This document shows, piece after piece, positions 1 to 64,000 of a stretch of DNA of 64,000 nucleotides (positions are counted from its first letter, which is position 1; each line of letters opens with the position of its first letter). The position numbers were made by a program, and so were the translations under genes. Under the pieces are notes generated by a model. It was given only the letters and a program-made list of their open reading frames with translations, did no database searches and was not told the origin of the DNA. The stretch comes from Gilvibacter sp. SZ-19. Lineage in GTDB: Bacteria; Bacteroidota; Bacteroidia; Flavobacteriales; Flavobacteriaceae. The stretch covers positions 1,742,864 to 1,806,863 of the forward strand of contig NZ_CP019333.1 of NCBI RefSeq assembly GCF_002163875.1, read 5' to 3'.

Positions 1-1836
1 TTCCCTATACCTTTGGTCCTTGGTAATTCGCCAAGCATATAACAGGGCATCGGGCAAGACGCTGTTCGCATAGGTAAGGTAGTCTTCAAACCATTCCCAT
101 TGGTTGTCGGCACTTATATGGAAAATGCGCAAGAGCTCATCGGCCAGTTTTTGTGCTATGGCAGTACAGGTTGTTTCTTTTCTGTTTTTTTGATAAAAGT
201 AAAGGCCTTTTAGCACAAAGCCCAAGGCTCTTGGCGATCTAAAATTGGTTACGTTTGGGAAGGCTTTTTTAAAGCAGCTTTCGGCTTTTATCACTAAATG
301 TTCGGGAAGCTGTGATGCCTCCGACAATAGATACCCCAGTGCCCATATAGCCCTGCCATTAGAGTCTTCAAGGTTTACTTCGGAGTTTTGGTCTGTGAAG
401 TTTTCATTGTAATCTACATAGTTGTAGAATTCCCCATTTTCCTGCTGGCAAACGGCCATGAAGTTCAAATAAATTTCTATTAGCTGTAGAGTTTTTTCCG
501 AAGCTTTCTGTTCATAATACATTAGCATGGTTATCAAGGCCCTTGCGTTATCGTCAAGCGTATAGCCAAAGGATGGGTCTGGTTCATCAAAACTTGAAAA
601 CTGAAGGATGCCAAAGTTGGTGGTCATATTTTCAATATGCTCTGTTTTAATGGTGGGCAGCACAAATTCCAGTGGGTTTTGATTTTTTAAATATTCCTGA
701 AAGACATCAGCATAAGCTAGCGCGACATTTTCCCAACTAAAGGCGCGCATTTGGGTAAACGCATTTTTACCCATTGAGGTTCTTAAAGTGGGTTGTTTCA
801 ATAAGTCAACAATGGCGTTACTTATTTCCGAAGCATCTTCAAAACCGTTCAACAGTATACCGGTACTGGGATCCAGGCATTCCCTAGAGTGGGGAATTGG
901 GGTTGATATCACGGGATTGCCACAACTCATTGCATACGCAAAGGTGCCGCTTACCGCTTGGTTGGGATCTTTTGAAGAAAATATATAAATATCAGAAAGC
1001 GTCAAGTATTCTAGTAATGTTTTGAGTTCCAAATACTCATTAATAAAGATAACATTTTCATTGAGGCTCAACTGATTTACGAGTTCCATAAGTGATTTTC
1101 TATAAGTCTCACCGTCATTTTTTACTACCTCCGGATGGGTTTTACCTAATACAAGATAGATGGTGTCTGGGAAATTGTTGAGTACTTTGGGCAGAGCGCG
1201 AAGCGTCGTTTCTATTCCTTTATTTTTACTGAGCAGGCCAAAGGTGGAGAGCACCATCTTGTTTTGAAATCCATACTTCTCTTTAAGGGCTTGCTGCTCT
1301 TTCCACAGTACAATATGTGTCCCGTGTGGTATAACCTTTATTTTGTTTTTTTCTATGGAATAATCTTTTTCCAGTATCTCGGCGGACCTATTGGTGAGTA
1401 CAATAAACTTTTCGCTCAGATCATCCAGTGCCTGCATTACTTTCAATCGCTTTAAGTCTAGGTTGGGTAATACGGTATGGAACACACAGGAGATAGGGAT
1501 GTTAAGACGGAGCAGGAATGCTACCAAATGGCTTCCGTATTCCCCTCCAAAAAGTCCAAACTCGTGTTGTACGCAAACCATCCCAATATCTTCCCTTTCA
1601 TTCAACTTATCGGCAACTTTAAAAAAGGAATTCAGTTTTTGTGCCTCTATTATATATGAGACTTCCGTGGGATATTCATCAATGTCGCAACAATCGTTTT
1701 CCAGAGCGCATACCTCTATATCCATTGAAGCACCAAAACTGTTTTTAAGGGATGTTATAAGGTCTTTTGAAAATGTCGCTATGCCACATTGCCGGGGTGG
1801 ATAGGAACAGATAAATAATATTTTCAGCTTTTTCAT
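1..1836 (-). CDS. Glycosyltransferase family 4 protein with C-terminal helical domain (3' end outside window)
   Basis: The gene starts at 1836 and runs off the left edge, giving 612 residues here. The translation opens KKLKILFICSYPPRQCGIATFSKDL, a typical GT4 start (glycine-rich donor/acceptor loop). Near residue 320 it has SGTFAYAMSCGNPVISTP followed by a glutamate, the usual retaining GT-B nucleotide-sugar site. After about residue 400 it continues into a helical region (motifs FGYTLDDNARALI and EDSNGRAIWALGYLLSEA) that resembles an alpha/alpha-barrel glycosidase-like domain. Its start overlaps the stop of the GH130 gene by 4 bases, so the two are translationally coupled. Inference: it builds or remodels a mannose-containing glycan or storage sugar with the GH130 enzyme. 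The acceptor cannot be read from sequence. Confidence 0.8.
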   Translation of the reverse strand, partial: MKKLKILFICSYPPRQCGIATFSKDLITSLKNSFGASMDIEVCALENDCCDIDEYPTEVSYIIEAQKLNSFFKVADKLNEREDIGMVCVQHEFGLFGGEYGSHLVAFLLRLNIPISCVFHTVLPNLDLKRLKVMQALDDLSEKFIVLTNRSAEILEKDYSIEKNKIKVIPHGTHIVLWKEQQALKEKYGFQNKMVLSTFGLLSKNKGIETTLRALPKVLNNFPDTIYLVLGKTHPEVVKNDGETYRKSLMELVNQLSLNENVIFINEYLELKTLLEYLTLSDIYIFSSKDPNQAVSGTFAYAMSCGNPVISTPIPHSRECLDPSTGILLNGFEDASEISNAIVDLLKQPTLRTSMGKNAFTQMRAFSWENVALAYADVFQEYLKNQNPLEFVLPTIKTEHIENMTTNFGILQFSSFDEPDPSFGYTLDDNARALITMLMYYEQKASEKTLQLIEIYLNFMAVCQQENGEFYNYVDYNENFTDQNSEVNLEDSNGRAIWALGYLLSEASQLPEHLVIKAESCFKKAFPNVTNFRSPRALGFVLKGLYFYQKNRKETTCTAIAQKLADELLRIFHISADNQWEWFEDYLTYANSVLPDALLYAWRITKDQRYRE

Positions 1837-2903
1837 GGTTTCATTGTCTTTTTTAGTTCATCCAATAATTGTTTTAGGCTGAGTTTAGCCACAGCAATAT
1901 GTTTATCTGCCGCCCCATAATAAATATGGAGGTTATCTCCAAATAGCGCAGTTCCCGTAGGGAATACTACATGGTTTACCACCCCTTTTAGTTCCCATTC
2001 CTCAGAAGGTGAGAATAATGGATACGCCAGCCTCCCAATTACTTTTTTTGGCTCGTTTATATCTAATAGTGCAGCGGCTGCATGATAGGTTTTTCCGATG
2101 TTGGTTTCACAAACGCCATGGTAAATTATGAGCCAGCCATCTTCTGTTTCAATGGGTGGGCATCCTGCTCCCAGATAATTAACTTCAAAATCGTACAATG
2201 GATCCATAAGGATATGATCGGTAAGGTTCTTTATGTGGTCTTCCCAAAATTCCTTGGTAAGGTCTTCCCACCGTTCAAACTGGACTATTTGTATTCCGGG
2301 CCATATACGATGAAGCATTACGAATTTCCCGTTGATTTTTCTAGGAAAGAGTACGATGTCCTTATCCCTCAATAACCTATGTTTTTCCTCTACCATACCT
2401 ATTTGGGCAAAAAGGTTGTAGTAATGGAAATATTTTGGATTTAGTTTGCCCTGATTGCAATGTTCCAAATGAAATTTATACTCCTTGTAATTCAAGGGTG
2501 GCGTAATAATACCTTTTTTCTCAAAATTTATCATGTCTTTAGAGGTAGCCAAGGCACCCATGGCATTTACGCCATCATAAGCTGTATATGTTAAATAAAA
2601 AGCATCTTCAATTTTAACGATACGTGCATCTTCCACGCCGTGATTTTCATAGTCGAAATTACGCCCTATCAAGGGGCTTGTTTTCCTCTCTATAATATCT
2701 AAATGTTCGTTGGTTTTGGCATATCCAATGGTAGAGTAGTTGCCATCTTCCACCGCACGGTAAAAGATATGCACTTCTTTACCTTCTTGAAATATTCCGG
2801 GATTTAACACGCCGTTGTTTTCAAAAGGATTTTTAGTGGGACTAAGCAATATTCCTTTTTTCTCTATTGTTATCCAGGTATTGATTTGATGTATCTGTTC
2901 CAT
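1833..2903 (-). CDS. GH130 family glycoside phosphorylase (mannoside phosphorylase type)
   Basis: The protein has 356 residues, normal for glycoside hydrolase family 130, which phosphorolyses beta-mannosides to mannose-1-phosphate. The signature HGVEDARIVKIEDAFYLTYTAYDG (split: HGVEDARI near residue 88, then YLTYTAYDG) and the later YHGVCETN and LGAGCPPIETEDGWL match the five-bladed propeller family. There is no signal peptide, so it is cytoplasmic. It lies between a mannose-6-phosphate-isomerase-like cupin and a GT4 glycosyltransferase, consistent with mannose metabolism. The exact substrate (mannosyl-glucose, mannobiose or mannosyl-GlcNAc) is not decided by what I can see. The stop overlaps the glycosyltransferase start (ATGA). 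Confidence 0.85.
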   Translation of the reverse strand: MEQIHQINTWITIEKKGILLSPTKNPFENNGVLNPGIFQEGKEVHIFYRAVEDGNYSTIGYAKTNEHLDIIERKTSPLIGRNFDYENHGVEDARIVKIEDAFYLTYTAYDGVNAMGALATSKDMINFEKKGIITPPLNYKEYKFHLEHCNQGKLNPKYFHYYNLFAQIGMVEEKHRLLRDKDIVLFPRKINGKFVMLHRIWPGIQIVQFERWEDLTKEFWEDHIKNLTDHILMDPLYDFEVNYLGAGCPPIETEDGWLIIYHGVCETNIGKTYHAAAALLDINEPKKVIGRLAYPLFSPSEEWELKGVVNHVVFPTGTALFGDNLHIYYGAADKHIAVAKLSLKQLLDELKKTMKP

Positions 2904-2913
2904 ATTGCTATAT

Positions 2914-3264
2914 TTAATTTGGGTCTTTCCTGTTGTATTTATCCTTTAGCCTTACAATATCATTTTCATCAAAATTCCCAAAAGCTATTTCAAGTATGCT
3001 CACGGAGGCATTGGCTGTTTTTATTTGATGTACGGTCTCCTTTGGGATAAAAAATTCATCCCCTTTTTGGCCCACAGTTGTTTTGTCGCCGATGACGAAA
3101 TTCCCTGTTCCATCAAGCACTCTCCAGAATTCTTCTCTGTTGTGGTGATACTGAAGGCTTAGCTCTTCGTTTGGATTGACCGTAAGTATTTTTACGGTAC
3201 TTATCTCATTATGGGTAAAGCGTTCAAAGTTTCCCCATGGTCTTTCTTCTTTATAGGTTTTCAT
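2914..3264 (-). CDS. Cupin, mannose-6-phosphate isomerase type II-like
   Basis: This 116-residue single cupin begins KEERPWGNFERF and contains QYHHNREEFWRVLDGTG, the two features of the C-terminal cupin of ManC/type II phosphomannose isomerases. The HH...E residues and a later H in ETVHQI can form the metal site. Free-standing versions of this length are usually annotated as phosphomannose isomerase type II or as cupin. The start codon overlaps the pfkA stop by 4 bases. Context with GH130 and phosphofructokinase suggests that mannose-6-phosphate is fed into glycolysis. Isomerase activity is inferred. Confidence 0.8.
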   Translation of the reverse strand: MKTYKEERPWGNFERFTHNEISTVKILTVNPNEELSLQYHHNREEFWRVLDGTGNFVIGDKTTVGQKGDEFFIPKETVHQIKTANASVSILEIAFGNFDENDIVRLKDKYNRKDPN

Positions 3265-4235
3265 TTTCCAAATAGTTCTAAAAGTTCATATAATTCAGTA
3301 TTTACCTGATGTTGCTTGACCACCTCTTTAAAAGGGGTTAGTTGCAATTGATTATTCAAAATTCCAACCATCGCATTCTTTTTACCTTCTGAAAGAACGT
3401 TTACACTTGCTGCTCCAAGTCTAATTCCCAACATTCTGTCCAAAGCGGAAGGATTTCCACCTCGCTGCACGTGACCGAGTTTTGTAATTCGTAAATCGAC
3501 ATCGGGATTAACTTCCTTTATTTTTGAGGAAACAAGTTCAGCACCTATTTCATCACCTTCAGAAACCACGACAAGAAAGGCATCTTCGCTATCGTAGTTT
3601 TTAACCTTGTCCAATAGGTATATAAAGTCTTTTGCGCTTTCTGGAATTAGGATGGCATCTGCACCGACCATCAAACCCGAATGAATACCGATATAGCCTG
3701 AATCCCTTCCCATTACTTCTACTATGAAGACACGGTTATGGGATTCAGCTGTGTCCCGTATTTTATCAATATTTTCAATAGCGGTATTTACGGCAGAATC
3801 GAAACCAAGGGTATAATCTGTTCCAGCAAGGTCATTATCAATAGTTCCTGGAATACCAATAAAGGGGATATCGCATATTTCTGAAAAGGCCAATAGTCCC
3901 TTAAATGTACCGTCGCCACCTATGGCAATTAGAGCATCAATTTTATTTGCGGTTAAGGTTTGTAAGGCTTTTTTGCGACCCTCCAATTTCATAAAACGTT
4001 TACTTCGAGCTGTTTTTAAGATGGTGCCACCTTTGTGCACTAACTTTTGTAAGTCGTGCGATTTTAATGGAAGGAAATCACCATCTATTAACCCTTCGTA
4101 TCCTTTGCGAAATCCACTTACCTTTATACCATTCTTCTCTGAGGCTTTAGCTATTGCATACAATGCAGCGTTCATCCCAGGACTGTCGCCCCCAGAAGTG
4201 AATACGCCTATATGTTTAATTTTATTTGTGTTCAT
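3261..4235 (-). CDS. pfkA: ATP-dependent 6-phosphofructokinase
   Basis: This enzyme phosphorylates fructose-6-phosphate to fructose-1,6-bisphosphate with ATP. I chose the ATG at 4235 (324 residues, normal for PfkA). An upstream in-frame start at 4298 would add 21 residues that are not conserved. Visible motifs are TSGGDSPGMNA near the N terminus, IGGDGTF near residue 105, and PGTIDNDL, followed by EVMGRDSGY. Gly in GGDG and in PGTIDND rather than Asp/Lys points to the ATP- and not PPi-dependent type. The start overlaps the end of the original hydrolase frame upstream by 14 bases, and its stop overlaps the cupin start, so it sits in a tight operon. It is probably a second phosphofructokinase besides a housekeeping copy. 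Confidence 0.92.
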   Translation of the reverse strand: MNTNKIKHIGVFTSGGDSPGMNAALYAIAKASEKNGIKVSGFRKGYEGLIDGDFLPLKSHDLQKLVHKGGTILKTARSKRFMKLEGRKKALQTLTANKIDALIAIGGDGTFKGLLAFSEICDIPFIGIPGTIDNDLAGTDYTLGFDSAVNTAIENIDKIRDTAESHNRVFIVEVMGRDSGYIGIHSGLMVGADAILIPESAKDFIYLLDKVKNYDSEDAFLVVVSEGDEIGAELVSSKIKEVNPDVDLRITKLGHVQRGGNPSALDRMLGIRLGAASVNVLSEGKKNAMVGILNNQLQLTPFKEVVKQHQVNTELYELLELFGK

Positions 4236-5141
4236 TAGATATGGTTTTTTGTAACTTTTTTTCTGAAATAGTAAAATCTTGGATTGTGCTCCAAACAAAT
4301 TCTGCTTCTTTCAAAAAGAATTGATGGTCTCCTTCAGAAGACGTAACAATTTGAGCTTTTTTAAATTCCCTTGATAATTTTAAGGCATTTTCAAAGGTGC
4401 CGTGGTGTCTTTTTCTCCGTGAATAAAAAGCACGTCTTTATCCTCAATTTTCCTTGCCATCGCATATAAATCTGTTTTCAAGATAACTTCAGTGAGCGAA
4501 TAATAATAACTCATCCAATGATGCTTTTTTGCATCTTCATAAACTTCATCCGTTAGGTTATCGGGCTTGAATGCACGTGACATAAATATGGGATGAATCA
4601 TACAGATGTATTTTGAGAATTTACTTGACGAAACTCTATCCACAAAGGAATGTGTGGACATTACTTTCTTAAATTCATCTGCATCCTTATAAACAGGTAT
4701 GCCGATAAAAATTCCTGCCTTGAACCAATGAGAATATTTCTCTAAAAGGGCTAATGAAATTATCGCTCCCATTGAATGTCCCGCGATAGTTGTTTTTCCA
4801 TCATTGAACCCTTCTTTTTTTAAAACTAATTCTAACGCTTGCAGTTGCACCGATAAGGAATAATCACTTTTTGGTTTTGGCGAATCACCAAAGCCGAGAA
4901 GGTCTATCAAAAGCAATGAATGTGTTTTTGTTATGCTTTCTAATTCACGTTTCCAATAATTCAACGAGCCTGTTAAACCGTGCAGCAAAACGAGTTTGTT
5001 TTTTCCAGAACCTATTATTTCATAATTCAAGAGCGTTTCGTTGGCATCATAAGCTGGTTGCGTACCAATCTTGTAATGCTGATAGCCTGCAATAGCTACT
5101 ACAGGTAAAATGAACACTATGAATATGAGTAATAAGGTCAT
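4222..5141 (-). pseudogene. Alpha/beta hydrolase, frameshifted near its C terminus
   Basis: The open frame from 5141 codes for an alpha/beta hydrolase with an N-terminal membrane segment, LLHGLTGSLNYW (oxyanion region), the nucleophile elbow GHSMGA and the acid-containing FIHGEKDTTAP. It then stops early at 4380. One base out of frame the sequence carries on without stops as FENALKLSREFKKAQIV and then GDHQFFLKEAEFVW, which supplies the missing catalytic histidine. That frame ends at 4222, overlapping pfkA as expected for a coupled operon. Restoring one base (CCTTTG-G-AAAATGCC, near 4388-4393) repairs the gene. It is either a real one-base deletion or a sequencing error. Start overlaps the symporter stop by 4 bases. 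Confidence 0.85.
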
Positions 5142-6496
5142 TGTTTTAAAGTTGGTGTATTAATCGTTTTCTCAGTAACCAAAATTGGTATTTTACCATA
5201 GAGCCTATTGAATACCATACAGGCAGTCAAATCACCAGTTACGTTTACAGCAGTCCTGAACATTCCCAATAGTCTTTCTACACCAATGATAATGATGATG
5301 CCTTCGGCCGGTATGCCAACACTTCCCAAAACAGAAGCGAGTATAACAACGCCACCTCCTGGTATGGCAGGCGTGCCAATGGAAGCAGCGACAATGGTTA
5401 CAATGACCACTACAATATTGAGCAAGCTCATTTCCAGACCGTAAGCTTGAGCTATAAAAAGTGTTGTAATAGTCTGATAAAGTGCCGTTCCGTCCATATT
5501 GACGGTTGCACCAATAGGAATTATAAAATTGCTAATAGTTTTGTCCACTTTCAATTCCTCTTCGGCGGTTTTTAATGATAAGGGCATTACTGCCGCAGAA
5601 CTTGTGGTGGAAAAAGCCAATAATTGAACATCCCTTATTTTTTTAAGAAAGCGCAATGGGTTTGTCTTTCCGAGAAGTATGATGAGTCCCAAGTAGAAAA
5701 TTACCAATAACAGAAGGCCCAGAAGCACCACTCCAACATAGTATGTTAGACCAGATAAGGAACTTAATCCAACACTAGAGGTAAGCTGCGCCATAAGACC
5801 AAAAACGGCGATAGGCACTAGAAGCATTGACCATTTTACCACCGTCATACAGACTTCCTGAATGGCACTTAAAAGAAGCTTTACTGGGCGCAGTAAAGAA
5901 TCCTCAAGCGATAGCACAGCTACACCAATAATGATTGTGAAAATCACGATACTTAACATTTCACCACTAACCATAGATGCCAAAGGGTTTTCTGGAAGCA
6001 AGTTTGATATGGCATCTGGGATGGTTTCAAGACCAAAGGAAAGCTCTGAACTCTCCGTTGGGACAGCTGTAATTTCGTTATGTTCATCTAGAGCCTGCTG
6101 ATGTAAAAAACGCCCAGGTCTAAAAAGTTGAGAAAGTATAACACCCAAACTTACCGAAACTATGGTCGTACCTAGAAAATATAAGAGAACGCCACCACCT
6201 AATTTTTTTAGACTGTCCTTGTCATTACTTGCGATTCCGGTAATAATGGAAGCCACAATCAAAGGAATCATAATCATCTGCACCAATTTCAGAAAAAGTA
6301 CACCAGGCAATGCCAGCCAATTTCCTGCGATATCAGCTGTTTCTTTAGTAATCCACCCATTTTGAGGACTTAAAAGCAAACCCAACCCAACCCCTAGAAA
6401 CAAGGCGATGATAACCTTTAGCCATAGACGACTTTCTACCAATTTTGAGAGGTAGTGACTGAATGATTTAAGCGATTTTACTTCTGTATCGAACAT
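5138..6496 (-). CDS. Dicarboxylate/amino acid:cation symporter (DAACS, GltP/DctA type)
   Basis: This 452-residue inner-membrane transporter takes up C4-dicarboxylates or glutamate/aspartate with Na+ or H+. It shows family hallmarks: STTSSAAVMPLSL (serine-rich re-entrant loop HP1), GATVNMDGTALY (substrate/Na+ motif NMDGT) and PAIPGGGVVILASVL (HP2). There are about eight hydrophobic segments. The start is fixed by the charged N terminus before the first membrane helix. It lies 12 bases after the class I aldolase gene and overlaps the hydrolase start, so it belongs to the same operon. Substrate cannot be assigned. Confidence 0.9.
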   Translation of the reverse strand: MFDTEVKSLKSFSHYLSKLVESRLWLKVIIALFLGVGLGLLLSPQNGWITKETADIAGNWLALPGVLFLKLVQMIMIPLIVASIITGIASNDKDSLKKLGGGVLLYFLGTTIVSVSLGVILSQLFRPGRFLHQQALDEHNEITAVPTESSELSFGLETIPDAISNLLPENPLASMVSGEMLSIVIFTIIIGVAVLSLEDSLLRPVKLLLSAIQEVCMTVVKWSMLLVPIAVFGLMAQLTSSVGLSSLSGLTYYVGVVLLGLLLLVIFYLGLIILLGKTNPLRFLKKIRDVQLLAFSTTSSAAVMPLSLKTAEEELKVDKTISNFIIPIGATVNMDGTALYQTITTLFIAQAYGLEMSLLNIVVVIVTIVAASIGTPAIPGGGVVILASVLGSVGIPAEGIIIIIGVERLLGMFRTAVNVTGDLTACMVFNRLYGKIPILVTEKTINTPTLKQ

Positions 6497-6508
6497 TTCT
6501 TTTTCTTG

Positions 6509-7570
6509 TTATGCTATGCTAATTTTAGAATCCAAATAAACTTTCTGAACGGATTGTAATACTTCCACACCTTCGCCAAAGGGCTTTTGAAAGGCCTTTC
6601 TTCCCATAATCAACCCAGAACCACCAGCTCTTTTATTGATTACAGCTGTAGTTATTGCTTCCACTAAATCTGACTCCCCTTTAGAGCCACCTCCAGAATT
6701 TATCAGTCCTATTTTACCCATATAACAATTGGCTACTTGTAACCTACATAGGTCTATGGGATGGTCTGTCGTCAATGTATCATACATTTCATCATCATAT
6801 TTACCAACCCCTATATTTTTGAATCCAAAATTGTTTGTAGGTAATTTTTGTTTGATGATATCTGCTTGAATGGTAACTCCCAAATGATTGGCCTGCCCGG
6901 TTAAATCGGCAGCAGCGTGATAATCGTCTTTTTCGGTTTTAAAAGCTTCGTTACGGGTGTAACACCATAAAATAGTGCCCATGCCTAAACTATGTGCTTC
7001 TTCAAAAGCTTCAGAAATTTCTTTGAGTTGCCTGTTACTTTCCTCTGATCCAAAGTATACAGTTGCACCTACGGCAACCGCTCCCATATTCCAAGCATCT
7101 TTTACCTTTCCAAATAAGGTTTGGTCATATTTATTGGGATAGGTAAGTAGTTCATTGTGGTTAATCTTAACGATAAAGGGAATTTTATGGGCATATTTAC
7201 GAACATTCAATCCCAAAACACCAAAGGTGGAAGCCACTCCATTGCATCCTGCTTCTATTGCCAATTTGATGATATTCTCTGGGTCAAAATAATCTGGGTT
7301 TTTATAGAATGAGAAAGCAGCACTATGCTCAATGCCTTGGTCAACAGGCAGAATGCTCAGATAACCTGTGCCACCTAAATTTCCGTGGTTATATAATTGT
7401 GAAAGACTTCGCAGAACCTGCGGATTTCTGTTACTTTGAGCAAATACCTTGTCTAGGCTTGTCTTACTAGGTGTTTGCAATTCGTCCTTGGTTATTTTTT
7501 CACAGACGTGTTCTAAGTAGAAGTCTGCTTTTTCCCCCAATAGTTCGGTAATATTTATGTCTGTTTTCAT
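6509..7570 (-). CDS. Class I fructose-bisphosphate aldolase (DhnA/archaeal type)
   Basis: This 353-residue enzyme cleaves fructose-1,6-bisphosphate to two triose phosphates by a Schiff-base mechanism, without a metal ion. Motifs [33 protein letters not shown] and [12 protein letters not shown] identify the class I bacterial/archaeal aldolase family (FbaB/DhnA), different from the zinc class II enzyme usual in Bacteroidota. It sits directly downstream of an archaeal-type GAPDH gene with an 11-base gap. The pairing with PFK, GAPDH and NDH-2 in a metal-resistance island suggests a metal-independent bypass for a metal-sensitive step. That role is inference; the family call is firm. Confidence 0.92.
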
Positions 7571-7581
7571 TTTGTTAATAT

Positions 7582-8595
7582 TTAATGAATTCCCAAGCTT
7601 TCGTTGGTTTTAGAAATGGACTTTGCTCCGTCTGTTTCAATTCCAGTTAATGCTCTAATGGCATCAATGGTTTCAGGGATAACAATAGCTTGGTTATCGA
7701 CCACGTAAGCATAAAAAAGTTCATCACCTTGTACCTTTAACATATCTTCCCAGAGGGCAACCTCATACATATCGCCCCAAGGTCTTCCCATATCCAAAAA
7801 CATTTCCTTAATAGTGTTGTTGGACACCAACCCTTGGTCATATCGAATTAGTTTAATTCGACTGGAAGTTTTTAGAGCGTTTAGAACTTCTTCCTTAGTT
7901 GCCTGCTTTTTTAACTTCACATTCCAATAATGCATATGACTGAGGGTTTCAGGAACTTTTACCGCAGCAGTAATTACATCCAATTCTGGGTCAACGCTTT
8001 TAGCATCAGGACCTTGATGGCTAGGGATATCTTTCTCTGGTACCATCGTATTCATTATGCCTCCTAAATGACTTTCCCAAGGGTCAGTAGCTCTTCTTAG
8101 AAGTGTCCCCCTGGCGTAATCCAATAAGTCAGCTCTTTTTAAGGCTGTCAAGGTTCGTAAAATGGAAGTGGTATTGCAGGAAACCACCCTTGTAGCATCT
8201 ATATTTAACGCCGATTCATAATTATTTTCCGCACTAAAGGAATGCCCCGTGGTTTCGTGTTTTTCGCCACCGTGTAAAATAAATTTGATGTTTTGTTCTT
8301 TATAAATTGCGACATTTTGAGCCGCAATCTTTTTAGGGGTACAATCCACGACGAGGTCTGATTTCTTTAAAAGTTCCTTCATATTTCCTTTTACTGAAAT
8401 GCCTTCGGATTTCATTTTGCCCTCTGCTTCTTGGGTTGCCGCGTAGATGTCATAACCCTTTCTTACGACGTTTTGAATACGCCAATCACTAATGATATCG
8501 CATACTCCTGAAAGCTTCATATCGTCTTGTAGATTGATGGCATCTGCCACTCTTTTTCCTATAACGCCATATCCTATTACTGCTATTTTTTTCAT
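7582..8595 (-). CDS. Type II (archaeal-type) glyceraldehyde-3-phosphate dehydrogenase
   Basis: This enzyme oxidises glyceraldehyde-3-phosphate to 1,3-bisphosphoglycerate with NAD(P). The ATG at 8595 gives 337 residues, the normal length; an in-frame ATG at 8628 would add 11 poorly conserved residues and overlap the upstream gene. The N terminus has the Rossmann motif [26 protein letters not shown] and [11 protein letters not shown] carry the catalytic cysteine near residue 140, and [15 protein letters not shown] is typical of the type II family. Its sequence is unrelated to the standard bacterial GapA motif ASCTTN. It is adjacent to a class I aldolase, both being archaeal-like glycolytic enzymes, which suggests a transferred module. 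Confidence 0.9.
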
Positions 8596-8611
8596 TTGAA
8601 TTGTTTTTAAA

Positions 8612-9967
8612 TTATTCTTCTGTTTCATTTACTAATGATTTCGGTTTAAAATTTCTAATAATCAGGCGGTTGCTCTTTTCGTAAGTGAAATAGCTTATCG
8701 CCCAATTAAAACCAACCATCAATCTATTTCTAAAACCACTTATGGACATGAGGTGTACTATTGACCAAAGTAGCCAAGCGAAATAACCACCAAACTTGAA
8801 TTTGCCCAAATCTGCTACAGCCCTACGTTTACCTACGGTTGCCAAGGCTCCTTTGTCTTTGTATTTGAAAGGCTTTATAGGTCTGTTATGTATTATATTA
8901 AAAAGTGAATCACCTAAATATTTCCCTTGCTGTATGGCTGTTTGGGCAACTTGTGGATGCCCTTTAGGAATGTCTTGAGTAATTATTGCGGCAATGTCAC
9001 CTATGGCAAAAATGTTTTCGTGACCTTCTACCTTCAGATAGGTGTCGGTTTTTATTCGGTTGCCTCTAACTACATGTTTATCTTCAATCCCTTTGGGAAA
9101 TTGCCCTTTTACTCCCGCTGTCCAAATCAGGTTTTTTGCTAAAATGGTTTTTCCGCCTTTGGTGGAAACTATTGTGCCGTCATAATCGCTAACCACCTCG
9201 TTAAAAAGCACTTTTACATTGAGGCTTTTTAAATATTTTAATGTTTTTGAGGAAGCTTTGTCAGACATCGTAGCAAGTAATTCTCCACCTGCTTCCACCA
9301 AATAAATATTCATAATAGATGACGGGTATTCCGGATAATCCTTTGGTAGAATGTATTTGCAAAACTCCGCCAGTGCACCAGCCATTTCTACACCTGCGGG
9401 ACCGCCACCCACAATCACAAAATTGGTTAGCGCATCACGTTCATAATCGTCACAGGTAATGGCCGCTTGTTCGAGATTCTGTAACATCATATGGCGAATA
9501 TTCAGGGAATCACGAATATCCTTCATCCCTAAGCTGTTTTGGGCTATGGAATCCATTCCGAAAAAATTTGTGGTCGTACCAGTTGCAAGTACCAGATAGT
9601 CGTAGTGGACTTTTCCTTTGGTAGTTGTTAATGTATTTGATGAGGGTTGAATTTCCTCGACTTCCGCCAAGCGGAACACTACATTTTTATATCCCTTAAA
9701 TTGTTTTCTAAATGGAAACACAATGCTGTCTGGCTCCAAAGCACTCGTTGCCACTTGATAGAATAAAGGTTGAAATTGATGGAAGTTGTTTTTATCGAAC
9801 AATACAACTTGTACTTCTTTATGTTTCAATTTTTCTACCAATGCCAGACCAGCAAAACCACCACCAATGATAACTACGCGAGGTAGGTCAGAATCTGGAA
9901 GGCAGATATTATCCGTTACCTTGCAGGCAGATGACATTATTTTCTTATGTGTGTGGCTATCTTTCAT
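8612..9967 (-). CDS. ndh: Type II NADH dehydrogenase (NDH-2)
   Basis: This 451-residue flavoprotein passes electrons from NADH to quinone at the membrane without pumping protons and without Fe-S clusters. It has two dinucleotide motifs, VVIIGGGFAGLALVEKL near residue 35 and VIVGGGPAGVEMAGALAEF near 188, plus WTAGVKG and NIFAIGDIA (FAD). The segment FHQFQPLFYQVATSALEPDSI is characteristic of bacterial NDH-2. The C-terminal amphipathic part (YFAWLLWSIVHLMSISGF) fits membrane association. An alternative start at 9937 is possible. It lies 17 bases upstream of the GAPDH gene. It could regenerate NAD when Fe-S-containing complexes are damaged by metals (inference). Confidence 0.92.
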   Translation of the reverse strand: MKDSHTHKKIMSSACKVTDNICLPDSDLPRVVIIGGGFAGLALVEKLKHKEVQVVLFDKNNFHQFQPLFYQVATSALEPDSIVFPFRKQFKGYKNVVFRLAEVEEIQPSSNTLTTTKGKVHYDYLVLATGTTTNFFGMDSIAQNSLGMKDIRDSLNIRHMMLQNLEQAAITCDDYERDALTNFVIVGGGPAGVEMAGALAEFCKYILPKDYPEYPSSIMNIYLVEAGGELLATMSDKASSKTLKYLKSLNVKVLFNEVVSDYDGTIVSTKGGKTILAKNLIWTAGVKGQFPKGIEDKHVVRGNRIKTDTYLKVEGHENIFAIGDIAAIITQDIPKGHPQVAQTAIQQGKYLGDSLFNIIHNRPIKPFKYKDKGALATVGKRRAVADLGKFKFGGYFAWLLWSIVHLMSISGFRNRLMVGFNWAISYFTYEKSNRLIIRNFKPKSLVNETEE

Positions 9968-9989
9968 TTGTTAGTTGTTCATATTTCAT

Positions 9990-10451
9990 TCACCCTTTAT
10001 CTTTATCTCTTGCAATAAGTACCGAGCACTTGGCGTGGGTGGCTAAATATTGGGAAACAGAGCCTAAAAGTAAGCGCGACAACGCACCTTGACCTTGAGA
10101 GCCCACTACAATTAAATCTGCTTTCCAATCCTCGGCTTTTTCGAGGATGGCACTTTTGGGTAGTCCGCTCACAACGATAGTAGTTATGTTAAGAGCTTTG
10201 TTTTTGCTCTTTAGAACATCGCTGGCTTCCGAAACAATTTTATTACCTATTGTTTTAGCGCCACTTATGAAATCTTCGTAGTAGTTGTTCAAGCTTCCAC
10301 CTGTGGCCATTAATTCTGGGCCAATCATAGTGGGAAACTCATATACAGTTATGATGCAGATTTCAGCATATGATGGTAATATCATTTTATTGATTTCATC
10401 TACAGCAGCTTTGCTAAAGTCTGAACCGTCTACTGCCAATAGTATTTTCAT
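9990..10451 (-). CDS. Universal stress protein (UspA family)
   Basis: This 153-residue single Usp domain begins KILLAVDGSDFSKAAVDEI and ends VVGSQGQGALSRLLLGSVS then HAKCSVLIARD. That is the ATP-binding G-2X-G-9X-G(S) signature, so it probably binds ATP. It lies in line with NDH-2 (23-base gap) and the lycopene-cyclase-like gene. Usp genes commonly accompany energy-metabolism genes in stress-response cassettes. Its direct target is unknown. Confidence 0.92.
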   Translation of the reverse strand: MKILLAVDGSDFSKAAVDEINKMILPSYAEICIITVYEFPTMIGPELMATGGSLNNYYEDFISGAKTIGNKIVSEASDVLKSKNKALNITTIVVSGLPKSAILEKAEDWKADLIVVGSQGQGALSRLLLGSVSQYLATHAKCSVLIARDKDKG

Positions 10452-10471
10452 AATTTGAATGTTTTAGTTGG

Positions 10472-11173
10472 TTAAAATTCCTTTCGGTTTTTAAGTTTTC
10501 TCCAATACAAGTGTTCATATAATCCAGACCAGTACATACCAAAGGTGAAGGCGAACAGTAGTTCTTCTATGGGTACACCCAAGAAAAGAATATGGGTCAG
10601 GTTGTCAAGATTCCAGTACAGCTCCACATATTGAGGATAAAACGGAAGGATACTTCCGAAATAAATGAAGTACAGTACTGTAAACAAGATTCCTCCGACC
10701 CAAATCTTCTTATTTAAATCTGGACGGCAATAGAGTGTTGCCAAACCACCTATGAACAAAGCGATAATCCCACAATAAATGTGGTTGAGCGATGTAAATA
10801 GGGCAAGTATAAAAAAGACCAGCGCAGGCACAAAAAGTATATAAATATGTAGCTTATGTCGTTGGTGTCCACGCTCGCTCTGTGGTATTTCAACGAGGCT
10901 TCGCTTAAAAGTAAGGTTATAGAGTACCGTGCCAATCCCGCCAATAGCAAAAGAAAAGATAAGGCTTTCTATATCAAAACCTGTTTTTATAGCCAAATTG
11001 AACAGCGAAGGTGGAAACCAATATTCTGGAACAAACAAAGGTTCAGTTAAACCAAAAGGCATTGTTATAAGGCTCATTTTGAGCATCTCTTTTCTTGATT
11101 CTTTTCTCAATAGATAGATGATTGCCCAAAGCGCAAGAATTATAAGTGACCATATGAACCAGACGTATTGCAT
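10472..11173 (-). CDS. Lycopene cyclase domain-containing membrane protein
   Basis: This 233-residue polytopic membrane protein carries the two short repeats of the heterodimeric/CrtYcd lycopene cyclase family: PFGLTEPLFVPEYWFPPSLF near residue 39 and GVPIEELLFAFTFGMYW near residue 200, the latter with the PxEE catalytic motif. There are six or seven hydrophobic segments. Whether it cyclises a carotenoid here is not clear, because no other carotenoid genes are in view. A full-length single protein with both halves is compatible with an active cyclase. It is placed 5 bases after the DUF5676 gene inside the copper/metabolism operon. Confidence 0.75.
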   Translation of the reverse strand: MQYVWFIWSLIILALWAIIYLLRKESRKEMLKMSLITMPFGLTEPLFVPEYWFPPSLFNLAIKTGFDIESLIFSFAIGGIGTVLYNLTFKRSLVEIPQSERGHQRHKLHIYILFVPALVFFILALFTSLNHIYCGIIALFIGGLATLYCRPDLNKKIWVGGILFTVLYFIYFGSILPFYPQYVELYWNLDNLTHILFLGVPIEELLFAFTFGMYWSGLYEHLYWRKLKNRKEF

Positions 11174-11178
11174 AAACC

Positions 11179-11454
11179 TTACTGTTTTTTTATTTGAGCG
11201 TTATAAAAAGCAGCGATACAGGCACCGATTAGCCATCCCAAAATAAATGTTTGTACTATTCCTAATCCTGCTTCCCATAAGGGTACATCCATCCTAATAA
11301 TGCTCGTGGTGTCTAAACCGTGCAATAGGCTGTTGAAAAAATCTATAGTGGCTTCTCGGCCTGCTGTTGCCATTACAATCATACAGCCCAAGTAAATTAA
11401 CGCTCCGGTAAGCCCGAATGCGAATCCTAATTTCTTTACGTTTAATCGATACAT
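11179..11454 (-). CDS. DUF5676 family membrane protein
   Basis: This small 91-residue protein has two transmembrane helices (KKLGFAFGLTGALIYLGCMIV and LGIVQTFILGWLIGACIAAFY). It resembles the DUF5676 family, often found next to copper-handling genes and SHOCT-domain proteins. Function is unknown. It is tightly spaced between the SHOCT protein and the lycopene-cyclase-like gene and should be co-transcribed with them. Confidence 0.7.
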   Translation of the reverse strand: MYRLNVKKLGFAFGLTGALIYLGCMIVMATAGREATIDFFNSLLHGLDTTSIIRMDVPLWEAGLGIVQTFILGWLIGACIAAFYNAQIKKQ

Positions 11455-11470
11455 AATTTTTAGTTTTAAT

Positions 11471-11689
11471 TTAGTTGTCCGAGTTTATAATCTTTTTAGA
11501 TTCTTCGAATTCTTCCTTGGATATTTCACCTTTTGCAAAGCGGTTTTTGAGAATATCGAGCGGGCTGTCCTTCTTAGTTTTTTGATAGGGAATATCTGTT
11601 GGGATAAAGAATATCCAAGCAATAAATATTATCCATATAATCCACCATATTAGGTGCATACCTCCAAAATGTCCGTCGTATAAATGCAT
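11471..11689 (-). CDS. SHOCT domain-containing small membrane protein
   Basis: This 72-residue protein has one membrane helix (HLIWWIIWIIFIAWIFF) and a C-terminal SHOCT motif (SPLDILKNRFAKGEISKEEFEE), a short helical domain found at the ends of many bacterial proteins. Such small SHOCT proteins are frequent in copper gene clusters. The N-terminal histidines (HLYDGHFGGMH) could bind a metal, but that is speculative. Confidence 0.8.
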   Translation of the reverse strand: MHLYDGHFGGMHLIWWIIWIIFIAWIFFIPTDIPYQKTKKDSPLDILKNRFAKGEISKEEFEESKKIINSDN

Positions 11690-11710
11690 AATTTTTGGTT
11701 TTAGTTGTTA

Positions 11711-11926
11711 TTAATTTATTTCTGTAATTGTGTATCCGTTAAGTTTGCTGAGTTGCTTTTGTAATTCAGTAATTGAAAGTTTTTCTGTCATCGTGATAAA
11801 CGTTGCGCCTTTTGGCGCCAGAAAAATTTCTGCCTTTTCGATATTGGGATGTTCTTCCAAAGTCTTCTTGACCCTTGCTACACATCCACCACAACTGATT
11901 CCGTTTATTTGAAATTTTTGCTTCAT
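11711..11926 (-). CDS. Heavy-metal-associated (HMA) domain protein, CopZ-like chaperone
   Basis: This 71-residue cytosolic HMA domain starts KQKFQINGISCGGCVARVKKTLEE. The GISCGGC loop near residue 9 holds the CxxC pair that binds Cu(I) or another soft metal, and the rest fits a beta-alpha-beta-beta-alpha-beta fold. No signal peptide is present. It is flanked by DUF2933 and SHOCT genes and probably shuttles copper. The final beta-strand region (LNGYTITEI) is typical. Confidence 0.85.
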   Translation of the reverse strand: MKQKFQINGISCGGCVARVKKTLEEHPNIEKAEIFLAPKGATFITMTEKLSITELQKQLSKLNGYTITEIN

Positions 11927-11939
11927 TGTGTTTTATTTA

Positions 11940-12197
11940 TTAGTGATCTTGATGTCTTTTGTGTTCTTCTTTTGTGTTCTGTTCAGATTGATTGTTATTG
12001 CCATCCCGATGCTTACGATTATTGGATCTTCCGTGCCGATGTGAACCGTGGGGCATAAACAAATGGATACCGAACATAACGAGGATGAAAATGAACAGAG
12101 AAGAACTGCTTCCTATACCAAACGATGGTGCTAAAAAAATAAATAGCAACGGTAGTCCACATCCGATGACCATCCATATCCAGTGACTGTTTTTCAT
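11940..12197 (-). CDS. DUF2933 family small membrane protein with His-rich tail
   Basis: The 85-residue protein has two hydrophobic helices (MVIGCGLPLLFIFLAPSFGI and SLFIFILVMFGIHLFM), followed by a hydrophilic tail with repeated histidines. The GCGLPLL...APxFGI pattern matches DUF2933, a family commonly next to copper or silver resistance genes. The tail may bind metal. No biochemical role is known to me. Confidence 0.7.
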   Translation of the reverse strand: MKNSHWIWMVIGCGLPLLFIFLAPSFGIGSSSSLFIFILVMFGIHLFMPHGSHRHGRSNNRKHRDGNNNQSEQNTKEEHKRHQDH

Positions 12198-12222
12198 TGT
12201 GCTTTGCTTTATGGGTTAGAAA

Positions 12223-12684
12223 TTAGTGATGTTCAGAATGATTGTTTTCTGTTTCATTGTTCATATACATCATATCCATTCCCTTATCTTTCATCATCAT
12301 AGAACAGGATTCCATACAATCTTCACTCATCATTCCTTTTTCGTGCATCATTTTCATCATATTTCCCATCATTTTTCCATCGTCCATCATTCTGTTCATC
12401 ATTGAATGCATCATTGTGCTATCCTTCATCATCATTTGCATACCCTGTCCATTCATCATAGAACCCATCATTTTTTTGTTGCCTTGCATCATTTTCATTG
12501 TTGCTGGATTTCCGTGCATACTTTTCATAAACTCGGCCATATATGCATCGTTCTCAACAATGCTATTAAAAACCTCTGTGCGCGTCTTAGGATTTTCCAG
12601 TAGTGCTTGCGTGTCTGTTTCTTGTTTGCAGCTGGTTAAGCTGAAAAGGCCAATTGCCAGTAAACCAATAAATAGTGTTCTCAT
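12223..12684 (-). CDS. Methionine-rich lipoprotein, probable periplasmic copper binder
   Basis: This 153-residue protein has a lipoprotein signal ending LFSLTSCKQ (lipobox Cys near residue 19). The mature part is extremely Met-rich, with many MM and MxxM motifs in HGNPATMKMMQGNKKMMGS and DSTMMHSMMNRMMDD, and a CMESCSMMM stretch and a His-rich end. Such Met clusters bind Cu(I)/Ag(I) in the periplasm. It is the first gene of the small copper set after a 135-base intergenic region with a long inverted repeat. No named family is certain. Confidence 0.8.
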   Translation of the reverse strand: MRTLFIGLLAIGLFSLTSCKQETDTQALLENPKTRTEVFNSIVENDAYMAEFMKSMHGNPATMKMMQGNKKMMGSMMNGQGMQMMMKDSTMMHSMMNRMMDDGKMMGNMMKMMHEKGMMSEDCMESCSMMMKDKGMDMMYMNNETENNHSEHH

Positions 12685-12721
12685 TTTCTTTGTTATTTAA
12701 TTAGACATAAATTTATTTTTA

Positions 12722-12766
12722 AACCCATTCCCAATAGCTAATTGGGTTATAGAGAGGGAATGGGTT
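12722..12766. repeat. Nested inverted repeat between WG-repeat gene and Met-rich lipoprotein gene
   Basis: Outer arms AACCCATTCCC (12722-12732) and GGGAATGGGTT (12756-12766) are perfectly complementary. Inside, CCCAAT (12730-12735) can instead pair with ATTGGG (12741-12746). AATAGCT (12733-12739) also has a partner AGCTATT just to the right (12770-12776). These pairings exclude each other. There is no strong T-run on the minus strand, so it is not a classic terminator. It lies at the promoter/leader side of the lipoprotein gene. Confidence 0.6.
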
Positions 12767-12819
12767 ATCAGCTATTAATCGGGCTGAATTTTTAAGTTTT
12801 TGTTTTAGTATAATATTTA

Positions 12820-13422
12820 CTAATCGATTTTTTTGATTTGCCATTTAGAGTTGTTTCCTTTTACGGCGACCAAATTGGCCGAAATAAATTTTGATGTTAT
12901 GGTTGGGGAACCACTATTTTTTATGTTCTGTGGCGAAACGTGTAAGGCCAGTTGTGTTAAGTGGTCAATCGTCGTTCCGGTTTTATCTATAACCACTTCA
13001 AAGTAATGATAGCTTACCACGTCCTTTTTGAAAATATCATTATAGCCAATGGTCTCTTTGTGTACCTTTAGTGCTATTGCCTTTTTGTTATTAAAATTGG
13101 TGGCGTTAAGAAATTGAGGTGCAATAACAGTTCCCCCTTCTTTATTTATATATCCATAATAGAGCACCCCATCCTTATGATGGGCAATCAAGCATCTATC
13201 GTCTTCAAAGATTGGGTAATTGGCGTTGTCTGTTTTGGTTACCACCAAATCATTTCGAAAATCAATGATTAATTTTCCTTCTTGGTCAATAAAACCCCAT
13301 TCGTTCCCTTTTTTAATGGCGGCAACGCCATCGTTAAAAGGCGAGATGTAGTCTAAATTTTCTAAAGTTTGAGCTATTCCCAGATAAGGGATGAGCAGTA
13401 ATGCGATGACAAATTTTTTCAT
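12820..13422 (-). CDS. WG repeat-containing exported protein
   Basis: This 200-residue protein has a signal peptide (KKFVIALLLIPYLGIAQ). At least two WG-like repeats are visible: GNEWGFIDQEGKLIIDF near residue 40 and YYGYINKEGGTVIAPQF near residue 90. WG repeats form beta-rich modules of unknown role, common in Bacteroidota. It follows the AraC-HMA regulator gene by about 70 bases. No catalytic motif is seen, and a link to metals is only contextual. Confidence 0.75.
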   Translation of the reverse strand: MKKFVIALLLIPYLGIAQTLENLDYISPFNDGVAAIKKGNEWGFIDQEGKLIIDFRNDLVVTKTDNANYPIFEDDRCLIAHHKDGVLYYGYINKEGGTVIAPQFLNATNFNNKKAIALKVHKETIGYNDIFKKDVVSYHYFEVVIDKTGTTIDHLTQLALHVSPQNIKNSGSPTITSKFISANLVAVKGNNSKWQIKKID

Positions 13423-13493
13423 TTTTGGTTTGATTTAATTTGTTAAAATTAAAGACTGTTGCAGACCTTTATCTGCATAACTTTCGTTGATAT

Positions 13494-14075
13494 CTACATA
13501 ATTTCATCATAGAAATTCCGTTTCCAATTTCCTGTGTTCTTGTAATCTGTCATACTCATTCCCACCACTTCCTTAAACTGTCTGGATAAATGATTTACGC
13601 TGCTGTAGTCCAATAGGTAACCTATGTCAGAGAAGGAATGTTGTTTAAGTTGGATAAGTTCTTTAACCTTCTCTATCTTCAATTTGATGAAATACTTTTC
13701 AATGGTTGATTTTTCAATGGTTGAAAATAGTTTGCTCAGTGTCTTATAGTCACGATGCAATGCTGAGGCCAAGAGTTCTGAGGTCTTCACTTTCATATCC
13801 AATGGTAGTTCAACAAGTTGCTCGATTAGTAGAATTTTGATTCTTTCAACCAGCATCTCTTCTTCATTTTCTACAATTTTGAAACTATTTGTGTGAAGCA
13901 CCCTTGTTACGTTGTCCGTTATAGCAGCTTCATTTAGGTTAGGTGCTTCTACCAATAACCTTCCTAGCTCTAATGAGAGTACAGTAATATCTAATTCTTG
14001 TAGTTCTTGTTTTATAACTTTAAGGCATCTGCTACAAACCATATTTTTAACCCAAAATTCTTTTGGTTGTGTCAT
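13494..14075 (-). CDS. AraC-family regulator with N-terminal heavy-metal-type CxxC motif
   Basis: The 193-residue protein starts FWVKNMVCSRCLKVIKQEL, a compact ferredoxin-like segment with CxxC that resembles an HMA metal-binding domain. From about residue 90 it becomes an AraC helix-turn-helix pair (EKVKELIQLKQHSFSDIGYLL and SSVNHLSRQFKEVVGMSMTDY). It is probably a metal-responsive transcription factor for the copper genes on both sides. A paralogue with the same layout lies at 32873-33439. It is placed between the HYC_CC_PP gene and the WG-repeat gene on the same strand. The metal specificity (Cu, Ag or other) is not visible. Confidence 0.85.
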   Translation of the reverse strand: MTQPKEFWVKNMVCSRCLKVIKQELQELDITVLSLELGRLLVEAPNLNEAAITDNVTRVLHTNSFKIVENEEEMLVERIKILLIEQLVELPLDMKVKTSELLASALHRDYKTLSKLFSTIEKSTIEKYFIKLKIEKVKELIQLKQHSFSDIGYLLDYSSVNHLSRQFKEVVGMSMTDYKNTGNWKRNFYDEIM

Positions 14076-14178
14076 AATGAATTAAGTATTGCTATTGGGC
14101 TTTTGCTCAATACCTTATCCCGTAATTGTTTACAGGGTTTGCATAAATAATTGTTGTTGGAAATTGGATGCAACAGGG

Positions 14179-14205
14179 TATAGCCAATGGCTATGTTTGG
14201 CTATA
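14179..14205. repeat. Inverted repeat upstream of the AraC-HMA gene
   Basis: Perfect 9-base arms TATAGCCAA (14179-14187) and TTGGCTATA (14197-14205) are separated by 9 bases; the left half also forms TAGCC-AAT-GGCTA. A second hairpin (14214-14238, arms built on TAAAAG/CTTTTA and CGC/GCG) follows. Both lie in the 172-base region between the HYC_CC_PP stop and the regulator start, where an autoregulatory operator would be expected. Function is inferred only from symmetry and place. Confidence 0.5.
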
Positions 14206-14247
14206 ATTAATTGCGCAGTAAAAGGGCTTTTACCGCGATGTAGAAAA

Positions 14248-14670
14248 TCAAATTAAGTAAATCTCGTATAGAGTATGGATGTCCTTGGACAACAAGGGCG
14301 GCCTGTAGGCCTCGAAAGGAACTATATTTTTATCTAGCCCTTCAAAAAGGTTAATGTAGGTGTAAATAAATGTTTTTACGAATACTAATTGGTCAGCTTC
14401 TAAAACCGTAGTTGATTTTTTGAAGGTGTCATTAGCTTCTTTTAGGATAGTCTGATTGTCGCAACAATCCTTTTCTTGCAATGATGTACATTTTTTAAAA
14501 GGATTATTTTCCTTTTGAACCTTGTCCTTGCAAGCTTCAGCCTTACTGAAGAATGCCATATCCACTAACTTATTACAGCAAAAATGCATATTTACTGTAA
14601 AGGAAGAGGTTGATAGCAATATAAATGCTGCCAAGAAGAAAGACAATATTTTTGTAAAAAATGTTTTCAC
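14248..14670 (-). CDS. HYC_CC_PP family protein
   Basis: This 140-residue exported protein belongs to a Bacteroidota family named for its spaced motifs. Here they read MHFCCNK after the signal helix (ILSFFLAAFILLSTSSFTV), then KDCCDNQ near residue 73, then YRPPLLSKDI near the C terminus. The cysteines could bind a soft metal ion in the periplasm. It is the first gene of the left operon. Paralogues occur at 17303-17719 and, more diverged, at 41316-41711, each in front of a metal gene. Function is unknown. Confidence 0.8.
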   Translation of the reverse strand: MKTFFTKILSFFLAAFILLSTSSFTVNMHFCCNKLVDMAFFSKAEACKDKVQKENNPFKKCTSLQEKDCCDNQTILKEANDTFKKSTTVLEADQLVFVKTFIYTYINLFEGLDKNIVPFEAYRPPLLSKDIHTLYEIYLI

Positions 14671-14775
14671 CTGGTAAGGTTAAGAAATTTTGTTTAACAT
14701 TTAAGTAAAATAAGTTTTGCTTTCAATACGCTCATTATTAATATTTTATGAATGTTATGCAAAATTCCATTCATA

Positions 14776-14783
14776 CAAATATA
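14776..14783 (-). promoter_or_regulatory. Candidate -7 element (TATATTTG) for the left copper operon
   Basis: On the minus strand TATATTTG matches the Bacteroidota -7 consensus TAnnTTTG exactly. It lies about 105 bases upstream of the HYC_CC_PP start at 14670. No clear -33 TTG is seen at the right distance. A segment TGTTAAACAAAATT shared with the upstream region of the other HYC_CC_PP gene (17254-17267) lies between it and the gene. Confidence 0.35.
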
Positions 14784-14833
14784 AATCTAAAGATTAAACA
14801 GAATAATGACTTTTGTCAGTTTTCCACTTTTTG

Positions 14834-17062
14834 TTAGAATTCATAAGCGACACCAAAATTTACACCAAACGGATGACCTGGTCGTAAACCTGCAGGTACT
14901 CGTGATACTGCGTAAGTGCTGTTAAACAAATTGATTATGTTAGCGGATAGCGTAAAATTATTATCAAGAAAATAGCGTCCAGATAGGTCCACTATAAAAT
15001 TAGAATCTACCTTAAAATTTTCGGGAATGGGTCCAGAGCCTGCCCTAGTCCTAAAAGCACTTGTGTATCTCGAGTTCAAGTTAACGTCAAACCTTGGGTG
15101 CTGAAATCCCAAAGAGGCGTTCAATTGATTTTTTGCAATATAGGGTATCTCATCCCCCATAGTTACTACACCGTAAATATCCTCATTACTATCAAAACTT
15201 GTAAGAAACTCGGTATTAGTATAGGTGTATGAAAATGAGATTGGTAACTTGAATTTTTCAGATTTATTACGCAGCAGATTGTACTTAACCAAAAATTCAA
15301 CACCACTTACTCTAACTTCGCCAGCATTAAATTGGTCAAGGCTTCCGGTTCCACCTGTAGCTGCCAAATCACTTCCAAGTAAGTTTTTATAATCATTATA
15401 AAAACCAATGAGTTCTCCTTGGACTCCATATAAATTAAATCGGGAACCCAATTCATAATTAATACTTTCTTCAGGATTTTGTCCTGGGGTATTACTTGGC
15501 GGTGAAAAACCTTTATGCACCCCTCCAAATAAAGAAACGTTATTATTGAATCTATAATTGGCACCTATTCCGGGTATCCATACATCAACTGAGTTTTCCC
15601 GAACAGATAAATCTTGTCCAGTTCTCAAAGGGTCGTCAGTGCCATAATCTGTTCGGGTCAACGTAATGTTTTCGTAACGTAAGCCTGGGGTCAAGGTCAA
15701 ATTTTCAATTTTTACCGTGTACAGTAAATGTGCTGCCAGTGCTTTGGCACTGCTTATACGGTTGGCGTCAGTTCCTTTTTCAGCCACTGTGGTTTGTATT
15801 AATTCTTGGTTTTGAAATGCGTACCTGTCCACCCACTGAAATCTATCCTCGTCATCTTCGTGGTAGCGTAGACCCACTTCTAGGGTTTGTATCCAATCAG
15901 AACCCCATCGTAATTTGGCAATGGATTGAACACCATTTGAGGTGTATGTTCTGTTATTTGCCTTTATGCCCATAACATCGTCTTGGGTGTTTTCGTTTCC
16001 TAAAATGGTTTGGTATTCTAAGGGATAATCCTGTGGTGAGGACAGGATGTTACCAATGCTCACCCTTTCGCCTAAATTTACATCGTCCAATTTGTACCAA
16101 TTGCGCTTGAATTTATTTAAGTAGCCGGTAGTACTTATATTTAACGAAGGGGATATTTGTATAAAATGGGTAAGTTGGTATTGTTGATGTTCGGCGTTCA
16201 TTACATCTTCGGACGACGCCCTGTATCTTCTATAAGGGTTTTCTTCAAAATCTTCATCGGTCAATCCCAAGTAAGTTTCGTTTGCCTCTTCTTCAGAATA
16301 TTGGATTTTAAATGTTAGTGACTGATACAATTTTGCATCTAAATTTGAGTTGACCCTAAACTTCGCCAAATAATCAGATTTATCAAATCCTGTATTGCCA
16401 CCGCCATCTAAATCCTTAAAACCGTCTGAGCTGTAATTGAAATAATCCGTTACAAATCCAAAGTTTTGATAGCTATCACCAATGACTAATTGCGTGTTTC
16501 TTGAGCCATAATTCCCTGCGGCAATGGAAGCTCGTCCAGAAAATTCGTCAGGAATTCGGGAAGAAATCATATTAATGGCACCGCCCGTGGTGTTGGGTCC
16601 ATATTGAATTTGACTGCTTCCTTTCAAGATTTCGACGGCCTGCATACGCCCAATAGTTGGGAAATAATAGGCGGCAGGTGCGCTGTAGGGTGCTGGGGCA
16701 ATGAGAACGCCATCTTCCATCAAATTTATTTTTGCACTACGCTCAGGCGATGTACCTCGTAAACTTATATTTGGTCGTAGTCCAAAACCATCCTCTTCAT
16801 AAATATTAATCCCTGGAACGGTTTGTAAAACCCTATTGATATTTGTGTATGAAAACTTTTTTAAATCTTCTTCAGAGATATAGCTCGCTGAGCCCGTTTT
16901 GTTTTTAACCTCAAATTTACTGCCCAGTATCGTATTGGCCGTCACAATTACTTCATTTAAGCGTTCTGTCTTTTGTTGGATGGTGTCCTTTTTTTGAGGG
17001 TCTGTCTGAGCCAACATTGTGGCTGATTGCAAAACAAATAATAGAAAAATTAGAGTTCTCAT
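14834..17062 (-). CDS. TonB-dependent outer-membrane receptor
   Basis: I take the ATG at 17062 (742 residues) because it opens a clean signal peptide (RTLIFLLFVLQSATMLAQ); an earlier in-frame start at 17113 adds 17 unneeded residues. A plug domain (NEVIVTANTILGSKFEVKNK; LQTVPGINIYEEDGFGLRPN; IQYGPNTTGGAINMISSRIP) is followed by a beta-barrel ending in aromatic residues (GVNFGVAYEF). It resembles ferric-dicitrate-type receptors (FecA-like), but the ligand is not certain. Two 19-bp boxes around its promoter suggest control by a metal-dependent repressor. It stands divergent from the HYC_CC_PP/CusA operon, so copper or metallophore transport is possible. Confidence 0.88.
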   Translation of the reverse strand: MRTLIFLLFVLQSATMLAQTDPQKKDTIQQKTERLNEVIVTANTILGSKFEVKNKTGSASYISEEDLKKFSYTNINRVLQTVPGINIYEEDGFGLRPNISLRGTSPERSAKINLMEDGVLIAPAPYSAPAAYYFPTIGRMQAVEILKGSSQIQYGPNTTGGAINMISSRIPDEFSGRASIAAGNYGSRNTQLVIGDSYQNFGFVTDYFNYSSDGFKDLDGGGNTGFDKSDYLAKFRVNSNLDAKLYQSLTFKIQYSEEEANETYLGLTDEDFEENPYRRYRASSEDVMNAEHQQYQLTHFIQISPSLNISTTGYLNKFKRNWYKLDDVNLGERVSIGNILSSPQDYPLEYQTILGNENTQDDVMGIKANNRTYTSNGVQSIAKLRWGSDWIQTLEVGLRYHEDDEDRFQWVDRYAFQNQELIQTTVAEKGTDANRISSAKALAAHLLYTVKIENLTLTPGLRYENITLTRTDYGTDDPLRTGQDLSVRENSVDVWIPGIGANYRFNNNVSLFGGVHKGFSPPSNTPGQNPEESINYELGSRFNLYGVQGELIGFYNDYKNLLGSDLAATGGTGSLDQFNAGEVRVSGVEFLVKYNLLRNKSEKFKLPISFSYTYTNTEFLTSFDSNEDIYGVVTMGDEIPYIAKNQLNASLGFQHPRFDVNLNSRYTSAFRTRAGSGPIPENFKVDSNFIVDLSGRYFLDNNFTLSANIINLFNSTYAVSRVPAGLRPGHPFGVNFGVAYEF

Positions 17063-17074
17063 TTGCAGTAAATT

Positions 17075-17093
17075 ATTTAGAATGATTTTAAAT
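17075..17093. promoter_or_regulatory. Metal-regulator-like box, downstream copy
   Basis: ATTTAGAATGATTTTAAAT is an imperfect palindrome very similar to the box at 17135-17153. It sits between the predicted transcription start and the ATG of the TonB-dependent receptor. It resembles Fur- or DtxR-type boxes in symmetry and AT-richness; the regulator is not identified. Confidence 0.5.
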
Positions 17094-17099
17094 AGAGGG

Positions 17100-17130
17100 C
17101 AAATGTAGCACACTGTTTTTAAAACACCAA
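17100..17130 (-). promoter_or_regulatory. Promoter of the TonB-dependent receptor gene
   Basis: On the minus strand a -33 TTG (plus-strand CAA 17128-17130) and a -7 TACATTTG (17107 to 17100) are spaced by 20 bases. This matches the Bacteroidota sigma factor consensus TTG-N19-21-TAnnTTTG. It lies 38 bases upstream of the chosen start codon. Confidence 0.65.
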
Positions 17131-17134
17131 TGTT

Positions 17135-17153
17135 ATTTAGAATTAATCTAAAT
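17135..17153. promoter_or_regulatory. Metal-regulator-like box, upstream copy
   Basis: ATTTAGAATTAATCTAAAT has perfect 7-base arms (ATTTAGA / TCTAAAT) with a 5-base centre. It abuts the -33 element of the receptor promoter. The second copy is exactly 60 bases away, so the two bracket the promoter. Binding by a Fur- or DtxR-family repressor is inferred. Confidence 0.6.
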
Positions 17154-17250
17154 ATTTTTTATTTAACTTAATTCATTACAATCAAAATGTAAGATTGTGA
17201 AATTGGAAACACTAAATATTTCGTATTCAAATCTCGTCTTTGTTCTAAAA

Positions 17251-17294
17251 ATTTTGTTAAACAAAATTAAAATGTTAAAATTTTTGTAGCTTTG
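17251..17294 (+). promoter_or_regulatory. Operator-like palindrome and -7 element upstream of HYC_CC_PP gene
   Basis: ATTTTGTT-A-AACAAAAT (17251-17267) is a perfect 8-1-8 inverted repeat. TAGCTTTG (17287-17294) fits the -7 consensus TAnnTTTG and stands only 8 bases before the ATG at 17303, implying a very short or absent leader. No good -33 element is visible, so an activator may be needed. The segment TGTTAAACAAAATT is shared with the region upstream of the HYC_CC_PP gene at 14248-14670. An AraC-HMA protein is a candidate binder. Confidence 0.5.
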
Positions 17295-17302
17295 CAGAAC
17301 AA

Positions 17303-17719
17303 ATGAAGAAGGTATTTTATAAAATAGTATCCTTTTGTATGGCACTTTTAGTGTTCCTATCCACGTTGTCTTTCACAATTGAAAGCCATTATTGTGGGGA
17401 TGCTCTAGTGGATACCTCCGTGTTTGGTTTTGTTGAATCCTGTGGTATGGAAGCTAAGCAGAAACCGGCTTCTTCAGAATGTAGTTTGACTAAAAAAGAT
17501 TGCTGTAGTAATGAGCAATTAGTTGTAGATGGTCAAGATAATTTAAAGCTTTCCTTCGATAAGTTAAATAAAGAGCAACAGATATTAGTTGCTATATTCA
17601 TTTACTCATATATAAATCTGTTTACAGAACAGGAAACAGATAATACTTCTTTTAGAGATTATTCTCCGCCCCCATTGGTCAGGGATGTTCAAGTTTTAGA
17701 CCAGACTTTCCTTATTTGA
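17303..17719 (+). CDS. HYC_CC_PP family protein
   Basis: This 138-residue protein has an N-terminal signal/membrane helix (IVSFCMALLVFLSTLSFTI), then ESHYCGDALVD, KKDCCSNEQ near residue 71 and DYSPPPLVRDVQ near the end, i.e. the full HYC, CC and PP pattern. Its C terminus (LDQTFLI) parallels the copy at 14248-14670 (LYEIYLI). It precedes the CusA pump by 102 bases, and the intervening DNA forms a nested hairpin. The cysteines suggest periplasmic binding of copper or silver; this is not proven. Confidence 0.82.
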   Translation: MKKVFYKIVSFCMALLVFLSTLSFTIESHYCGDALVDTSVFGFVESCGMEAKQKPASSECSLTKKDCCSNEQLVVDGQDNLKLSFDKLNKEQQILVAIFIYSYINLFTEQETDNTSFRDYSPPPLVRDVQVLDQTFLI

Positions 17720-17720
17720 T

Positions 17721-17812
17721 TTTTAAGTAATTAGTACTGTAGTCCAACATTAAATTGTATGGACTAAACTGCTTGTTTTTGTTTTTGATAACAAAATTTT
17801 AATTACTTAAAA
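17721..17812 (+). promoter_or_regulatory. Nested inverted-repeat leader between HYC_CC_PP and cusA
   Basis: Outer arms TTTTAAGTAATTA (17721-17733) and TAATTACTTAAAA (17800-17812) are perfectly complementary over 13 bases. They start 2 bases after the upstream stop codon and end 9 bases before the cusA ATG. Inside are TAGTCCA (17740-17746) with TGGACTA (17760-17766) and a smaller TTTTG-ATAA-CAAAA. An RNA from here would fold into a three-way junction that brings the upstream stop next to the pump start. Terminator function is unlikely because a T-run directly after the stem is short and the pump must be read through. Confidence 0.6.
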
Positions 17813-17821
17813 CTCTTTTTT

Positions 17822-20800
17822 ATGCTAAATAAAAGCATCAAATTTTTAATAGAAAATAAGTTAGTAGCGGTTTTGCTACTAGCGCTTTTCATTGGTTGGG
17901 GTATTGTTAATGCGCCTTTTGAATGGGAAACCGGCTTCTTGCCAAGAGACCCAGTAGCGGTAGATGCTATTCCAGATATAGGAGAAAACCAACAAATAGT
18001 ATTTACTAAATGGGATGGTCGCTCTCCTCAAGATATTGAAGATCAAATTACCTACCCGCTTACAACTTCCCTTCTTGGAATTCCAGGAGTAAAAACGATA
18101 CGTAGCAATTCTATGTTCGGATTTTCAAGTATCTATATCATTTTCGAAGAAGAGATAGAATTCTACTGGAGCCGTAGTCGTATTCTCGAAAAGCTGAATT
18201 CGCTTCCTGCAGGTTTACTTCCTGATGGTGTAAATCCTGCTTTAGGTCCTGATGCAACGGGGCTTGGTCAAATCTATTGGTATACCCTTGAAGGACGTGA
18301 CGAAGATGGTAATGTGACTGGTGGATGGGACCTTCAGGAATTGAGAAGCATTCAGGATTTTTATGTTAAATATGCTTTGTCATCAGCGAGTGGTGTTTCA
18401 GAGGTATCTTCTATTGGAGGGTATGTATTGGAGTATCAAGTTGATGTGAACCCAGAACTGATGAAACAATACAATATTGGTCTGAATCAAGTCGTCAAAG
18501 CGGTCAAACAGAGTAATAGAGATATTGGTGCCCAAACATTGGAGATAAATCAGGCGGAATATCTGATTCGGGGTTTGGGTTATATCGAATCCTTAGCAGA
18601 TCTAGAAAATGCAGTAGTCACCTCCGAAGATTATACCTCAATCCGTATTAAGGATATAGCTAGAGTAACCCACGGACCTGCAACCAGAAGAGGGCTTTTG
18701 GATAAAGAAGGAGCAGAAGTTGTTGGAGGTGTAGTAGTAGCACGTTATGGCGCCAACCCAATGGAAGTCATCAATAATGTAAAAGAAAAAATAAATGAAT
18801 TAAGTGCTGGGTTACCTACCAAAACATTAAGTGATGGGCGAACCTCTCAGGTAACTATAGTTCCTTTTTATGATAGAACTGAGTTGATACAAGAAACATT
18901 AGGAACACTTAATGAAGCACTAACGCTAGAAATCCTCATTACCGTTTTTGTAATTATCATAATGGTGTTTAACCTAAGGGCTTCGGCCTTAATCTCAGGG
19001 TTATTACCAGTTGCTGTTTTGATGGTTTTTATATCGATGAAGATGTTTGGTGTAGATGCCAATATTGTAGCCTTATCTGGTATTGCAATTGCCATAGGAA
19101 CGATGGTAGATGTGGGAGTTATTCTATCGGAAAATGTAATTAGGCATATAGATGAAAATGATGAAGGCTTGTCTATGAATGAAGTAGTGTATAAAGCCAC
19201 GGCAGAAGTTTCTGGAGCCATCCTAACTGCTGTGATGACGACTATTATCAGTTTCATTCCTGTATTTACAATGATAGGGGCAGAAGGAAAGTTATTCCGT
19301 CCATTGGCGTTTACCAAAACTATGGCCTTGGCGGCATCATTAATTGTTGCACTATTCCTGATTCCTCCCTTTGCCGCATTTATTTTCAAGAAGCGGAACC
19401 TAAAAACTACGTTTAGCTATGTGCTTAATAGTGTACTGGCTATTTTAGGCTTGATTGCCATTGTGTATGGCCATCTTCTCGGATTAATTCTTATAGCATT
19501 TGCGGTAACAGGAGTACTTCTATTAAAAGGAAAAATTTCTTCTGAAAAAGGAAATATTATCAACATCTTTATTTCTGCCTTTGCCATTGTTTTTCTTCTA
19601 GCTGAATATTGGAGACCACTGGGCGTTGATAAAAGTATCTTTTGGAATCTCATATTTGTAGGGCTTATTTGCTTTGGGTTATTAGGAGTATTCACCTTAT
19701 TCAGAAAGCAGTATGTTCGGATACTAAACTGGGCACTTCGTAATAAACTCTTGTTTCTCTCTATACCAACTGCAATCGTTGTTTTCGGGGTTATGATAAT
19801 GCGTAATACCGGCAAGGAGTTTATGCCATCACTTAACGAGGGATCCTTTCTTTTAATGCCGACCTCAATGCCTCACGCAGGGGTAGAAGAAAACAAGCGA
19901 GTTTTACAACAGTTGGATATGGCTGTTGCTAGTATTCCTGAGATTGAAACCGTAGTAGGTAAATCCGGACGTACAGAATCTGCTTTGGATCCTGCACCAC
20001 TGTCTATGTATGAAAATGTTATTCTTTATAAGCCAGAATATATTTTAGATGAAGATAGAGAGCGACAAAAATTTAAAGTTAATGATGATGGCCTGTTTAT
20101 GCTCAAAGATGGTTCTCTGGTCATTAACCCTAACGATGATATTAATGACCATTCTAAACATCAAAGCCAAATAAAAAAGGAATTTTATCAGGTTAATTCT
20201 AAATTGTTGATTCCAGATGAAGATGGAGAATATTTTAGAAATTGGAGACCAGATATTGAATCACCAGATGATATCTGGAAGGAAATCGTAAAGGTTACAA
20301 AACTTCCAGGAGTTACATCAGCACCAAAACTACAGCCCATTGAAACTCGCCTGGTAATGCTTCAAACCGGAATGAGAGCGCCAATGGGAATCAAAGTAAA
20401 AGGTCAAGACCTTAAAGAGATTGAAGCGTTTGGAATACAGCTTGAAGATATACTTAAACAGGCAGATGGTGTTAAAGATGAAGCAGTATTTGCTGATAGA
20501 ATCGTGGGTAAACCATATTTATTGATTGATATAGACAGGGAAAGACTCGCCCGCTATGGAATATCTATAGAACAGGTACAGCAAGTACTGCAGGTATCTG
20601 TTGGAGGTATGGTACTTTCTCAAACGGTTGAAGGAAGAGAGCGATACGGAGTTCGGGTGCGTTACCCAAGAGAACTTAGGGCAAATCCAAATGATTTGAA
20701 GAATATCTATGTTCCGGTCGAAAAAGGAAAACCTGTTCCTCTTAGCGAATTAGTTACTATCAGGTATGAAAAAGGGCCACAGGTTATCAAAAGTGAAGAT

Positions 20801-21559
20801 ACCTTTTTGGTAGGCTACGTGCTTTTCGACAAGTTAGATGGTTATGCCGAAGTTGATGTTGTTGAAAATGCACAAGCCTTAATTCAAGAAAAAATTGATA
20901 GTGGCGAACTCATCGTTCCTAAAGGTATTAACTACCTGTTCACAGGTACTTATGAGAATCAGTTGCGGGCTGAAAAGACGTTGGGCGTTGTAGTGCCTTT
21001 AGCCTTGGTCATCATATTCCTGATTTTGTATTTCCAATTCCGCTCTGTAGCAACATCACTGATGGTATTTACTGGAATCGCCGTGGCTTTTGCAGGAGGA
21101 TTTCTGATGATTTGGTTTTATGGACAGGACTGGTTCTTGAACTTTAGCTTCTTTGGTGAGAATCTACGTGACCTTTTCCAAATGCATACCATTAACCTGA
21201 GTGTTGCCGTATGGGTCGGGTTTATAGCCTTGTTTGGTATTGCAACTGACGATGGTGTGGTAATGGCTACCTATTTGACCCAAACTTTTGATAGAAACAA
21301 GCCAAAAACACTAGAATCCGTTAGGGCCTCAGTGGTAGAAGCTGGGCAAAAACGTATTCGTCCTTGTTTGATGACTACGGCTACTACAATTCTGGCATTG
21401 TTACCAGTACTTACTTCCACTGGTCGTGGTAGTGATATTATGATACCGATGGCTATACCAAGTTTTGGCGGAATGTTAATAGCATTAATTACACTGTTTG
21501 TAGTACCTGTACTGTACAGTTGGAAGGAAGAATTTCTAGTAAAAAGAATTAAAGAATAA
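17822..21559 (+). CDS. cusA: CusA-type heavy-metal RND efflux pump (Cu/Ag)
   Basis: This inner-membrane RND transporter (1245 residues) exports Cu(I)/Ag(I) across the outer membrane with CusB and an outer-membrane channel. The start (NKSIKFLIENKLVAVLLLALFIGW), AIAIGTMVDVGVILSENVIRH in the proton-relay helix, and ATDDGVVMATYL match the CusA group rather than the CzcA group (which has DFGxxxDGA). It is about 200 residues longer than the usual 1050. One insertion, roughly residues 525-635, adds several membrane helices (LAILGLIAIVYGHLLGLILI and following), and another at about 736-785 is hydrophilic and His-containing. The outer-membrane gene follows 4 bases later; CusB is encoded 9 kb downstream. 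Confidence 0.92.
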   Translation: MLNKSIKFLIENKLVAVLLLALFIGWGIVNAPFEWETGFLPRDPVAVDAIPDIGENQQIVFTKWDGRSPQDIEDQITYPLTTSLLGIPGVKTIRSNSMFGFSSIYIIFEEEIEFYWSRSRILEKLNSLPAGLLPDGVNPALGPDATGLGQIYWYTLEGRDEDGNVTGGWDLQELRSIQDFYVKYALSSASGVSEVSSIGGYVLEYQVDVNPELMKQYNIGLNQVVKAVKQSNRDIGAQTLEINQAEYLIRGLGYIESLADLENAVVTSEDYTSIRIKDIARVTHGPATRRGLLDKEGAEVVGGVVVARYGANPMEVINNVKEKINELSAGLPTKTLSDGRTSQVTIVPFYDRTELIQETLGTLNEALTLEILITVFVIIIMVFNLRASALISGLLPVAVLMVFISMKMFGVDANIVALSGIAIAIGTMVDVGVILSENVIRHIDENDEGLSMNEVVYKATAEVSGAILTAVMTTIISFIPVFTMIGAEGKLFRPLAFTKTMALAASLIVALFLIPPFAAFIFKKRNLKTTFSYVLNSVLAILGLIAIVYGHLLGLILIAFAVTGVLLLKGKISSEKGNIINIFISAFAIVFLLAEYWRPLGVDKSIFWNLIFVGLICFGLLGVFTLFRKQYVRILNWALRNKLLFLSIPTAIVVFGVMIMRNTGKEFMPSLNEGSFLLMPTSMPHAGVEENKRVLQQLDMAVASIPEIETVVGKSGRTESALDPAPLSMYENVILYKPEYILDEDRERQKFKVNDDGLFMLKDGSLVINPNDDINDHSKHQSQIKKEFYQVNSKLLIPDEDGEYFRNWRPDIESPDDIWKEIVKVTKLPGVTSAPKLQPIETRLVMLQTGMRAPMGIKVKGQDLKEIEAFGIQLEDILKQADGVKDEAVFADRIVGKPYLLIDIDRERLARYGISIEQVQQVLQVSVGGMVLSQTVEGRERYGVRVRYPRELRANPNDLKNIYVPVEKGKPVPLSELVTIRYEKGPQVIKSEDTFLVGYVLFDKLDGYAEVDVVENAQALIQEKIDSGELIVPKGINYLFTGTYENQLRAEKTLGVVVPLALVIIFLILYFQFRSVATSLMVFTGIAVAFAGGFLMIWFYGQDWFLNFSFFGENLRDLFQMHTINLSVAVWVGFIALFGIATDDGVVMATYLTQTFDRNKPKTLESVRASVVEAGQKRIRPCLMTTATTILALLPVLTSTGRGSDIMIPMAIPSFGGMLIALITLFVVPVLYSWKEEFLVKRIKE

Positions 21560-21563
21560 GTAG

Positions 21564-22781
21564 ATGAAAAAAGTAATCTTTTTAATATTAGGATTGTTAG
21601 TTGTAGGTGTTACCAAAGCACAGCAATTAGAGACTTATATTCTAGAAGCCGAAAAGAACAATCCAGAAATTCAGGCTTTTGAGCTCAAGTACAACATTGC
21701 TTCTGAAAAGGTGAATGAGGTAAACTTTCTTCCAAACACCGAAGTGAGTGCCGGCTACTTTGTAAGCGAACCTGAAACCAGAACTGGAGCACAAGAGGTA
21801 CGATTATCGGTAAAACAAATGTTACCCTGGTTTGGTACCATAACAGCAAGAGAAAACTACGCAGGCTCTCTTGCCGATGCACAATATGAAGATTTAGTTA
21901 TAGCTAAACGAAGGCTGGCATTATCAGTTTCCCAATCCTATTACAAGTTATACGCAATAAGGGCAAAACAACGCGTTTTAGATGAGAATATTGAGCTTTT
22001 GGAAACCTATGAACGGTTGGCTTTAACATCTGTAGAAGTAGGTAATGCATCTGCGGTAGATGTGCTTCGTTTGCAAATAAGGCAAAACGAGTTGGAACAA
22101 CGCAAAGAAGTACTGGAACAGGATTATCTGGCGGAACAATCACTCTTCAATAATCTGTTGAACAGAGATGAGACTATTGCTGTGGAGGTCTTTGATACCC
22201 TTTCATTACCAGAGCAAGACCCAATTTTGGAAAGAGGTAAATTGGAATTACATCCGGAGCTCATCAAATATGATAAGCTATATGAATCCGTCGATAAATC
22301 CGAGATTTTAAATCAAAAAGAATCAGCACCGAACCTCGGTTTTGGATTGGACTATGTAACCGTTGCCGAAAGGCCCAATATGGATTTCAGTGATAATGGT
22401 AAGGATATAGTAATGCCAATGGTATCCTTATCCATACCCATCTTTAATAATAAATATAAATCAAGAACCCGGCAGAATAAATTAAAGCAACAGGAAATCA
22501 CTGCACAGAAAGATGAGCGCAGAAATAGGTTGGAAACCTTACTTGAACAGGCAGTAAATAACCGTGTTTCATCTAGGATTAGTTTCAATACACAAACAAA
22601 GAATATAAAGAAAGCTAATGATGGTGAAGAAATTTTAATCAAAAGTTATGAAACCGGAACTATCGATTTTAACGATGTGCTGGATATACAAGAGTTGCAA
22701 TTGAAGTTTCAAATCAATCAGATTGAATCTATCAAAAACTATTATATCCAATCCACAATAATCAATTATTTAAGCAATTAA
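21564..22781 (+). CDS. TolC-family outer-membrane efflux protein (CusC-like)
   Basis: The 405-residue protein has a signal peptide (KKVIFLILGLLVVGVTKAQ) and long coiled-coil helices typical of TolC/OEP repeats (KVNEVNFLPNTEVSAGYF; QSYYKLYAIRAKQRVL; SAVDVLRLQIRQNELEQR; TIDFNDVLDIQELQLKFQ). It completes the CusA efflux conduit. It starts 4 bases after cusA and is followed 2 bases later by the multicopper oxidase, so the three are one operon. Length is close to the family norm. Confidence 0.9.
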   Translation: MKKVIFLILGLLVVGVTKAQQLETYILEAEKNNPEIQAFELKYNIASEKVNEVNFLPNTEVSAGYFVSEPETRTGAQEVRLSVKQMLPWFGTITARENYAGSLADAQYEDLVIAKRRLALSVSQSYYKLYAIRAKQRVLDENIELLETYERLALTSVEVGNASAVDVLRLQIRQNELEQRKEVLEQDYLAEQSLFNNLLNRDETIAVEVFDTLSLPEQDPILERGKLELHPELIKYDKLYESVDKSEILNQKESAPNLGFGLDYVTVAERPNMDFSDNGKDIVMPMVSLSIPIFNNKYKSRTRQNKLKQQEITAQKDERRNRLETLLEQAVNNRVSSRISFNTQTKNIKKANDGEEILIKSYETGTIDFNDVLDIQELQLKFQINQIESIKNYYIQSTIINYLSN

Positions 22782-22783
22782 TT

Positions 22784-25090
22784 ATGAAGATATTAAAAAC
22801 ATTCACATTATTATTAATTACCACTTCAGTTTTCGCTCAGGTAGGAACAAACGGGCAAGATAGAAAAGAAGAAGGACGAATTATAAAGGAATATAACCTT
22901 ACCATTGAAGAAAATAAAATGACACTTGGTGGTGTTACTGCCAATGCAATGACCTTAAACGGTGGTATTCCTGGTCCTGTTTTAGAATTTAATGAGGGAG
23001 ACCTTGCCATTATTAACGTCACCAACAAAATGGACGAAGAAACCTCTGTGCATTGGCACGGATTGATACTTCCCAATTTTTACGATGGCGTACCCTATTT
23101 AACCACACCGCCTATTGAACCAGGAACAACTTTCCAATATAGAATCCCAATCAACCAATCGGGTACATATTGGTATCATTCCCATACAATGCTACAAGAG
23201 CAGAAAGGTGTTTACGGGTCTATCATCATTCACCCAAAAGAGAAAAACTTGGAATATGATAAAGATTTGGTCGTGGTATTATCAGATTGGACGAATGAAA
23301 AGCCAATGAACGTTCTGCGAAACCTTAAAAGAGGTAACGAGTGGTATCAAGTTAAAAAAGGAACTGCGGTACCATTGAGCAGGGTTATTTCAGAAGGTGC
23401 TCTTGGTGCCCAGCTTAAATTTTGGAGAGACCGTATGGAGGGCGCTGATATTGCCGATATTTATTACCCCGCATTCTTGTCCAACGGTAAAAAATTGGCG
23501 GAGTATCCAGAATTTAAAGCAGGCGAAAAAGTGCGTCTTCGCTTTATTAACGCATCGGCCTCAACTTATTATTGGCTGGATTTTGGGGAAGGAAACCCAA
23601 TGGTGGTATCTAGTGACGGCATTGATGTACAGCCCGTATCTAAAAGCCGGTTTCTATTTGGTATAGCTGAAACATATGATGTTATTGTAACAATTCCCAA
23701 AGGCACATTAGAAATTACCGCAACAGCCCAAGATGGCTCTGGTCATACCTCTGTACAATTAGGTAGTGGCACCCTTTATCCAGCCAAAAGAATAGACAGA
23801 CCTGATAAAGTAGAGATGATGAAACAAATGGGAAAAATGGATATGAAAATGGGAGCCCCTGCAATGGTAGGTAACAAAAAGAAGAATACACCTGAAGTTT
23901 TAATGCAGAAGTATGGAATGAAGATGGATATGAAAGATGGCCAGATGAAAACTGGAATGCACGATAAAATGTCAATGAACGATGGTAAAATGGGTAATCA
24001 AAAAGATATGAAAGCAAATGACCATATGGGTCACGATATGCAAATGATGCAGAAGGATACGGCCTCTTTTGATTATAGCGCACGGAAAACCTACTTCAAC
24101 TACGACTTTTTAAAGGCAAAGAAAAATACCACATTCAAAGCTGATTTGCCTGTAAACGATATTCTGTTGAACCTTACCGGAAATATGCAACGTTACGTAT
24201 GGAGTATGAACGGTGTACCACTTTCAGAGACCGATAAAATAAAAATCAAAAGTGGAGAAGTAACCCGAATAACACTCAACAACTTAACGATGATGCACCA
24301 CCCAATGCATTTGCACGGTCATTATTTTAGGGTCATCAATGAAAATGGGGAACGTTCACCATTAAAGCATACCGTCAATGTACCGCCAATGCAGAAAGTG
24401 GTTATAGAGTTCTACAATGAAGAGTACGGTGATTGGTTCTTTCATTGTCACGTCCTATATCATATGATGGGTGGTATGGCAAGGGTGTTTAGTTATGATA
24501 CCCCAAGGGATAAAAGAATGGAAGATTTTCCCGTTCAAAAACTCATCGATGAAACAGACCATTATTATTCTTGGGGATTGGTTCGTGCAGGCTCAAACTT
24601 TAACGAACTCTTTTTAACATCCAGCAACATCCGCAATGAATTTGGATTGAGAGCAGAATTCGATTATGACAAAAACCTTGAGGCGGAAGTAAATTACAAT
24701 AGGTACCTAAATGACTGGGTACGTCTCTATGTAGGTGTAAACACCGAAACGGAAATACCTGATTCCTTTGATGAGTTAAATACTGTTGGTCTTATTGGGG
24801 TAAAATACTTTACGCCCTACAGGTTCAATGTAGATGTGAGTATGGACCATCAACTACGCCCAAGGGTACGCCTGGATAGGGAGCTATTGATTTTTCCTAG
24901 GATTTTTCTGGAAGGCGAATACGAATACAGAGCAGACTTTGGATGGGTCAATGATTTAGGAGATAGCTCTTATGAGAGCGAAACACAATGGTTGGTAGGT
25001 CTTTCGTACATCCTCTCTAGAAATTTTTCAATACAAGGAAACTATAACAATCGATACGGCTGGGGTGGCGGTCTATTAGCACGATTTTAA
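22784..25090 (+). CDS. CopA-type multicopper oxidase fused to a CopB-like C-terminal domain
   Basis: This 768-residue exported protein (signal KILKTFTLLLITTSVFAQ) oxidises Cu(I) in the periplasm. All four copper-ligand motifs are present: HWHGL near residue 88, WYHSHT near 128, HHPMHLHGHYF near 504 and FHCHVLYHMMGGM near 551. A Met-rich insert (about 345-425, many KMDMKMG/MKTGMHDKM-like runs) can bind Cu(I). After about residue 585 the sequence reads HYYSWGLVRAGSNFNELFL and continues as repeated amphipathic strands ending NRYGWGGGLLARF. That looks like the outer-membrane barrel of CopB, normally a separate protein. Fusion would anchor the oxidase to the outer membrane. Confidence 0.9.
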   Translation: MKILKTFTLLLITTSVFAQVGTNGQDRKEEGRIIKEYNLTIEENKMTLGGVTANAMTLNGGIPGPVLEFNEGDLAIINVTNKMDEETSVHWHGLILPNFYDGVPYLTTPPIEPGTTFQYRIPINQSGTYWYHSHTMLQEQKGVYGSIIIHPKEKNLEYDKDLVVVLSDWTNEKPMNVLRNLKRGNEWYQVKKGTAVPLSRVISEGALGAQLKFWRDRMEGADIADIYYPAFLSNGKKLAEYPEFKAGEKVRLRFINASASTYYWLDFGEGNPMVVSSDGIDVQPVSKSRFLFGIAETYDVIVTIPKGTLEITATAQDGSGHTSVQLGSGTLYPAKRIDRPDKVEMMKQMGKMDMKMGAPAMVGNKKKNTPEVLMQKYGMKMDMKDGQMKTGMHDKMSMNDGKMGNQKDMKANDHMGHDMQMMQKDTASFDYSARKTYFNYDFLKAKKNTTFKADLPVNDILLNLTGNMQRYVWSMNGVPLSETDKIKIKSGEVTRITLNNLTMMHHPMHLHGHYFRVINENGERSPLKHTVNVPPMQKVVIEFYNEEYGDWFFHCHVLYHMMGGMARVFSYDTPRDKRMEDFPVQKLIDETDHYYSWGLVRAGSNFNELFLTSSNIRNEFGLRAEFDYDKNLEAEVNYNRYLNDWVRLYVGVNTETEIPDSFDELNTVGLIGVKYFTPYRFNVDVSMDHQLRPRVRLDRELLIFPRIFLEGEYEYRADFGWVNDLGDSSYESETQWLVGLSYILSRNFSIQGNYNNRYGWGGGLLARF

Positions 25091-25092
25091 AA

Positions 25093-26388
25093 ATGGCAGA
25101 GTATAAAAAAAATAGTCTCAGTTTAACAGGTGCGGTATCGTTAGGTACAGGTGTGATGATAGGTGCCGGAATATTTGCATTATTGGGTCAGGTAGCCGAA
25201 TTATCTGGGCAATGGTTCCCATATGCATTTTTGATAGGAGCCATTATTTCAGGATTCAGTGCCTACACGTATGTTAAGATGTCCAATGCCTACCCTTCAG
25301 CGGGAGGAATTGCTATGTATTTAAAAAAGATATATGGTAAAAGTGCATTGACTGCCTCAGGAGCTTTATTAATGGCTCTTTCAATGATAATCAATGAAAG
25401 TTTGGTAGCCCGAACCTTTGGTTCGTACACATTGCAGTTATTTGATGTAGGGGAAAATAGTGTATGGGTGCCCATTTTAGGGGTAATACTATTGGTAATT
25501 GCTTTTCTAATTAATATCTCTGGTAATAATATCATAGGAAAGTCTTCTTTGGTAATGGCAATCCTTAAAATTGGTGGTATAGCCATATTTGCCATTGGTG
25601 GACTTTGGGCAGCAGGATTCTCGTTTTCAGAAATTGTTCCTTCAGAAAACCTAACTGAATATCCGTTAACCAACTACTTAGGTGCTCTGGCATTATCAAT
25701 TTTAGCTTATAAAGGTTTTACCACAATTACCAATAGTGGTGGTGAAATTATCAATCCTAATAAAAATGTAGGTCGAGCTATCATTATTTCATTGCTTATT
25801 TGTACGGTCGTATATATGTTGGTGGCCTTTGCAGTCTCATCTAACCTTTCTATTGATGAAATAATAAAAGCTAAAGACTATTCCTTGGCGGAAGCATCTA
25901 GACCTGCTTTTGGAAAGTATGGACTCTGGTTTACAGTCGGTATCGCTATCGTGTCAACAATTTCAGGGGTTATTGCCAGTATTTTTGCTGTTTCGAGAAT
26001 GACGGCAATGTTGACCGAAAAAGAACTGATACCTCATAAGCATTTCGGGATGCCAGGTCGGTTACAAAAGCATATGCTGGTGTATACGGTTGTCTTAGCA
26101 TTAGCACTTACCATTTTATTTGACCTAACAAGAATTGCCTCATTGGGAGCAATATTTTACTTAATAATGGATATCGGAATTCATTGGGGCGTACTAAGAA
26201 ACTTAAGGCAAGATGTAGATGCTAAACCGGCAATATTGATAACTGCAATTTTTCTCGATGTAGTCGTTCTCGGAGCTTTTTTATGGATAAAAGCGAGTAG
26301 TGACATTTTAGTTGTGGTTGTTGCAGCAATATTGATGGTGTTAATCTATTTCGGCGAGAAATTGTTTTTAAAAACTAATACTACCTAA
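25093..26388 (+). CDS. APC-family amino acid permease
   Basis: A 431-residue inner-membrane protein with about 11-12 hydrophobic segments. The N-terminal LTGAVSLGTGVMIGAGIFAL is the unwound-helix signature (GxGxMIGxGIF) of the amino acid-polyamine-organocation superfamily. FSAYTYVKMSNAYPSAGGIA follows, as in the cationic amino acid transporter group. The start is 2 bases after the multicopper oxidase stop, so it is co-transcribed with copper genes. Why a permease is in a copper operon is unclear; supply of Cys, His or another metal-binding amino acid is possible but unproven. Confidence 0.85.
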   Translation: MAEYKKNSLSLTGAVSLGTGVMIGAGIFALLGQVAELSGQWFPYAFLIGAIISGFSAYTYVKMSNAYPSAGGIAMYLKKIYGKSALTASGALLMALSMIINESLVARTFGSYTLQLFDVGENSVWVPILGVILLVIAFLINISGNNIIGKSSLVMAILKIGGIAIFAIGGLWAAGFSFSEIVPSENLTEYPLTNYLGALALSILAYKGFTTITNSGGEIINPNKNVGRAIIISLLICTVVYMLVAFAVSSNLSIDEIIKAKDYSLAEASRPAFGKYGLWFTVGIAIVSTISGVIASIFAVSRMTAMLTEKELIPHKHFGMPGRLQKHMLVYTVVLALALTILFDLTRIASLGAIFYLIMDIGIHWGVLRNLRQDVDAKPAILITAIFLDVVVLGAFLWIKASSDILVVVVAAILMVLIYFGEKLFLKTNTT

Positions 26389-26437
26389 TGATAGCAAAAA
26401 AAATGAAGTAATAATTAATTCAAAAATAAATAGAAAT

Positions 26438-26824
26438 ATGAGCTACTACTTTAATAAGACAATCAATGGAACCTTTGAAGGGATTATTGATAAAGTTACA
26501 CAAAAATTAAAAGAAGAAGGTTTTGGAATACTCACAGAAATTGACGTATCAGAAACCCTGAAGAATAAATTAGACGTGAACTTTAAGAAGTATAAGATTT
26601 TGGGAGCGTGCAATCCACCCTATGCCCATAAAGCGTTACAAGCTGAGGATAAGATTGGAACGATGCTACCCTGTAATGTTATAGTTCAGGAAATTGAAGC
26701 AGGAGTTTTTGAAGTTGCTGCAGTAAATCCTATGGCATCTATGCAGGCTGTAGAGAATGAAGATTTAGAGAAAATTGCGGACGAGATTTCGGCAATGTTG
26801 GAAAACGTCATTGAAAAGCTATAG
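26438..26824 (+). CDS. DUF302 domain-containing protein
   Basis: The 128-residue protein matches DUF302: YYFNKTINGTFEGIIDKVTQ, then LKEEGFGILTEIDVSETL, ILGACNPPYAHKALQ and GTMLPCNVIVQE. The CNPPYA and LPCNV cysteines are conserved in the family and could bind a metal or haem. There is no signal peptide. DUF302 proteins are common in copper-resistance clusters of Bacteroidota and Proteobacteria. Function is not established. Confidence 0.85.
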   Translation: MSYYFNKTINGTFEGIIDKVTQKLKEEGFGILTEIDVSETLKNKLDVNFKKYKILGACNPPYAHKALQAEDKIGTMLPCNVIVQEIEAGVFEVAAVNPMASMQAVENEDLEKIADEISAMLENVIEKL

Positions 26825-26862
26825 AACACTAAAAATAAATACAAACATAAATCAAAAACAAA

Positions 26863-27492
26863 ATGAGCAAATTAAAATTAGTAATAGGAGTAGTTGCAAT
26901 AGCATTTGTAACCCTAACAGCAGCGTCTTGTAAAGATGCCAAAACAGAGAAAAATAATTCTACTGACCATCATTCAGAAATGAATGCTAATGGTGACCAT
27001 TCAAAAATGAATCACGACAATAGTGATGGTCACCACGATGGAGAGAAAAAGGAAATGGCAATGAGTGGAGATGGCAATCCACAAGCAGTCTTAAATGACT
27101 ACTTCAACTTAAAAGATGCCTTGGTAGGAGATGATAATGCCAAAGCCAAAGAGCTGGGAGCAATCCTTGCAACATCCTTAGGCAAGCTTGATATTTCAAA
27201 ATATACGGGTGCCCAGCAATCAGATTTAAGGGACATTGTTGAGGATGCGGTAGAACACGCAGAGCATATATCAGAAAGTGATATCGCACACCAGCGAGAG
27301 CATTTCAAAATATTGAGTAAGGATATGACCGATATGGTGGCAATCACAGGAACTGAGAACACACTATATCAACAATTCTGTCCAATGTACGATGGGGGTA
27401 GCGCTTGGTTGAGTATGAGTGAGGATATCAAAAATCCATACTACGGAAGCAAAATGTTAACCTGCGGAAAAGTTCAAAAAGAAATCAATTAA
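26863..27492 (+). CDS. DUF3347 domain-containing lipoprotein
   Basis: This 209-residue protein has a lipoprotein signal (VAFVTLTAASCKD; Cys near residue 24), a His/Met-rich linker (DHHSEMNANGDHSKMNHD), and a DUF3347 domain from about residue 75. That domain is helical ([17 protein letters not shown]) and ends [17 protein letters not shown] then NPYYGSKMLTCGKV. The CPM motif and the late Cys suggest a copper site. A near-copy lies at 27964-28509, and the same domain ends the CusB protein at 30831-32633. It is likely a periplasmic copper-binding partner of the efflux pump. Confidence 0.85.
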   Translation: MSKLKLVIGVVAIAFVTLTAASCKDAKTEKNNSTDHHSEMNANGDHSKMNHDNSDGHHDGEKKEMAMSGDGNPQAVLNDYFNLKDALVGDDNAKAKELGAILATSLGKLDISKYTGAQQSDLRDIVEDAVEHAEHISESDIAHQREHFKILSKDMTDMVAITGTENTLYQQFCPMYDGGSAWLSMSEDIKNPYYGSKMLTCGKVQKEIN

Positions 27493-27945
27493 ATGAAGGC
27501 TGTAAAAATCATAGCAATAGTATTGTTGGTTGCCTTTGTGGTCATACAGTTTATTCCTGTAGACCGCAATCAAAGCGACAGTGTCCCAAAAACCGACTTT
27601 ATGTTGGTGAATGATGTCCCAAGTGATATCAAGGACAAGTTGCGGGTCTCTTGTTATGATTGCCATAGTAACAATACACAATACCCTTGGTACAACAAGG
27701 TGCAACCTGTGGCTTGGTTTCTTGAAGGACATATAAAAGAAGGAAAATCAGAGCTAAATTTTAACGAGTGGGATGCTCTATCAAACCGTAGAAAAGCCAG
27801 TAAGCTAAGGTCCATCATTAAACAAATTGAAAGTGGTGAGATGCCTTTAGCTTCTTACACCTTAATTCACAAGGATGCCATTTTTTCAGAAGAAGAAACT
27901 AAGCAGGTTGTTAAGTATATGGAAAATTTAAAAGATAGTTTATAA
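27493..27945 (+). CDS. Haem-binding domain-containing protein
   Basis: A 150-residue protein with an N-terminal membrane anchor (IIAIVLLVAFVVIQFIPV) and the motif SCYDCHSNNTQYPWYNKVQP near residue 54. The CxxCH-type cysteine pair plus histidine marks c-type haem attachment in the Haem_bd family. It starts directly after the DUF3347 stop. It may carry electrons in the periplasm, for example for copper oxidation, but its partner is unknown. Confidence 0.85.
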   Translation: MKAVKIIAIVLLVAFVVIQFIPVDRNQSDSVPKTDFMLVNDVPSDIKDKLRVSCYDCHSNNTQYPWYNKVQPVAWFLEGHIKEGKSELNFNEWDALSNRRKASKLRSIIKQIESGEMPLASYTLIHKDAIFSEEETKQVVKYMENLKDSL

Positions 27946-27963
27946 ATAAAAAAAACAGATAAG

Positions 27964-28509
27964 ATGAAAAATTTAAAAATGAATATAGCAGTGATGCTAT
28001 TGTTAGCAGTTTCTTTTACCAACGCACAGGAAAAAGAAAAAATGGGTCACAAACATCATCACGATAAAATGATGAATATGAAGAGTGATTTAAAGTCCGA
28101 AGCGATTTTAAGTGATTATTTCAATCTAAAAGACGCATTGGTAGCGGATGATTCAAAGAAAGCAGCTGCGACAGGTACTAAATTGGCGGCTTCACTAAAA
28201 GCATTTGATACGTCAAATTATACCGAAGAGGAGCAAAAAGAATTGACTGATATTATTGACGATGCTATGGAGCACGCAGAGCATATTGCAAAAAGCGATA
28301 TTGGTCATCAAAGAGAGCATTTTAAAACATTAAGTAAGGATATAACGGATATGGTGGCTATCACAGGTTCAAAGAATATGCTTTACCAGCAGTTTTGCCC
28401 AATGTATGATAAAGGCAGTGCTTGGTTGAGTGCAAATGAAGAAGTTAGAAACCCATACTATGGAAGCCGAATGCTAAAATGTGGTAAAGTACAAAAGACT
28501 ATTCAATAG
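27964..28509 (+). CDS. DUF3347 domain-containing exported protein (paralogue)
   Basis: This 181-residue protein is clearly homologous to 26863-27492 (shared [20 protein letters not shown]-like and [20 protein letters not shown]). It has a plain signal peptide ([16 protein letters not shown]) instead of a lipobox and a His/Met-rich start ([13 protein letters not shown]). It ends [28 protein letters not shown]. It probably arose by local duplication with loss of lipid anchoring, giving a soluble and an anchored copy. Confidence 0.87.
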
Positions 28510-28900
28510 AAACTCTATAGGGACCATTCTATCATACTGGTTTGTTAGTTAACAGTAGATAGGAAGGTATTATTAGACTTCGGAATAGCAAAAGTCCTGT
28601 CGTGGGAAGGAAAATGTTGATGGTTAGTGTTAGTTCCTTCCCGTGTCAGGCACAAGATTTTTGAAAAAGAAAGGTTGATTTGGTTAATAGCAGCCTGCAT
28701 AAGGGAGAGGGAATAAATCCCCCTAGATTACTAGTATCTCTCTTCCTATGTCAGGCAAAATAAAAAGTGAAAAAGAGAACTCATAGAAAAGTACTGGATT
28801 ATGGAAGTAATGCCTGTTTTTTTGATTGATGGATAGAGTTTGACTCTCATAATCACGTGTTAACCGTGTGGATTTAAGTACAACATAAGGTTTTAAAACT
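28510..28900. other. Gene-free 391-base region
   Basis: No open reading frame of note is present. The stretch holds two imperfect copies of a ~103-base hairpin element (listed separately), and beyond them AT-rich DNA with ACGTGTTAACCGTGTGG-like short repeats just before the 44-residue gene. I see no convincing promoter or terminator. Cobalamin, TPP and SAM riboswitch cores were looked for and not found. Confidence 0.6.
28584..28790. repeat. Two imperfect tandem copies of a ~103-base hairpin element
   Basis: Copy 1 starts AATAGCA at 28584 and copy 2 at 28686 (102 bases apart). TGTCAGGCA occurs at 28644-28652 and 28749-28757 (105 apart). Each is followed by GAAAAAGA and preceded by a G-rich/C-rich hairpin. 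In copy 1 this is GGGAAGGAA paired with TTCCTTCCC (9 bp); in copy 2 it is a weaker GGGAGAG...CTCTCTTCC. The order of motifs and spacing are conserved although the loops differ, which favours conserved secondary structure over coding. Confidence 0.55.
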
Positions 28901-29035
28901 ATGAAAGATTGTTGCAAAGACGGATGCCATCAAAAAGCAGAAAAATCTATTATTAAAAAATGGTTCAACTATTTAATCTATGTAATACTGTTAATAATAA
29001 ATGGTGGTGCATTAGTACTTCAATTATTTGATTAA
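28901..29035 (+). CDS. Small Cys-rich single-pass membrane protein (44 residues)
   Basis: ATG at 28901 opens MKDCCKDGCHQKAEKSIIKK, followed by one hydrophobic helix (WFNYLIYVILLIINGGALVL) and a stop at 29033-29035. The N-terminal CCxxxCH cluster could bind a soft metal at the membrane face. It ends just before the ion channel gene and is in the same direction. No family was recognised, but composition (metal ligands plus a clear helix) argues for a real gene. Confidence 0.6.
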   Translation: MKDCCKDGCHQKAEKSIIKKWFNYLIYVILLIINGGALVLQLFD

Positions 29036-29063
29036 AGGATTAATAAAAGTGAATAAGGAAGAT

Positions 29064-29606
29064 ATGGCAAAAACACCTGAAAGTACTAGTTTTTATGAGC
29101 AGCTCTTTAAAAAAGTATTGTTCACCACAAGCGTAGTTGTTGTTTTGTCATTAAGCTATGTATTATGGGTTAATGAAAACCCCGACAGCTTGTTTCTACC
29201 AGTGTTGGTAGTTGGGTTGGCCTTTGTCAAAACGATTTTTATTGTTAGGCTCACTTTTCTACAGTTAAGTAAAATAATAGGAGAAAGCCATCAGCTTACA
29301 CACGTTCTAACATTATTTGCAGTGTTAATTGTTTTGATAATCCTATCATTTTCAGCAGATTATTTAGCATTGTACGTATTGAATTCAGAAAATTTTAAGT
29401 CAGCAACATCAATTAATGGTTCATTCCTTCTAGAATTTTTTGAATTTACATATTTCAGTCTAATCACTTTTTCATCCGTTGGCTTTGGTGATATAGTGCC
29501 TTTAACTATTTCTGGTAAACTCTTGGTAATTATGGAAGTTTTCTTGAGCTTTTTTGTTTTGGTTTTTGGTATTGCCAATATTAATAGAATACACGTTGAC
29601 AAATAA
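29064..29606 (+). CDS. Potassium channel family protein (2-TM pore)
   Basis: The ATG at 29064 gives 180 residues; a TTG at 29028 would add 12 residues overlapping the upstream gene. Four hydrophobic segments are followed by the pore loop TYFSLITFSSVGFGDIVPLT, where SVGFGD near residue 138 is the K+ selectivity filter, then the final helix VIMEVFLSFFVLVFGIANI. No cytoplasmic RCK/TrkA domain is attached. It may dampen membrane potential or ion stress. The tie to copper genes is positional. Confidence 0.85.
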   Translation: MAKTPESTSFYEQLFKKVLFTTSVVVVLSLSYVLWVNENPDSLFLPVLVVGLAFVKTIFIVRLTFLQLSKIIGESHQLTHVLTLFAVLIVLIILSFSADYLALYVLNSENFKSATSINGSFLLEFFEFTYFSLITFSSVGFGDIVPLTISGKLLVIMEVFLSFFVLVFGIANINRIHVDK

Positions 29607-29626
29607 CCCGTTTAATAACTATAATT

Positions 29627-30109
29627 ATGAAAGTACTTAAATTAATTACACTAATGACTGTTCTCATTACAACAGTCAATTTTACAAATGCACAGAATAG
29701 TGAGGATACAATAGATAAGCAAGATGTTATCGAAGTAATGAAATCATACAAAGATGCATTACAGAATCTTACAACTGAAGGCACATTCGAGTTGTTTGCT
29801 AAAGATTCTGAGGTATATGAATCTGGAGGTGTAGAAGGGAGCTATACTCACTATATAGAACATCATTTGGGACCAGAATTAGGGCACTTTAAAAGTTTTG
29901 TATTCTCAGATTACGAAATTGATGTGCAAGTAGATGCGCCATATGCATTTACTACAGAAAGCTATGTTTACACCATCGTATTAAATCCAGACGAAACAGG
30001 TAAGTCCCGAACTATTAAGAAAAAAGGAGTAGCAACCTCAATTCTAAAGAAAATAGATGGCCAATGGAAAATTATTAAAACACATTCTTCATCAAGAAAC
30101 AAAAAGTAG
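29627..30109 (+). CDS. SnoaL/NTF2-like (DUF4440) exported protein
   Basis: A 160-residue protein with a signal peptide (KVLKLITLMTVLITTVNFTNAQ) followed by a cone-shaped NTF2-like fold: QDVIEVMKSYKDALQNLTTEGTFE-type first helix (VIEVMKSYKDALQN), SEVYESGGVEGSYTHYIEHH, and a final GQWKIIKTHSSSR strand. It has no catalytic motif I can name. It is followed immediately by the PepSY protein, and similar pairs are common in Bacteroidota metal clusters. Confidence 0.75.
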   Translation: MKVLKLITLMTVLITTVNFTNAQNSEDTIDKQDVIEVMKSYKDALQNLTTEGTFELFAKDSEVYESGGVEGSYTHYIEHHLGPELGHFKSFVFSDYEIDVQVDAPYAFTTESYVYTIVLNPDETGKSRTIKKKGVATSILKKIDGQWKIIKTHSSSRNKK

Positions 30110-30115
30110 TTGTTA

Positions 30116-30826
30116 ATGGTAGGTAGAAAAACAGCACTAAAAATTAGAAAGGCACATAGATATTTAGGTCTTTTTATCGGGATTCAATTCCTAATGTGGA
30201 CTATCAGTGGTTTATATTTTAGTTGGACCGATATAGATGATATACACGGTGACCAGTTTAAGAATTTACAGTATCAGCCAAAGGCATTTCAAAACCTTTT
30301 AAGTCCTGCTCAATTAGACGTGCCAAAAGGCATACGCACAATAGAACTAAGAGATATAAATAAAATACCCTATTACTGGATAAATGAACAACAGCTTTTC
30401 AATGCCTTAAATGGAGAACTAAAATCAGAAATAAGCAAAGACGAGGCAGTTTATGTAGCAAAACAGTATATGAAGAAAGAATTAGAAATTATTAATGTGG
30501 AGCGTATCACAGAAGTAGGCAAACAGCACGAGTATCGAGAAAGGCTATTGCCGGCTTATGTGATATCCTATGCAGATAATGAAGCTTTAAAAGCCTATGT
30601 GTCAGTAAATGATGGGAAATTCCAAACTGTTAGGCATCGCCGTTGGCGTTGGTTCGATTTTCTATGGATGACACATACAATGGATTATGAAGGTCGAGAT
30701 AATTTTAACACCACCGTTTTAAGGGCATTCTCATTATTGGGATTAATAACAGTATTGAGTGGGTTTTTACTATGGTATACATCATCACCTACAATCAGAA
30801 AGATAATAAAAAAGAAAAATAAATAA
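30116..30826 (+). CDS. PepSY-domain membrane protein
   Basis: I use the ATG at 30116 (236 residues); a TTG 6 bases earlier is less likely. The N terminus KIRKAHRYLGLFIGIQFLMWT is the first helix of the PepSY-TM family. A periplasmic loop (AYVSVNDGKFQTVRHRRWRW) precedes the final helix ALLGLITVLSGFLLWY-like segment (FSLLGLITVLSGFLLWYT). Such proteins are linked to metal reduction or siderophore release. It ends 4 bases before the cusB start and is probably co-transcribed with it. Confidence 0.8.
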   Translation: MVGRKTALKIRKAHRYLGLFIGIQFLMWTISGLYFSWTDIDDIHGDQFKNLQYQPKAFQNLLSPAQLDVPKGIRTIELRDINKIPYYWINEQQLFNALNGELKSEISKDEAVYVAKQYMKKELEIINVERITEVGKQHEYRERLLPAYVISYADNEALKAYVSVNDGKFQTVRHRRWRWFDFLWMTHTMDYEGRDNFNTTVLRAFSLLGLITVLSGFLLWYTSSPTIRKIIKKKNK

Positions 30827-30830
30827 TATT

Positions 30831-32633
30831 ATGAATAAAAACATCATATACATAGGTGTTGCATTAATTGTTGGCCTACTAGGTGGCTATCTAATATTTG
30901 GTGGAGGTTCTGCTGATACTGCAACAAACAAGGTTAAAGACGACCACAATCATTCAGAGGAAATTGCATCAGGTCAAATGTGGACCTGCTCAATGCACCC
31001 ACAGATAATGCAACCCGAACCGGGTGATTGCCCTATATGTGGTATGGATTTAATACCTGCGGAAACAGGTGCCGATGGATTATTGGCAGACCAGTTTAAA
31101 ATGACTGAAAACGCAATGGCATTAGCTAATATTCAAACAACAGTAGTAGGGTCAGGAGCCATTGAAGCAGGTACACTTAAACTATCGGGAAAAATAAGGG
31201 AAAATGAAGAGTCCAATGCTGTTCAAGTAACTTATTTTGCAGGTAGGATTGAAAAGCTTTATGTGAACTCTACAGGAGAAAGAGTTGGTAAAGGGCAGCG
31301 TTTGGCCACTATTTATTCGCCAGAATTGGTGTCCGCCCAGCAAGAACTCTTAACAGCTGCTTCCCTAAAGGAATCTCAACCTGAACTATATTCGGCTGTC
31401 CGAAACAAACTCAAATTATGGAAACTTTCAGAAAAGCAAATTAATGCTATTGAGCAGGCAGGAAAAGTGCAGGAATACTTTCCTGTATATGCCACTGTTT
31501 CAGGAACTGTTACCCATAAAATGGTGGAAGAAGGTGATTATGTAAAACTGGGTCAACCGCTTTACAAAATAGCAAATTTAAATACTGTTTGGGCAGAGTT
31601 CGATGCGTATGAAAACCAAATAGCTTCACTAAAAGAAGGTCAAAGTATAAAAATTGTCACTAACGCATATCCAAATCAAGAGTTTGATGCTAAAATTTCA
31701 TTTATAGACCCAATTCTTAATTCAGCTACAAGAACCATAGTTGTTCGTGCTGTATTAAATAATAGAAAAGACAAATTTAAACCAGGGATGTTTGTAGAAG
31801 GAAAGGTTGAAGGAGCTGAAATGCAGATGAACGAAGCCATCAATGTACCAGCAAGTGCAGTAATGTGGACAGGAGAACGTTCTGTGGTTTACGTTAAGAC
31901 TAACCCTAATGAGCCAGTTTTTGAAATGCGTGAGGTATTACTTGGTAATGCTAGTGGAGACACCTATACCATTATCGAAGGATTGCAAAATGGTGATGAA
32001 ATCGTAACAAACGGAACGTTTACGGTTGACGCTGCTGCTCAATTGCAAGGAAAGAAATCTATGATGAATACTGAAGGGGGCAAAACAATGACAGGACACG
32101 AAGGGCACTTGGGGATGCAAAATGATGGTTCGGGAGATAAAATGAACAACACAAGTCATTCAGAGATGAACAAAAGAATAGAAGTTGCCAGCAAATTTCA
32201 AAATCAATTAAAAAGGGTTTTTGAAGACTATATTCTTCTAAAGGATGCCCTTGTTAATGACAATGCCACAGAAGCACAGACTGCAGCAAAAAAAATAGGT
32301 CAGAATCTAGCAAAGGTAGATATGAAATTATTGACTAATGAGGAAGCACATAACCATTGGATGACGATTCAAAAAGAACTGAAAAACTCTGCAAATGCCA
32401 TTGAAAATAATTCAGATATAGCCACACAAAGAGGTCATTTTAAGCATCTTTCTGCTCATATAACAAGTGGTATAAAGCTTTTTGGAGTTAACCAAAAAGT
32501 ATACCGTGATTTTTGCCCTATGGCAGATAACAATAAAGGTGCCTTTTGGTTAAGTCTCGAAGAAGAAATTCGTAATCCGTATTACGGAGAAGCAATGCTA
32601 AAATGTGGTGAAGTAAGGGAGACTTTAGAATAG
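30831..32633 (+). CDS. cusB: CusB-type periplasmic adaptor with N-terminal metal-binding motif and C-terminal DUF3347
   Basis: The 600-residue adaptor links CusA to the outer-membrane channel. Order of parts: a membrane anchor (IIYIGVALIVGLLGGYLIF); a heavy-metal-binding segment near residues 50-80 (WTCSMHPQIMQPEPGDCPICGMD); lipoyl/barrel-sandwich and beta-barrel adaptor domains (about 95-400; RIEKLYVNSTGERVGKGQRL and VPVYATVSGTVTHKM-like); a Met/His-rich linker; and a DUF3347 domain at about 455-600 ending DFCPMADNNKGAFWLS and NPYYGEAMLKCGEV. This last domain is the same as the free proteins at 26863 and 27964. The fusion suggests those proteins hand copper to the adaptor. Confidence 0.9.
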   Translation: MNKNIIYIGVALIVGLLGGYLIFGGGSADTATNKVKDDHNHSEEIASGQMWTCSMHPQIMQPEPGDCPICGMDLIPAETGADGLLADQFKMTENAMALANIQTTVVGSGAIEAGTLKLSGKIRENEESNAVQVTYFAGRIEKLYVNSTGERVGKGQRLATIYSPELVSAQQELLTAASLKESQPELYSAVRNKLKLWKLSEKQINAIEQAGKVQEYFPVYATVSGTVTHKMVEEGDYVKLGQPLYKIANLNTVWAEFDAYENQIASLKEGQSIKIVTNAYPNQEFDAKISFIDPILNSATRTIVVRAVLNNRKDKFKPGMFVEGKVEGAEMQMNEAINVPASAVMWTGERSVVYVKTNPNEPVFEMREVLLGNASGDTYTIIEGLQNGDEIVTNGTFTVDAAAQLQGKKSMMNTEGGKTMTGHEGHLGMQNDGSGDKMNNTSHSEMNKRIEVASKFQNQLKRVFEDYILLKDALVNDNATEAQTAAKKIGQNLAKVDMKLLTNEEAHNHWMTIQKELKNSANAIENNSDIATQRGHFKHLSAHITSGIKLFGVNQKVYRDFCPMADNNKGAFWLSLEEEIRNPYYGEAMLKCGEVRETLE

Positions 32634-32672
32634 GTCAGCCTTAAATAAGAGTTCCATAAAGAAATATATGCA

Positions 32673-32867
32673 ATGGTAAGAAGAGCGATGATGAGTGAGA
32701 GTAGAAGAAATAGGAGAAAAGCTGAAAGAAATAAGCGCCGAACTAAGAACAATATCACTAAAAAAGATAGAATTATTGGAATATTGGCCCTAATCATCAT
32801 ATTTATTATAGCCGCTATTGCAGCGTATTTCTATTCACTTTCAAAAGCTGGGATAAAGTTGTTTTAA
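32673..32867 (+). CDS. Small basic single-pass membrane protein (64 residues)
   Basis: It encodes a strongly basic N-terminal half (RRNRRKAERNKRRTKNN) and a single membrane helix (IIGILALIIIFIIAAIAAYFY), ending 6 bases before the AraC-HMA gene. A later ATG at 32688 is an alternative start. No family is recognised. The clean helix and position in the operon argue for a real gene, but it could be spurious. Confidence 0.5.
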   Translation: MVRRAMMSESRRNRRKAERNKRRTKNNITKKDRIIGILALIIIFIIAAIAAYFYSLSKAGIKLF

Positions 32868-32872
32868 AAAAA

Positions 32873-33439
32873 ATGAGTTATAAAGTTCACATAAAAAATA
32901 TGGTATGTCCGCGATGTATCTCTGCGGTATCTAATATTTTGCAAGAACTGAAGATACCATATAGCTCAATAAAATTGGGAGAAGTTGAATTAACAAAATC
33001 TTTAAGCGTGGAAAATAAAAACAAGTTTTCCAAAGCACTTCAAGATATTGGATTCAGTTTAATCAACGACCGTAGAAGTCAGCTTATAGAACAGATGAAA
33101 ACCTTGGTGGTAGACAAAATTTATTACTCATCAGAAGATTTGAACATTAAATGGACAGACTTTATTAGTGAAAAATTGCGCCTGGACTATAAATATTTAA
33201 GCTCACTTTTTTCATCAGTAGAGAGTATCACTTTTGAACAGTTTATCATTAACCAAAAAATTGAGCGTGTTAAAGAACTCATCGTTTATGACGAGTTAAC
33301 CTTAAGTGAAATAGCTTTTCAATTAAATTATAGCAGCGTTGCTTATTTGAGTAACCAATTCAAGAAAGTAACGGGAATGACGCCTACACAGTTTAAAAAT
33401 AATAGAGATAAGAACAGAAAATCGCTTGATGAATTTTAG
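32873..33439 (+). CDS. AraC-family regulator with N-terminal heavy-metal-type CxxC motif (paralogue)
   Basis: The 188-residue protein has the same layout as 13494-14075: YKVHIKNMVCPRCISAVSNIL at the N terminus and an AraC DNA-binding domain at the end (ERVKELIVYDELTLSEIAFQL, SSVAYLSNQFKKVTGMTPTQF). About 70 residues between could carry dimerisation. It closes the cusB operon and probably senses a soft metal in the cytoplasm to activate it. The CPRC loop versus CSRC in the other copy may tune specificity. Confidence 0.87.
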   Translation: MSYKVHIKNMVCPRCISAVSNILQELKIPYSSIKLGEVELTKSLSVENKNKFSKALQDIGFSLINDRRSQLIEQMKTLVVDKIYYSSEDLNIKWTDFISEKLRLDYKYLSSLFSSVESITFEQFIINQKIERVKELIVYDELTLSEIAFQLNYSSVAYLSNQFKKVTGMTPTQFKNNRDKNRKSLDEF

Positions 33440-33545
33440 GATATTGAGAGTTCAATGCCACTGTTATGTCATATAATCGACTAGTATTTTAAATGAGTTA
33501 AAATATTATCCATTGTAGTTCATACTTGTTTTCTATAAATCTTAA

Positions 33546-33570
33546 TTTTAATTGGTTTAACCAATTAAAA
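33546..33570. promoter_or_regulatory. 25-bp perfect palindrome upstream of DUF305 gene
   Basis: TTTTAATTGGTT and its exact complement AACCAATTAAAA flank a single T, giving 12-1-12 symmetry. The core TTGGTTTAACCAA resembles operators of GntR-type regulators. It ends 17 bases before the DUF305 ATG at 33588 and could equally act as a terminator for the upstream operon, since an A/T-run follows. No GntR gene is seen in the window. Confidence 0.55.
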
Positions 33571-33587
33571 AAATTTAAAGATAAACT

Positions 33588-34151
33588 ATGGAAAACAACG
33601 AAAAAAAGCCAAATAATTATTTAAAATTTTTCGCAATGATTGGCACCTCAATGGTTGCGATGTTCTTTTTGATGTACACACACTCGTATCAGATTATTGA
33701 CCATTTCTGGTACAGTGAGACCCGTTTTTTTATGACCCTGATTATGGGTGGGTCGATGGTCATTATTATGCTTCTGTATATGTTAAATATGTACAAAGAG
33801 AGAAACAAGAATATTATGATTTTGAGTCTAGGGGTTTTATTGATTGCAGGGGGGATTTGGCTAGTTCGAAGTCAAATAACAGTTACTGGTGTTGACTATA
33901 TGGAAGGAATGATACCCCATCACTCTATAGCTATTTTAACTAGCGAACGTTCTAAAATAAAAGATGTCAGGGTAAGGAAACTTGCCGATGAAATCATCAA
34001 GGCGCAACGTAGGGAAATAATGGAAATGCAATGGTTAATCAATGACATAAAGGAAAATGGAATAGTGGAAACAGAAGAGGAGAGAAAGAATCGCCCAATT
34101 CCCACATTTGAAGGTTCGCTTACCGAGGAAACAAAAAATCTAAACGATTAA
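33588..34151 (+). CDS. DUF305 domain-containing membrane protein
   Basis: A 187-residue protein with three or four N-terminal membrane helices (FFAMIGTSMVAMFFLMYTHS and following), then the DUF305 core YMEGMIPHHSIAILTSERS and VRKLADEIIKAQRREIMEM. The MIPHH and spaced E/M residues form a ferritin-like helical metal site in this family. It is frequently found with copper genes. It stands alone behind a 25-bp palindrome, so it may be separately controlled. Confidence 0.85.
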   Translation: MENNEKKPNNYLKFFAMIGTSMVAMFFLMYTHSYQIIDHFWYSETRFFMTLIMGGSMVIIMLLYMLNMYKERNKNIMILSLGVLLIAGGIWLVRSQITVTGVDYMEGMIPHHSIAILTSERSKIKDVRVRKLADEIIKAQRREIMEMQWLINDIKENGIVETEEERKNRPIPTFEGSLTEETKNLND

Positions 34152-34408
34152 AAAATATAAGTATACATCATCGATTAAAAGAAAAAGGATTTACCTTAAA
34201 TAATCTTTCCAATTAGGGAAAGGCTTTAGAGGTTGAAAATCTTTTTTCTTTTAGAGGTTGATAGATTCAAAAAAATTGATTGCTAGCCTGCAAAAGATTC
34301 TTAACGAGAATGGTAGATTGAATATTTCCCAAAAACTACATTTACTTTTAGAATATAACATTTGAGATTTTAAGTTATAGTTAATTTGAATGATTTGTTA
34401 GTTTTTTT
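34152..34408. other. Intergenic stretch before the mer operon
   Basis: No coding sequence of note. It contains a 12-base direct repeat TTTAGAGGTTGA at about 34225 and 34250 and a C-poor, AT-rich run. No clear hairpin-T-run terminator for the DUF305 gene was found. The promoter of the next gene begins at 34409. Confidence 0.5.
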
Positions 34409-34449
34409 ATTTAAGCATTTGCTTAAATAATAATATAAGTATAAATTTG
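34409..34449 (+). promoter_or_regulatory. Promoter with ArsR-type operator for the mer operon
   Basis: ATTTAAGCA-TT-TGCTTAAAT (34409-34428) is a perfect 9-2-9 palindrome of the kind bound by ArsR/SmtB repressors. It covers a -33 TTTG (34418-34421). A -7 TAAATTTG (34442-34449) follows after 20 bases, matching the Bacteroidota consensus, and the regulator ATG is 14 bases further on. Repressor binding would block the -33 element directly and be relieved by Hg(II) or another metal. Confidence 0.7.
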
Positions 34450-34463
34450 CTAAAATTTTAATT

Positions 34464-34835
34464 ATGGCTCTTGAATTAAGTTGCACCCGTGCCGAGGCAG
34501 ACCAAAAGCAGTTGATGCGTTGTCGTAACATTTTGAATACAACCTCAGAATTAATCAATAGTGTTGGCAAGGTACTGGCCCTGGCAGGTAATGAGACCAG
34601 ACTGAAGATACTTTTCCTGCTAAACGAGGAAGGTGAGCTTTGTCCTTGTGATTTTTCAGATATACTGCAAATGAGTGTCCCAGCAATTTCACAACACATT
34701 CGAAAGATGAAGGATGCCGGATTAATTTCTTCGAGACGAGATGGTCAAACGTTGTATTACTCTTTGGTCAAAGATTCAAGCGAGGTATTGGAAGGAATTT
34801 TCGGCAGGCTTAAAGAAAACAAAAAAGTAGCATAG
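34464..34835 (+). CDS. ArsR/SmtB-family metal-responsive repressor of the mer operon
   Basis: This 123-residue winged-helix protein contains LALAGNETRLKILFLLNEEG and CPCDFSDILQMSVPAISQHI, where the CPC in the recognition-helix region fits the ArsR/CadC soft-metal site; an N-terminal Cys (ELSCTRAEADQK) may be a third ligand. It is followed 1 base later by merTP, so it acts in place of MerR, as known for Bacteroidota mer operons. An overlapping palindromic operator is upstream. Mercury specificity is inferred from the operon. Confidence 0.88.
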   Translation: MALELSCTRAEADQKQLMRCRNILNTTSELINSVGKVLALAGNETRLKILFLLNEEGELCPCDFSDILQMSVPAISQHIRKMKDAGLISSRRDGQTLYYSLVKDSSEVLEGIFGRLKENKKVA

Positions 34836-34836
34836 A

Positions 34837-35466
34837 ATGAATATGGAAAAATCATCAAATACAGTAGCGTACACTGGAATAATTTCAGCAATAGCGGCAT
34901 CAATATGCTGCATAACCCCAGTTTTGGCATTGATTGCTGGCACAAGCGGAATTGCCTCAACTTTCTCTTGGATAGAACCTCTCAGACCTTATTTAGTAGG
35001 GCTAACGATTTTGGTGCTTGGTTTTGCTTGGTATCAAAAACTAAAACCCCAAAAAGAAATTGACTGTGAATGTGAGACAGATGACCTGCCTGCCAGCAAG
35101 GCAGGAAGGCCTAAATTTATTCAATCAAAAACCTTTTTAGGAATAGTAACTCTACTTGCTATAATAATGTTGGCTTTCCCATACTATTCAGGGATTTTTT
35201 ATCCAAGTACAGAAAAGCAAATAATCGTAGTTGACAAATCAGACATTAAAACCACTGAATATAAAATCAGCGGAATGACCTGCACGGGTTGTGAAGAACA
35301 CGTAAACCACGAAATAAACAAACTCAATGGAATTGTACGTTCAAAAGCATCCTACGAAAACGGAAATGCAATCGTTGAGTTTGACAAAACAAAAACTAAT
35401 GAAACGGAAATCGAGAAAGCAATTAACGCCACAGGTTATAAAGTAATTCATAAAGAAAATAAATAG
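34837..35466 (+). CDS. merTP: Mercuric transport fusion protein MerTP
   Basis: This 209-residue protein takes Hg(II) through the inner membrane to MerA. The MerT part has helices with the vicinal cysteines (AASICCITPVLALIAGTSGI) and a cytosolic DCECET pair. After the third helix comes a MerP/HMA domain (YKISGMTCTGCEEHVNHEI near residue 145). The linker after DCECETDD carries extra residues (LPASKAGRPK) encoded by a palindromic insert absent from the second MerTP at 38357. It is tightly packed with ArsR upstream and a MerP-like gene 2 bases downstream. Confidence 0.9.
   Translation: MNMEKSSNTVAYTGIISAIAASICCITPVLALIAGTSGIASTFSWIEPLRPYLVGLTILVLGFAWYQKLKPQKEIDCECETDDLPASKAGRPKFIQSKTFLGIVTLLAIIMLAFPYYSGIFYPSTEKQIIVVDKSDIKTTEYKISGMTCTGCEEHVNHEINKLNGIVRSKASYENGNAIVEFDKTKTNETEIEKAINATGYKVIHKENK
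35085..35105. repeat. Palindromic mini-insert inside merTP
   Basis: Arms CCTGCC (35085-35090) and GGCAGG (35100-35105) flank TGCCAGCAA, a hairpin like short GC-rich palindromes scattered in Flavobacteria genomes. It lies in-frame in the linker between MerT and MerP and codes for about seven residues (LPASKAG) that have no counterpart in the second MerTP copy. Confidence 0.55.
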
Positions 35467-35468
35467 TT

Positions 35469-35828
35469 ATGAATAAATTATTAGTTCTACCAATTCTTGT
35501 ATTGTCATTAATTTCATTTCAGCTAAATGCTCAATGTTGCCCAACTTCAAAAAGCGATAAAAAGGTCACAATAAACAATAATCAACAAACAGTGAAAATA
35601 GTTAAATTTAAAATCACTGGTATTACTTGTGCAGGGTGTTCCAATACTATTTATAAGGCACTTAAAGAAGCTAATGGGATAATCGAACATTCAGTTAAAT
35701 ATCCTGGTGATATAGCCATTATTGAGTTTGATGACACAAAAACCAGCATTGAGGCCTTAAAAAAGGTTATCGAAAAGAAAGGTTATAAAGTAAAAGTTGT
35801 AAAAGAAAATATTGAAGGGAAAGCCTGA
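35469..35828 (+). CDS. Exported HMA-domain protein (MerP-like)
   Basis: A 119-residue protein with a signal peptide (LPILVLSLISFQLNAQ), then CCPTSKSDKK and an HMA domain (VKFKITGITCAGCSNTIYKAL near residue 53; final KKGYKVKVVKEN). The CxxC loop binds one soft metal ion. It follows merTP after 2 bases, so it probably scavenges Hg(II) in the periplasm and passes it to MerTP. The extra N-terminal CC may add a ligand. Confidence 0.88.
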   Translation: MNKLLVLPILVLSLISFQLNAQCCPTSKSDKKVTINNNQQTVKIVKFKITGITCAGCSNTIYKALKEANGIIEHSVKYPGDIAIIEFDDTKTSIEALKKVIEKKGYKVKVVKENIEGKA

Positions 35829-35915
35829 TTTATTAAACTTCCACATTTAAAATATACGAATCTATCAATGAAAAATATAAGTCTACTAGTCTAGAGCCTT
35901 AATAAAAATCAAGCT

Positions 35916-37619
35916 ATGTCAGTAAATAAAGAAACCGTAATATTGAAAATCAACGGAATGACCTGTAGTGGATGCTCATCACATATCGAAAAAGATATGA
36001 ACGCAAAAGGTGGCGTTATAAGCAGTGCTGTAAATCACGAAACGGGAATAGGAGAATTTACTATTGATACTAATAAAATGGGTAAAAAAGAATTAATCAA
36101 TGCCGTAAATGCCATTGGCGATTATTCTGTCCTTAATAAAGTTGAAAAGAAAACCACTACTGTTTCAAATTCGGAGAATACTACTATGAAAGATAGTTTC
36201 AACGATAAAAACGATTACGATTTAATTATCATTGGAGGTGGTTCTGCAGCGTTTTCAGCAGCGATAAAAGCCGAAGGTTTAGGACTTAAAACACTAATGA
36301 TAAATGGCGGGTTGGATTTTGGAGGCACTTGTGTAAATGTTGGTTGTGTCCCTTCCAAAAATTTGATTAGGGCTGCCGAAACCGCATATCACGCTACACA
36401 TTCAAATTTTAAAGGGATTAAACCAAAAGGAGTCAATATTGATTTTGCACAAGTTATAAAAGACAAAAAAGCATTGGTTACTGCATTACAACAGCAAAAA
36501 TATATTGATGTTGTAAGCGATTTTGAAAATCTAACAATGCTAAAGGGATGGGCTCAATTTGTAAATAAGAATACTATTATTGTTGATGACCAGGATACAT
36601 ATACAGCTACTAACATTGTTATAGCAACTGGAGCTACTACAAACATTCCAAATATTGAAGGTTTAAATGACGTTGGCTACTTAACCAATGTATCATTGTT
36701 CGACTTAAAAGAAAAACCTGAAAGCCTTACTATTATGGGGGCAGGTTATATTGGCTTGGAAATTGCTCAAGCTTACAGCCGATTCGGGGTAAAAGTTAGA
36801 ATTATTGAATTTACGGACAGACCTTTAAGAAGTCAAACAAGTGATATAACAGATGTTTTAGTCCAGCAATATAAAAAGGAAGGTATAGAAATTCTTCCAA
36901 ATTTCAGAGCCTTAAAATTTGAAAAATCAGGAGCCGATATAATTATTCAGTGTACTTGTCCTGATGGCTCAACTACACAATTAATTGAAAAAGGACATAT
37001 TGTTGTTGCGACAGGAACAAAACCAAACACTTCAAAATTAGGTTTAGAAAATCTGGATTTAAAACTAACAGAAAGAGGTCACATTATGGTTAATGCAAAA
37101 ATGGAAACGAATATTTCCAATATTTACGCAGCAGGTGATGTAACCAATACACCTGCGTTTGTTTATACCGCAGCAACCGAAGGCAGTACTGCAGTAAATA
37201 ATGCCTTTTCACTATTAAAAAATAGTGTAGATTATACATCGTTACCTTGGGTAGTATTTACTGACCCGCAAATTGCAGGAGCGGGAATAGATGAGGTAGA
37301 AGCAGAAAAAAAAGGCATACCTTTTGAAGTATCTAAACTAGAATTAATTCACGTTCCAAGGGCATTGGCTGCCCAGGATATTAGAGGATTTATAAAGTTA
37401 ATTCGTAATACCGAAACTGATAAATTAATAGGTGCAAGAGTCATAGCACCTGAAGGTGGTGAACTTATACAGCAATTAAGTATAGCTATTAAGTTTGGTA
37501 TTACTGTAAAAGATTTGGCTGAAAGTTTTTATCCCTACTTAACTTTAAGTGAAGGAATCAAATTAGCGGCAATTACCTTTGGAAAAGATGTTTCTAAATT
37601 GAGTTGCTGTGCGAGTTAA
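35916..37619 (+). CDS. merA: Mercuric reductase
   Basis: The 567-residue flavoenzyme reduces Hg(II) to Hg(0) with NADPH. An N-terminal HMA domain (LKINGMTCSGCSSHIEKDM near residue 15) is followed by a FAD/NAD reductase core with IIIGGGSAAFSAAIKA near 103 and the redox-active GGTCVNVGCVPSKN near 136-149. TIMGAGYIGLEIAQAYSRFG is the NADPH motif. The C terminus ends KLSCCAS, the vicinal Cys pair that delivers Hg to the active site and separates MerA from dihydrolipoyl dehydrogenase. It has one HMA domain, normal for the family. Confidence 0.95.
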   Translation: MSVNKETVILKINGMTCSGCSSHIEKDMNAKGGVISSAVNHETGIGEFTIDTNKMGKKELINAVNAIGDYSVLNKVEKKTTTVSNSENTTMKDSFNDKNDYDLIIIGGGSAAFSAAIKAEGLGLKTLMINGGLDFGGTCVNVGCVPSKNLIRAAETAYHATHSNFKGIKPKGVNIDFAQVIKDKKALVTALQQQKYIDVVSDFENLTMLKGWAQFVNKNTIIVDDQDTYTATNIVIATGATTNIPNIEGLNDVGYLTNVSLFDLKEKPESLTIMGAGYIGLEIAQAYSRFGVKVRIIEFTDRPLRSQTSDITDVLVQQYKKEGIEILPNFRALKFEKSGADIIIQCTCPDGSTTQLIEKGHIVVATGTKPNTSKLGLENLDLKLTERGHIMVNAKMETNISNIYAAGDVTNTPAFVYTAATEGSTAVNNAFSLLKNSVDYTSLPWVVFTDPQIAGAGIDEVEAEKKGIPFEVSKLELIHVPRALAAQDIRGFIKLIRNTETDKLIGARVIAPEGGELIQQLSIAIKFGITVKDLAESFYPYLTLSEGIKLAAITFGKDVSKLSCCAS

Positions 37620-37629
37620 AAAATTTGGT

Positions 37630-38015
37630 ATGAAAAAAGAGTCACATAAATTACCATCCGATTTAATTTTAGATATTAAAACAAGACTTAAAACATTAAG
37701 CGGCAGATAAATGGAATCGTAAAAATGCTCGATGAAGGCAAAGACCCTGAACAAATAAACATTCAATTCAAGTCCATTGATAAAGGAATCCAAAAAGCAC
37801 ATTATTTACTGTTAGACGAAGTGTATCGCAAAGCACTCGCAATTGGAATCGTAAATGCAGTTGACTCTTGCCCCGGAAACTGTGGCAATGAAGATAAAAT
37901 TGATTACCTAAAACGTGAATTCCCCAACTTGGAATTGTCCGACTTGACAGATAAATTGAAAGAAATACAAACCATTGAAAACAGGTTAAAAGACTACAAC
38001 AAAAAAAAAGTCTGA
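37630..38015 (+). pseudogene. Metal-sensitive repressor (CsoR/FrmR family, DUF156), frameshifted
   Basis: From the ATG at 37630 the frame reads KKESHKLPSDLILDIKTRLK then TLSGR and stops after 23 residues. In the next frame the protein goes on without a break: QINGIVKMLDEGKDPEQINI, then LLDEVYRKALAIGIVNAVDS and CPGNCG. Joined, they give a complete CsoR/FrmR helical repressor of about 128 residues. Loss of one base (in AGCGG-CAG near 37702) explains it. The second part (from ATG 37725) could be translated alone but would lack helix 1. The tail cysteines (CPGNCG) extend the usual family. Confidence 0.85.
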
Positions 38016-38021
38016 AAAAGA

Positions 38022-38055
38022 TTTGTTTACCCCCTACCTTCCGTTCTCATCTTTG
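38022..38055 (+). promoter_or_regulatory. Candidate promoter with C-tract operator before the second mercury module
   Basis: TTTG at 38022-38025 and CATCTTTG at 38048-38055 (one mismatch from TAnnTTTG) are spaced 22 bases apart. Between them lies TACCCCCTACC (38028-38038), an interrupted C-tract flanked by TA, as seen in operators of the CsoR/FrmR class. The gene just upstream is a (broken) regulator of that class. It lies 30 bases before the thioredoxin-like gene. Confidence 0.45.
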
Positions 38056-38084
38056 TTCTATTATTAATTTAAACTTTTAATAAG

Positions 38085-38354
38085 ATGAAACGACAAATCG
38101 AAATTTTTACAGCAGGTTGTACAGTTTGCGAGCCTGTGGTACATTTAGTAAAAGAGACAGCAGGAAAAGACTGCGAAATAACACTTCATAACTTATCTGA
38201 GCAATGCGAAAGTAAAATCTGTGTGTCAAAAATGAAGGAATATGGAGTTAAAAGAGTTCCCGCGATTGCTGTTAATGGAAAACTATTAGATTGCTGTACA
38301 AACATCCAAATTACAAAAGATGATTTGACCAATGCAGGAATAGGAAACTGTTAG
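38085..38354 (+). CDS. Thioredoxin/glutaredoxin-like small protein
   Basis: This 89-residue protein begins KRQIEIFTAGCTVCEPVVHLV, a thioredoxin-fold with a CTVC active-site-like pair near residue 12. KRVPAIAVNGKLLDCC carries the conserved cis-proline and a further CC pair, and it ends with GNC. It has several more cysteines than normal glutaredoxins (QCESKIC), suggesting a metal-thiol role. Similar proteins accompany mer genes. It starts the second module and is followed 2 bases later by merTP2. Confidence 0.8.
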   Translation: MKRQIEIFTAGCTVCEPVVHLVKETAGKDCEITLHNLSEQCESKICVSKMKEYGVKRVPAIAVNGKLLDCCTNIQITKDDLTNAGIGNC

Positions 38355-38356
38355 GT

Positions 38357-38967
38357 ATGGCAATCATTAAATTGGACAAAAAAGCATCGTTGGGAACTGC
38401 TATGTTTTCAGCAGTTTCCCTAAAGCTTTGCTGTTGGGGACCACTTCTATTTACGGGAGTTGCGGGTATTAGCGGAAGCTCAATATATTTCTCTTGGCTC
38501 ATTGCCCTAAAACCTTATTTGTTGGCAGTTGCATTCTTGTCATTGGGCTTTGCTTTTTATCAAGTTTATAAAAAGAAGAAAGTTGATTGCGGTAACTGTG
38601 AAACTGATAAACCATCATTTTTTAAATCAAAAATCTATGTTTGGTGGTTGCTGTGTTTGTGGTTATAATGACATTAGCTTCATATTATCCTCAAATATTC
38701 CATCAAACTAACGGAAATGAAATAGTGATTGTAAATCAAACAGATATTCAATCCGTAAAGTTAAATATTGAAGGGATGGTGTGTCAAGGTTGTGAAACCA
38801 ACATTAATAATTCTGTGAATAAAATTGATGGTGTAATACAAGTCAAATCATCCTATGAAAAAGGTACTTCCGTAATTGAATTTGATGTGACCAAGACAAA
38901 TGTCGATGACATAAAAAAAGTGATTCTATCAAAAGGATATGTAATTAATAAGAATAAAAATGAGTAG
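38357..38967 (+). pseudogene. merTP: Second MerTP, split by a single-base frameshift
   Basis: The first frame (38357-38668) codes for MerT helices (FSAVSLKLCCWGPLLFTGVA with the CC pair, DCGNCET) and stops at WWLLCLWL. The next frame (from 38641) continues as VVAVFVVIMTLASYYPQIF, then the HMA part LNIEGMVCQGCETNINNSV, and ends at 38967. Joined, it matches MerTP at 34837 in order and length. One missing G in TTTGG-TGG (about 38643-38647) accounts for the break. It overlaps the downstream gene by 8 bases. It is a real mutation or a sequencing error. Confidence 0.85.
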
Positions 38968-39730
38968 ACTAATAATATTAATAGGTGTACTTGCCACAAC
39001 ATCAGTATTTGCACAAGGCCCACCAATTACAACAGAAACACCTATAATGCTTGGATTGGAAGGAAATGGAATTAGGACTTTTGGTAAACTCATATCCAAG
39101 GAAAATGCCACTATTTATGTGCAACCAATAGGCATTCCTTATAACATTACTTCAAAGTTTCAAGTGGGCGGAATATTTCCGTTCAGGTTCATAACACCTA
39201 AAGGAGCAGAAACAACAGGAGGCTTTGCAGATATGACGGTATTTGCCAAATACCAACTTTACAAAAAAGATGGAAAAGCCAAAACCTTTAGAATTTTGGG
39301 AATGGTTAAACAAACATTTCCCACAGGAAAAACGTCATCAATTCCTGCCATTGGTTCGGGACTTTATCAAACCTACGTTGGTCTTGTAATCGGGAAGTTA
39401 ACAACCAAAAAAGGACTTTATGCTGATTTTGGATATAACATTACCAACAAAAATGCTTCGGATAATTTTTTGTATAATTTTTCAATTGGCGTGCCTTTGT
39501 TGCCACACAAATATCCGCAAAAACAGCTAAATACGTATTTAGAATTCAATGGCAATTATGTTTTCGACCCAAAAATACATACACTTTTTATATCGCCAGG
39601 ACTTCAATTTATCCCTGGAAGAAGAATATTGTTTGAAACCAGTTTTCAGATTCCGATAGTTCAAAACAACATAACGACCAATAAAACAGAGTATATGGTT
39701 TTATTGGGCACACGATTTTTATTAAACTAA
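38960..39730 (+). CDS. Outer-membrane beta-barrel protein of the second mercury module
   Basis: This 256-residue exported protein (signal SRLIILIGVLATTSVFAQ) has alternating amphipathic strands throughout (FQVGGIFPFRFITPKG; FADMTVFAKYQLYK; FLYNFSIGVPLLPHK) and ends in a strand with a terminal aromatic/hydrophobic pattern (VLLGTRFLL). This suggests a small outer-membrane barrel of the MetA-pathway/transporter type. It may let Hg(II) or an organic mercury ligand reach MerTP. No named family was recognised with certainty. Confidence 0.7.
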   Translation: MSRLIILIGVLATTSVFAQGPPITTETPIMLGLEGNGIRTFGKLISKENATIYVQPIGIPYNITSKFQVGGIFPFRFITPKGAETTGGFADMTVFAKYQLYKKDGKAKTFRILGMVKQTFPTGKTSSIPAIGSGLYQTYVGLVIGKLTTKKGLYADFGYNITNKNASDNFLYNFSIGVPLLPHKYPQKQLNTYLEFNGNYVFDPKIHTLFISPGLQFIPGRRILFETSFQIPIVQNNITTNKTEYMVLLGTRFLLN

Positions 39731-39741
39731 AAAATAAGATT

Positions 39742-40095
39742 ATGAAGAATATATTTAAGCAAATAGGATTATTAGCTTTAATACTATTATTTTCAATGGC
39801 AAGCAGTACGGCAGTAAATGCACAAACCAGTGAGCAAGAGCTCACTTATGTAAAGGTTGAAGTTAAAGGATTGGCGTGTCCTTTTTGTGCTTATGGTTTG
39901 GAAAAGAAGCTAAAAGAAACCGATGGCGTTAAAAACATTAAAATTAATGTTGAAGAAGGGATAGCATATTTAACTGTGCTGAAATCCAAAAAACCAGCAA
40001 AGAAAATGCTTGAAAAAATTGTCACTGATGCAGGATTCACACCAAGTAGCATCGTTTTTTCTGAAAATCCTTTTGAGATGAAAGATGAAAATTAA
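39742..40095 (+). CDS. Exported HMA-domain protein
   Basis: A 117-residue protein with a signal peptide (LLALILLFSMASSTAVNAQ) and an HMA-like domain KVEVKGLACPFCAYGLEKKL near residue 40. The loop has CPFC in place of the usual CxxC with small residues, which may change the metal preference. It overlaps the next gene's start by 11 bases, so they are coupled. It is probably a periplasmic mercury or copper carrier. Confidence 0.82.
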   Translation: MKNIFKQIGLLALILLFSMASSTAVNAQTSEQELTYVKVEVKGLACPFCAYGLEKKLKETDGVKNIKINVEEGIAYLTVLKSKKPAKKMLEKIVTDAGFTPSSIVFSENPFEMKDEN

Positions 40096-40912
40096 CATCA
40101 TGTCTTTTTTTCTTGGATTGCTTGTAATTTCAGGGTGTCATGAAAATAAGAAAAAGAAACAGGAAACCACAAGCTGGAAATTCAGCAAGGAAATTCCGTT
40201 AGAGAATGTTTCACCTATAGGCATTGTTTCACAAAATAATTTCCTTTGGCTTTCGGATGTCGATAACAATCGTGTTGTAAAAGTTGACTTGGATGGAAAT
40301 ATCCTTGAAGCATTTAATGGTCTTCAACGCCCCATGCACATGGCAATTAAAGAAGGTAAAATCTATGTTCCCGAATACACATCAGACAGCTTAAAAATTA
40401 TTGAAAACGGAAATGTTTCAACTCTCGAATTAAAAGAAAATACTGATGGAATTGGTGGAGTATCTGTTTTTGGAAATACTGTTGCTATTGCTGATTTTTA
40501 CAATCATCAAATCATTTTACAACAAGAGGATAAAGTAATAATTTTAGGAACAGAAGTGCATGATGATGGTGAGCTATACTATCCAACAGATGTTGAAATG
40601 AGCGATGATTTAATCTACGTTGCTGATGCATACAACAATCGTGTTCAGGTATTTGATTTTGAAGGCAATTATGTAAGAATGATTGGTTGGAATGAAAGCA
40701 TTAAGGTCGCAACAGGTTTAAAAGTAACAGATTCACAAGTTATCGTTGCCGATTTTGAAGGTAACCGAGTTTTGATTTACGATTTAAATGGTAAACTTTT
40801 ACAAATTGTATCGGGCAAATTCAATCAACCAACAGATATTGAAATTGTAAATGGTACAATGTATGTGGTTAATTATAAAGGGAAAGCTATTTCTATACTA
40901 GAAAAACGATAA
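40085..40912 (+). CDS. NHL/beta-propeller lipoprotein
   Basis: A 275-residue lipoprotein (signal SFFLGLLVISGCHE, Cys near residue 18) followed by NHL-type blades: FLWLSDVDNNRVVKVDLDGN, LIYVADAYNNRVQVFDFEGN and VIVADFEGNRVLIYDLNGK. These form a six-bladed propeller, usually a protein- or ligand-binding surface. It is co-transcribed with the HMA protein. Its role in metal resistance is unknown. An alternative start lies at 40100. Confidence 0.82.
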   Translation: MKINIMSFFLGLLVISGCHENKKKKQETTSWKFSKEIPLENVSPIGIVSQNNFLWLSDVDNNRVVKVDLDGNILEAFNGLQRPMHMAIKEGKIYVPEYTSDSLKIIENGNVSTLELKENTDGIGGVSVFGNTVAIADFYNHQIILQQEDKVIILGTEVHDDGELYYPTDVEMSDDLIYVADAYNNRVQVFDFEGNYVRMIGWNESIKVATGLKVTDSQVIVADFEGNRVLIYDLNGKLLQIVSGKFNQPTDIEIVNGTMYVVNYKGKAISILEKR

Positions 40913-40965
40913 AAGTGCAGAAATTCTTTTACTCATCTATTGAGGTTATTACTTAAAGTGCACCG

Positions 40966-41023
40966 AAATTTTACAACTCTTTCAGCAAATAACGTAATAG
41001 CTTTCTCGTGTTCTGTCCCGAAA
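40966..41023. repeat. 58-base near-repeat, copy A (partner 57456-57513)
   Basis: This block matches 57456-57513 at 51 of 58 positions, and all seven differences are transitions. It begins AAATTTTACAACTCTTTCAGC and ends CCGAAA. Copy A overlaps the start of the GDCCVxC gene; copy B lies just before the copA gene. On the minus strand both are open and read FGTEHEKAITLFAERVVKF / FGIEHGKAVTLFAERVVKF, so a decayed gene end is one possible origin. Confidence 0.6.
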
Positions 41024-41256
41024 ATTGTATAGTAAAAATCGTACGAGGAAATGAAAATTCAAATAGATATAAAATAACTTGCCCAAACTGCGGGCATAAA
41101 AAAATAGAGGAAATGCCAACGGAGTCCTGTCAATTCTTTTACGAATGTGAGAATTGTAAAAAAGTATTACGACCAAAAGAAGGCGATTGTTGTGTTTATT
41201 GCTCCTATGGAACAGTTCCTTGTCCACCAATTCAAGAAAACAAATATTGTTGCTAA
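41008..41256 (+). CDS. GDCCVxC domain-containing protein
   Basis: The family signature is EGDCCVYCSYGTVPCPPIQ near the C terminus, preceded by KITCPNCGHKKIEEMPTESC and YECENCKKVLRPK, a zinc-ribbon-like Cys set. I use the GTG at 41008 (82 residues); no in-frame ATG exists upstream of the conserved part, and a stop (40990-40992) closes the frame just before. This family sits near mercury genes and in some species is a selenoprotein; here the codons are ordinary TGT/TGC. It probably binds a soft metal. Confidence 0.8.
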   Translation: MFCPENCIVKIVRGNENSNRYKITCPNCGHKKIEEMPTESCQFFYECENCKKVLRPKEGDCCVYCSYGTVPCPPIQENKYCC

Positions 41257-41298
41257 CATCTGAACAATCTTTGCACAACCTGTGCATCGATTAATTTG

Positions 41299-41306
41299 TA
41301 TCTTTG
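41299..41306 (+). promoter_or_regulatory. -7 element (TATCTTTG) of the czc operon
   Basis: TATCTTTG matches TAnnTTTG exactly and lies 9 bases before the ATG at 41316, so the transcript has almost no leader, as also seen at 17287-17294. A TTTG at 41270-41273 is 25 bases upstream, longer than optimal, so the promoter may need an activator. Confidence 0.5.
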
Positions 41307-41315
41307 TTAAAATTT

Positions 41316-41711
41316 ATGAAAACACTTTTTTCCATATCAATGTCGCTATTATTCTTTTTTCAGGGAATTAGTCTTGATATGGATTTTTGTGGACCCATAA
41401 AAGAAATTTCAAACATCGTAACCCATTATCAGAAACATAAAGTTTATGGTGACTCTTTCCTCGATTATCTAATTGAGGATTACTTTGGTAAGGAAGCAAA
41501 AGATGAAAGGCACCACAATGACTCTGATAAGGAGAGTGCACCTGTACATAGCCATCATCAATGTTGTCACCCCTTAGTTTTGTTTGCTGCAAATAAAAAT
41601 ACCGATACAACAAATTGGTTAAAGTTTGAAGATAGAAAGCAATTTAGCCTATATAAAGTAAACTTCGCTTCCAGATATCTGGAATCCCTATTCCAGCCCC
41701 CTAAAGTATAA
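41316..41711 (+). CDS. HYC_CC_PP-like exported protein (diverged)
   Basis: The ATG at 41316 gives a signal helix (KTLFSISMSLLFFFQGISL); an earlier start at 41304 is in the promoter. DMDFCGPIKE replaces the HYC motif, HSHHQCCHPLVLF near residue 88 holds CC, and it ends SLFQPPKV. It also has a His/Asp-rich stretch (DERHHNDSDK). Like the other copies it precedes an RND pump gene. It is likely a periplasmic metal-binding partner, here for Zn/Co/Cd. Confidence 0.7.
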   Translation: MKTLFSISMSLLFFFQGISLDMDFCGPIKEISNIVTHYQKHKVYGDSFLDYLIEDYFGKEAKDERHHNDSDKESAPVHSHHQCCHPLVLFAANKNTDTTNWLKFEDRKQFSLYKVNFASRYLESLFQPPKV

Positions 41712-41817
41712 TTCAGTTTTTTAAAGGATAGCTATATCCTATCGTGATGCTTTTTAAAATAAATATCACATTATAAACGCATTGCATCTATTTGCATTGC
41801 GAGGTTTAAACTGAATT
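41710..41817 (+). promoter_or_regulatory. Inverted-repeat leader between HYC_CC_PP-like gene and czcA
   Basis: Arms AATTCAGTTT (41710-41719, overlapping the upstream stop) and AAACTGAATT (41808-41817) are perfect complements. The right arm ends 12 bases before the czcA ATG. Inside are AGGATA-GCTA-TATCCT (41725-41740) and GTGAT...ATCAC (41744-41768), and a direct repeat GCATTGC. The layout parallels the leader at 17721-17812 although the sequences differ. Confidence 0.55.
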
Positions 41818-41829
41818 AATACTTTCTCT

Positions 41830-44800
41830 ATGATTAACAAAATCATTTCATTTTCCATTAATAACAAGTTTATTATTGGGCTCTTTATAGTGGCGCTTGT
41901 GGGTACGGGCATTTGGTCTATGGCCACTATAAACTTGGGTTCTGTACCCGACATTACCAACAACCAAGTACAGGTTATTACTGTTGCCCCAAATTTAGGT
42001 ACTGAAGATATTGAGCAATTTGTTACCTATCCAGTAGAATTGGCAATGGCAAATCTGCCTGACGTTATCGAGCTACGTTCCGTATCCCGATTTGGGCTGT
42101 CTGTGGTTACCATTGTCTTTGAGGATGAAGCAGGCACCTACCTGCCCCGGCAATTGGTGCAAGAAAAATTAGCCGAAGTTGCAGGTGAAATCCCCGAAGG
42201 CTTCGGCGAGCCATTTATGGCACCCATAACTACAGGTTTGGGCGAAATATTCCAATATACCTTAAAAGTAAAGGAAGGCTACGAAGAAAAATACGATGCA
42301 ATGGAGCTTCGTACCATTCAGGATTGGATTGTAAAGCGCCAAATGGCATTAGTTCCTGGAGTAGTTGAAGTTAATGCTTTTGGAGGCTACGTAAAGCAGT
42401 ACGAAGTGGCAATAAATCCTGACAAACTTAAAAGTTTTGGCATTACAATGAATCAGGTTTTTGAAGCCCTGAAGATGAACAATGCCAATACAGGTGGTGC
42501 CTACATCGAGAAAAACCACCAAGCCAATTTTATTCGTGGCGAGGGTTTAGCACGTAGCCTTGAGGACTTGGAAAACACTGTTGTAACCACTCAAAACGGA
42601 AGTCCAGTGTTGATAAGGGACGTTGCCGAAAAAGTAGGTTTTGGCAATCAAGTGCGCTATGGTGGGTTTACCCAAGATGGTCACGAAACTGTTGGTGGCC
42701 AAATTTTAATGCTTAAAGGTGAAAGCCCTGGCACTGTCATAGAAAATGTACAGGAGCGCATCGGCGAAATTCAAAAATCGCTTCCAGAAGGTGTTTATAT
42801 CGAACCTTTTTTAAGTCGTAGTGAACTCATTGGAAGAACAACAAGTACCGTAGAAACAAATCTTATTGAAGGTTCGCTTATCGTGATTTTTGTACTGGTA
42901 TTACTCTTGGGAAGTTTCCGTGGCGGATTGATAACAGCCTCTGTAATTCCGCTATCATTACTCTTTGCATTCATTTTGATGAAGCAATTTGGCGTGTGGG
43001 CCAATTTAATGTCCTTGGGAGCAATCGATTTTGGAATCATTGTGGATGGTGCAGTTATTATTGTAGAAGGAATGGTATTCCACATCCATCAACGGATGAA
43101 AAAATCAAAAGCAGCGATAGGTCAGGCCGAAATGGACGAAATCGCCTACGACTCGGCAAGTACAATGATGAATTCGGCATTTTTCGGACAGCTAATTATC
43201 CTTATCGTATTTACACCGATTCTCTTTTTGACCGGTGTTGAAGGAAAAATGTTCCGTCCAATGGCGTTTACTTTCGGATTTGCAGTTTTGGGAGCCATTA
43301 TCCTTTGTCTTACCTACGTGCCAATGATTTCGTCAATGTTTCTCAAACCTGCCAAAAATCAGAATAGTTGGTTTGCCAGATTTGAAAACAAAATTGACAG
43401 GTTCAGTGATAAAATAATGTCCGGTTTAAACAGGGCGTATGTTCCCTTGCTCAATTTTGCACTTCGCTTTAGAGCTGGTGTGGTTATAGGTGCAGTCGCC
43501 TTATTATTGATTGCAGGATATATTTTCAGCAATATGGGTGGCGAATTCATACCCAAATTTGATGAGGGCGATATTGCATTTCAGGCCTTGATAAAACCAG
43601 GTAGTAGTCTTACAGAATCTATAGAGGCATCAAAAAAACTTCAAAATTTAATCAATGAATTTCCTGAAGTAAAAACAGTGGTTTCCAGAATAGGGGTCGC
43701 CGAAATTCCTACCGACCCAATGCCGATGGACATTGCCGATAGCTATATCATTCTTGAAAAGGATAAGAGCAAATGGACCAGTGCAGAGAGCAAGGACGAA
43801 CTCATAGAAAAAATACAGGAAAAAATTTCAGTGGTTCCCGGTGTGAATTTCGTGTTTACGCAACCCGTGGAACTTCGTTTTAACGAATTGCTAACGGGTG
43901 TTCGTGAGGATGTGGCCATAAAGTTATATGGGGAAGATTTGGGCGTATTGGCAGACAAGGTTCAAGAAATCGCCGCGGTCATTAGGAGTGTTCCCGGAGC
44001 GGCCGACCTCAATGTGGAAGCTACGAGCGGTTTACCACAGATGACGGTAGCATACAATCGTGCAAAAATGGCTCAGTATGGAGTAACTGTTGATAAGCTA
44101 AATGATTATGTAAGTGCTGCATTTGCGGGAGAATCGGCAGGTGTGATTTTTGAGGGCGAAAAACGCTTTGATGTGGTTATTCGTTTGGCGAAAGAGTTTA
44201 GGCAAGACATTAATAATCTTAAAAATCTGTATATCGACCTACCAAGTGGTGCACAAGTACCTTTAAAAGAAGTTGCAAATATAAGTTACAAACCAGGGCC
44301 AATGCAGATTTCAAGAGACAACACCTCGCGCCGTATTTCGGTAGGTGTCAACGTTCGTGGACGTGATGTAAAATCGATGGTTGAAGAAATTCAGCAAAAA
44401 TTGGAAACAGATGTAAAACTGCCACCGGGCTATTTTGTAACCTACGGGGGTTCGTTCGAGAACTTACAGCGTGCATCAGACCGATTGATGATTGTAGTAC
44501 CTATCGCACTTTTTCTGATATTCATTTTGCTCTATTTCGCTTTGAGCTCGTTCTCACAATCACTAATGATTTATATGGCAGTGCCTCTGGCAGCCATTGG
44601 CGGAGTGTTTGCCCTTTGGATAAGGGGGATGCCATTCAGTATTTCAGCAGGAGTCGGTTTTATTGTACTCTTTGGGGTAGCGGTATTAAATGGATTGGTA
44701 CTGATAAACAAATTCAATGAACTAAAAGAAAGTGGAATGACAGACTTAAAAAAACGAATATACGAGGCAACGCACGAGCGCCTACGCCCTATTTTATTAA

Positions 44801-46233
44801 CGGCAACGGCGGCCATTATGGGCTTTATCCCTATGGCGCTTTCTACTTCGGGCGGTGCAGAAGTGCAGCGACCATTGGCAACGGTGGTAATTGGAGGATT
44901 GCTCACAGCAACATTTTTAACACTTGTGGTCCTTCCAGTCTTGTATTATTGGTTGGAAGCTCGTAAGCAACGAAAGGATAACGGTAACGACCCAAGCTAT
45001 ATTAACAAGAGCACTACTGTTTTGGTTGTGCTATTGAGCTTGGGAGGATTTTTAACCTCAAATTCAGTAAATGCGCAAGATAGCGGAATAGCACAGACTG
45101 TTACTTTGGAGGAAGCTATTTCTTTGGCAAAAGAAAATTATCCTTCCCTTAAGGAAAGTCAGTCTTTTATAGACCGTGAGCGGGCGATGAAAGGAACAAG
45201 TTTCGACCTTGGTAGCACGCAAATTTTTACGGGCAAGGAAGAATTCGGTAATGACCTGCCCGGTGTGCAAACTACCATTGGGGTTCAGCAGGGAAATATC
45301 GATTTGTTATCTGGTTTCTCAAAATCCAAGTTCTATAAGCAACGTGTTCAGTTGGGTGAGAAGTTTTATGCCCTGAGCGAGCAACAATTAGTGCGTAATG
45401 TGATGCAAGCCTATGACCAGATAAATTATAACAAAGCCCAGTTGCGCTTCGCGGAGCAGTTAGATAGTGTGTATAACAACTTCAAGACAGCCGCAGAACT
45501 ACGTTTTGATACTGGTGAAACTGGGAAGCTGGAATTTATCGCGGCTTCTTCTGAATATCAACAGATACAGGTCTTGAGACAACAGGCCTATGACGATATC
45601 GAGATTGCCAAAAGGGCGCTTAAACAGTATTTGGGGATTGACCAAGAAATTGAAACCGTTGGAGGTACTTACGAACCGTTGAATTATATGAGCGTTATAG
45701 ATTCAACATCCATAGACAATAATCCATTGTTGCAATATTCTATGCAAAATGCCGAGGTGAGCAAAGCCAACGTTGGGGTAGAAAAATCCCAGTTTCTGCC
45801 AAAGTTCAATTTGACCTATGGAAGACAAATCGTTGACGATGTTTCAGGGTTCAACACCTATCAAGCAGGTATAAGTATTCCGTTGTGGTTCTTTCCTCAA
45901 AAAGCAAGGGTCAAGGCTGCTAAAGCAGATGCTTTGGTGGCCGAGAACCAATATTTGGAACAAAAGGCAATAACCGAAAGCAGGGTGTCACAATTGTTAA
46001 AATCATTGGAAAAAACCCAAAAAACGCTGAATTATTACCAAGAAGGTGCACTGGTTTTGGCCGAAGAGCAGATTACAACTGCAGAACTTGCTTCCAAAGA
46101 AGGCGAGATAGACTATGTAAACTATATCACGATTTTAAACAGTGCCATTCGCATAAAACAGAACCACTTACAATTTATTAACCAGTATAATCAACAAGCC
46201 ATTGAGTTACAGTATCAATTGGGCAATTTATAA
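41830..46233 (+). CDS. czcA: CzcA-type heavy-metal RND pump fused to a TolC-family (CzcC) domain
   Basis: At 1467 residues it joins a full RND pump (1 to about 1045) to an outer-membrane TolC domain (about 1075 to 1467; VTLEEAISLAKENYPSLKES, LRFDTGETGKLEFIAASSEY). The pump has DFGIIVDGAVIIVEGMVFH, the DFGxxxDGA signature of the Zn/Co/Cd (CzcA) group. Between the parts lies VLVVLLSLGGFLTSNSVNAQ, a perfect signal peptide, so the TolC part may be cleaved and released after translation. Such fusions are common in Bacteroidota. The adaptor gene follows after 20 bases. Confidence 0.92.
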   Translation: MINKIISFSINNKFIIGLFIVALVGTGIWSMATINLGSVPDITNNQVQVITVAPNLGTEDIEQFVTYPVELAMANLPDVIELRSVSRFGLSVVTIVFEDEAGTYLPRQLVQEKLAEVAGEIPEGFGEPFMAPITTGLGEIFQYTLKVKEGYEEKYDAMELRTIQDWIVKRQMALVPGVVEVNAFGGYVKQYEVAINPDKLKSFGITMNQVFEALKMNNANTGGAYIEKNHQANFIRGEGLARSLEDLENTVVTTQNGSPVLIRDVAEKVGFGNQVRYGGFTQDGHETVGGQILMLKGESPGTVIENVQERIGEIQKSLPEGVYIEPFLSRSELIGRTTSTVETNLIEGSLIVIFVLVLLLGSFRGGLITASVIPLSLLFAFILMKQFGVWANLMSLGAIDFGIIVDGAVIIVEGMVFHIHQRMKKSKAAIGQAEMDEIAYDSASTMMNSAFFGQLIILIVFTPILFLTGVEGKMFRPMAFTFGFAVLGAIILCLTYVPMISSMFLKPAKNQNSWFARFENKIDRFSDKIMSGLNRAYVPLLNFALRFRAGVVIGAVALLLIAGYIFSNMGGEFIPKFDEGDIAFQALIKPGSSLTESIEASKKLQNLINEFPEVKTVVSRIGVAEIPTDPMPMDIADSYIILEKDKSKWTSAESKDELIEKIQEKISVVPGVNFVFTQPVELRFNELLTGVREDVAIKLYGEDLGVLADKVQEIAAVIRSVPGAADLNVEATSGLPQMTVAYNRAKMAQYGVTVDKLNDYVSAAFAGESAGVIFEGEKRFDVVIRLAKEFRQDINNLKNLYIDLPSGAQVPLKEVANISYKPGPMQISRDNTSRRISVGVNVRGRDVKSMVEEIQQKLETDVKLPPGYFVTYGGSFENLQRASDRLMIVVPIALFLIFILLYFALSSFSQSLMIYMAVPLAAIGGVFALWIRGMPFSISAGVGFIVLFGVAVLNGLVLINKFNELKESGMTDLKKRIYEATHERLRPILLTATAAIMGFIPMALSTSGGAEVQRPLATVVIGGLLTATFLTLVVLPVLYYWLEARKQRKDNGNDPSYINKSTTVLVVLLSLGGFLTSNSVNAQDSGIAQTVTLEEAISLAKENYPSLKESQSFIDRERAMKGTSFDLGSTQIFTGKEEFGNDLPGVQTTIGVQQGNIDLLSGFSKSKFYKQRVQLGEKFYALSEQQLVRNVMQAYDQINYNKAQLRFAEQLDSVYNNFKTAAELRFDTGETGKLEFIAASSEYQQIQVLRQQAYDDIEIAKRALKQYLGIDQEIETVGGTYEPLNYMSVIDSTSIDNNPLLQYSMQNAEVSKANVGVEKSQFLPKFNLTYGRQIVDDVSGFNTYQAGISIPLWFFPQKARVKAAKADALVAENQYLEQKAITESRVSQLLKSLEKTQKTLNYYQEGALVLAEEQITTAELASKEGEIDYVNYITILNSAIRIKQNHLQFINQYNQQAIELQYQLGNL

Positions 46234-46253
46234 ACCTAAAAAAGGAGAATATA

Positions 46254-47513
46254 ATGAAAAATATAGCAATAATTATAACAGTACTATTAACCTTCTTATT
46301 GGTAGGCTGTAACAGCAAACCCGATTCTGAATTGGGTCATAATGAAGCTGAAGACGTTTCAAAAACCGAAGCTACTGGAGAAGATACACACGGCGAAGAG
46401 GGTCACGACGAAGAAGAAGGTGGCCACGAGGAAGAAGGAGAAGAAGGCGTGGTAGAACTTACAACACAACAAATAGAGACCATTGGCTTGGAGACCAAGA
46501 CCTTGGAAAAAAGAAACCTCGGTAACAATATTAAAGTTACAGGTAACCTCGAGCTATTTCCTCAAGATATGGCCAACATTAGTCCTTTTGTAGGCGGTAA
46601 TGTACGTTCCATCAAAGTAATAGAAGGAGATAAAGTACGAAAGGGTGAGGTTCTGGCCTATTTGGAACACCCAGATATCATTTCTATGCAACAGGAATAT
46701 CAGGAAAAGAACGATGAACTCGTGTTTCTTAAACAAGATTTTGAGCGCAAGCAGACCCTTTATGATAAAGGTGTTTCTTCGGGCAAGGAATTTCAAATGG
46801 CACAATCCAAATTTCGTTCTACAACATCGAGTGTAAATGGATTAAGGTCAAAATTACGCCTGTTGGGAATCAATACAACTAAGGTTGAACAAGGTGAAAT
46901 ATTTTCAGCCGTACCTATTACTACACCAATTTCGGGCTATGTCGATGAAGTAATGGTAAGCTTGGGCGATTACGTGGCACCACAATCCAAGATGTTTACG
47001 GTAAGTGATAATTCTAAAATTCATTTGGACCTTAAGGTGTACGAAAAAGATATTCCTAAAGTAAAGGAGGGTCAAAAAATACAATTTACGGTAGCGTCAA
47101 GACCAGATGAGCTGTTAAGTGCCGAAGTACATTCCATTGGAAAGACTTTTGAGGAAGACCCCAAAGCACTGCACGTACACGCAGATATAGACAATAAAAA
47201 CGGCGACCTCTTACCAGGTATGTATGTAGAAGGACGAATTATACAGGGTAAAAAGTCAGGCTTTGCAGTTCCTGAAGAAGCAATCATCAAGGAAGGAGAA
47301 CAGTCCTACGTTTTTATCGTGGATGAAGACGAAGCACCAGAAGAAAATAAAATCAAGTTTAAAAGAATACCTGTAAGCATTGGTATTCAAGATTTAGGCT
47401 TTGTAGAAATAAACCTTCCCGCCGACGTTTCAACGGATGCCAAAGTGGTCATCAAAGGGGCTTATATGCTTTCCTCGGAAATGATTAAAGGTGAATTGGA
47501 TCACGACCACTAG
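46254..47513 (+). CDS. czcB: CzcB-type RND periplasmic adaptor
   Basis: This 419-residue lipoprotein (signal IIITVLLTFLLVGCNSK, Cys near residue 19) has a His/Glu-rich stretch (HGEEGHDEEEGGHEEEGEE) that can bind Zn(II) or Co(II). It is followed by the adaptor domains: barrel-sandwich ISPFVGGNVRSIKVIEGDKV, a coiled coil (EYQEKNDELVFLKQDFERKQ), and PITTPISGYVDEVMVSLGDY. It links CzcA to the outer-membrane part of the fusion. No C-terminal DUF3347, in contrast to the CusB copy. Confidence 0.9.
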   Translation: MKNIAIIITVLLTFLLVGCNSKPDSELGHNEAEDVSKTEATGEDTHGEEGHDEEEGGHEEEGEEGVVELTTQQIETIGLETKTLEKRNLGNNIKVTGNLELFPQDMANISPFVGGNVRSIKVIEGDKVRKGEVLAYLEHPDIISMQQEYQEKNDELVFLKQDFERKQTLYDKGVSSGKEFQMAQSKFRSTTSSVNGLRSKLRLLGINTTKVEQGEIFSAVPITTPISGYVDEVMVSLGDYVAPQSKMFTVSDNSKIHLDLKVYEKDIPKVKEGQKIQFTVASRPDELLSAEVHSIGKTFEEDPKALHVHADIDNKNGDLLPGMYVEGRIIQGKKSGFAVPEEAIIKEGEQSYVFIVDEDEAPEENKIKFKRIPVSIGIQDLGFVEINLPADVSTDAKVVIKGAYMLSSEMIKGELDHDH

Positions 47514-47626
47514 TCCTATAATTAGCAAAGGTTTTGATTCCGGGTTTGTTTATCGTCTTAATAAGTTAGTTAAAAATTAGAAAATAGGCTCGGTTCAAAA
47601 TCGATTAACATTTTAAAAACCTTAAT

Positions 47627-47965
47627 ATGAAGGAAATAAAAGCATTTGTAAAACCAAACCGCATTCAAAGGGTCATCGAGGCCCTTAGCGATAATGGTTT
47701 TAAAAGTATGACCCTTTCACAAGCAGAGGGTACTGGGGCATTCAAAGCAAAAGGAGCAAGACCTTCCCTTGATTTTAATGTAACCGATAGCCCAGTTGTT
47801 AAAGTGGAATTGGTATGTCAAAATGAAGAAGCGCAATCAGCAATCGACATCATCTTAGAAAATGGTAAAACGCCCGAACCTGGCGACGGAATTATTTATC
47901 TATCTGATATTGAGGATGCCTTCCAAATCAAAACAGGTGAATCCCTAAAACGGTACGACCTTTAA
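47627..47965 (+). CDS. PII-like protein linked to RND efflux
   Basis: The 112-residue protein starts KEIKAFVKPNRIQRVIEALS, as in GlnB/GlnK, with a T-loop region that lacks the uridylylated tyrosine motif (GTGAFKAKGARPSLDFN) and PEPGDGIIYLSDIEDAFQIKTGE at the end. This is the PII group described next to CzcA-type efflux genes rather than ammonium genes. It may sense nucleotide or metal and bind the pump. It is 113 bases after czcB and 15 bases before the Fur gene. Confidence 0.85.
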   Translation: MKEIKAFVKPNRIQRVIEALSDNGFKSMTLSQAEGTGAFKAKGARPSLDFNVTDSPVVKVELVCQNEEAQSAIDIILENGKTPEPGDGIIYLSDIEDAFQIKTGESLKRYDL

Positions 47966-47980
47966 AACCCAGTGATAGAA

Positions 47981-48403
47981 ATGGAAAAAATAGTCCAACT
48001 TCTGGAAAGCAAAGGCATAAGACCAACAGCTATGCGGCTAATGACCTATAAGCGCTTGGCAGAATTAGAGGTGGCCATTAGCCTTGGCGATTTGGAAAAG
48101 GATTTCAAAATATCCGAAAGGAGCACCTTGTATAGAACGATGAAGACCTTTGAAGAAAATGCCATCGTACACCAAATTGAAGATGGCACAGGAGTACTAA
48201 AGTACGCCCTTTGCGAAGAGAATTGTGAATGTGAGGTGGGCAACGACCTGCACCTGCACTTTCATTGCAGCAACTGCGATGAAACCGTTTGCCTCACAGA
48301 ACATAAAATACCACAAATCAATCTACCAGAGGGTTATATCACAGAAGATATCAATCTGGTTGTAAAAGGTGTGTGTGAGAAATGCAGTAGGCAATCAGAA
48401 TAA
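47981..48403 (+). CDS. Fur-family transcriptional regulator
   Basis: The ATG at 47981 gives 140 residues (a GTG at 47972 is less likely). EKIVQLLESKGIRPTAMRLM and LEKDFKISERSTLYRTMKTFE form the winged helix. LHLHFHCSNCDETVCL carries the metal-binding His/Cys set, and VCEKCSRQSE the second Cys pair of a structural Zn site. It is nearest to the Zur/PerR style. It is likely the regulator of the czc operon or of the ATPase genes downstream. A second, similar Fur is at 54203. Confidence 0.88.
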   Translation: MEKIVQLLESKGIRPTAMRLMTYKRLAELEVAISLGDLEKDFKISERSTLYRTMKTFEENAIVHQIEDGTGVLKYALCEENCECEVGNDLHLHFHCSNCDETVCLTEHKIPQINLPEGYITEDINLVVKGVCEKCSRQSE

Positions 48404-48439
48404 TTAATATCAAGAAATATAAACCATAAAAATCCTATT

Positions 48440-48790
48440 ATGTTAGCGATTTATAAAAAAGATAACATCCTATACTCATTGGCAGAAAATGGTATGGACA
48501 AAGATGATGTTGCTATGCTAATAACGGCTGTTAGTGAGCACCTTGAAAAATACAAAAGTGCTGCTTGGTATATAGAAGTAAGTGAAGTCAAAAATACAAG
48601 GCATCAAACTGTAGAAAATGAAATGGAATTCAAAATTCCAAAACAAGACCATTTAAAGAAAGTGGCACTTGTAGGTAGTATAGAATGGCAGGAAGAATTT
48701 ACCAAAAATCTTTTGCCATTCTCTGAGGCACATATTAAATATTTTCATTCGGAAGATAAAGAGCTTGCTAAAAGCTGGATTGAAGAATAA
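48440..48790 (+). CDS. SpoIIAA-like (STAS/SEC14-type) protein
   Basis: The 116-residue protein ends with HLKKVALVGSIEWQEEFTKN and HIKYFHSEDKELAKSWIEE, the pattern of the SpoIIAA-like family (K-[VM]-A-x-V-G-x-x-x-W-x-E). It has no signal peptide. Function in bacteria is not well known; binding of a lipid or partner is supposed. A related protein is encoded at 49753-50115. Both flank the AlbA-domain protein. Confidence 0.75.
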   Translation: MLAIYKKDNILYSLAENGMDKDDVAMLITAVSEHLEKYKSAAWYIEVSEVKNTRHQTVENEMEFKIPKQDHLKKVALVGSIEWQEEFTKNLLPFSEAHIKYFHSEDKELAKSWIEE

Positions 48791-48874
48791 CGATGGCGAA
48801 ATAAAATATTGAATTTGTTAAAATGAAAAAGCGTGTAATTATCAGTTCCAGAGAAAAAGTATGAATCCCAAGGT

Positions 48875-49672
48875 ATGAATAGCCAAGGTCTTAAAAATAT
48901 GGTTTATAGAAAAAAAATCGTGTATATAATAGTAATCGGTTTTCTCTTTGGACTGTTCATCATTCAGCCTTTGGCTCTATCACTTTACCTATATGATGAA
49001 ACTGGGGATACTGGTAACTGGTATGCACTTTTTTTAAAAACCATTAAAAATACGATACGCTTTGGTGATATAGACCAAATATTCAAAAATGTTTTGTTTG
49101 GGATTATGGGTAGTAGCCTTGCCCTTATGGCTTTTCTTAGAAATAAAATTTTCATTTTAACAAAGAAAAGGAATGACGGCAATGCAATTATAGCGCTTAT
49201 CAAAAATGGCGAAAATCAGTTTGTTGAATTCAAGGCTACCCTGAGGTGGGATTTACGTCAATCCAAAGTGAATAAACAGTTGGAATTTGTAATTGCCAAG
49301 ACCATAGCGGGCTTTATGAACACCAAAGGTGGTAAATTGCTCATAGGAGTAGATGATAACGGCAACATCCTTGGTTTAAATCAGGATTTTGAAACTTTGA
49401 AAAAACCTGATACAGATGGTTTCGAGCAATTCCTGATGCAGTTGATATCTCTAAAATTGGGCACCCATTTATGTACGGCTGTAAATGTATCTTTCTACAG
49501 ATATGGAGAAAATGACGTGTGCTACATAGAAATAGCCCCGGCCAAAATACCGGTCTATCTAAGTCAGGACGGGAGGTCACGGTTTTATATACGCACGGGC
49601 AATGCCACGCGCGAACTCGATTTGCCCGAAGCCATCTTGCACTTAGGAAAAGAGAAGGCGCTTTATAATTAA
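48875..49672 (+). CDS. Membrane protein with AlbA_2 (Schlafen-type) ATP-binding domain
   Basis: A 265-residue protein with two membrane helices (IVYIIVIGFLFGLFIIQPLA and ILFGIMGSSLALMAFL-like) and a cytosolic AlbA_2 domain from about residue 105. ENQFVEFKATLRWDLRQSKV, IAGFMNTKGGKLLIGVDDNG, and RFYIRTGNATRELD are its conserved blocks (FKxTL, GG..xIGV..DG, RxGxxTR). AlbA_2 proteins are usually nucleic-acid or nucleotide-binding regulators; a membrane-anchored one is unusual. It might pass a membrane signal to a partner. ATG at 48899 is an alternative start. Confidence 0.8.
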   Translation: MNSQGLKNMVYRKKIVYIIVIGFLFGLFIIQPLALSLYLYDETGDTGNWYALFLKTIKNTIRFGDIDQIFKNVLFGIMGSSLALMAFLRNKIFILTKKRNDGNAIIALIKNGENQFVEFKATLRWDLRQSKVNKQLEFVIAKTIAGFMNTKGGKLLIGVDDNGNILGLNQDFETLKKPDTDGFEQFLMQLISLKLGTHLCTAVNVSFYRYGENDVCYIEIAPAKIPVYLSQDGRSRFYIRTGNATRELDLPEAILHLGKEKALYN

Positions 49673-49752
49673 GAGAAGTAAGTGTAAAGCCAATGGATAT
49701 TTGCACTTACAATGAATGAATATTTTAAATAGATGAACATAAAAATACAGAT

Positions 49753-50115
49753 ATGCTACAGATAATAAACTTAGAACAGGAACATCTTATTGCCGCTAAA
49801 ATCAGCGGGAAACTTACGGAAAAGGATATGGAAAAGATGCATCCGCTTATCCACAACATCATAGAAAAAGGGCATAAAGTGGATTTCTATTTTGAAATGG
49901 AAGATTTTAAAGGCTATACCCTTAAAGGCTTTTGGGAAGACCTAAAGATTGATTCGGCTCATTTGGAAGATTATGGCAAGATGGCCTTTGTGGGCAATAA
50001 AAAATGGCAGGAATGGGCCGCGAAGGCAACTGATTTTTTCATAAAGTCTGAAGTTAAATTTTTTGATATTAAAAATAAAGAGCAGGCAATGACCTGGGTC
50101 TCAACAAAAGGATGA
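49753..50115 (+). CDS. SpoIIAA-like (STAS/SEC14-type) protein
   Basis: The 120-residue protein opens LQIINLEQEHLIAAKISGKL and has KVDFYFEMEDFKGYTLKGFW and YGKMAFVGNKKWQEWAAKAT, all typical of the SpoIIAA-like family. Its stop overlaps the start of the zinc-type P-ATPase by 4 bases, so the two are translated together. It may be a regulatory or membrane-associated partner of that ATPase. It is clearly related to 48440-48790. Confidence 0.85.
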   Translation: MLQIINLEQEHLIAAKISGKLTEKDMEKMHPLIHNIIEKGHKVDFYFEMEDFKGYTLKGFWEDLKIDSAHLEDYGKMAFVGNKKWQEWAAKATDFFIKSEVKFFDIKNKEQAMTWVSTKG

Positions 50116-52094
50116 AAAAGAAAAAACTACAGCTACGGGAGCTAAAAGGGAAACAGTCCACTGTAATTTCAGCGAGCGAAAAAAAGCTCAAAACCTATCT
50201 GCTGGCAATTTTCAGCTTTGTGATGCTCATAGTTGGTATCGCCATTGACTATTTCGATGCCTTTCCTTTCTTTAAGGGATGGGTCAGGATTGTGTGGTAC
50301 ACGGTGGCTTACATCCCTGTTGGCTTTCCCGTCATCAAGGAGGGATGGGAAAGTATTAAAAATGGCGATTTCTTTACAGAATTTTTCCTGATGTCCATTG
50401 CCACCTTGGGAGCATTTGCCATAGGCGAATATCCCGAAGGAGTGGCCGTTATGCTCTTCTATGCCGTGGGCGAACTGTTCCAGAACGCCGCAGTCAATCG
50501 GGCGAAAGGAAACATCAAGGCACTTCTGGATGCGCGACCCGATGAAGCATTGGTTTATAAAAATGGGGATTTTGTTTCGGTCAACCCAGAAACTGTTGAG
50601 ATTGGTGAAAAAATTCAGGTACGCGTGGGTGAGAAAATCCCCTTGGATGGCATTTTGCTGTCTGAAAAAGCATCGCTGAACACCGCTGCGATTACGGGTG
50701 AAAGCAAGCCCGACACCATAACACAGAATGAAAAAGTCTTTGCGGGAAGCATCAATCTCGATGGTGTTATCGAGGTAGAAACCACCAAGAAATTCAAGGA
50801 CAGTTCTATCGCCCGTATTCTGGATATGGTACAGAATGCTACCGCTCGAAAATCAAAGACGGAACTGTTCATTAGAAAGTTCGCCAGGATTTATACGCCC
50901 ATCGTGGTTTTCCTTGCTATCGGACTCACTTTGTTACCATATTTTTTTGTCGATGAATATGTGTTTAGGGATTGGCTATACCGAGCTTTAATTTTCTTGG
51001 TGATTTCCTGCCCTTGTGCCTTGGTCATTTCCATTCCACTGGGCTATTTCGGCGGTCTGGGTGCGGCATCGCGCAACGGAATCCTGTTCAAAGGTGCATC
51101 CTTTCTCGATGCAATGACCAAAGTGAATACTGTGGTGATGGACAAAACCGGAACCGTTACCAAAGGGGTCTTTAAGATTAAGGAAGTGGTGACCAAAAAT
51201 AATTTCGCGCCTGCCCTGAGCGCAGTCAAAGGGGAAGCAGAATTTCCTGTATTGAGCGAAGCCGAAATGATGCAATACCTGATGGCGATGGAAGAACAAT
51301 CCACCCATCCCATCGCAAAGGCAATTCTTGAATACAAGGCGGAAGGTGCTGATTTTAAGGCATCCGAAGTTTCTGAAGTAGCAGGAAAAGGATTGAAGGG
51401 CATAGTCAACCATAAGGAGGTCTTGGTCGGCAACAAAGCTTTGATGACTTCCAATAATGTTGATGTTCCCCCTGAAACCGATGCAATAGTCGAATCTATA
51501 GTGATGGTCGCCATCGATGGAAAATTCGCAGGCTATGTGACCATTGCCGATGAACTTAAGGAAGACGCGCATCACACCATTCAACAGATTCGGGAGGCCG
51601 GAATAGCTAAAATCATAATGCTCTCTGGAGATAAGGATTCCATAACCCAACAAGTTGCAAAGGAACTGAATATTGATTGGGCCAAAGGCGGCTTGCTACC
51701 GGAAGATAAGCTCAACGAGGTCGAAAAGCTCAAAGAACAACCTGAATCTACGGTAGCATTTATGGGCGACGGCATCAACGATGCACCCGTGCTCGCAGCC
51801 AGTGATGTGGGTATCGCAATGGGCGGTTTGGGCAGCGATGTGGCCATAGAGACCGCAGATGTCATCATTCAGACCGACCAACCAAGCAGGATGGCCCGAG
51901 GTATCCAAATTGGACGCTCAACACGCCGTATCGTATGGCAAAATATTGGTCTTGCTTTTGGGGTAAAAGGGATTTTCCTGGTTTTGGGTGCCATCGGTTT
52001 GGCTACGATGTGGGAGGCTGTGTTCGCCGACGTAGGTGTCTCGTTCGTTGCCATTGTCAATGCAATACGGTTGCAAAAAATGAATTGGAAATAG
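50112..52094 (+). CDS. P-type metal ATPase, Zn/Cd/Pb type (ZntA-like)
   Basis: The 660-residue exporter has the CPC motif in ISCPCALVISIPLGYFGG near residue 299, DKTGTVTKG near 343 (phosphorylated Asp), HPIAKAILEY near 398, and FMGDGINDAPVLAASDVGIA near 550. The sequence around CPC and the C-terminal EAVFADVGVSFVAIVNAIRL match the divalent-metal (Zn/Cd/Pb) group. There is no N-terminal HMA domain, only a basic tail. Around residues 367-386 an insert (PALSAVKGEAEFPVLSEAEM) is encoded by DNA with two REP-like words. GC content is visibly higher than in the mer region. Confidence 0.93.
   Translation: MKKKKLQLRELKGKQSTVISASEKKLKTYLLAIFSFVMLIVGIAIDYFDAFPFFKGWVRIVWYTVAYIPVGFPVIKEGWESIKNGDFFTEFFLMSIATLGAFAIGEYPEGVAVMLFYAVGELFQNAAVNRAKGNIKALLDARPDEALVYKNGDFVSVNPETVEIGEKIQVRVGEKIPLDGILLSEKASLNTAAITGESKPDTITQNEKVFAGSINLDGVIEVETTKKFKDSSIARILDMVQNATARKSKTELFIRKFARIYTPIVVFLAIGLTLLPYFFVDEYVFRDWLYRALIFLVISCPCALVISIPLGYFGGLGAASRNGILFKGASFLDAMTKVNTVVMDKTGTVTKGVFKIKEVVTKNNFAPALSAVKGEAEFPVLSEAEMMQYLMAMEEQSTHPIAKAILEYKAEGADFKASEVSEVAGKGLKGIVNHKEVLVGNKALMTSNNVDVPPETDAIVESIVMVAIDGKFAGYVTIADELKEDAHHTIQQIREAGIAKIIMLSGDKDSITQQVAKELNIDWAKGGLLPEDKLNEVEKLKEQPESTVAFMGDGINDAPVLAASDVGIAMGGLGSDVAIETADVIIQTDQPSRMARGIQIGRSTRRIVWQNIGLAFGVKGIFLVLGAIGLATMWEAVFADVGVSFVAIVNAIRLQKMNWK
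51216..51267. repeat. REP-like insert inside the P-type ATPase gene
   Basis: CTGAGCGCAGTCAAA (51216-51230) and TTGAGCGAAGCCGAAA (51252-51267) are two diverged words of a short repeat (consensus YTGAGCGnAGYCRAA) seen scattered in Flavobacteria genomes. They lie in-frame and encode extra residues between the phosphorylation motif and the HP locus. The gene stays open. Confidence 0.45.
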
Positions 52095-52173
52095 CAAATG
52101 TGTTAACCTTTAACAAAATACAAGCCCAAAAGTGGATTAAATCTTAATTAACGATAACAAAAATAATGATAAT

Positions 52174-54162
52174 ATGAAAGACAAGGAAAAACACAGCAAG
52201 GAAGATGGTCACAATCACGACCACGGTGGCATCTTCGGTAAAAACACGGAGCTCTATTTTGCGATTTTAAGTGGGGTCACACTAATTACAGGTTTCCTGT
52301 TGGAAAAATATTCAGGGGTTTCAGCGAACATCCCTTTTGGGCTCTATATTGCAGCCTACTTTTTTGGTGGCTTTTTTACCCTCAAAGAGGCCGTTACCAA
52401 AGTTGCCAAGGGCGAGTTTGAAATCGATTTCCTGATGCTGGTTGCGGCGGCGGGCGCAGCCTATTTAAGCGAATGGGCAGAGGGGGCCTTGCTGCTCTTC
52501 CTTTTCAGTCTGGGTCACGCACTGGAAAACTATGCAATGGGCAAGGCCAAAAAATCCATTGCAGCGTTAACAGACCTTGCGCCTAAAACTGCACTATTAA
52601 AAAAGGATGACGATACCGTTGAAGTGGGTATAGAAGAGTTACAGATAGGTGATACTATCGTGGTACGCCCCAATAGTAAAATATCTGCCGATGGAGTCAT
52701 CGTAAAGGGCAATAGTAGTGTGGACCAGTCGCCCATTACTGGGGAGAGTGTTCCGGTGGACAAAACACCAATAGAAAATCCGGATAAGGAGTACACCTCA
52801 AAAAGCGATATCCCGGATGAGAACCGTGTTTTTTCAGGAACCATTAATGGCAACAATACCCTCGAAATAAAGGTTATCAAAGAGGCAAAAGATTCTACTC
52901 TCAACCGCTTGGTCACAATGGTGCAAGAGGCTCAAGACCAGAAATCGCCCACTCAGTTATTGACCGACAAGTTTGAGCGCTACTACGTGCCATCGGTCAT
53001 CATACTGGTCATAGTATTAAACTTTGCTTTTCTGGTCATCGATGAGACCTGGAGCGAAAGCCTATACCGTTCCCTGGCGGTATTGGTGGCAGCAAGTCCG
53101 TGCGCGCTGGCCATTTCTACGCCATCTGCGGTATTGAGTGGCGTTGCTAGAGCTGCGCGTGGCGGGGTTTTGATAAAAGGCGGTCGCCCCTTGGAAGACT
53201 TAGGGGTGCTTACCGCTCTCGCTTTTGACAAAACGGGAACACTTACCGAAGGGAAGCCAAAGCTTACCGACGTCGAAAGTTTTGGCAACATAGATAAAAA
53301 GGAACTGTTGGAAATCGCGATTGCGGTTGAGGAACTGAGTGACCACCCCCTGGCAAAGGCAGTTGTGCGGGACGGAATGGAACGGCTGGGGAAGAACACC
53401 AAGATTCCAGATGCCGATGATTTGGAGGCCGTACAGGGCAAGGGCATAAAGGCAAATTATCAAGGTAATTCCATTTACATAGGCAATCTGGAACTCTTTG
53501 AGGATATAGATGATGGTGTCCCCGATAAAGTCTCGGAAAAGGTAAGAAACCTCGAAGGGGAAGGCAAAACCACGATGCTAATAAAAAGGGGCGATGAATT
53601 TATAGGGATGCTCGGGCTAATGGACACCCCACGGGAAAAGGCCAGGGAAACCCTTTCGCAATTGAAGGAAATAGGCATCAAGAAGATGATTATGCTTACG
53701 GGCGACAACCAGAAAGTGGCCGATGCCGTAGCGGAGGAAATCGGGCTGACAGAAGCCCGTGGTAGCCTGCTGCCCGAGGAAAAAGTGGAAGCCATCAAAA
53801 AACTTGCGGAACAGGAAAATAAACTGGCAATGGTGGGTGATGGGGTCAATGATGCGCCTGCAATGGCGAACAGTACCGTTGGTATTGCAATGGGCGCAGC
53901 GGGCAGCGACGTTGCCCTTGAGACAGCAGATATAGCATTAATGGCTGACAAACTGGAAACCTTGCCTTTTGCCATCGGTTTAAGTAGAAGAGCAAAGTCC
54001 GTTATCCGGCAGAACCTTTGGGTAAGTCTTGGGGTGGTTGCACTGCTTATCCCTGCGACCATAATGAGCTGGGCAAGTATCGGCATCGCCGTGGCCGTAC
54101 ACGAGGGTTCAACATTGGTGGTGGTGGTCAATGCATTGCGCTTGCTCGCCTTTAAAAAATAA
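52174..54162 (+). CDS. P-type metal ATPase with SPC motif (PIB-4 type)
   Basis: The 662-residue exporter has a His-rich N terminus (HSKEDGHNHDHGG), AASPCALAISTPSAVLSG near residue 306 with SPC in place of CPC, DKTGTLTEGKPK near 352, SDHPLAKAVV near 388, and MVGDGVNDAPAMANSTVGIA. It ends VAVHEGSTLVVVVNALRLL, the HEG(S/G)T...NALRLL block of the PIB-4 (Co/Fe/Zn) group. It is therefore probably a Co(II), Fe(II) or Zn(II) exporter. It follows the ZntA-like gene by 79 bases. Confidence 0.92.
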   Translation: MKDKEKHSKEDGHNHDHGGIFGKNTELYFAILSGVTLITGFLLEKYSGVSANIPFGLYIAAYFFGGFFTLKEAVTKVAKGEFEIDFLMLVAAAGAAYLSEWAEGALLLFLFSLGHALENYAMGKAKKSIAALTDLAPKTALLKKDDDTVEVGIEELQIGDTIVVRPNSKISADGVIVKGNSSVDQSPITGESVPVDKTPIENPDKEYTSKSDIPDENRVFSGTINGNNTLEIKVIKEAKDSTLNRLVTMVQEAQDQKSPTQLLTDKFERYYVPSVIILVIVLNFAFLVIDETWSESLYRSLAVLVAASPCALAISTPSAVLSGVARAARGGVLIKGGRPLEDLGVLTALAFDKTGTLTEGKPKLTDVESFGNIDKKELLEIAIAVEELSDHPLAKAVVRDGMERLGKNTKIPDADDLEAVQGKGIKANYQGNSIYIGNLELFEDIDDGVPDKVSEKVRNLEGEGKTTMLIKRGDEFIGMLGLMDTPREKARETLSQLKEIGIKKMIMLTGDNQKVADAVAEEIGLTEARGSLLPEEKVEAIKKLAEQENKLAMVGDGVNDAPAMANSTVGIAMGAAGSDVALETADIALMADKLETLPFAIGLSRRAKSVIRQNLWVSLGVVALLIPATIMSWASIGIAVAVHEGSTLVVVVNALRLLAFKK

Positions 54163-54202
54163 ATCAAATAAAGGAGATTGGTTTTGAATCAAGTTTAAAA
54201 AA

Positions 54203-54637
54203 ATGACCAAAACGGAAAAAATATTGTCAAATCACGGTATTCGCCCTACTCAAATGAGGTCCAAGATATACAGGTATCTGAGAAGGAAGCAAAGTGCCGT
54301 GTCCTTTTCCGATTTAAAAAAGGTCTTTGCTGAGAAGAGCGAAAACAATAAGACAGCAAACAGAACGACCTTTTATCGCAACCTCAAGATTTTTGAGGAT
54401 AAAGGACTTATTCATCAGATAAATGATGGAACCGGAATGGCAAAATTTGCGATTTCTGGTGAAAATACAAAAAGTAAATACGGTACGGATTTACATCTGC
54501 ACTTTCATTGTACCGAATGTAAGAAAACAATCTGTTTGCCAAATAAAATACCGGAAGAAAGTTTACCAAGTGATTATAAAATAAACGATGTCAACCTGGT
54601 ATTAAAAGGAATATGCCTGAAATGTAAGGAAAAATAA
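54203..54637 (+). CDS. Fur-family transcriptional regulator (second copy)
   Basis: The 144-residue protein reads KTEKILSNHGIRPTQMRSKI, NRTTFYRNLKIFEDKGLIHQ and LHLHFHCTECKKTICL with a late CLKCKEK pair. This is the same layout as 47981-48403, so they are close paralogues of the Zur/Fur style. It lies 40 bases after the PIB-4 ATPase and may control it and the ZntA-like gene. The ATG at 54203 is the first and fits the family. Confidence 0.88.
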   Translation: MTKTEKILSNHGIRPTQMRSKIYRYLRRKQSAVSFSDLKKVFAEKSENNKTANRTTFYRNLKIFEDKGLIHQINDGTGMAKFAISGENTKSKYGTDLHLHFHCTECKKTICLPNKIPEESLPSDYKINDVNLVLKGICLKCKEK

Positions 54638-54724
54638 CAGGTGGGAGTTCCAGGACTTTGAACACTTGCGCCCAAGAGTCAAGTTCAAGGTTCTTCCACC
54701 TTATTTAACCCAAAAAATACAACT

Positions 54725-56128
54725 ATGGAAAAATATGATATAACAATTATAGGTTCCGGCCCAGGTGGCTATGTGTGTGCCATACGTGCGGCACAACTGG
54801 GCTTTAAAGTGGCTATAATCGAAAGGTACAGCACCCTTGGCGGCACTTGCCTTAACGTGGGTTGCATCCCTTCAAAAGCCTGGCTGGAAGCCTCGGAACA
54901 TTACCACAAGCTCAAACACCAATTCGAGGATTTCGGCATTGATGTCAAGGAGGCGAACGTAGATATTGCAAAAATGAACCAAAGGGTTCAGGACGTCGTG
55001 GGGGAAATCATCAACGGGGTAGCCTACCTGATGAAAAAGAACAAGGTTACCGTTTATGAAGGCCACGGAACCATCAAGAACAAAAATACCATTGAAATTA
55101 AGGGCGAAGACGAAACACAAACCATAGAAACCGATAAGATGGTCATCGCCACCGGGTCAAAACCCGCATCACTGCCCAACATAGAAATAGATAAAAAAAG
55201 GATTATTTCCTCTACGGAAGCCCTTGTCCTCAAAGAAATCCCCAAACACTTAATGGTCGTTGGAGGTGGTGTCATTGGGGTCGAGATAGGTTCGGTCTTC
55301 GCCAGGTTGGGTTCAAAGGTTTCCATCGTAGAGTATTTTGATGGGCTTATCTATACAATGGACAAATCCGTAGGGCATCAATTGTACAGGTCCCTAAGAA
55401 AACAGGATATCGAGTTCTATCTGGAACATAAGGTCACGAAAGCTGTGGCGGCAGATGATAAGGTGACCCTTAAGGCACAGAACAGGAAAGACGACAAGGA
55501 AATGCAGTTGGAAGGAGACTTTTGCCTAATGGCCATAGGCAGAAAACCATATACCAACAATCTGGGCCTCGAAAACCTGGAAGTGGAAACCAACGAAAAA
55601 GGACAAATAAAGGTAGATGACAACCTCGAGACCAATGTAAAAGGGGTCTATGCCATTGGAGATGTAGTCCGAGGTGCGATGCTCGCACATAAAGCAAGTG
55701 AAGAAGGTGTTTTTGTGGCCGAACGCATTGCCGGTCAGAAGCCGCATATCAATTATCCCCTCATTCCGAACATTGTCTATACACAGCCCGAAGTGGCCGG
55801 TGTGGGACTTACCGAGGAGGAAATTAAAGACGCAGGTAGAGCGATAAAAACGGGCTCGTTTCCTTTCAAGGCCAATGCAAGGGCCAAGATAAGTATGGAT
55901 ACCGACGGCTTTATAAAAGTGATTGCGGACAAGGAAACCGATGAGATTTTGGGCGTTCATATGATAGGTCCACGTATAGCCGATAGTTATACGGAAGCTG
56001 TCGTGGCGATGGAATTCAGGGCAGCGGCAGAAGATATTGCACGGATGTCGCACGGCCACCCCACATTTTCAGAAACCTTTAAGGAAGCCTGTCTGGCCGC
56101 TACCGAAGACCGGGCGTTGCATATATGA
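54725..56128 (+). CDS. lpdA: Dihydrolipoyl dehydrogenase
   Basis: The 467-residue flavoprotein has IIGSGPGGYVCAIRAAQLG near the N terminus, GGTCLNVGCIPSKAWL near residue 39 (redox disulfide), VVGGGVIGVEIGSVFARLG near 178 and AIGDVVRG near 310. The C-terminal HGHPTFSETFKEACL has the catalytic His-Glu. It lacks the vicinal C-terminal Cys pair of MerA, so it is the lipoamide enzyme (E3) of 2-oxoacid complexes. Its place among metal exporters suggests replacement of a thiol enzyme sensitive to soft metals, or a role in thiol redox, both unproven. Confidence 0.93.
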   Translation: MEKYDITIIGSGPGGYVCAIRAAQLGFKVAIIERYSTLGGTCLNVGCIPSKAWLEASEHYHKLKHQFEDFGIDVKEANVDIAKMNQRVQDVVGEIINGVAYLMKKNKVTVYEGHGTIKNKNTIEIKGEDETQTIETDKMVIATGSKPASLPNIEIDKKRIISSTEALVLKEIPKHLMVVGGGVIGVEIGSVFARLGSKVSIVEYFDGLIYTMDKSVGHQLYRSLRKQDIEFYLEHKVTKAVAADDKVTLKAQNRKDDKEMQLEGDFCLMAIGRKPYTNNLGLENLEVETNEKGQIKVDDNLETNVKGVYAIGDVVRGAMLAHKASEEGVFVAERIAGQKPHINYPLIPNIVYTQPEVAGVGLTEEEIKDAGRAIKTGSFPFKANARAKISMDTDGFIKVIADKETDEILGVHMIGPRIADSYTEAVVAMEFRAAAEDIARMSHGHPTFSETFKEACLAATEDRALHI

Positions 56129-56140
56129 AATTATAAAAAA

Positions 56141-56356
56141 ATGAAGATGAAGAAAATTCAAAAGCTAACACAACAAATCAACGAATTGACAGTAAGGATT
56201 GAACACGAATACCCCGAACTTTATCGCTATTTAGATGAGAATCCGATAACGATTCCTGTAGATGATGAAGCAAAACCTACTCATAAATCGTTCGTTGAAT
56301 ATTTGGAAAGCTTAAAGTCGATTTTAGAAAAATATGTGAAATCCCATAATAAGTAA
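56141..56356 (+). CDS. Small helical hypothetical protein
   Basis: The 71-residue protein is mostly helical (KKIQKLTQQINELTVRIEHE; SFVEYLESLKSILEKYVKSH) with a central DENPITIPVDDEAKP loop. There is no signal peptide or Cys. It starts 12 bases after lpdA; a second in-frame ATG lies at 56147. Similar small proteins occur in flavobacterial metal islands, but I know of no function. Confidence 0.65.
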   Translation: MKMKKIQKLTQQINELTVRIEHEYPELYRYLDENPITIPVDDEAKPTHKSFVEYLESLKSILEKYVKSHNK

Positions 56357-56398
56357 AAATTTTAAAGACCACAAGTAAAATTAATACAGATTAGTTAA

Positions 56399-57199
56399 AT
56401 GACCACTATAAACCAAACCACTTTTAAGGTAAGTAAAATGGATTGCCCTTCCGAAGAACAGATGATTCGTATGAAACTCGAGGGCTTTCCACAGGTAGAA
56501 CATTTGGATTTTGATATTCCACAAAGGAAACTACAGGTGTACCACCAAGGCGGCATTGAAGAAATAAGCAGTGCCTTGGGCACATTGAAACTGGGTGAGC
56601 AACTTCTGGAAACGGAGCAGGCCCAAATGCCCGTAGCCGAAGACGAGACCAAACAAAAAAGGATACTTTGGTGGGTGTTGGGCATCAATTTCGGGTTTTT
56701 TGTGGTCGAAATGACCACTGGGTGGATTTCGTCCTCTATGGGTCTTATTGCCGATTCTTTGGATATGCTGGCAGATAGTATTGTGTACGCCTTGAGCCTC
56801 TTTGCCGTAGGGGGCGCGGTTTCAAGGAAGAAGAAAGTTGCGAAATTCAGCGGTTACTTTCAGATGGCCTTGGCCCTGCTGGGGTTTTCTGAGGTGTTGA
56901 GAAGGTTTTTGAGCAGTAGCGAGACCCCTTTGTTCCAGTGGATGATTATCGTTTCTATTTTCGCCCTTATTGGTAATCTGGTCTCTCTATGGCTAATAAA
57001 CAAAGCCAAGAGTAAGGAAGCGCATATGCAGGCCAGTGCCATTTTTACCTCAAACGATATTATCGTGAACGGAGGGGTGATTCTGGCAGGGGTGTTGGTC
57101 TATTTTTTGGACAGTAAATGGCCCGATTTGGTCATAGGCGGTATTGTGTTTGCCTTTGTAATGCGTGGGGCAATCAGGATTTTAAAATTATCGAAATGA
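56399..57199 (+). CDS. Cation diffusion facilitator (CDF) with HMA-like N-terminal domain
   Basis: The 266-residue transporter starts TFKVSKMDCPSEEQMIRMKL, a ferredoxin-like domain with a single Cys (MDCPSEE), then six membrane helices with GLIADSLDMLADSIVYALSL, the CDF metal site (D...D on helix II). AIFTSNDIIVNGGVILAGVL has the matching helix V site. Normal CDF proteins carry a C-terminal cytoplasmic domain; here the regulatory domain is at the front. Export of Zn(II), Co(II) or Fe(II) is likely. A P-type ATPase remnant follows. Confidence 0.85.
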   Translation: MTTINQTTFKVSKMDCPSEEQMIRMKLEGFPQVEHLDFDIPQRKLQVYHQGGIEEISSALGTLKLGEQLLETEQAQMPVAEDETKQKRILWWVLGINFGFFVVEMTTGWISSSMGLIADSLDMLADSIVYALSLFAVGGAVSRKKKVAKFSGYFQMALALLGFSEVLRRFLSSSETPLFQWMIIVSIFALIGNLVSLWLINKAKSKEAHMQASAIFTSNDIIVNGGVILAGVLVYFLDSKWPDLVIGGIVFAFVMRGAIRILKLSK

Positions 57200-57208
57200 T
57201 GTAGTAGT

Positions 57209-57346
57209 ATGAATATATGGCTTTGGATACTTGTGTTGGGCCTTGTCGCTTGGGCGGCACATTGAGAAGCCGTATTTGCCGATGTTGGGGTGGCGTTATT
57301 GGCTATTTTAAATGCGGTCAGATTGCAAAGAATGACTTGGAGTTAA
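57209..57346 (+). pseudogene. 3' remnant of a ZntA-like P-type ATPase
   Basis: In one frame the DNA reads NIWLWILVLGLVAWAAH, a stop (TGA), then EAVFADVGVALLAILNAVRL and QRMTWS ending with TAA. This aligns with the C terminus of the intact ATPase at 50112-52094 (WEAVFADVGVSFVAIVNAIRLQ, shown in parts). The TGA stands where the intact protein has TGG (Trp), so it is a nonsense-broken leftover of a deleted copy. The rest of the gene is gone. Confidence 0.8.
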
Positions 57347-57455
57347 CATACAAAAAAAGCGCATAGAGAAAATGTTTTAAAAGCATAGTTGGTATATTGA
57401 ATAATTTAATTTAAAGAGGTATTAGAAACCAACTAATAAAAGAAAATGAATGAGC

Positions 57456-57513
57456 AAATTTTACAACTCTTTCAGCGAATAATGTAACAGCTTTTCCGTG
57501 TTCTATTCCGAAA
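57456..57513. repeat. 58-base near-repeat, copy B (partner 40966-41023)
   Basis: See copy A. Copy B ends 27 bases before the copA start codon at 57541. It differs from copy A only by seven transitions. It may be a shared upstream control element or the end of a mobile or decayed gene. Confidence 0.6.
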
Positions 57514-57540
57514 TTTGTGAAATACAAAACGGAGTAATAA

Positions 57541-59799
57541 ATGGAGGCAACCAATATATTCAATACCAAACCCAAAGAACAAAAAACAGGCATAAAAAAA
57601 TCCTTTCCTGTTACGGGTATGACCTGTGCCGCCTGTGCCAGCAGTGTTGAGTCGATTCTTTCCCATACCGATGGCGTAAACAAGGCCATCGTAAATTTTG
57701 CCAGCAATTCGGTTTTAGTCGATTACGATGAAACCATTTCTGAAGAAAAACTTCAGAACGCACTGCGTGAAGTGGGCTATGATATCATTATCGATGCAGA
57801 AGACCCAATGGAAGCACAACAAGAGCTTCAACAAAAGCATTACCAAGACATTAAAAACCGTACCATTTGGTCAGCTATTCTGACACTGCCCATCTTCATA
57901 CTTGGAATGTTCTTTATGCAATGGGAACCTGGTAAGTGGATTTCTTTGGTATTGGCTATTCCCATTCTCTTCTGGTTTGGGCGTAGTTTTTTTATCAATG
58001 CTTTCAAACAGGCCAAACGTGGCAAGGCGAATATGGATACCTTGGTGGCTTTAAGTACGGGCATTGCATTTTTGTTTAGTGTGTTCAATACCTTATTTCC
58101 GGAATTTTGGTTAAATCGTGCTATTGAGCCACACGTTTATTACGAAGCGGCGACAGTGATTATTACCTTTATTTCTTTGGGGAAATTACTGGAAGAAAAA
58201 GCCAAATCGAATACTTCTTCGGCCATTAAAAAATTAATGGGATTACAACCTAAAACGCTTAAAGTTATTGATAATGGGGAAGAAAAAGAAATTCGTATTT
58301 CGGCTGTGCAAGTAGGTCAAACTATTTTAGTCCGCCCTGGAGAAAAGATTCCCGTAGATGGGAAAGTTATTAAAGGAAGCTCATATGTAGACGAAAGTAT
58401 GATTACAGGTGAACCTGTTCCAGTACAAAAGTCCAGAGAAGAGAAGGTATTTGCTGGTACTGTCAATCAAAAAGGTAGTTTTCAATTTACTGCAGAAAAA
58501 GTTGGAGGTGAAACCCTGCTTTCCCAAATCATAAAAATGGTACAGGAGGCACAGGGTAGCAAAGCACCCGTACAAAAATTGGTCGATAAAATTGCTGGAA
58601 TATTTGTTCCCATCGTATTGGGGATATCCATTGTTACCTTCATCGTCTGGATGTCTGTGGGAGGTGATAATGCGTTTTCTCAAGCTTTATTGACTTCTGT
58701 CGCTGTACTAGTCATTGCCTGTCCTTGCGCCCTAGGGTTGGCTACACCTACTGCTATTATGGTGGGTATTGGCAAAGGTGCCGAAAATAATATCCTTATA
58801 AAAGATGCCGAGAGTTTAGAACTCGGTCATAAAGTTAATGCTATCATCCTTGATAAAACTGGCACTATTACCGAGGGAAAACCATTGGTGACCGATATGC
58901 ATTGGAAGCGTACACTTGAAAATAAAAATGAATTTAAACAGTTGCTTTTAGCAATAGAAGCCCAGTCTGAACACCCCTTGGCAGAAGCAGTTGTTAATCA
59001 TTTTAAAGAAGAAAATATTGAAAAAGTTGAAATTGCTTCTTTTGAAAGTATTACGGGTAAAGGTGTGCAAGCTAAAACAGAAAATGGCTCACAATACTAT
59101 GTTGGAAACCATAAATTAATGCTTGAGAAGAATATACAAATTGATGCTTCCTTGATGCAAACAGCAGAAAGTCTTGAAGAGCAAGCAAAAACCGTCATAT
59201 TCTTTGGTAATGAAAAAGATGTATTGGCGATACTTGCTATTGCAGACAAAATAAAGGAAACTTCAAAAATAGCCATTGCAACACTTCACGAAAGGGACAT
59301 TGATGTCTATATGCTAACAGGTGATAATAATAAGACAGCATCAGCCGTAGCCCAACAAGTGGGAATAGCAAATTTCCAAGGGGAAGTAATGCCTTCTGAT
59401 AAAGCAACCTTTGTGAAAAAATTGCAGTCTGATGGTAAAATAGTAGCTATGGTAGGCGATGGTATCAACGATTCCCACGCCTTGGCGCAAGCCGATGTCA
59501 GCATTGCAATGGGAAAAGGTTCCGACATCGCGATGGACGTTGCAAAAATGACCTTGATAACTTCAGATTTACAGTCAATTTCCAAAGCATTGAAACTATC
59601 AAAGAAAACCGTTATGGGTATTCGCCAAAATCTGTTTTGGGCATTTATATACAACATCATTGGCATCCCGATAGCTGCAGGTGTGCTATATCCCATCAAT
59701 GGCTTTTTGTTGGACCCAATGATAGCAGGAGCTGCAATGGCATTCAGTAGTGTATCGGTCGTAGCCAATAGTCTGCGCTTAAAACAAGTAAAACTTTAA
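57541..59799 (+). CDS. copA: Copper-exporting P-type ATPase (CopA)
   Basis: The 752-residue exporter has one HMA domain at the N terminus ([20 protein letters not shown] near residue 24), [20 protein letters not shown] near 393 with the Cu(I) CPC motif, [12 protein letters not shown] near 439, EHPLAEAVV near 480 and [20 protein letters not shown] near 637. The C-terminal [15 protein letters not shown] and [15 protein letters not shown] (Met-Ser-Ser type) mark the Cu(I)/Ag(I) PIB-1 group. It exports cytosolic copper. The CopZ gene follows after 20 bases. Confidence 0.95.
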
Positions 59800-59819
59800 C
59801 AATCATAAATTCAGAAACT

Positions 59820-60032
59820 ATGAAAACTTTAAAATTTAAAACAAATATCAATTGTGGTGGGTGCGTATCAAAAGTAACCCCTTTTTTAAACAAGCAGGAA
59901 GGTGTAGAAAGTTGGGAAGTAGATACCGCCAATCCTGACAAAATATTGACAATAGAAAGTGATGGTGCTTCAGAAGAAGCTATTAAGACTACTTTGCAAA
60001 AAGTAGGGTTTAAGGCAGAGTCTGTAGCATAA
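59820..60032 (+). CDS. HMA-domain copper chaperone (CopZ-like)
   Basis: The 70-residue protein starts KTLKFKTNINCGGCVSKVTP with CxxC (CGGC near residue 12) in the HMA loop, and ends TTLQKVGFKAESVA. It is cytosolic. Right behind copA, it should hand Cu(I) to that ATPase. The loop lacks the usual Met before the first Cys (NINCGGC), as in many Bacteroidota copies. Confidence 0.88.
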   Translation: MKTLKFKTNINCGGCVSKVTPFLNKQEGVESWEVDTANPDKILTIESDGASEEAIKTTLQKVGFKAESVA

Positions 60033-60047
60033 CATACTCAATTTGAT

Positions 60048-60818
60048 ATGGGTTACGCTATCCTCTTAGGTGTCATTCTTCTTTTGGTTGTTCACTTTTA
60101 CAGAAAAGCACAACGGCAAAAGGTACAGCCTTTTCCAGAGTATTGGCATAGTTTGTTGCTGGATAACGTACTTTACTATCGAAATCTTTCAAAAGAAAGG
60201 CAAGAGGTATTTCAGCAGCGAATGATGCAATTTTTGAGTGAAGTTTATATTGATGGTGTACAGTTGGAATTGCAAGAACTTGACAAAATTCTAATCGCTG
60301 CAAGTGCGGTAATACCCGTATTTGGGTTCAAAGAATGGCATTACACCAATTTAAGCGGAATCCTACTGTATCCAGACAATTTCAATGAGGATATGCAATT
60401 TGGGTCTAAGGAAAAATCCCGTTATATAGGTGGAATTGTTGGTAACGGACGTTTTGAAAGACAAATGATTCTTTCTAAAAAAGCCCTTTACCACGGTTTC
60501 AAAAACAAAAGCGATAAAAACAACACGGGCATTCACGAATTTGTACATCTTATTGATAAGCTCGATGACCATACGGACGGGATTCCAGAACGGCTATTAC
60601 AGCATCAATATACCATCCCGTGGTTGAATTTGATTCATAGAGAAATGGAAGCCATAAATGGTAACCAATCCGACATCCGTAAATATGGAGGAACTAACCA
60701 AGCCGAATTCTTTGCAGTAGCTTCTGAATACTTTTTTGAACGTCCAGATTTACTTAAGAGAAAGCACCCAGAACTCTACAAAATGTTGGTGGAGTGTTTC
60801 AATCAAAAATTATCTTAA
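60048..60818 (+). CDS. MtfA-type zinc-dependent peptidase (M90 family)
   Basis: The 256-residue protein has an N-terminal membrane helix (YAILLGVILLLVVHFYRK) and the zinc site GIHEFVHLIDKLDDHTDG near residue 162, followed by EFFAVASEYFFERPDLLKR with the third ligand. This fits the MtfA/M90 family, a peptidase that in E. coli binds the glucose regulator Mlc. Here it closes the copper cluster. Its target is unknown. It converges with the integrase gene. Confidence 0.85.
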   Translation: MGYAILLGVILLLVVHFYRKAQRQKVQPFPEYWHSLLLDNVLYYRNLSKERQEVFQQRMMQFLSEVYIDGVQLELQELDKILIAASAVIPVFGFKEWHYTNLSGILLYPDNFNEDMQFGSKEKSRYIGGIVGNGRFERQMILSKKALYHGFKNKSDKNNTGIHEFVHLIDKLDDHTDGIPERLLQHQYTIPWLNLIHREMEAINGNQSDIRKYGGTNQAEFFAVASEYFFERPDLLKRKHPELYKMLVECFNQKLS

Positions 60819-60869
60819 TTAAATCAAATATATCCCACGTTAAAAGTAGCTGTTATTGCTTTAGATTAA

Positions 60870-62084
60870 TTAAAAATTAACTACACTGTCTAGAGCATCA
60901 TCAGCTTCCTTATGGATAAAATTTGCTTGATAATTCAAAGTTGTTTTTAAATCACTATGTCTATAAAGTTTTTGCAGCATTAATGGATGAATGGTATCAC
61001 CTGCAATATTGCCAAAAGTATGTCTAGCAATGTGCATTGTTATCTTCTTATCTATTTTTGCTTTTTTGCCAATTGATTTTAAGTTATCATTGAATTTTTT
61101 TGTCGCCGTTTTTCTTTTATTATAGATATCCTTAGCGTCATTGAGATTAGCCTTTTTTAATTCGGGAAAAACAAAATCAGTGTCAAATCTCTTATCATTT
61201 CTATAGTAATTCAAAATACTTTGGACCTTATCTGGAATTTTTAAGGACAATAATTTTGAATTTTTATTCATTCTATAATGTAACCGGTCATCATATATGT
61301 CCGACCATTTTGTCCAAAGCACATCTGTAACGCGCATTCCTGCAAAATTGAAGCTAAATAGCCAAACGTTTCTTGTATGAATTTCATTGTAGGTTAGATT
61401 ATCTAAAGCTTCAATAGCTCTTACCTCAATAATATTCAACCCTATTTTTGTCGTCTCAGGAAACTTGATTTTAATTTTGTCACCACCGAAAGGATATAGT
61501 TCCCTACTGACTATTTTTAGCTTTATAGCTCTGTTGAATAATAAGCGGATTAGGACAAGTATATTCATTATTGAAGTCTCAGCAAGGTGGTGCTTAACTT
61601 TGAGGTATATCATCAATTTTTTAAGAAATCGTTCATCAATTTCTTGAAATGAAAGTTGTTTAGATTTGTGATATTTTACAATATAACTAATCAATGCGCT
61701 GTCCGTAGATAGACGGTTTAACTTTTCTGCAACTTTCAGTTCGTCCAGATGTTCTTGTGCCAGCTCAAAGAAAGTTGAGGAATTCCCTGACGCATATATT
61801 TCTTTTTTAATTTGGTTTGCTGAGGCATCTTTATACTCAGACTGTAAATCGATAAGAGCCTTATTGGCATCAGAAAGTTGTTGTGATAGCAACTTGTTTA
61901 GGTTATCAGCATTTGGATTTGTTTTTTTTACTCGAAGATTTTTTTCGTCCCATTCCTCTAAATCGATATAATGACCAACATACTGATAGGTAGAGCGACG
62001 GTTTTTTGTGATTCGAATAGCTAATGGATATTGACCTTTAACGTTCGGTTTTTTACGAAGAACTATTTTTGCATTTGATGACAT
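60870..62084 (-). CDS. int: Tyrosine recombinase/integrase of the island
   Basis: The 404-residue protein has an N-terminal arm-binding domain (KIVLRKKPNVKGQYPLAIRI; YQYVGHYIDLEEWDEKNLRV), a SAM-like core-binding domain, and the catalytic set: Arg in FNFAGMRVTDVLWTKW, HIARHTF (HxxR), and LYRHSDLKTTLNYQ with His and the nucleophile Tyr. It resembles Bacteroidota integrative-element integrases. It lies next to the att site, reading inward to the island, with four arm-type repeats upstream. It probably excises and inserts this island at tRNA-Leu. Confidence 0.93.
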   Translation of the reverse strand: MSSNAKIVLRKKPNVKGQYPLAIRITKNRRSTYQYVGHYIDLEEWDEKNLRVKKTNPNADNLNKLLSQQLSDANKALIDLQSEYKDASANQIKKEIYASGNSSTFFELAQEHLDELKVAEKLNRLSTDSALISYIVKYHKSKQLSFQEIDERFLKKLMIYLKVKHHLAETSIMNILVLIRLLFNRAIKLKIVSRELYPFGGDKIKIKFPETTKIGLNIIEVRAIEALDNLTYNEIHTRNVWLFSFNFAGMRVTDVLWTKWSDIYDDRLHYRMNKNSKLLSLKIPDKVQSILNYYRNDKRFDTDFVFPELKKANLNDAKDIYNKRKTATKKFNDNLKSIGKKAKIDKKITMHIARHTFGNIAGDTIHPLMLQKLYRHSDLKTTLNYQANFIHKEADDALDSVVNF

Positions 62085-62116
62085 AATTGACCTTTTTTGA
62101 GTACGAAAGTCAAATC

Positions 62117-62137
62117 AGGTACAACATAGGTACAACA
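62117..62137. repeat. Integrase arm-type direct repeat, pair 1
   Basis: This 21-base block is made of two copies of AGGTACAACA joined by T. The same 21 bases recur exactly at 62202-62222. It lies 33 bases upstream of the integrase start, so binding there could also control int expression. Confidence 0.75.
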
Positions 62138-62201
62138 TTGTGATTTTTGCTCAATTTTTGGTTTATACCTTTGATAAAGGTACGAAATTATTAGGCTTTT
62201 T

Positions 62202-62222
62202 AGGTACAACATAGGTACAACA
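62202..62222. repeat. Integrase arm-type direct repeat, pair 2
   Basis: Exact copy of the block at 62117-62137, 85 bases further on and about 100 bases before the tRNA-Leu fragment. Two tandem pairs in one arm next to the core site are the normal layout for arm sites of tyrosine recombinases. Confidence 0.75.
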
Positions 62223-62324
62223 AATGTTGATATTAACTGATATTAATTGACTTTAAATAAAATGATTAAAAACATAAATCATTGAAAATGAGCTGATTTA
62301 TGTTTTATTGGTGCAATATATACC

Positions 62325-62377
62325 AGACTTAGGATCTAGTGCCGCAAGGCGTGGGGGTTCGACTCCCTTCATCCGCA
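62325..62377 (+). other. Attachment site: 3' fragment of tRNA-Leu(UAG)
   Basis: The DNA from AGACTTAGGATCTAGTGCC to ATCCGCA is the 3' half of a leucine tRNA: anticodon loop CTTAGGA (anticodon UAG), 3' anticodon-stem strand, short variable-arm hairpin (TGCCGCAAGGCG), T loop GGTTCGACTCC and acceptor strand CATCCGC plus A. The 5' half (expected GCGGATG...) is missing; upstream is island DNA. So recombination occurred in the anticodon region, and this is the att junction distal to the intact tRNA, which should lie beyond the left edge of the island. Confidence 0.85.
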
Positions 62378-62382
62378 CAAAA

Positions 62383-62410
62383 GCTCTCAACCTAGTTGAG
62401 GGCTTTTTTA
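62383..62410 (+). terminator. Rho-independent terminator of the original tRNA-Leu
   Basis: Stem GCTCTCAAC / GTTGAGGGC (9 pairs, one G-U) with loop CTA, followed by TTTTTT. It is 5 bases after the tRNA acceptor end. Confidence 0.8.
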
Positions 62411-62462
62411 TTTTCAATTAATCTTATTTTGTAGATCCCCTCAACGCCGGCTCCTCGCTAAA

Positions 62463-62482
62463 AACATCCACAGGATGTTTTT
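62463..62482 (+). terminator. Hairpin followed by T-run
   Basis: AACATCC-ACA-GGATGTT followed by TTTT. It lies between the two tRNA-tail copies. It reads from a direction with no gene in between, so it is likely a leftover of an older junction. Confidence 0.55.
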
Positions 62483-62496
62483 TAAACGCTCGGCCG

Positions 62497-62514
62497 CCCT
62501 TCATCCGTACAAAA
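62497..62514 (+). repeat. Second copy of the tRNA-Leu tail
   Basis: CCCTTCATCCGTACAAAA matches 62365-62382 (CCCTTCATCCGCACAAAA) with one change. Each copy is followed by its own terminator. The preceding part of a tRNA is absent. It looks like a trace of a former insertion or excision at the same tRNA. Confidence 0.5.
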
Positions 62515-62515
62515 A

Positions 62516-62545
62516 AACCTTCAACGAAAGTTGGAGGTTTTTTTA
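62516..62545 (+). terminator. Rho-independent terminator
   Basis: AACCTTCAAC-GAAA-GTTGGAGGTT with a GNRA-type loop and a T-run after it (62538-62544). It follows the second tRNA-tail copy in the same arrangement as the first. Confidence 0.8.
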
Positions 62546-62850
62546 TTATGGTACTTTTCCCATCGCGGCAAAAGTACCCAAAAGCGCTAGCCCCTTCCAA
62601 GTCTGTTTCACCGCTCCTTCGTTAACAAAAAATACGAAGTCGCGCCGAACCATTCCCAAAATCTGAGTCGCGAGCTGCTACGCAGCATTATTGCGACATC
62701 GAACCGATCTTTGGGAATATACAGACGCTTCGCGTGAAGGGACGGTTTTCGAATTACTTTTTAATTCGTGGAAGCTTTTTTAAGGTATTTGTTATTTTTA
62801 CTTACTCCCCGGTAAATAGGTTAATTAAACTAACAACTCAGGTCTCTTAT
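62546..62850. other. Non-coding spacer before the restriction gene
   Basis: About 305 bases. It holds short hairpins (GCTGC-TAC-GCAGC near 62674 and CGAATTA-CTTTT-TAATTCG near 62751) but no convincing gene or clear promoter. A 63-codon frame over 62475-62666 spans the terminators and is judged spurious. Confidence 0.5.
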
Positions 62851-64000
62851 ATGCCCTTATTTCAAGCTTCTGTTCTAAAGAAATACCTAAACCTACAAGA
62901 TAAAGCACTTTTAGAACGGCAATTCAAGCGGTTCAGTAAGTATTTTCTAGATGCCAAGATCCAGGAGAATATTAAGAACTCTAAAGAAGAGGAGTACCAA
63001 GGTATTTTCTTGACAGAACTATTCGTGAATGTTCTGGGCTATACTTTAAAGCCTAAGGAGCCATTTAACCTTGTCGCCGAGTACAAGAATGAGACCAATG
63101 CCAGAAAGGCCGATGGCGCCATTTTAAAGGATGACAGTGCTATTGGTGTTATTGAGCTAAAAAGCACCAAAACCAAAGACTTGGAAAGTATACGCAGGCA
63201 GGCTTTTGATTACAAGGCCAATCAGAAGGATTGTGTGTACGTGATCACTTCAAACTTTGAGAAGTTACGATTCTATATTAATGATGCCACCGAGTTCATT
63301 GAGTTTGACCTTTTTAACCTCAGCCATGACCAATTTGAATTACTGTATTTGTGTTTGGCCAAGGAAAATATATTCTCTAACCTCCCATTAAAAATCAAAG
63401 AAGACTCTTTAGCTCAAGAGGAGGCTATTACCAAAGAGTTTTACAAAGACTATTCTGTCTTTAAAAGAGAGCTTTACCGCGATCTTGTAAAGCGCAACGG
63501 CAAACGCCTTAAAGAAGAGGCCAAGAGTATGCTCAGCGATCATGCTACCGATGATGTGGTTAAGGCAGAGTTACAGCGCATAGAGAAGAACGTAAAGCTG
63601 TCGCTCTTTAAAAAATCACAGAAGTTAATAGATAGGTTGCTTTTTATCTTCTTTGCTGAGGACAGAGGCTTGCTACCACCCAACTCAACCCTGCTGATAC
63701 TGGAAGAATGGAACAAGCTTAAAGACCTAGATGTGAATGTGCCGCTATACGAGCGTTTTAAGCTCTATTTCAAATACTTGGACGAGGGCAGAGAAGGCAC
63801 GGACAAGAAGGCAGAGATCTATGCCTATAATGGAGGTTTATTTAAGCCTGATACTGTTCTGGATACTATTGAGCTAGACGATGAGCTGCTCTACAAACAC
63901 ACCTTAAAACTGGCTAACTATGACTTTGAGAGCCAGGTAGATGTAAACATACTGGGGCATATCTTTGAGAACTCTTTGAACGAGATAGAGAGCGTTAATG
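62851..64000 (+). CDS. Probable type IIG restriction-modification enzyme, N-terminal part (3' end outside window)
   Basis: Reading starts PLFQASVLKKYLNLQDKALL at 62851 and continues open to the right edge (383 residues). FLTELFVNVLGYTLKPKEPF, KADGAILKDDSAIGVIELKS (D...ExK nuclease motif) and RLLFIFFAEDRGLLPPNST, YNGGLFKPD and VNILGHIFENSLNEIE are the usual N-terminal blocks of Eco57I-like/type IIG enzymes, before the methylase domain. Both cleavage and methylation would be in one chain. It lies on the far side of the att site, so it belongs to the flank or another defence element. Confidence 0.85.
   Translation, partial: MPLFQASVLKKYLNLQDKALLERQFKRFSKYFLDAKIQENIKNSKEEEYQGIFLTELFVNVLGYTLKPKEPFNLVAEYKNETNARKADGAILKDDSAIGVIELKSTKTKDLESIRRQAFDYKANQKDCVYVITSNFEKLRFYINDATEFIEFDLFNLSHDQFELLYLCLAKENIFSNLPLKIKEDSLAQEEAITKEFYKDYSVFKRELYRDLVKRNGKRLKEEAKSMLSDHATDDVVKAELQRIEKNVKLSLFKKSQKLIDRLLFIFFAEDRGLLPPNSTLLILEEWNKLKDLDVNVPLYERFKLYFKYLDEGREGTDKKAEIYAYNGGLFKPDTVLDTIELDDELLYKHTLKLANYDFESQVDVNILGHIFENSLNEIESVN

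Follow-up and report, generated by a model that had tools for sequence, protein, structure and literature searches.

A second mercury transport module in Gilvibacter with a candidate outer-membrane cassette for soft metals

Introduction

Why would a mercury transport operon encode an outer-membrane barrel and a propeller lipoprotein? The mer scheme of PMC8261052 (Figure 1) shows the outer membrane as a dashed boundary with arrows for diffusion, and it names no dedicated outer-membrane protein. The mer genes of Gelidibacter, as given in part of PMC10587081, comprise ArsR, MerT/P, MerA and a hypothetical protein. The question arises in Gilvibacter sp. SZ-19 (GCF_002163875.1), for which we analysed 64,000 nt of the forward strand of NZ_CP019333.1 (1,742,864 to 1,806,863); this whole stretch is referred to here as the window. 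According to the original prediction, six genes on one strand within 3.2 kb form a second mercury transport module, in which a barrel and a propeller foreign to classical mer may provide an outer-membrane uptake route.

Results

Two adjoining mer modules

The features considered are listed by their positions in the window.

34410..34427, + strand: ArsR-type operator-like palindrome TTTAAGCATTTGCTTAAA, 5' of the arsR of the first mer module
34464-34835: ArsR, first mer module
34837-35466: MerTP1, first mer module (NF033556 303.5 bits, cut-off 180)
35469-35828: HMA/MerP1, first mer module
35916-37619: MerA, first mer module, directly upstream of the second module
37630..38015, + strand: metalloregulator of the CsoR family (CPGNC motif), with a frame break near 37704-37707
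38022..38055, + strand: putative promoter/operator with TTTG, ACCCCCT (38029-38035) and TCATCTTTG
38085..38354, + strand: small thioredoxin-like protein TRX with CxxC and C-terminal CC (Thioredoxin_3 33.8 bits, cut-off 24.8)
38357..38668, + strand: MerTP2 5' part, the MerT membrane part (NF033556 65.3 bits, profile 2-85)
38641..38967, + strand: MerTP2 3' part, the last membrane segment and HMA domain (NF033556 95.1 bits, profile 85-185)
38960..39730, + strand: predicted outer-membrane 12-strand beta-barrel of COG4313/FapF type (from the model; signal peptide by eye)
39742..40095, + strand: secreted HMA-domain protein with Cys-Pro-Phe-Cys (PF00403 26.6, cut-off 24.8; signal peptide by eye)
40085..40912, + strand: NHL six-bladed propeller lipoprotein, lipobox Cys18 (PF01436 66.2 bits, cut-off 20)
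40962..41036, + strand: short element, first copy (core 40966-40997 by blastn, extent by eye)
41008..41256, + strand: GDCCVxC protein (NF041374 103.7 bits, cut-off 40)
41830-46233: CusA-like gene (by eye)
57447..57528, + strand: short element, second copy, before the CopA-like ATPase
57541..59799, + strand: CopA-like P-type ATPase (IB1, CPC; TIGR01511 614.5 bits, cut-off 397)

All six predicted genes lie on the + strand in 38085-41256, and the overlaps read between MerTP2 and the barrel (8 bases, 38960-38967) and between the HMA and NHL genes (11 bases, 40085-40095) are both present. Like mer operons (MerR/ArsR, MerT, MerP, MerA), the cluster holds MerT/MerP transport proteins together with MerA, has the NF033556-type MerTP fusion and includes the neighbouring ArsR–MerTP–MerP–MerA module. 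It differs in its regulators, which are ArsR in the first module and a CsoR-family protein in the second rather than the MerR type of the classical operon, and in its additional parts: a second, lower-scoring MerTP, the CsoR-like regulator, TRX, the barrel and the propeller. None of these is named as a mer component in the scheme of PMC8261052, which agrees with the original placing of barrel and propeller outside classical mer. MerA, which is 82% identical to that of the related locus L003, sits outside the CsoR-like/TRX/MerTP2 unit proper, and no MerA was present in the examined stretches of L136 and L137. The two matches to TTTAAGCATTTGCTTAAA are both strands of one site (0.09 expected at ≤2 mismatches), and the sequence also occurs 5' of arsR in L003 and L042 (one C/T change) and partially in L005. 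As to organomercury, which the original prediction named as a possible substrate, the MerB profile PF03243 had no match in this genome, but the control genomes of the same search were likewise silent, which leaves this negative without weight. The original proposal of a second mercury transport module at 38085-41256 is supported; the module is apparently controlled separately, and it is located on a mobile island.

Frame breaks in the operon

MerTP2 had been taken for one gene. It consists of two ORFs in different frames, with the frame lost near 38644 (tblastn pieces 38357-38644 and 38644-38964), where relatives in L003, L042 and L043 have a single protein of 204-207 aa. Its pieces are split and fall below the NF033556 cut-off, whereas intact relatives score partly above and partly just below it. 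The CsoR-like gene likewise gave two tblastn pieces, 37630-37707 and 37704-38009, against relatives of 128 aa. The original prediction had overlooked both this regulator, 5' of the operon, and the break in MerTP2. The GDCCVxC protein matches three relatives from residue 9 or 10 of theirs onwards, and its likely ATG at 41051 is in another frame; a frame break in its N-terminus is probable, somewhere from about 41051 to 41074.

The breaks seem to cluster at this operon, because all nine genes of a control stretch elsewhere in the genome were unbroken relative to a congener (one being cut by the stretch end); this control is a single stretch, a second one (L093) and L096 having been left out. They may be real decay or sequencing errors. 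Because at least two of its genes are frame-broken, the operon is probably impaired in this genome, unless the breaks are sequencing errors. Such decay would fit a cassette that is a genomic bystander, the inert cargo of a mobile island, and damage is also seen elsewhere: in genome G125 (L042) the genes for MerTP1, barrel and NHL are all in pieces and no HMA gene was seen, and L009 likewise has a split barrel. We nevertheless consider a bystander unlikely, as barrel, HMA and NHL are well conserved and have uninterrupted frames both in the window and in most of the loci studied.

A CsoR-linked transport unit

Three relatives of the regulator belong to the CsoR/RcnR family by PF02583 (39.7-50.8 bits, cut-off 22.8); the copy in this genome scores 29.3 bits with one stop inside, and CsoR structures are the best PDB sequence matches. 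The Cys-His-Cys ligands of CsoR Cu(I) sensors are not kept in the alignment, where other residues stand at their positions. Further along is an invariant CPGxC, which contains the only invariant Cys (8/8). The next gene product, TRX, has four invariant cysteines (Cys12, Cys15, Cys70 and Cys71; 8/8) and is probably cytosolic, no signal peptide being seen by eye.

The promoter-like element is conserved 5' of TRX in the window, L003, L042, L133-L136 and, where bases are determined, L137, with variants in L043 and L006. Of the 8 CsoR-bearing loci, 6 have ACCCCCT in the 1.6 kb 5' of the barrel, as against 2 of the 32 other barrel loci (Fisher 1.8e-4, a value that ignores relatedness); L002, which has no upstream sequence, was left out of this count, and the sequence available upstream in L008 and L080 is shorter than 1.6 kb. 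The two CsoR-bearing loci that do not have ACCCCCT as such are L043, with a one-base variant, and L061. ACCCCCTRC matches once in the window against 0.55 expected. Taken alone the motif is weak; what lends it weight is where it lies and that it recurs.

Second-type MerTP occurs in 8 of the 199 family genomes searched and the unit lacks the barrel cassette in 5 of these 8, both counts being among the matches listed. In all five loci L133-L137, from other genomes of the family, CsoR-like, TRX and MerTP2 genes are followed by a CopA-like ATPase, with no barrel. Homologues 84-89% identical to the window's own ATPase (57541..59799) stand directly 3' of MerTP2 in five other genomes. At L138 (G133), the MerTP matches are weak and split and no CsoR-like or TRX gene was seen. 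Judged by gene content and order, CsoR-like/TRX/MerTP2 is a recurrent, putative second unit for mer transport, and its candidate promoter region holds a conserved ACCCCCT.

Structure of the cassette proteins

The barrel model supports the predicted outer-membrane channel, at middling confidence (pLDDT 68.5). Its closest structural match in both programs is FapF (5o65, Z 21.9), the COG4313 channel 4rl8 scores Z 20.6 (220 residues, rmsd 2.8), and the 12 strands typical of COG4313/PF13557 channels (Pput2725, SphA, TcpY) are found on this predicted structure. Part of PMC4493636 describes COG4313 channels as having 12 strands and an N-terminal plug, and implicates them in the uptake of hydrophobic molecules. 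In our model, residues 1-30, which would form such a plug, have a mean pLDDT of 42-57. The window barrel differs from these channels and FapF in its low identity (10-14%), its metal-gene context and its family-specific start, QGPPI, which is invariant (18/18). PF13557, with a cut-off of 22, gave 20.3 for the window barrel, 25.3 for the L003 orthologue and no match for the L047 barrel, which lies behind an HYC_CC_PP-like gene. PcoB/CopB copper proteins are likewise outer-membrane barrels encoded with metal genes, but the match to PcoB is much weaker (7pge, Z 14.5), CopB is absent from the barrel's Pfam matches at E 0.1, and no Cys or His is kept in 70% of the 18 rows of the barrel alignment. 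Searched against PDB sequences, the barrel profile gave one match (E 0.22), taken as chance.

That no Cys or His is conserved counts against a channel for metals, and so does the cargo of the nearest solved structures, which is polypeptide (FapF) or hydrophobic molecules; a common fold does not in itself establish function. Alternatively, the barrel might be a FapF-like secretion channel through which the small HMA protein, or a different peptide, leaves the cell and binds metal there, given that FapF is the best structural match and that the HMA gene so often follows the barrel directly (counts below). This seems very unlikely to us, because the HMA domain is a small folded domain and the COG4313 channel is within 1.3 Z of FapF. 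FapF itself passes unfolded amyloid, as described in part of PMC5557850.

The HMA protein has an invariant Cys pair (20/20) and scores 35.5 bits with the MerP profile TIGR02052 (cut-off 92.55), which places it outside MerP proper. The propeller is modelled with higher confidence (pLDDT 86.2) as six-bladed, like the NHL propellers of TRIM71, Thin, PknD and the designed Pizza6, from which it differs in being a lipoprotein and in having His85, Asp169 and Asp251 at three blade starts and Gly at the other three. Cys18, Met84, His85 and Asp169 are present in 15/15 sequences and Asp251 in 14/15. As to exposure of the lipoprotein on the cell surface, the residues after the lipobox Cys vary, and no clear export signal was seen by eye.

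The cassette across related loci

By its recurrence, barrel–HMA–NHL is a coherent gene cassette of its own. Among 40 related loci, with the window left out, 36 have the HMA gene directly 3' of the barrel and 28 have HMA–NHL there; this count omits L091, which has no barrel at threshold, and keeps the weak member L090 (42 bits). The recurrence of gene order in other genomes, a check proposed at the outset, therefore argues that the arrangement is not chance. Four mer-linked loci (L005, L009, L059 and L084) showed no NHL gene beside HMA or barrel. Of the weak barrel matches L037-L041 (20-24 bits), L041 lies beside an HMA-like gene (26% to MerP1) and the others have no matching neighbour; these and the fragment L077 (G1003) are outside the locus counts. 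Some loci share contigs: L010 is in the L003 contig, L011 and L031 in that of L042, and L035 in that of L086. Carriage by plasmids was rejected, as the plasmid collection had no match to 34300-41720 (megablast) or to the barrel protein, and so was viral carriage, with no barrel relative in viral contigs; PHROGs also had no match for the barrel.

The supposed tie to merTP holds for part of the family, so that the refuting condition named at the outset, genes lying mostly away from merTP, applies in part. Including the window, 12 of 41 barrels are near merTP or merA, at 2 bases to 6.4 kb (window, L003, L005, L006, L009, L042, L043, L059, L060, L061, L084 and L085); 18 of 41 are directly behind an HYC_CC_PP-like gene, called by phmmer to two proteins matching NF047658 with some low scores, and 11 have neither neighbour, some on short contigs. 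Among the 18 HYC-linked copies, 12 continue into another metal gene, 5 into a CopA-like ATPase and 7 into an HMA-MauE protein; 2 of these 7 come after a PF03773 permease weakly like the SO_0444 Cu/Zn efflux protein (45-48 bits, cut-off 300). In L008, barrel, HMA and CopA-like ATPase follow one another with a 4-base overlap, and the window's island holds two CusB-type genes besides its CusA-like gene and CopA-like ATPase. These neighbours would suit a cassette for copper/silver detoxification of the envelope, by export or by clearing the periplasm, carried as cargo of the mer island and co-regulated for soft-metal stress rather than serving mercury uptake.

The barrel tree speaks against this alternative for the window copy, which falls in a well separated part (99/100) opposite the HYC-linked copies. 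Of the 15 rows on its side, 10 have merTP or merA no further than 7 kb away and none has an HYC-like gene directly upstream, which favours a tie between barrel and MerTP, although that tie is loosened by the MerTP2 units without a barrel. Moreover, in L059 and L084 the barrel adjoins merTP–merA; neighbours are 20-84 bases apart or separated by one HMA gene. We therefore regard copper/silver detoxification as somewhat unlikely here. The tree has 39 rows and a midpoint root; the broken L009 and L042 were left out, L043 is partial and L090 has a very long branch. The HYC-linked label requires 1 change (support 83/75), and a single clade of mer-linked barrels was rejected, as that label needs 6 changes against a shuffle mean of 7.4.

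Discussion

We favour, with a probability of roughly one half, an interchangeable outer-membrane/periplasm cassette for soft metals (barrel, HMA, NHL) that has been joined 3' to a CsoR-linked mer operon. The composition, the recurring order, the separate promoter-like element, the ATPase in place of the cassette after MerTP2 in relatives and the occurrence of the cassette away from mer are shown by sequence comparison; the metal and the direction of transport are what we infer. The barrel would let soft-metal species cross the outer membrane, Hg(II) here and Cu(I)/Ag(I) in HYC-linked copies. The HMA protein might then carry the metal in the periplasm, where the NHL propeller would assist by docking or by handling metal. 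From there, an inner-membrane protein with an HMA domain, here MerTP2, would move it on, in mer to cytosolic TRX and MerA. Inner-membrane partner and regulator would set the metal.

The cassette beside copper-type genes in relatives suggests a putative common outer-membrane route for soft metals, and we found no description of barrel–HMA–NHL among the papers listed by our searches of open-licence PubMed Central. More tentatively, it may be a general, undescribed soft-metal conduit of Bacteroidota whose metal is set by the joined partner (MerTP, CopA-like ATPase, HMA-MauE protein or PF03773 permease); the mer copy would then possibly be the first outer-membrane part with a dedicated role in mercury resistance, and a CsoR relative with CPGxC as its metal-sensing motif would switch it. 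CopA-type ATPases export, and the natural direction in CopA-linked copies would therefore be outward, opposite to MerTP, which would count against an uptake reading. A recurring cassette of three small genes, which some Bacteroidota have joined to MerTP and others to copper-type transporters, makes soft-metal crossing of the outer membrane testable genetically.

A further feature of the window is the short element, found in two copies in the window; in L133-L136, it stands between MerTP2 and the ATPase.

A second mer unit with an envelope cassette

The 38085–41256 region, originally predicted to be a second mercury module, has every gene on the plus strand. Profiles or models recovered the claimed small thioredoxin-like protein (TRX), outer-membrane barrel, CPFC-type HMA protein, NHL-propeller lipoprotein and GDCCVxC protein, and the MerTP2/barrel and HMA/NHL overlaps are 8 and 11 bases, as described. 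MerTP2 did not hold up as a single frame; its halves, which form one protein in relatives, lie on two open reading frames (ORFs):

38357–38668, plus strand, 5′ half of MerTP2 (ORF, comparison with relatives)
38641–38967, plus strand, 3′ half of MerTP2 (ORF, comparison with relatives)

The prediction also missed a CsoR-family regulator upstream of the TRX unit, which matches PF02583 in relatives; the window copy scores 29.3 bits in its own genome, with one internal stop and, by comparison with relatives, a frame break near 37704. The GDCCVxC alignment to relatives starts only at residue 9 or 10, and its likely ATG, at 41051, lies in a different frame. Because all nine genes compared in a control stretch elsewhere in the genome were unbroken relative to a congener (one being cut by the stretch end), the breaks seem to cluster in the mer region. 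They may reflect decay or local sequencing error; the operon in this genome is probably damaged. A second genome (G125, locus L042) has several split genes in its mer region (MerTP1, barrel and NHL), and no HMA gene was seen there.

The barrel falls outside the mer scheme, in that the components named in the available part of one account include no outer-membrane protein (PMC8261052). As far as the excerpts extend, the Gelidibacter mer operon consists of ArsR, MerT/P, MerA and a hypothetical protein (PMC10587081), and a Bizionia copper survey lists no such barrel in the part that includes its Table 1 (PMC11213822).

The cassette separates MerTP2 from an ATPase on a probable mobile island

The window, at 1.743–1.807 Mb of a 3.1-Mb single-contig genome, looks like a mobile metal-resistance island, with CusB-type genes and P-type ATPases lying between these ends:

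1–14075, minus strand, long gene block at the left end
60870–62084, minus strand, right-end integrase (Arm-DNA-bind_5, SAM-like and Phage_integrase domains)

No tRNA was found in the window. A search of 199 family genomes for MerTP gave matches over the cut-off in 51 and, among the matches listed, a second-type MerTP (the lower-scoring copy beside a first MerTP) in eight (G000, G083, G125, G030, G054, G074, G080 and G114). In all five loci fetched from the last five genomes (L133–L137), CsoR-like, TRX and MerTP2 genes are followed by an ATPase 84–89% identical to that at 57541–59799 of the window, and none has the barrel. To the left of the mer genes, all five carry a CusB-type and an AraC-type gene; the right-end integrase is present at 95–96% identity in two (L134 and L136), the other stretches ending or differing there. 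Because these loci lack the barrel and share the island sides, the barrel cassette lies after MerTP2 and ahead of the ATPase position. A short AT-rich element, which divides MerTP2 from the ATPase in L133–L136, is found twice in the window: at 40966–40997, behind NHL and ahead of GDCCVxC, and at 57447–57528, ahead of the CopA-like ATPase. Judged from sequence, the second unit would be a mer operon variant whose envelope cassette is exchangeable. L136 and L137 combine ArsR–MerTP–GDCCVxC with CsoR–TRX–MerTP2–ATPase, that is, mercury import genes; the fetched stretches contain no MerA, and hence no reductase nearby.

Distribution of the cassette

Barrel searches gave 22 matches in 299 family genomes, 13 (some weak) in 296 phylum genomes, 9 in 395 class genomes, 9 in 395 phylum genomes with a profile, and 8 loci in a genome-contig collection; these draws partly coincide, and this genome is among those searched. 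The expected conservation of gene order held within the cassette: HMA directly follows the barrel in 36 of 40 fetched loci and HMA–NHL in 28, window not counted (in L042, L043, L084 and L090 the gene after the barrel is not HMA). Nearness to mer is rarer: with the window included, merTP, merTP2 or merA lies within 7 kb in 12 of 41 loci, the most distant being L060 at 6.4 kb. A HYC_CC_PP-like gene directly precedes the barrel in 18 of the 41, and 11, some on short contigs, have neither neighbour. Downstream of the 18 HYC-linked copies are HMA–MauE (seven, two of these after a PF03773 permease), a CopA-like ATPase (five), a TonB receptor (one), a sulfatase (one) or unassigned genes (four).

In the barrel tree, labelled with a 6-kb limit (so that L060 counts as other, though mer-linked at 7 kb), the 18 HYC-linked rows and five others split from the rest with support of 99/100. 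The window barrel falls in the opposite part of the tree; of the 15 rows there, 10 have mer genes within 7 kb, and L008, also in that part, has barrel–HMA–CopA-like ATPase. Two further proteins were noticed by eye: a second barrel-like protein (L043:3304–4095, no Pfam or NCBIfam match) encoded after MerTP2 and before HMA, which the usual barrel follows, and a 203-aa protein resembling a SAM-dependent methyltransferase (L006:1767–2378, no NCBIfam match at 1e-20) between merTP and GDCCVxC.

Predicted folds and a possible metal route

The barrel model (pLDDT 68.5, built with eight sequences) has 12 strands, counted from model elements. Its best structural matches are FapF (Z 21.9) and Pput2725, a COG4313 channel (Z 20.6), with PcoB at Z 14.5. 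COG4313 proteins are described, in the available part of the source, as 12-strand channels whose N-terminus folds into the lumen; they are implicated in hydrophobic-molecule uptake, and polar solutes passed through them only to a small extent (PMC4493636). The conserved start of the mature barrel, QGPPI, would sit where their N-terminus plugs the lumen, at a spot where the model is unsure. CP[FY]C is conserved in 20/20 HMA proteins. NHL gives a good six-bladed propeller (pLDDT 86.2), whose six blades start with G46, H85, G125, D169, G211 and D251; Met84–His85 is invariant in 15/15, and a metal site may lie here. TRX keeps CxxC and CC; inspection by eye shows no signal peptide, which would make it a cytosolic protein.

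Comparison shows the composition and order of the unit, its exchange with the ATPase, its separate promoter element and its predicted folds. We propose that a soft-metal species could cross the barrel and bind to the HMA protein, and perhaps also to the propeller, before an inner-membrane protein with an HMA domain (here MerTP2) takes it over and might pass it to TRX and MerA. Such a route is compatible with mercury import, so that the original interpretation is supported in part, but cassette copies also adjoin CopA-like ATPases. These ATPases export, which calls for caution on the direction of transport; taken by itself, the cassette may serve copper or silver.

Two units with separate putative control elements

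In the first module (ArsR, MerTP1, HMA/MerP1 and MerA), arsR is preceded by a palindrome, TTTAAGCATTTGCTTAAA (34410–34427), which recurs in L003 and L042 with one C/T change. The second unit, from TRX onward, has its own conserved stretch, promoter-like by the Bacteroidota consensus: TTTG, ACCCCCT and then TCATCTTTG. It is common to the window, L003, L042, L133–L136 and, as far as determined, L137, with variants in L043 and L006. The CsoR-like regulator fits the family profile, but the Cu(I) ligands of CsoR are not kept at the aligned positions; in their stead it has an invariant CPGxC. In the 1.6 kb ahead of the barrel, ACCCCCT occurs in 6 of 8 loci with the CsoR-like gene (absent in L043 and L061) compared with 2 of 32 without it, and we infer that it is the operator of this protein. 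In L085 it stands before the CsoR-like gene and again before TRX, and in L084 in the MerA–barrel gap.
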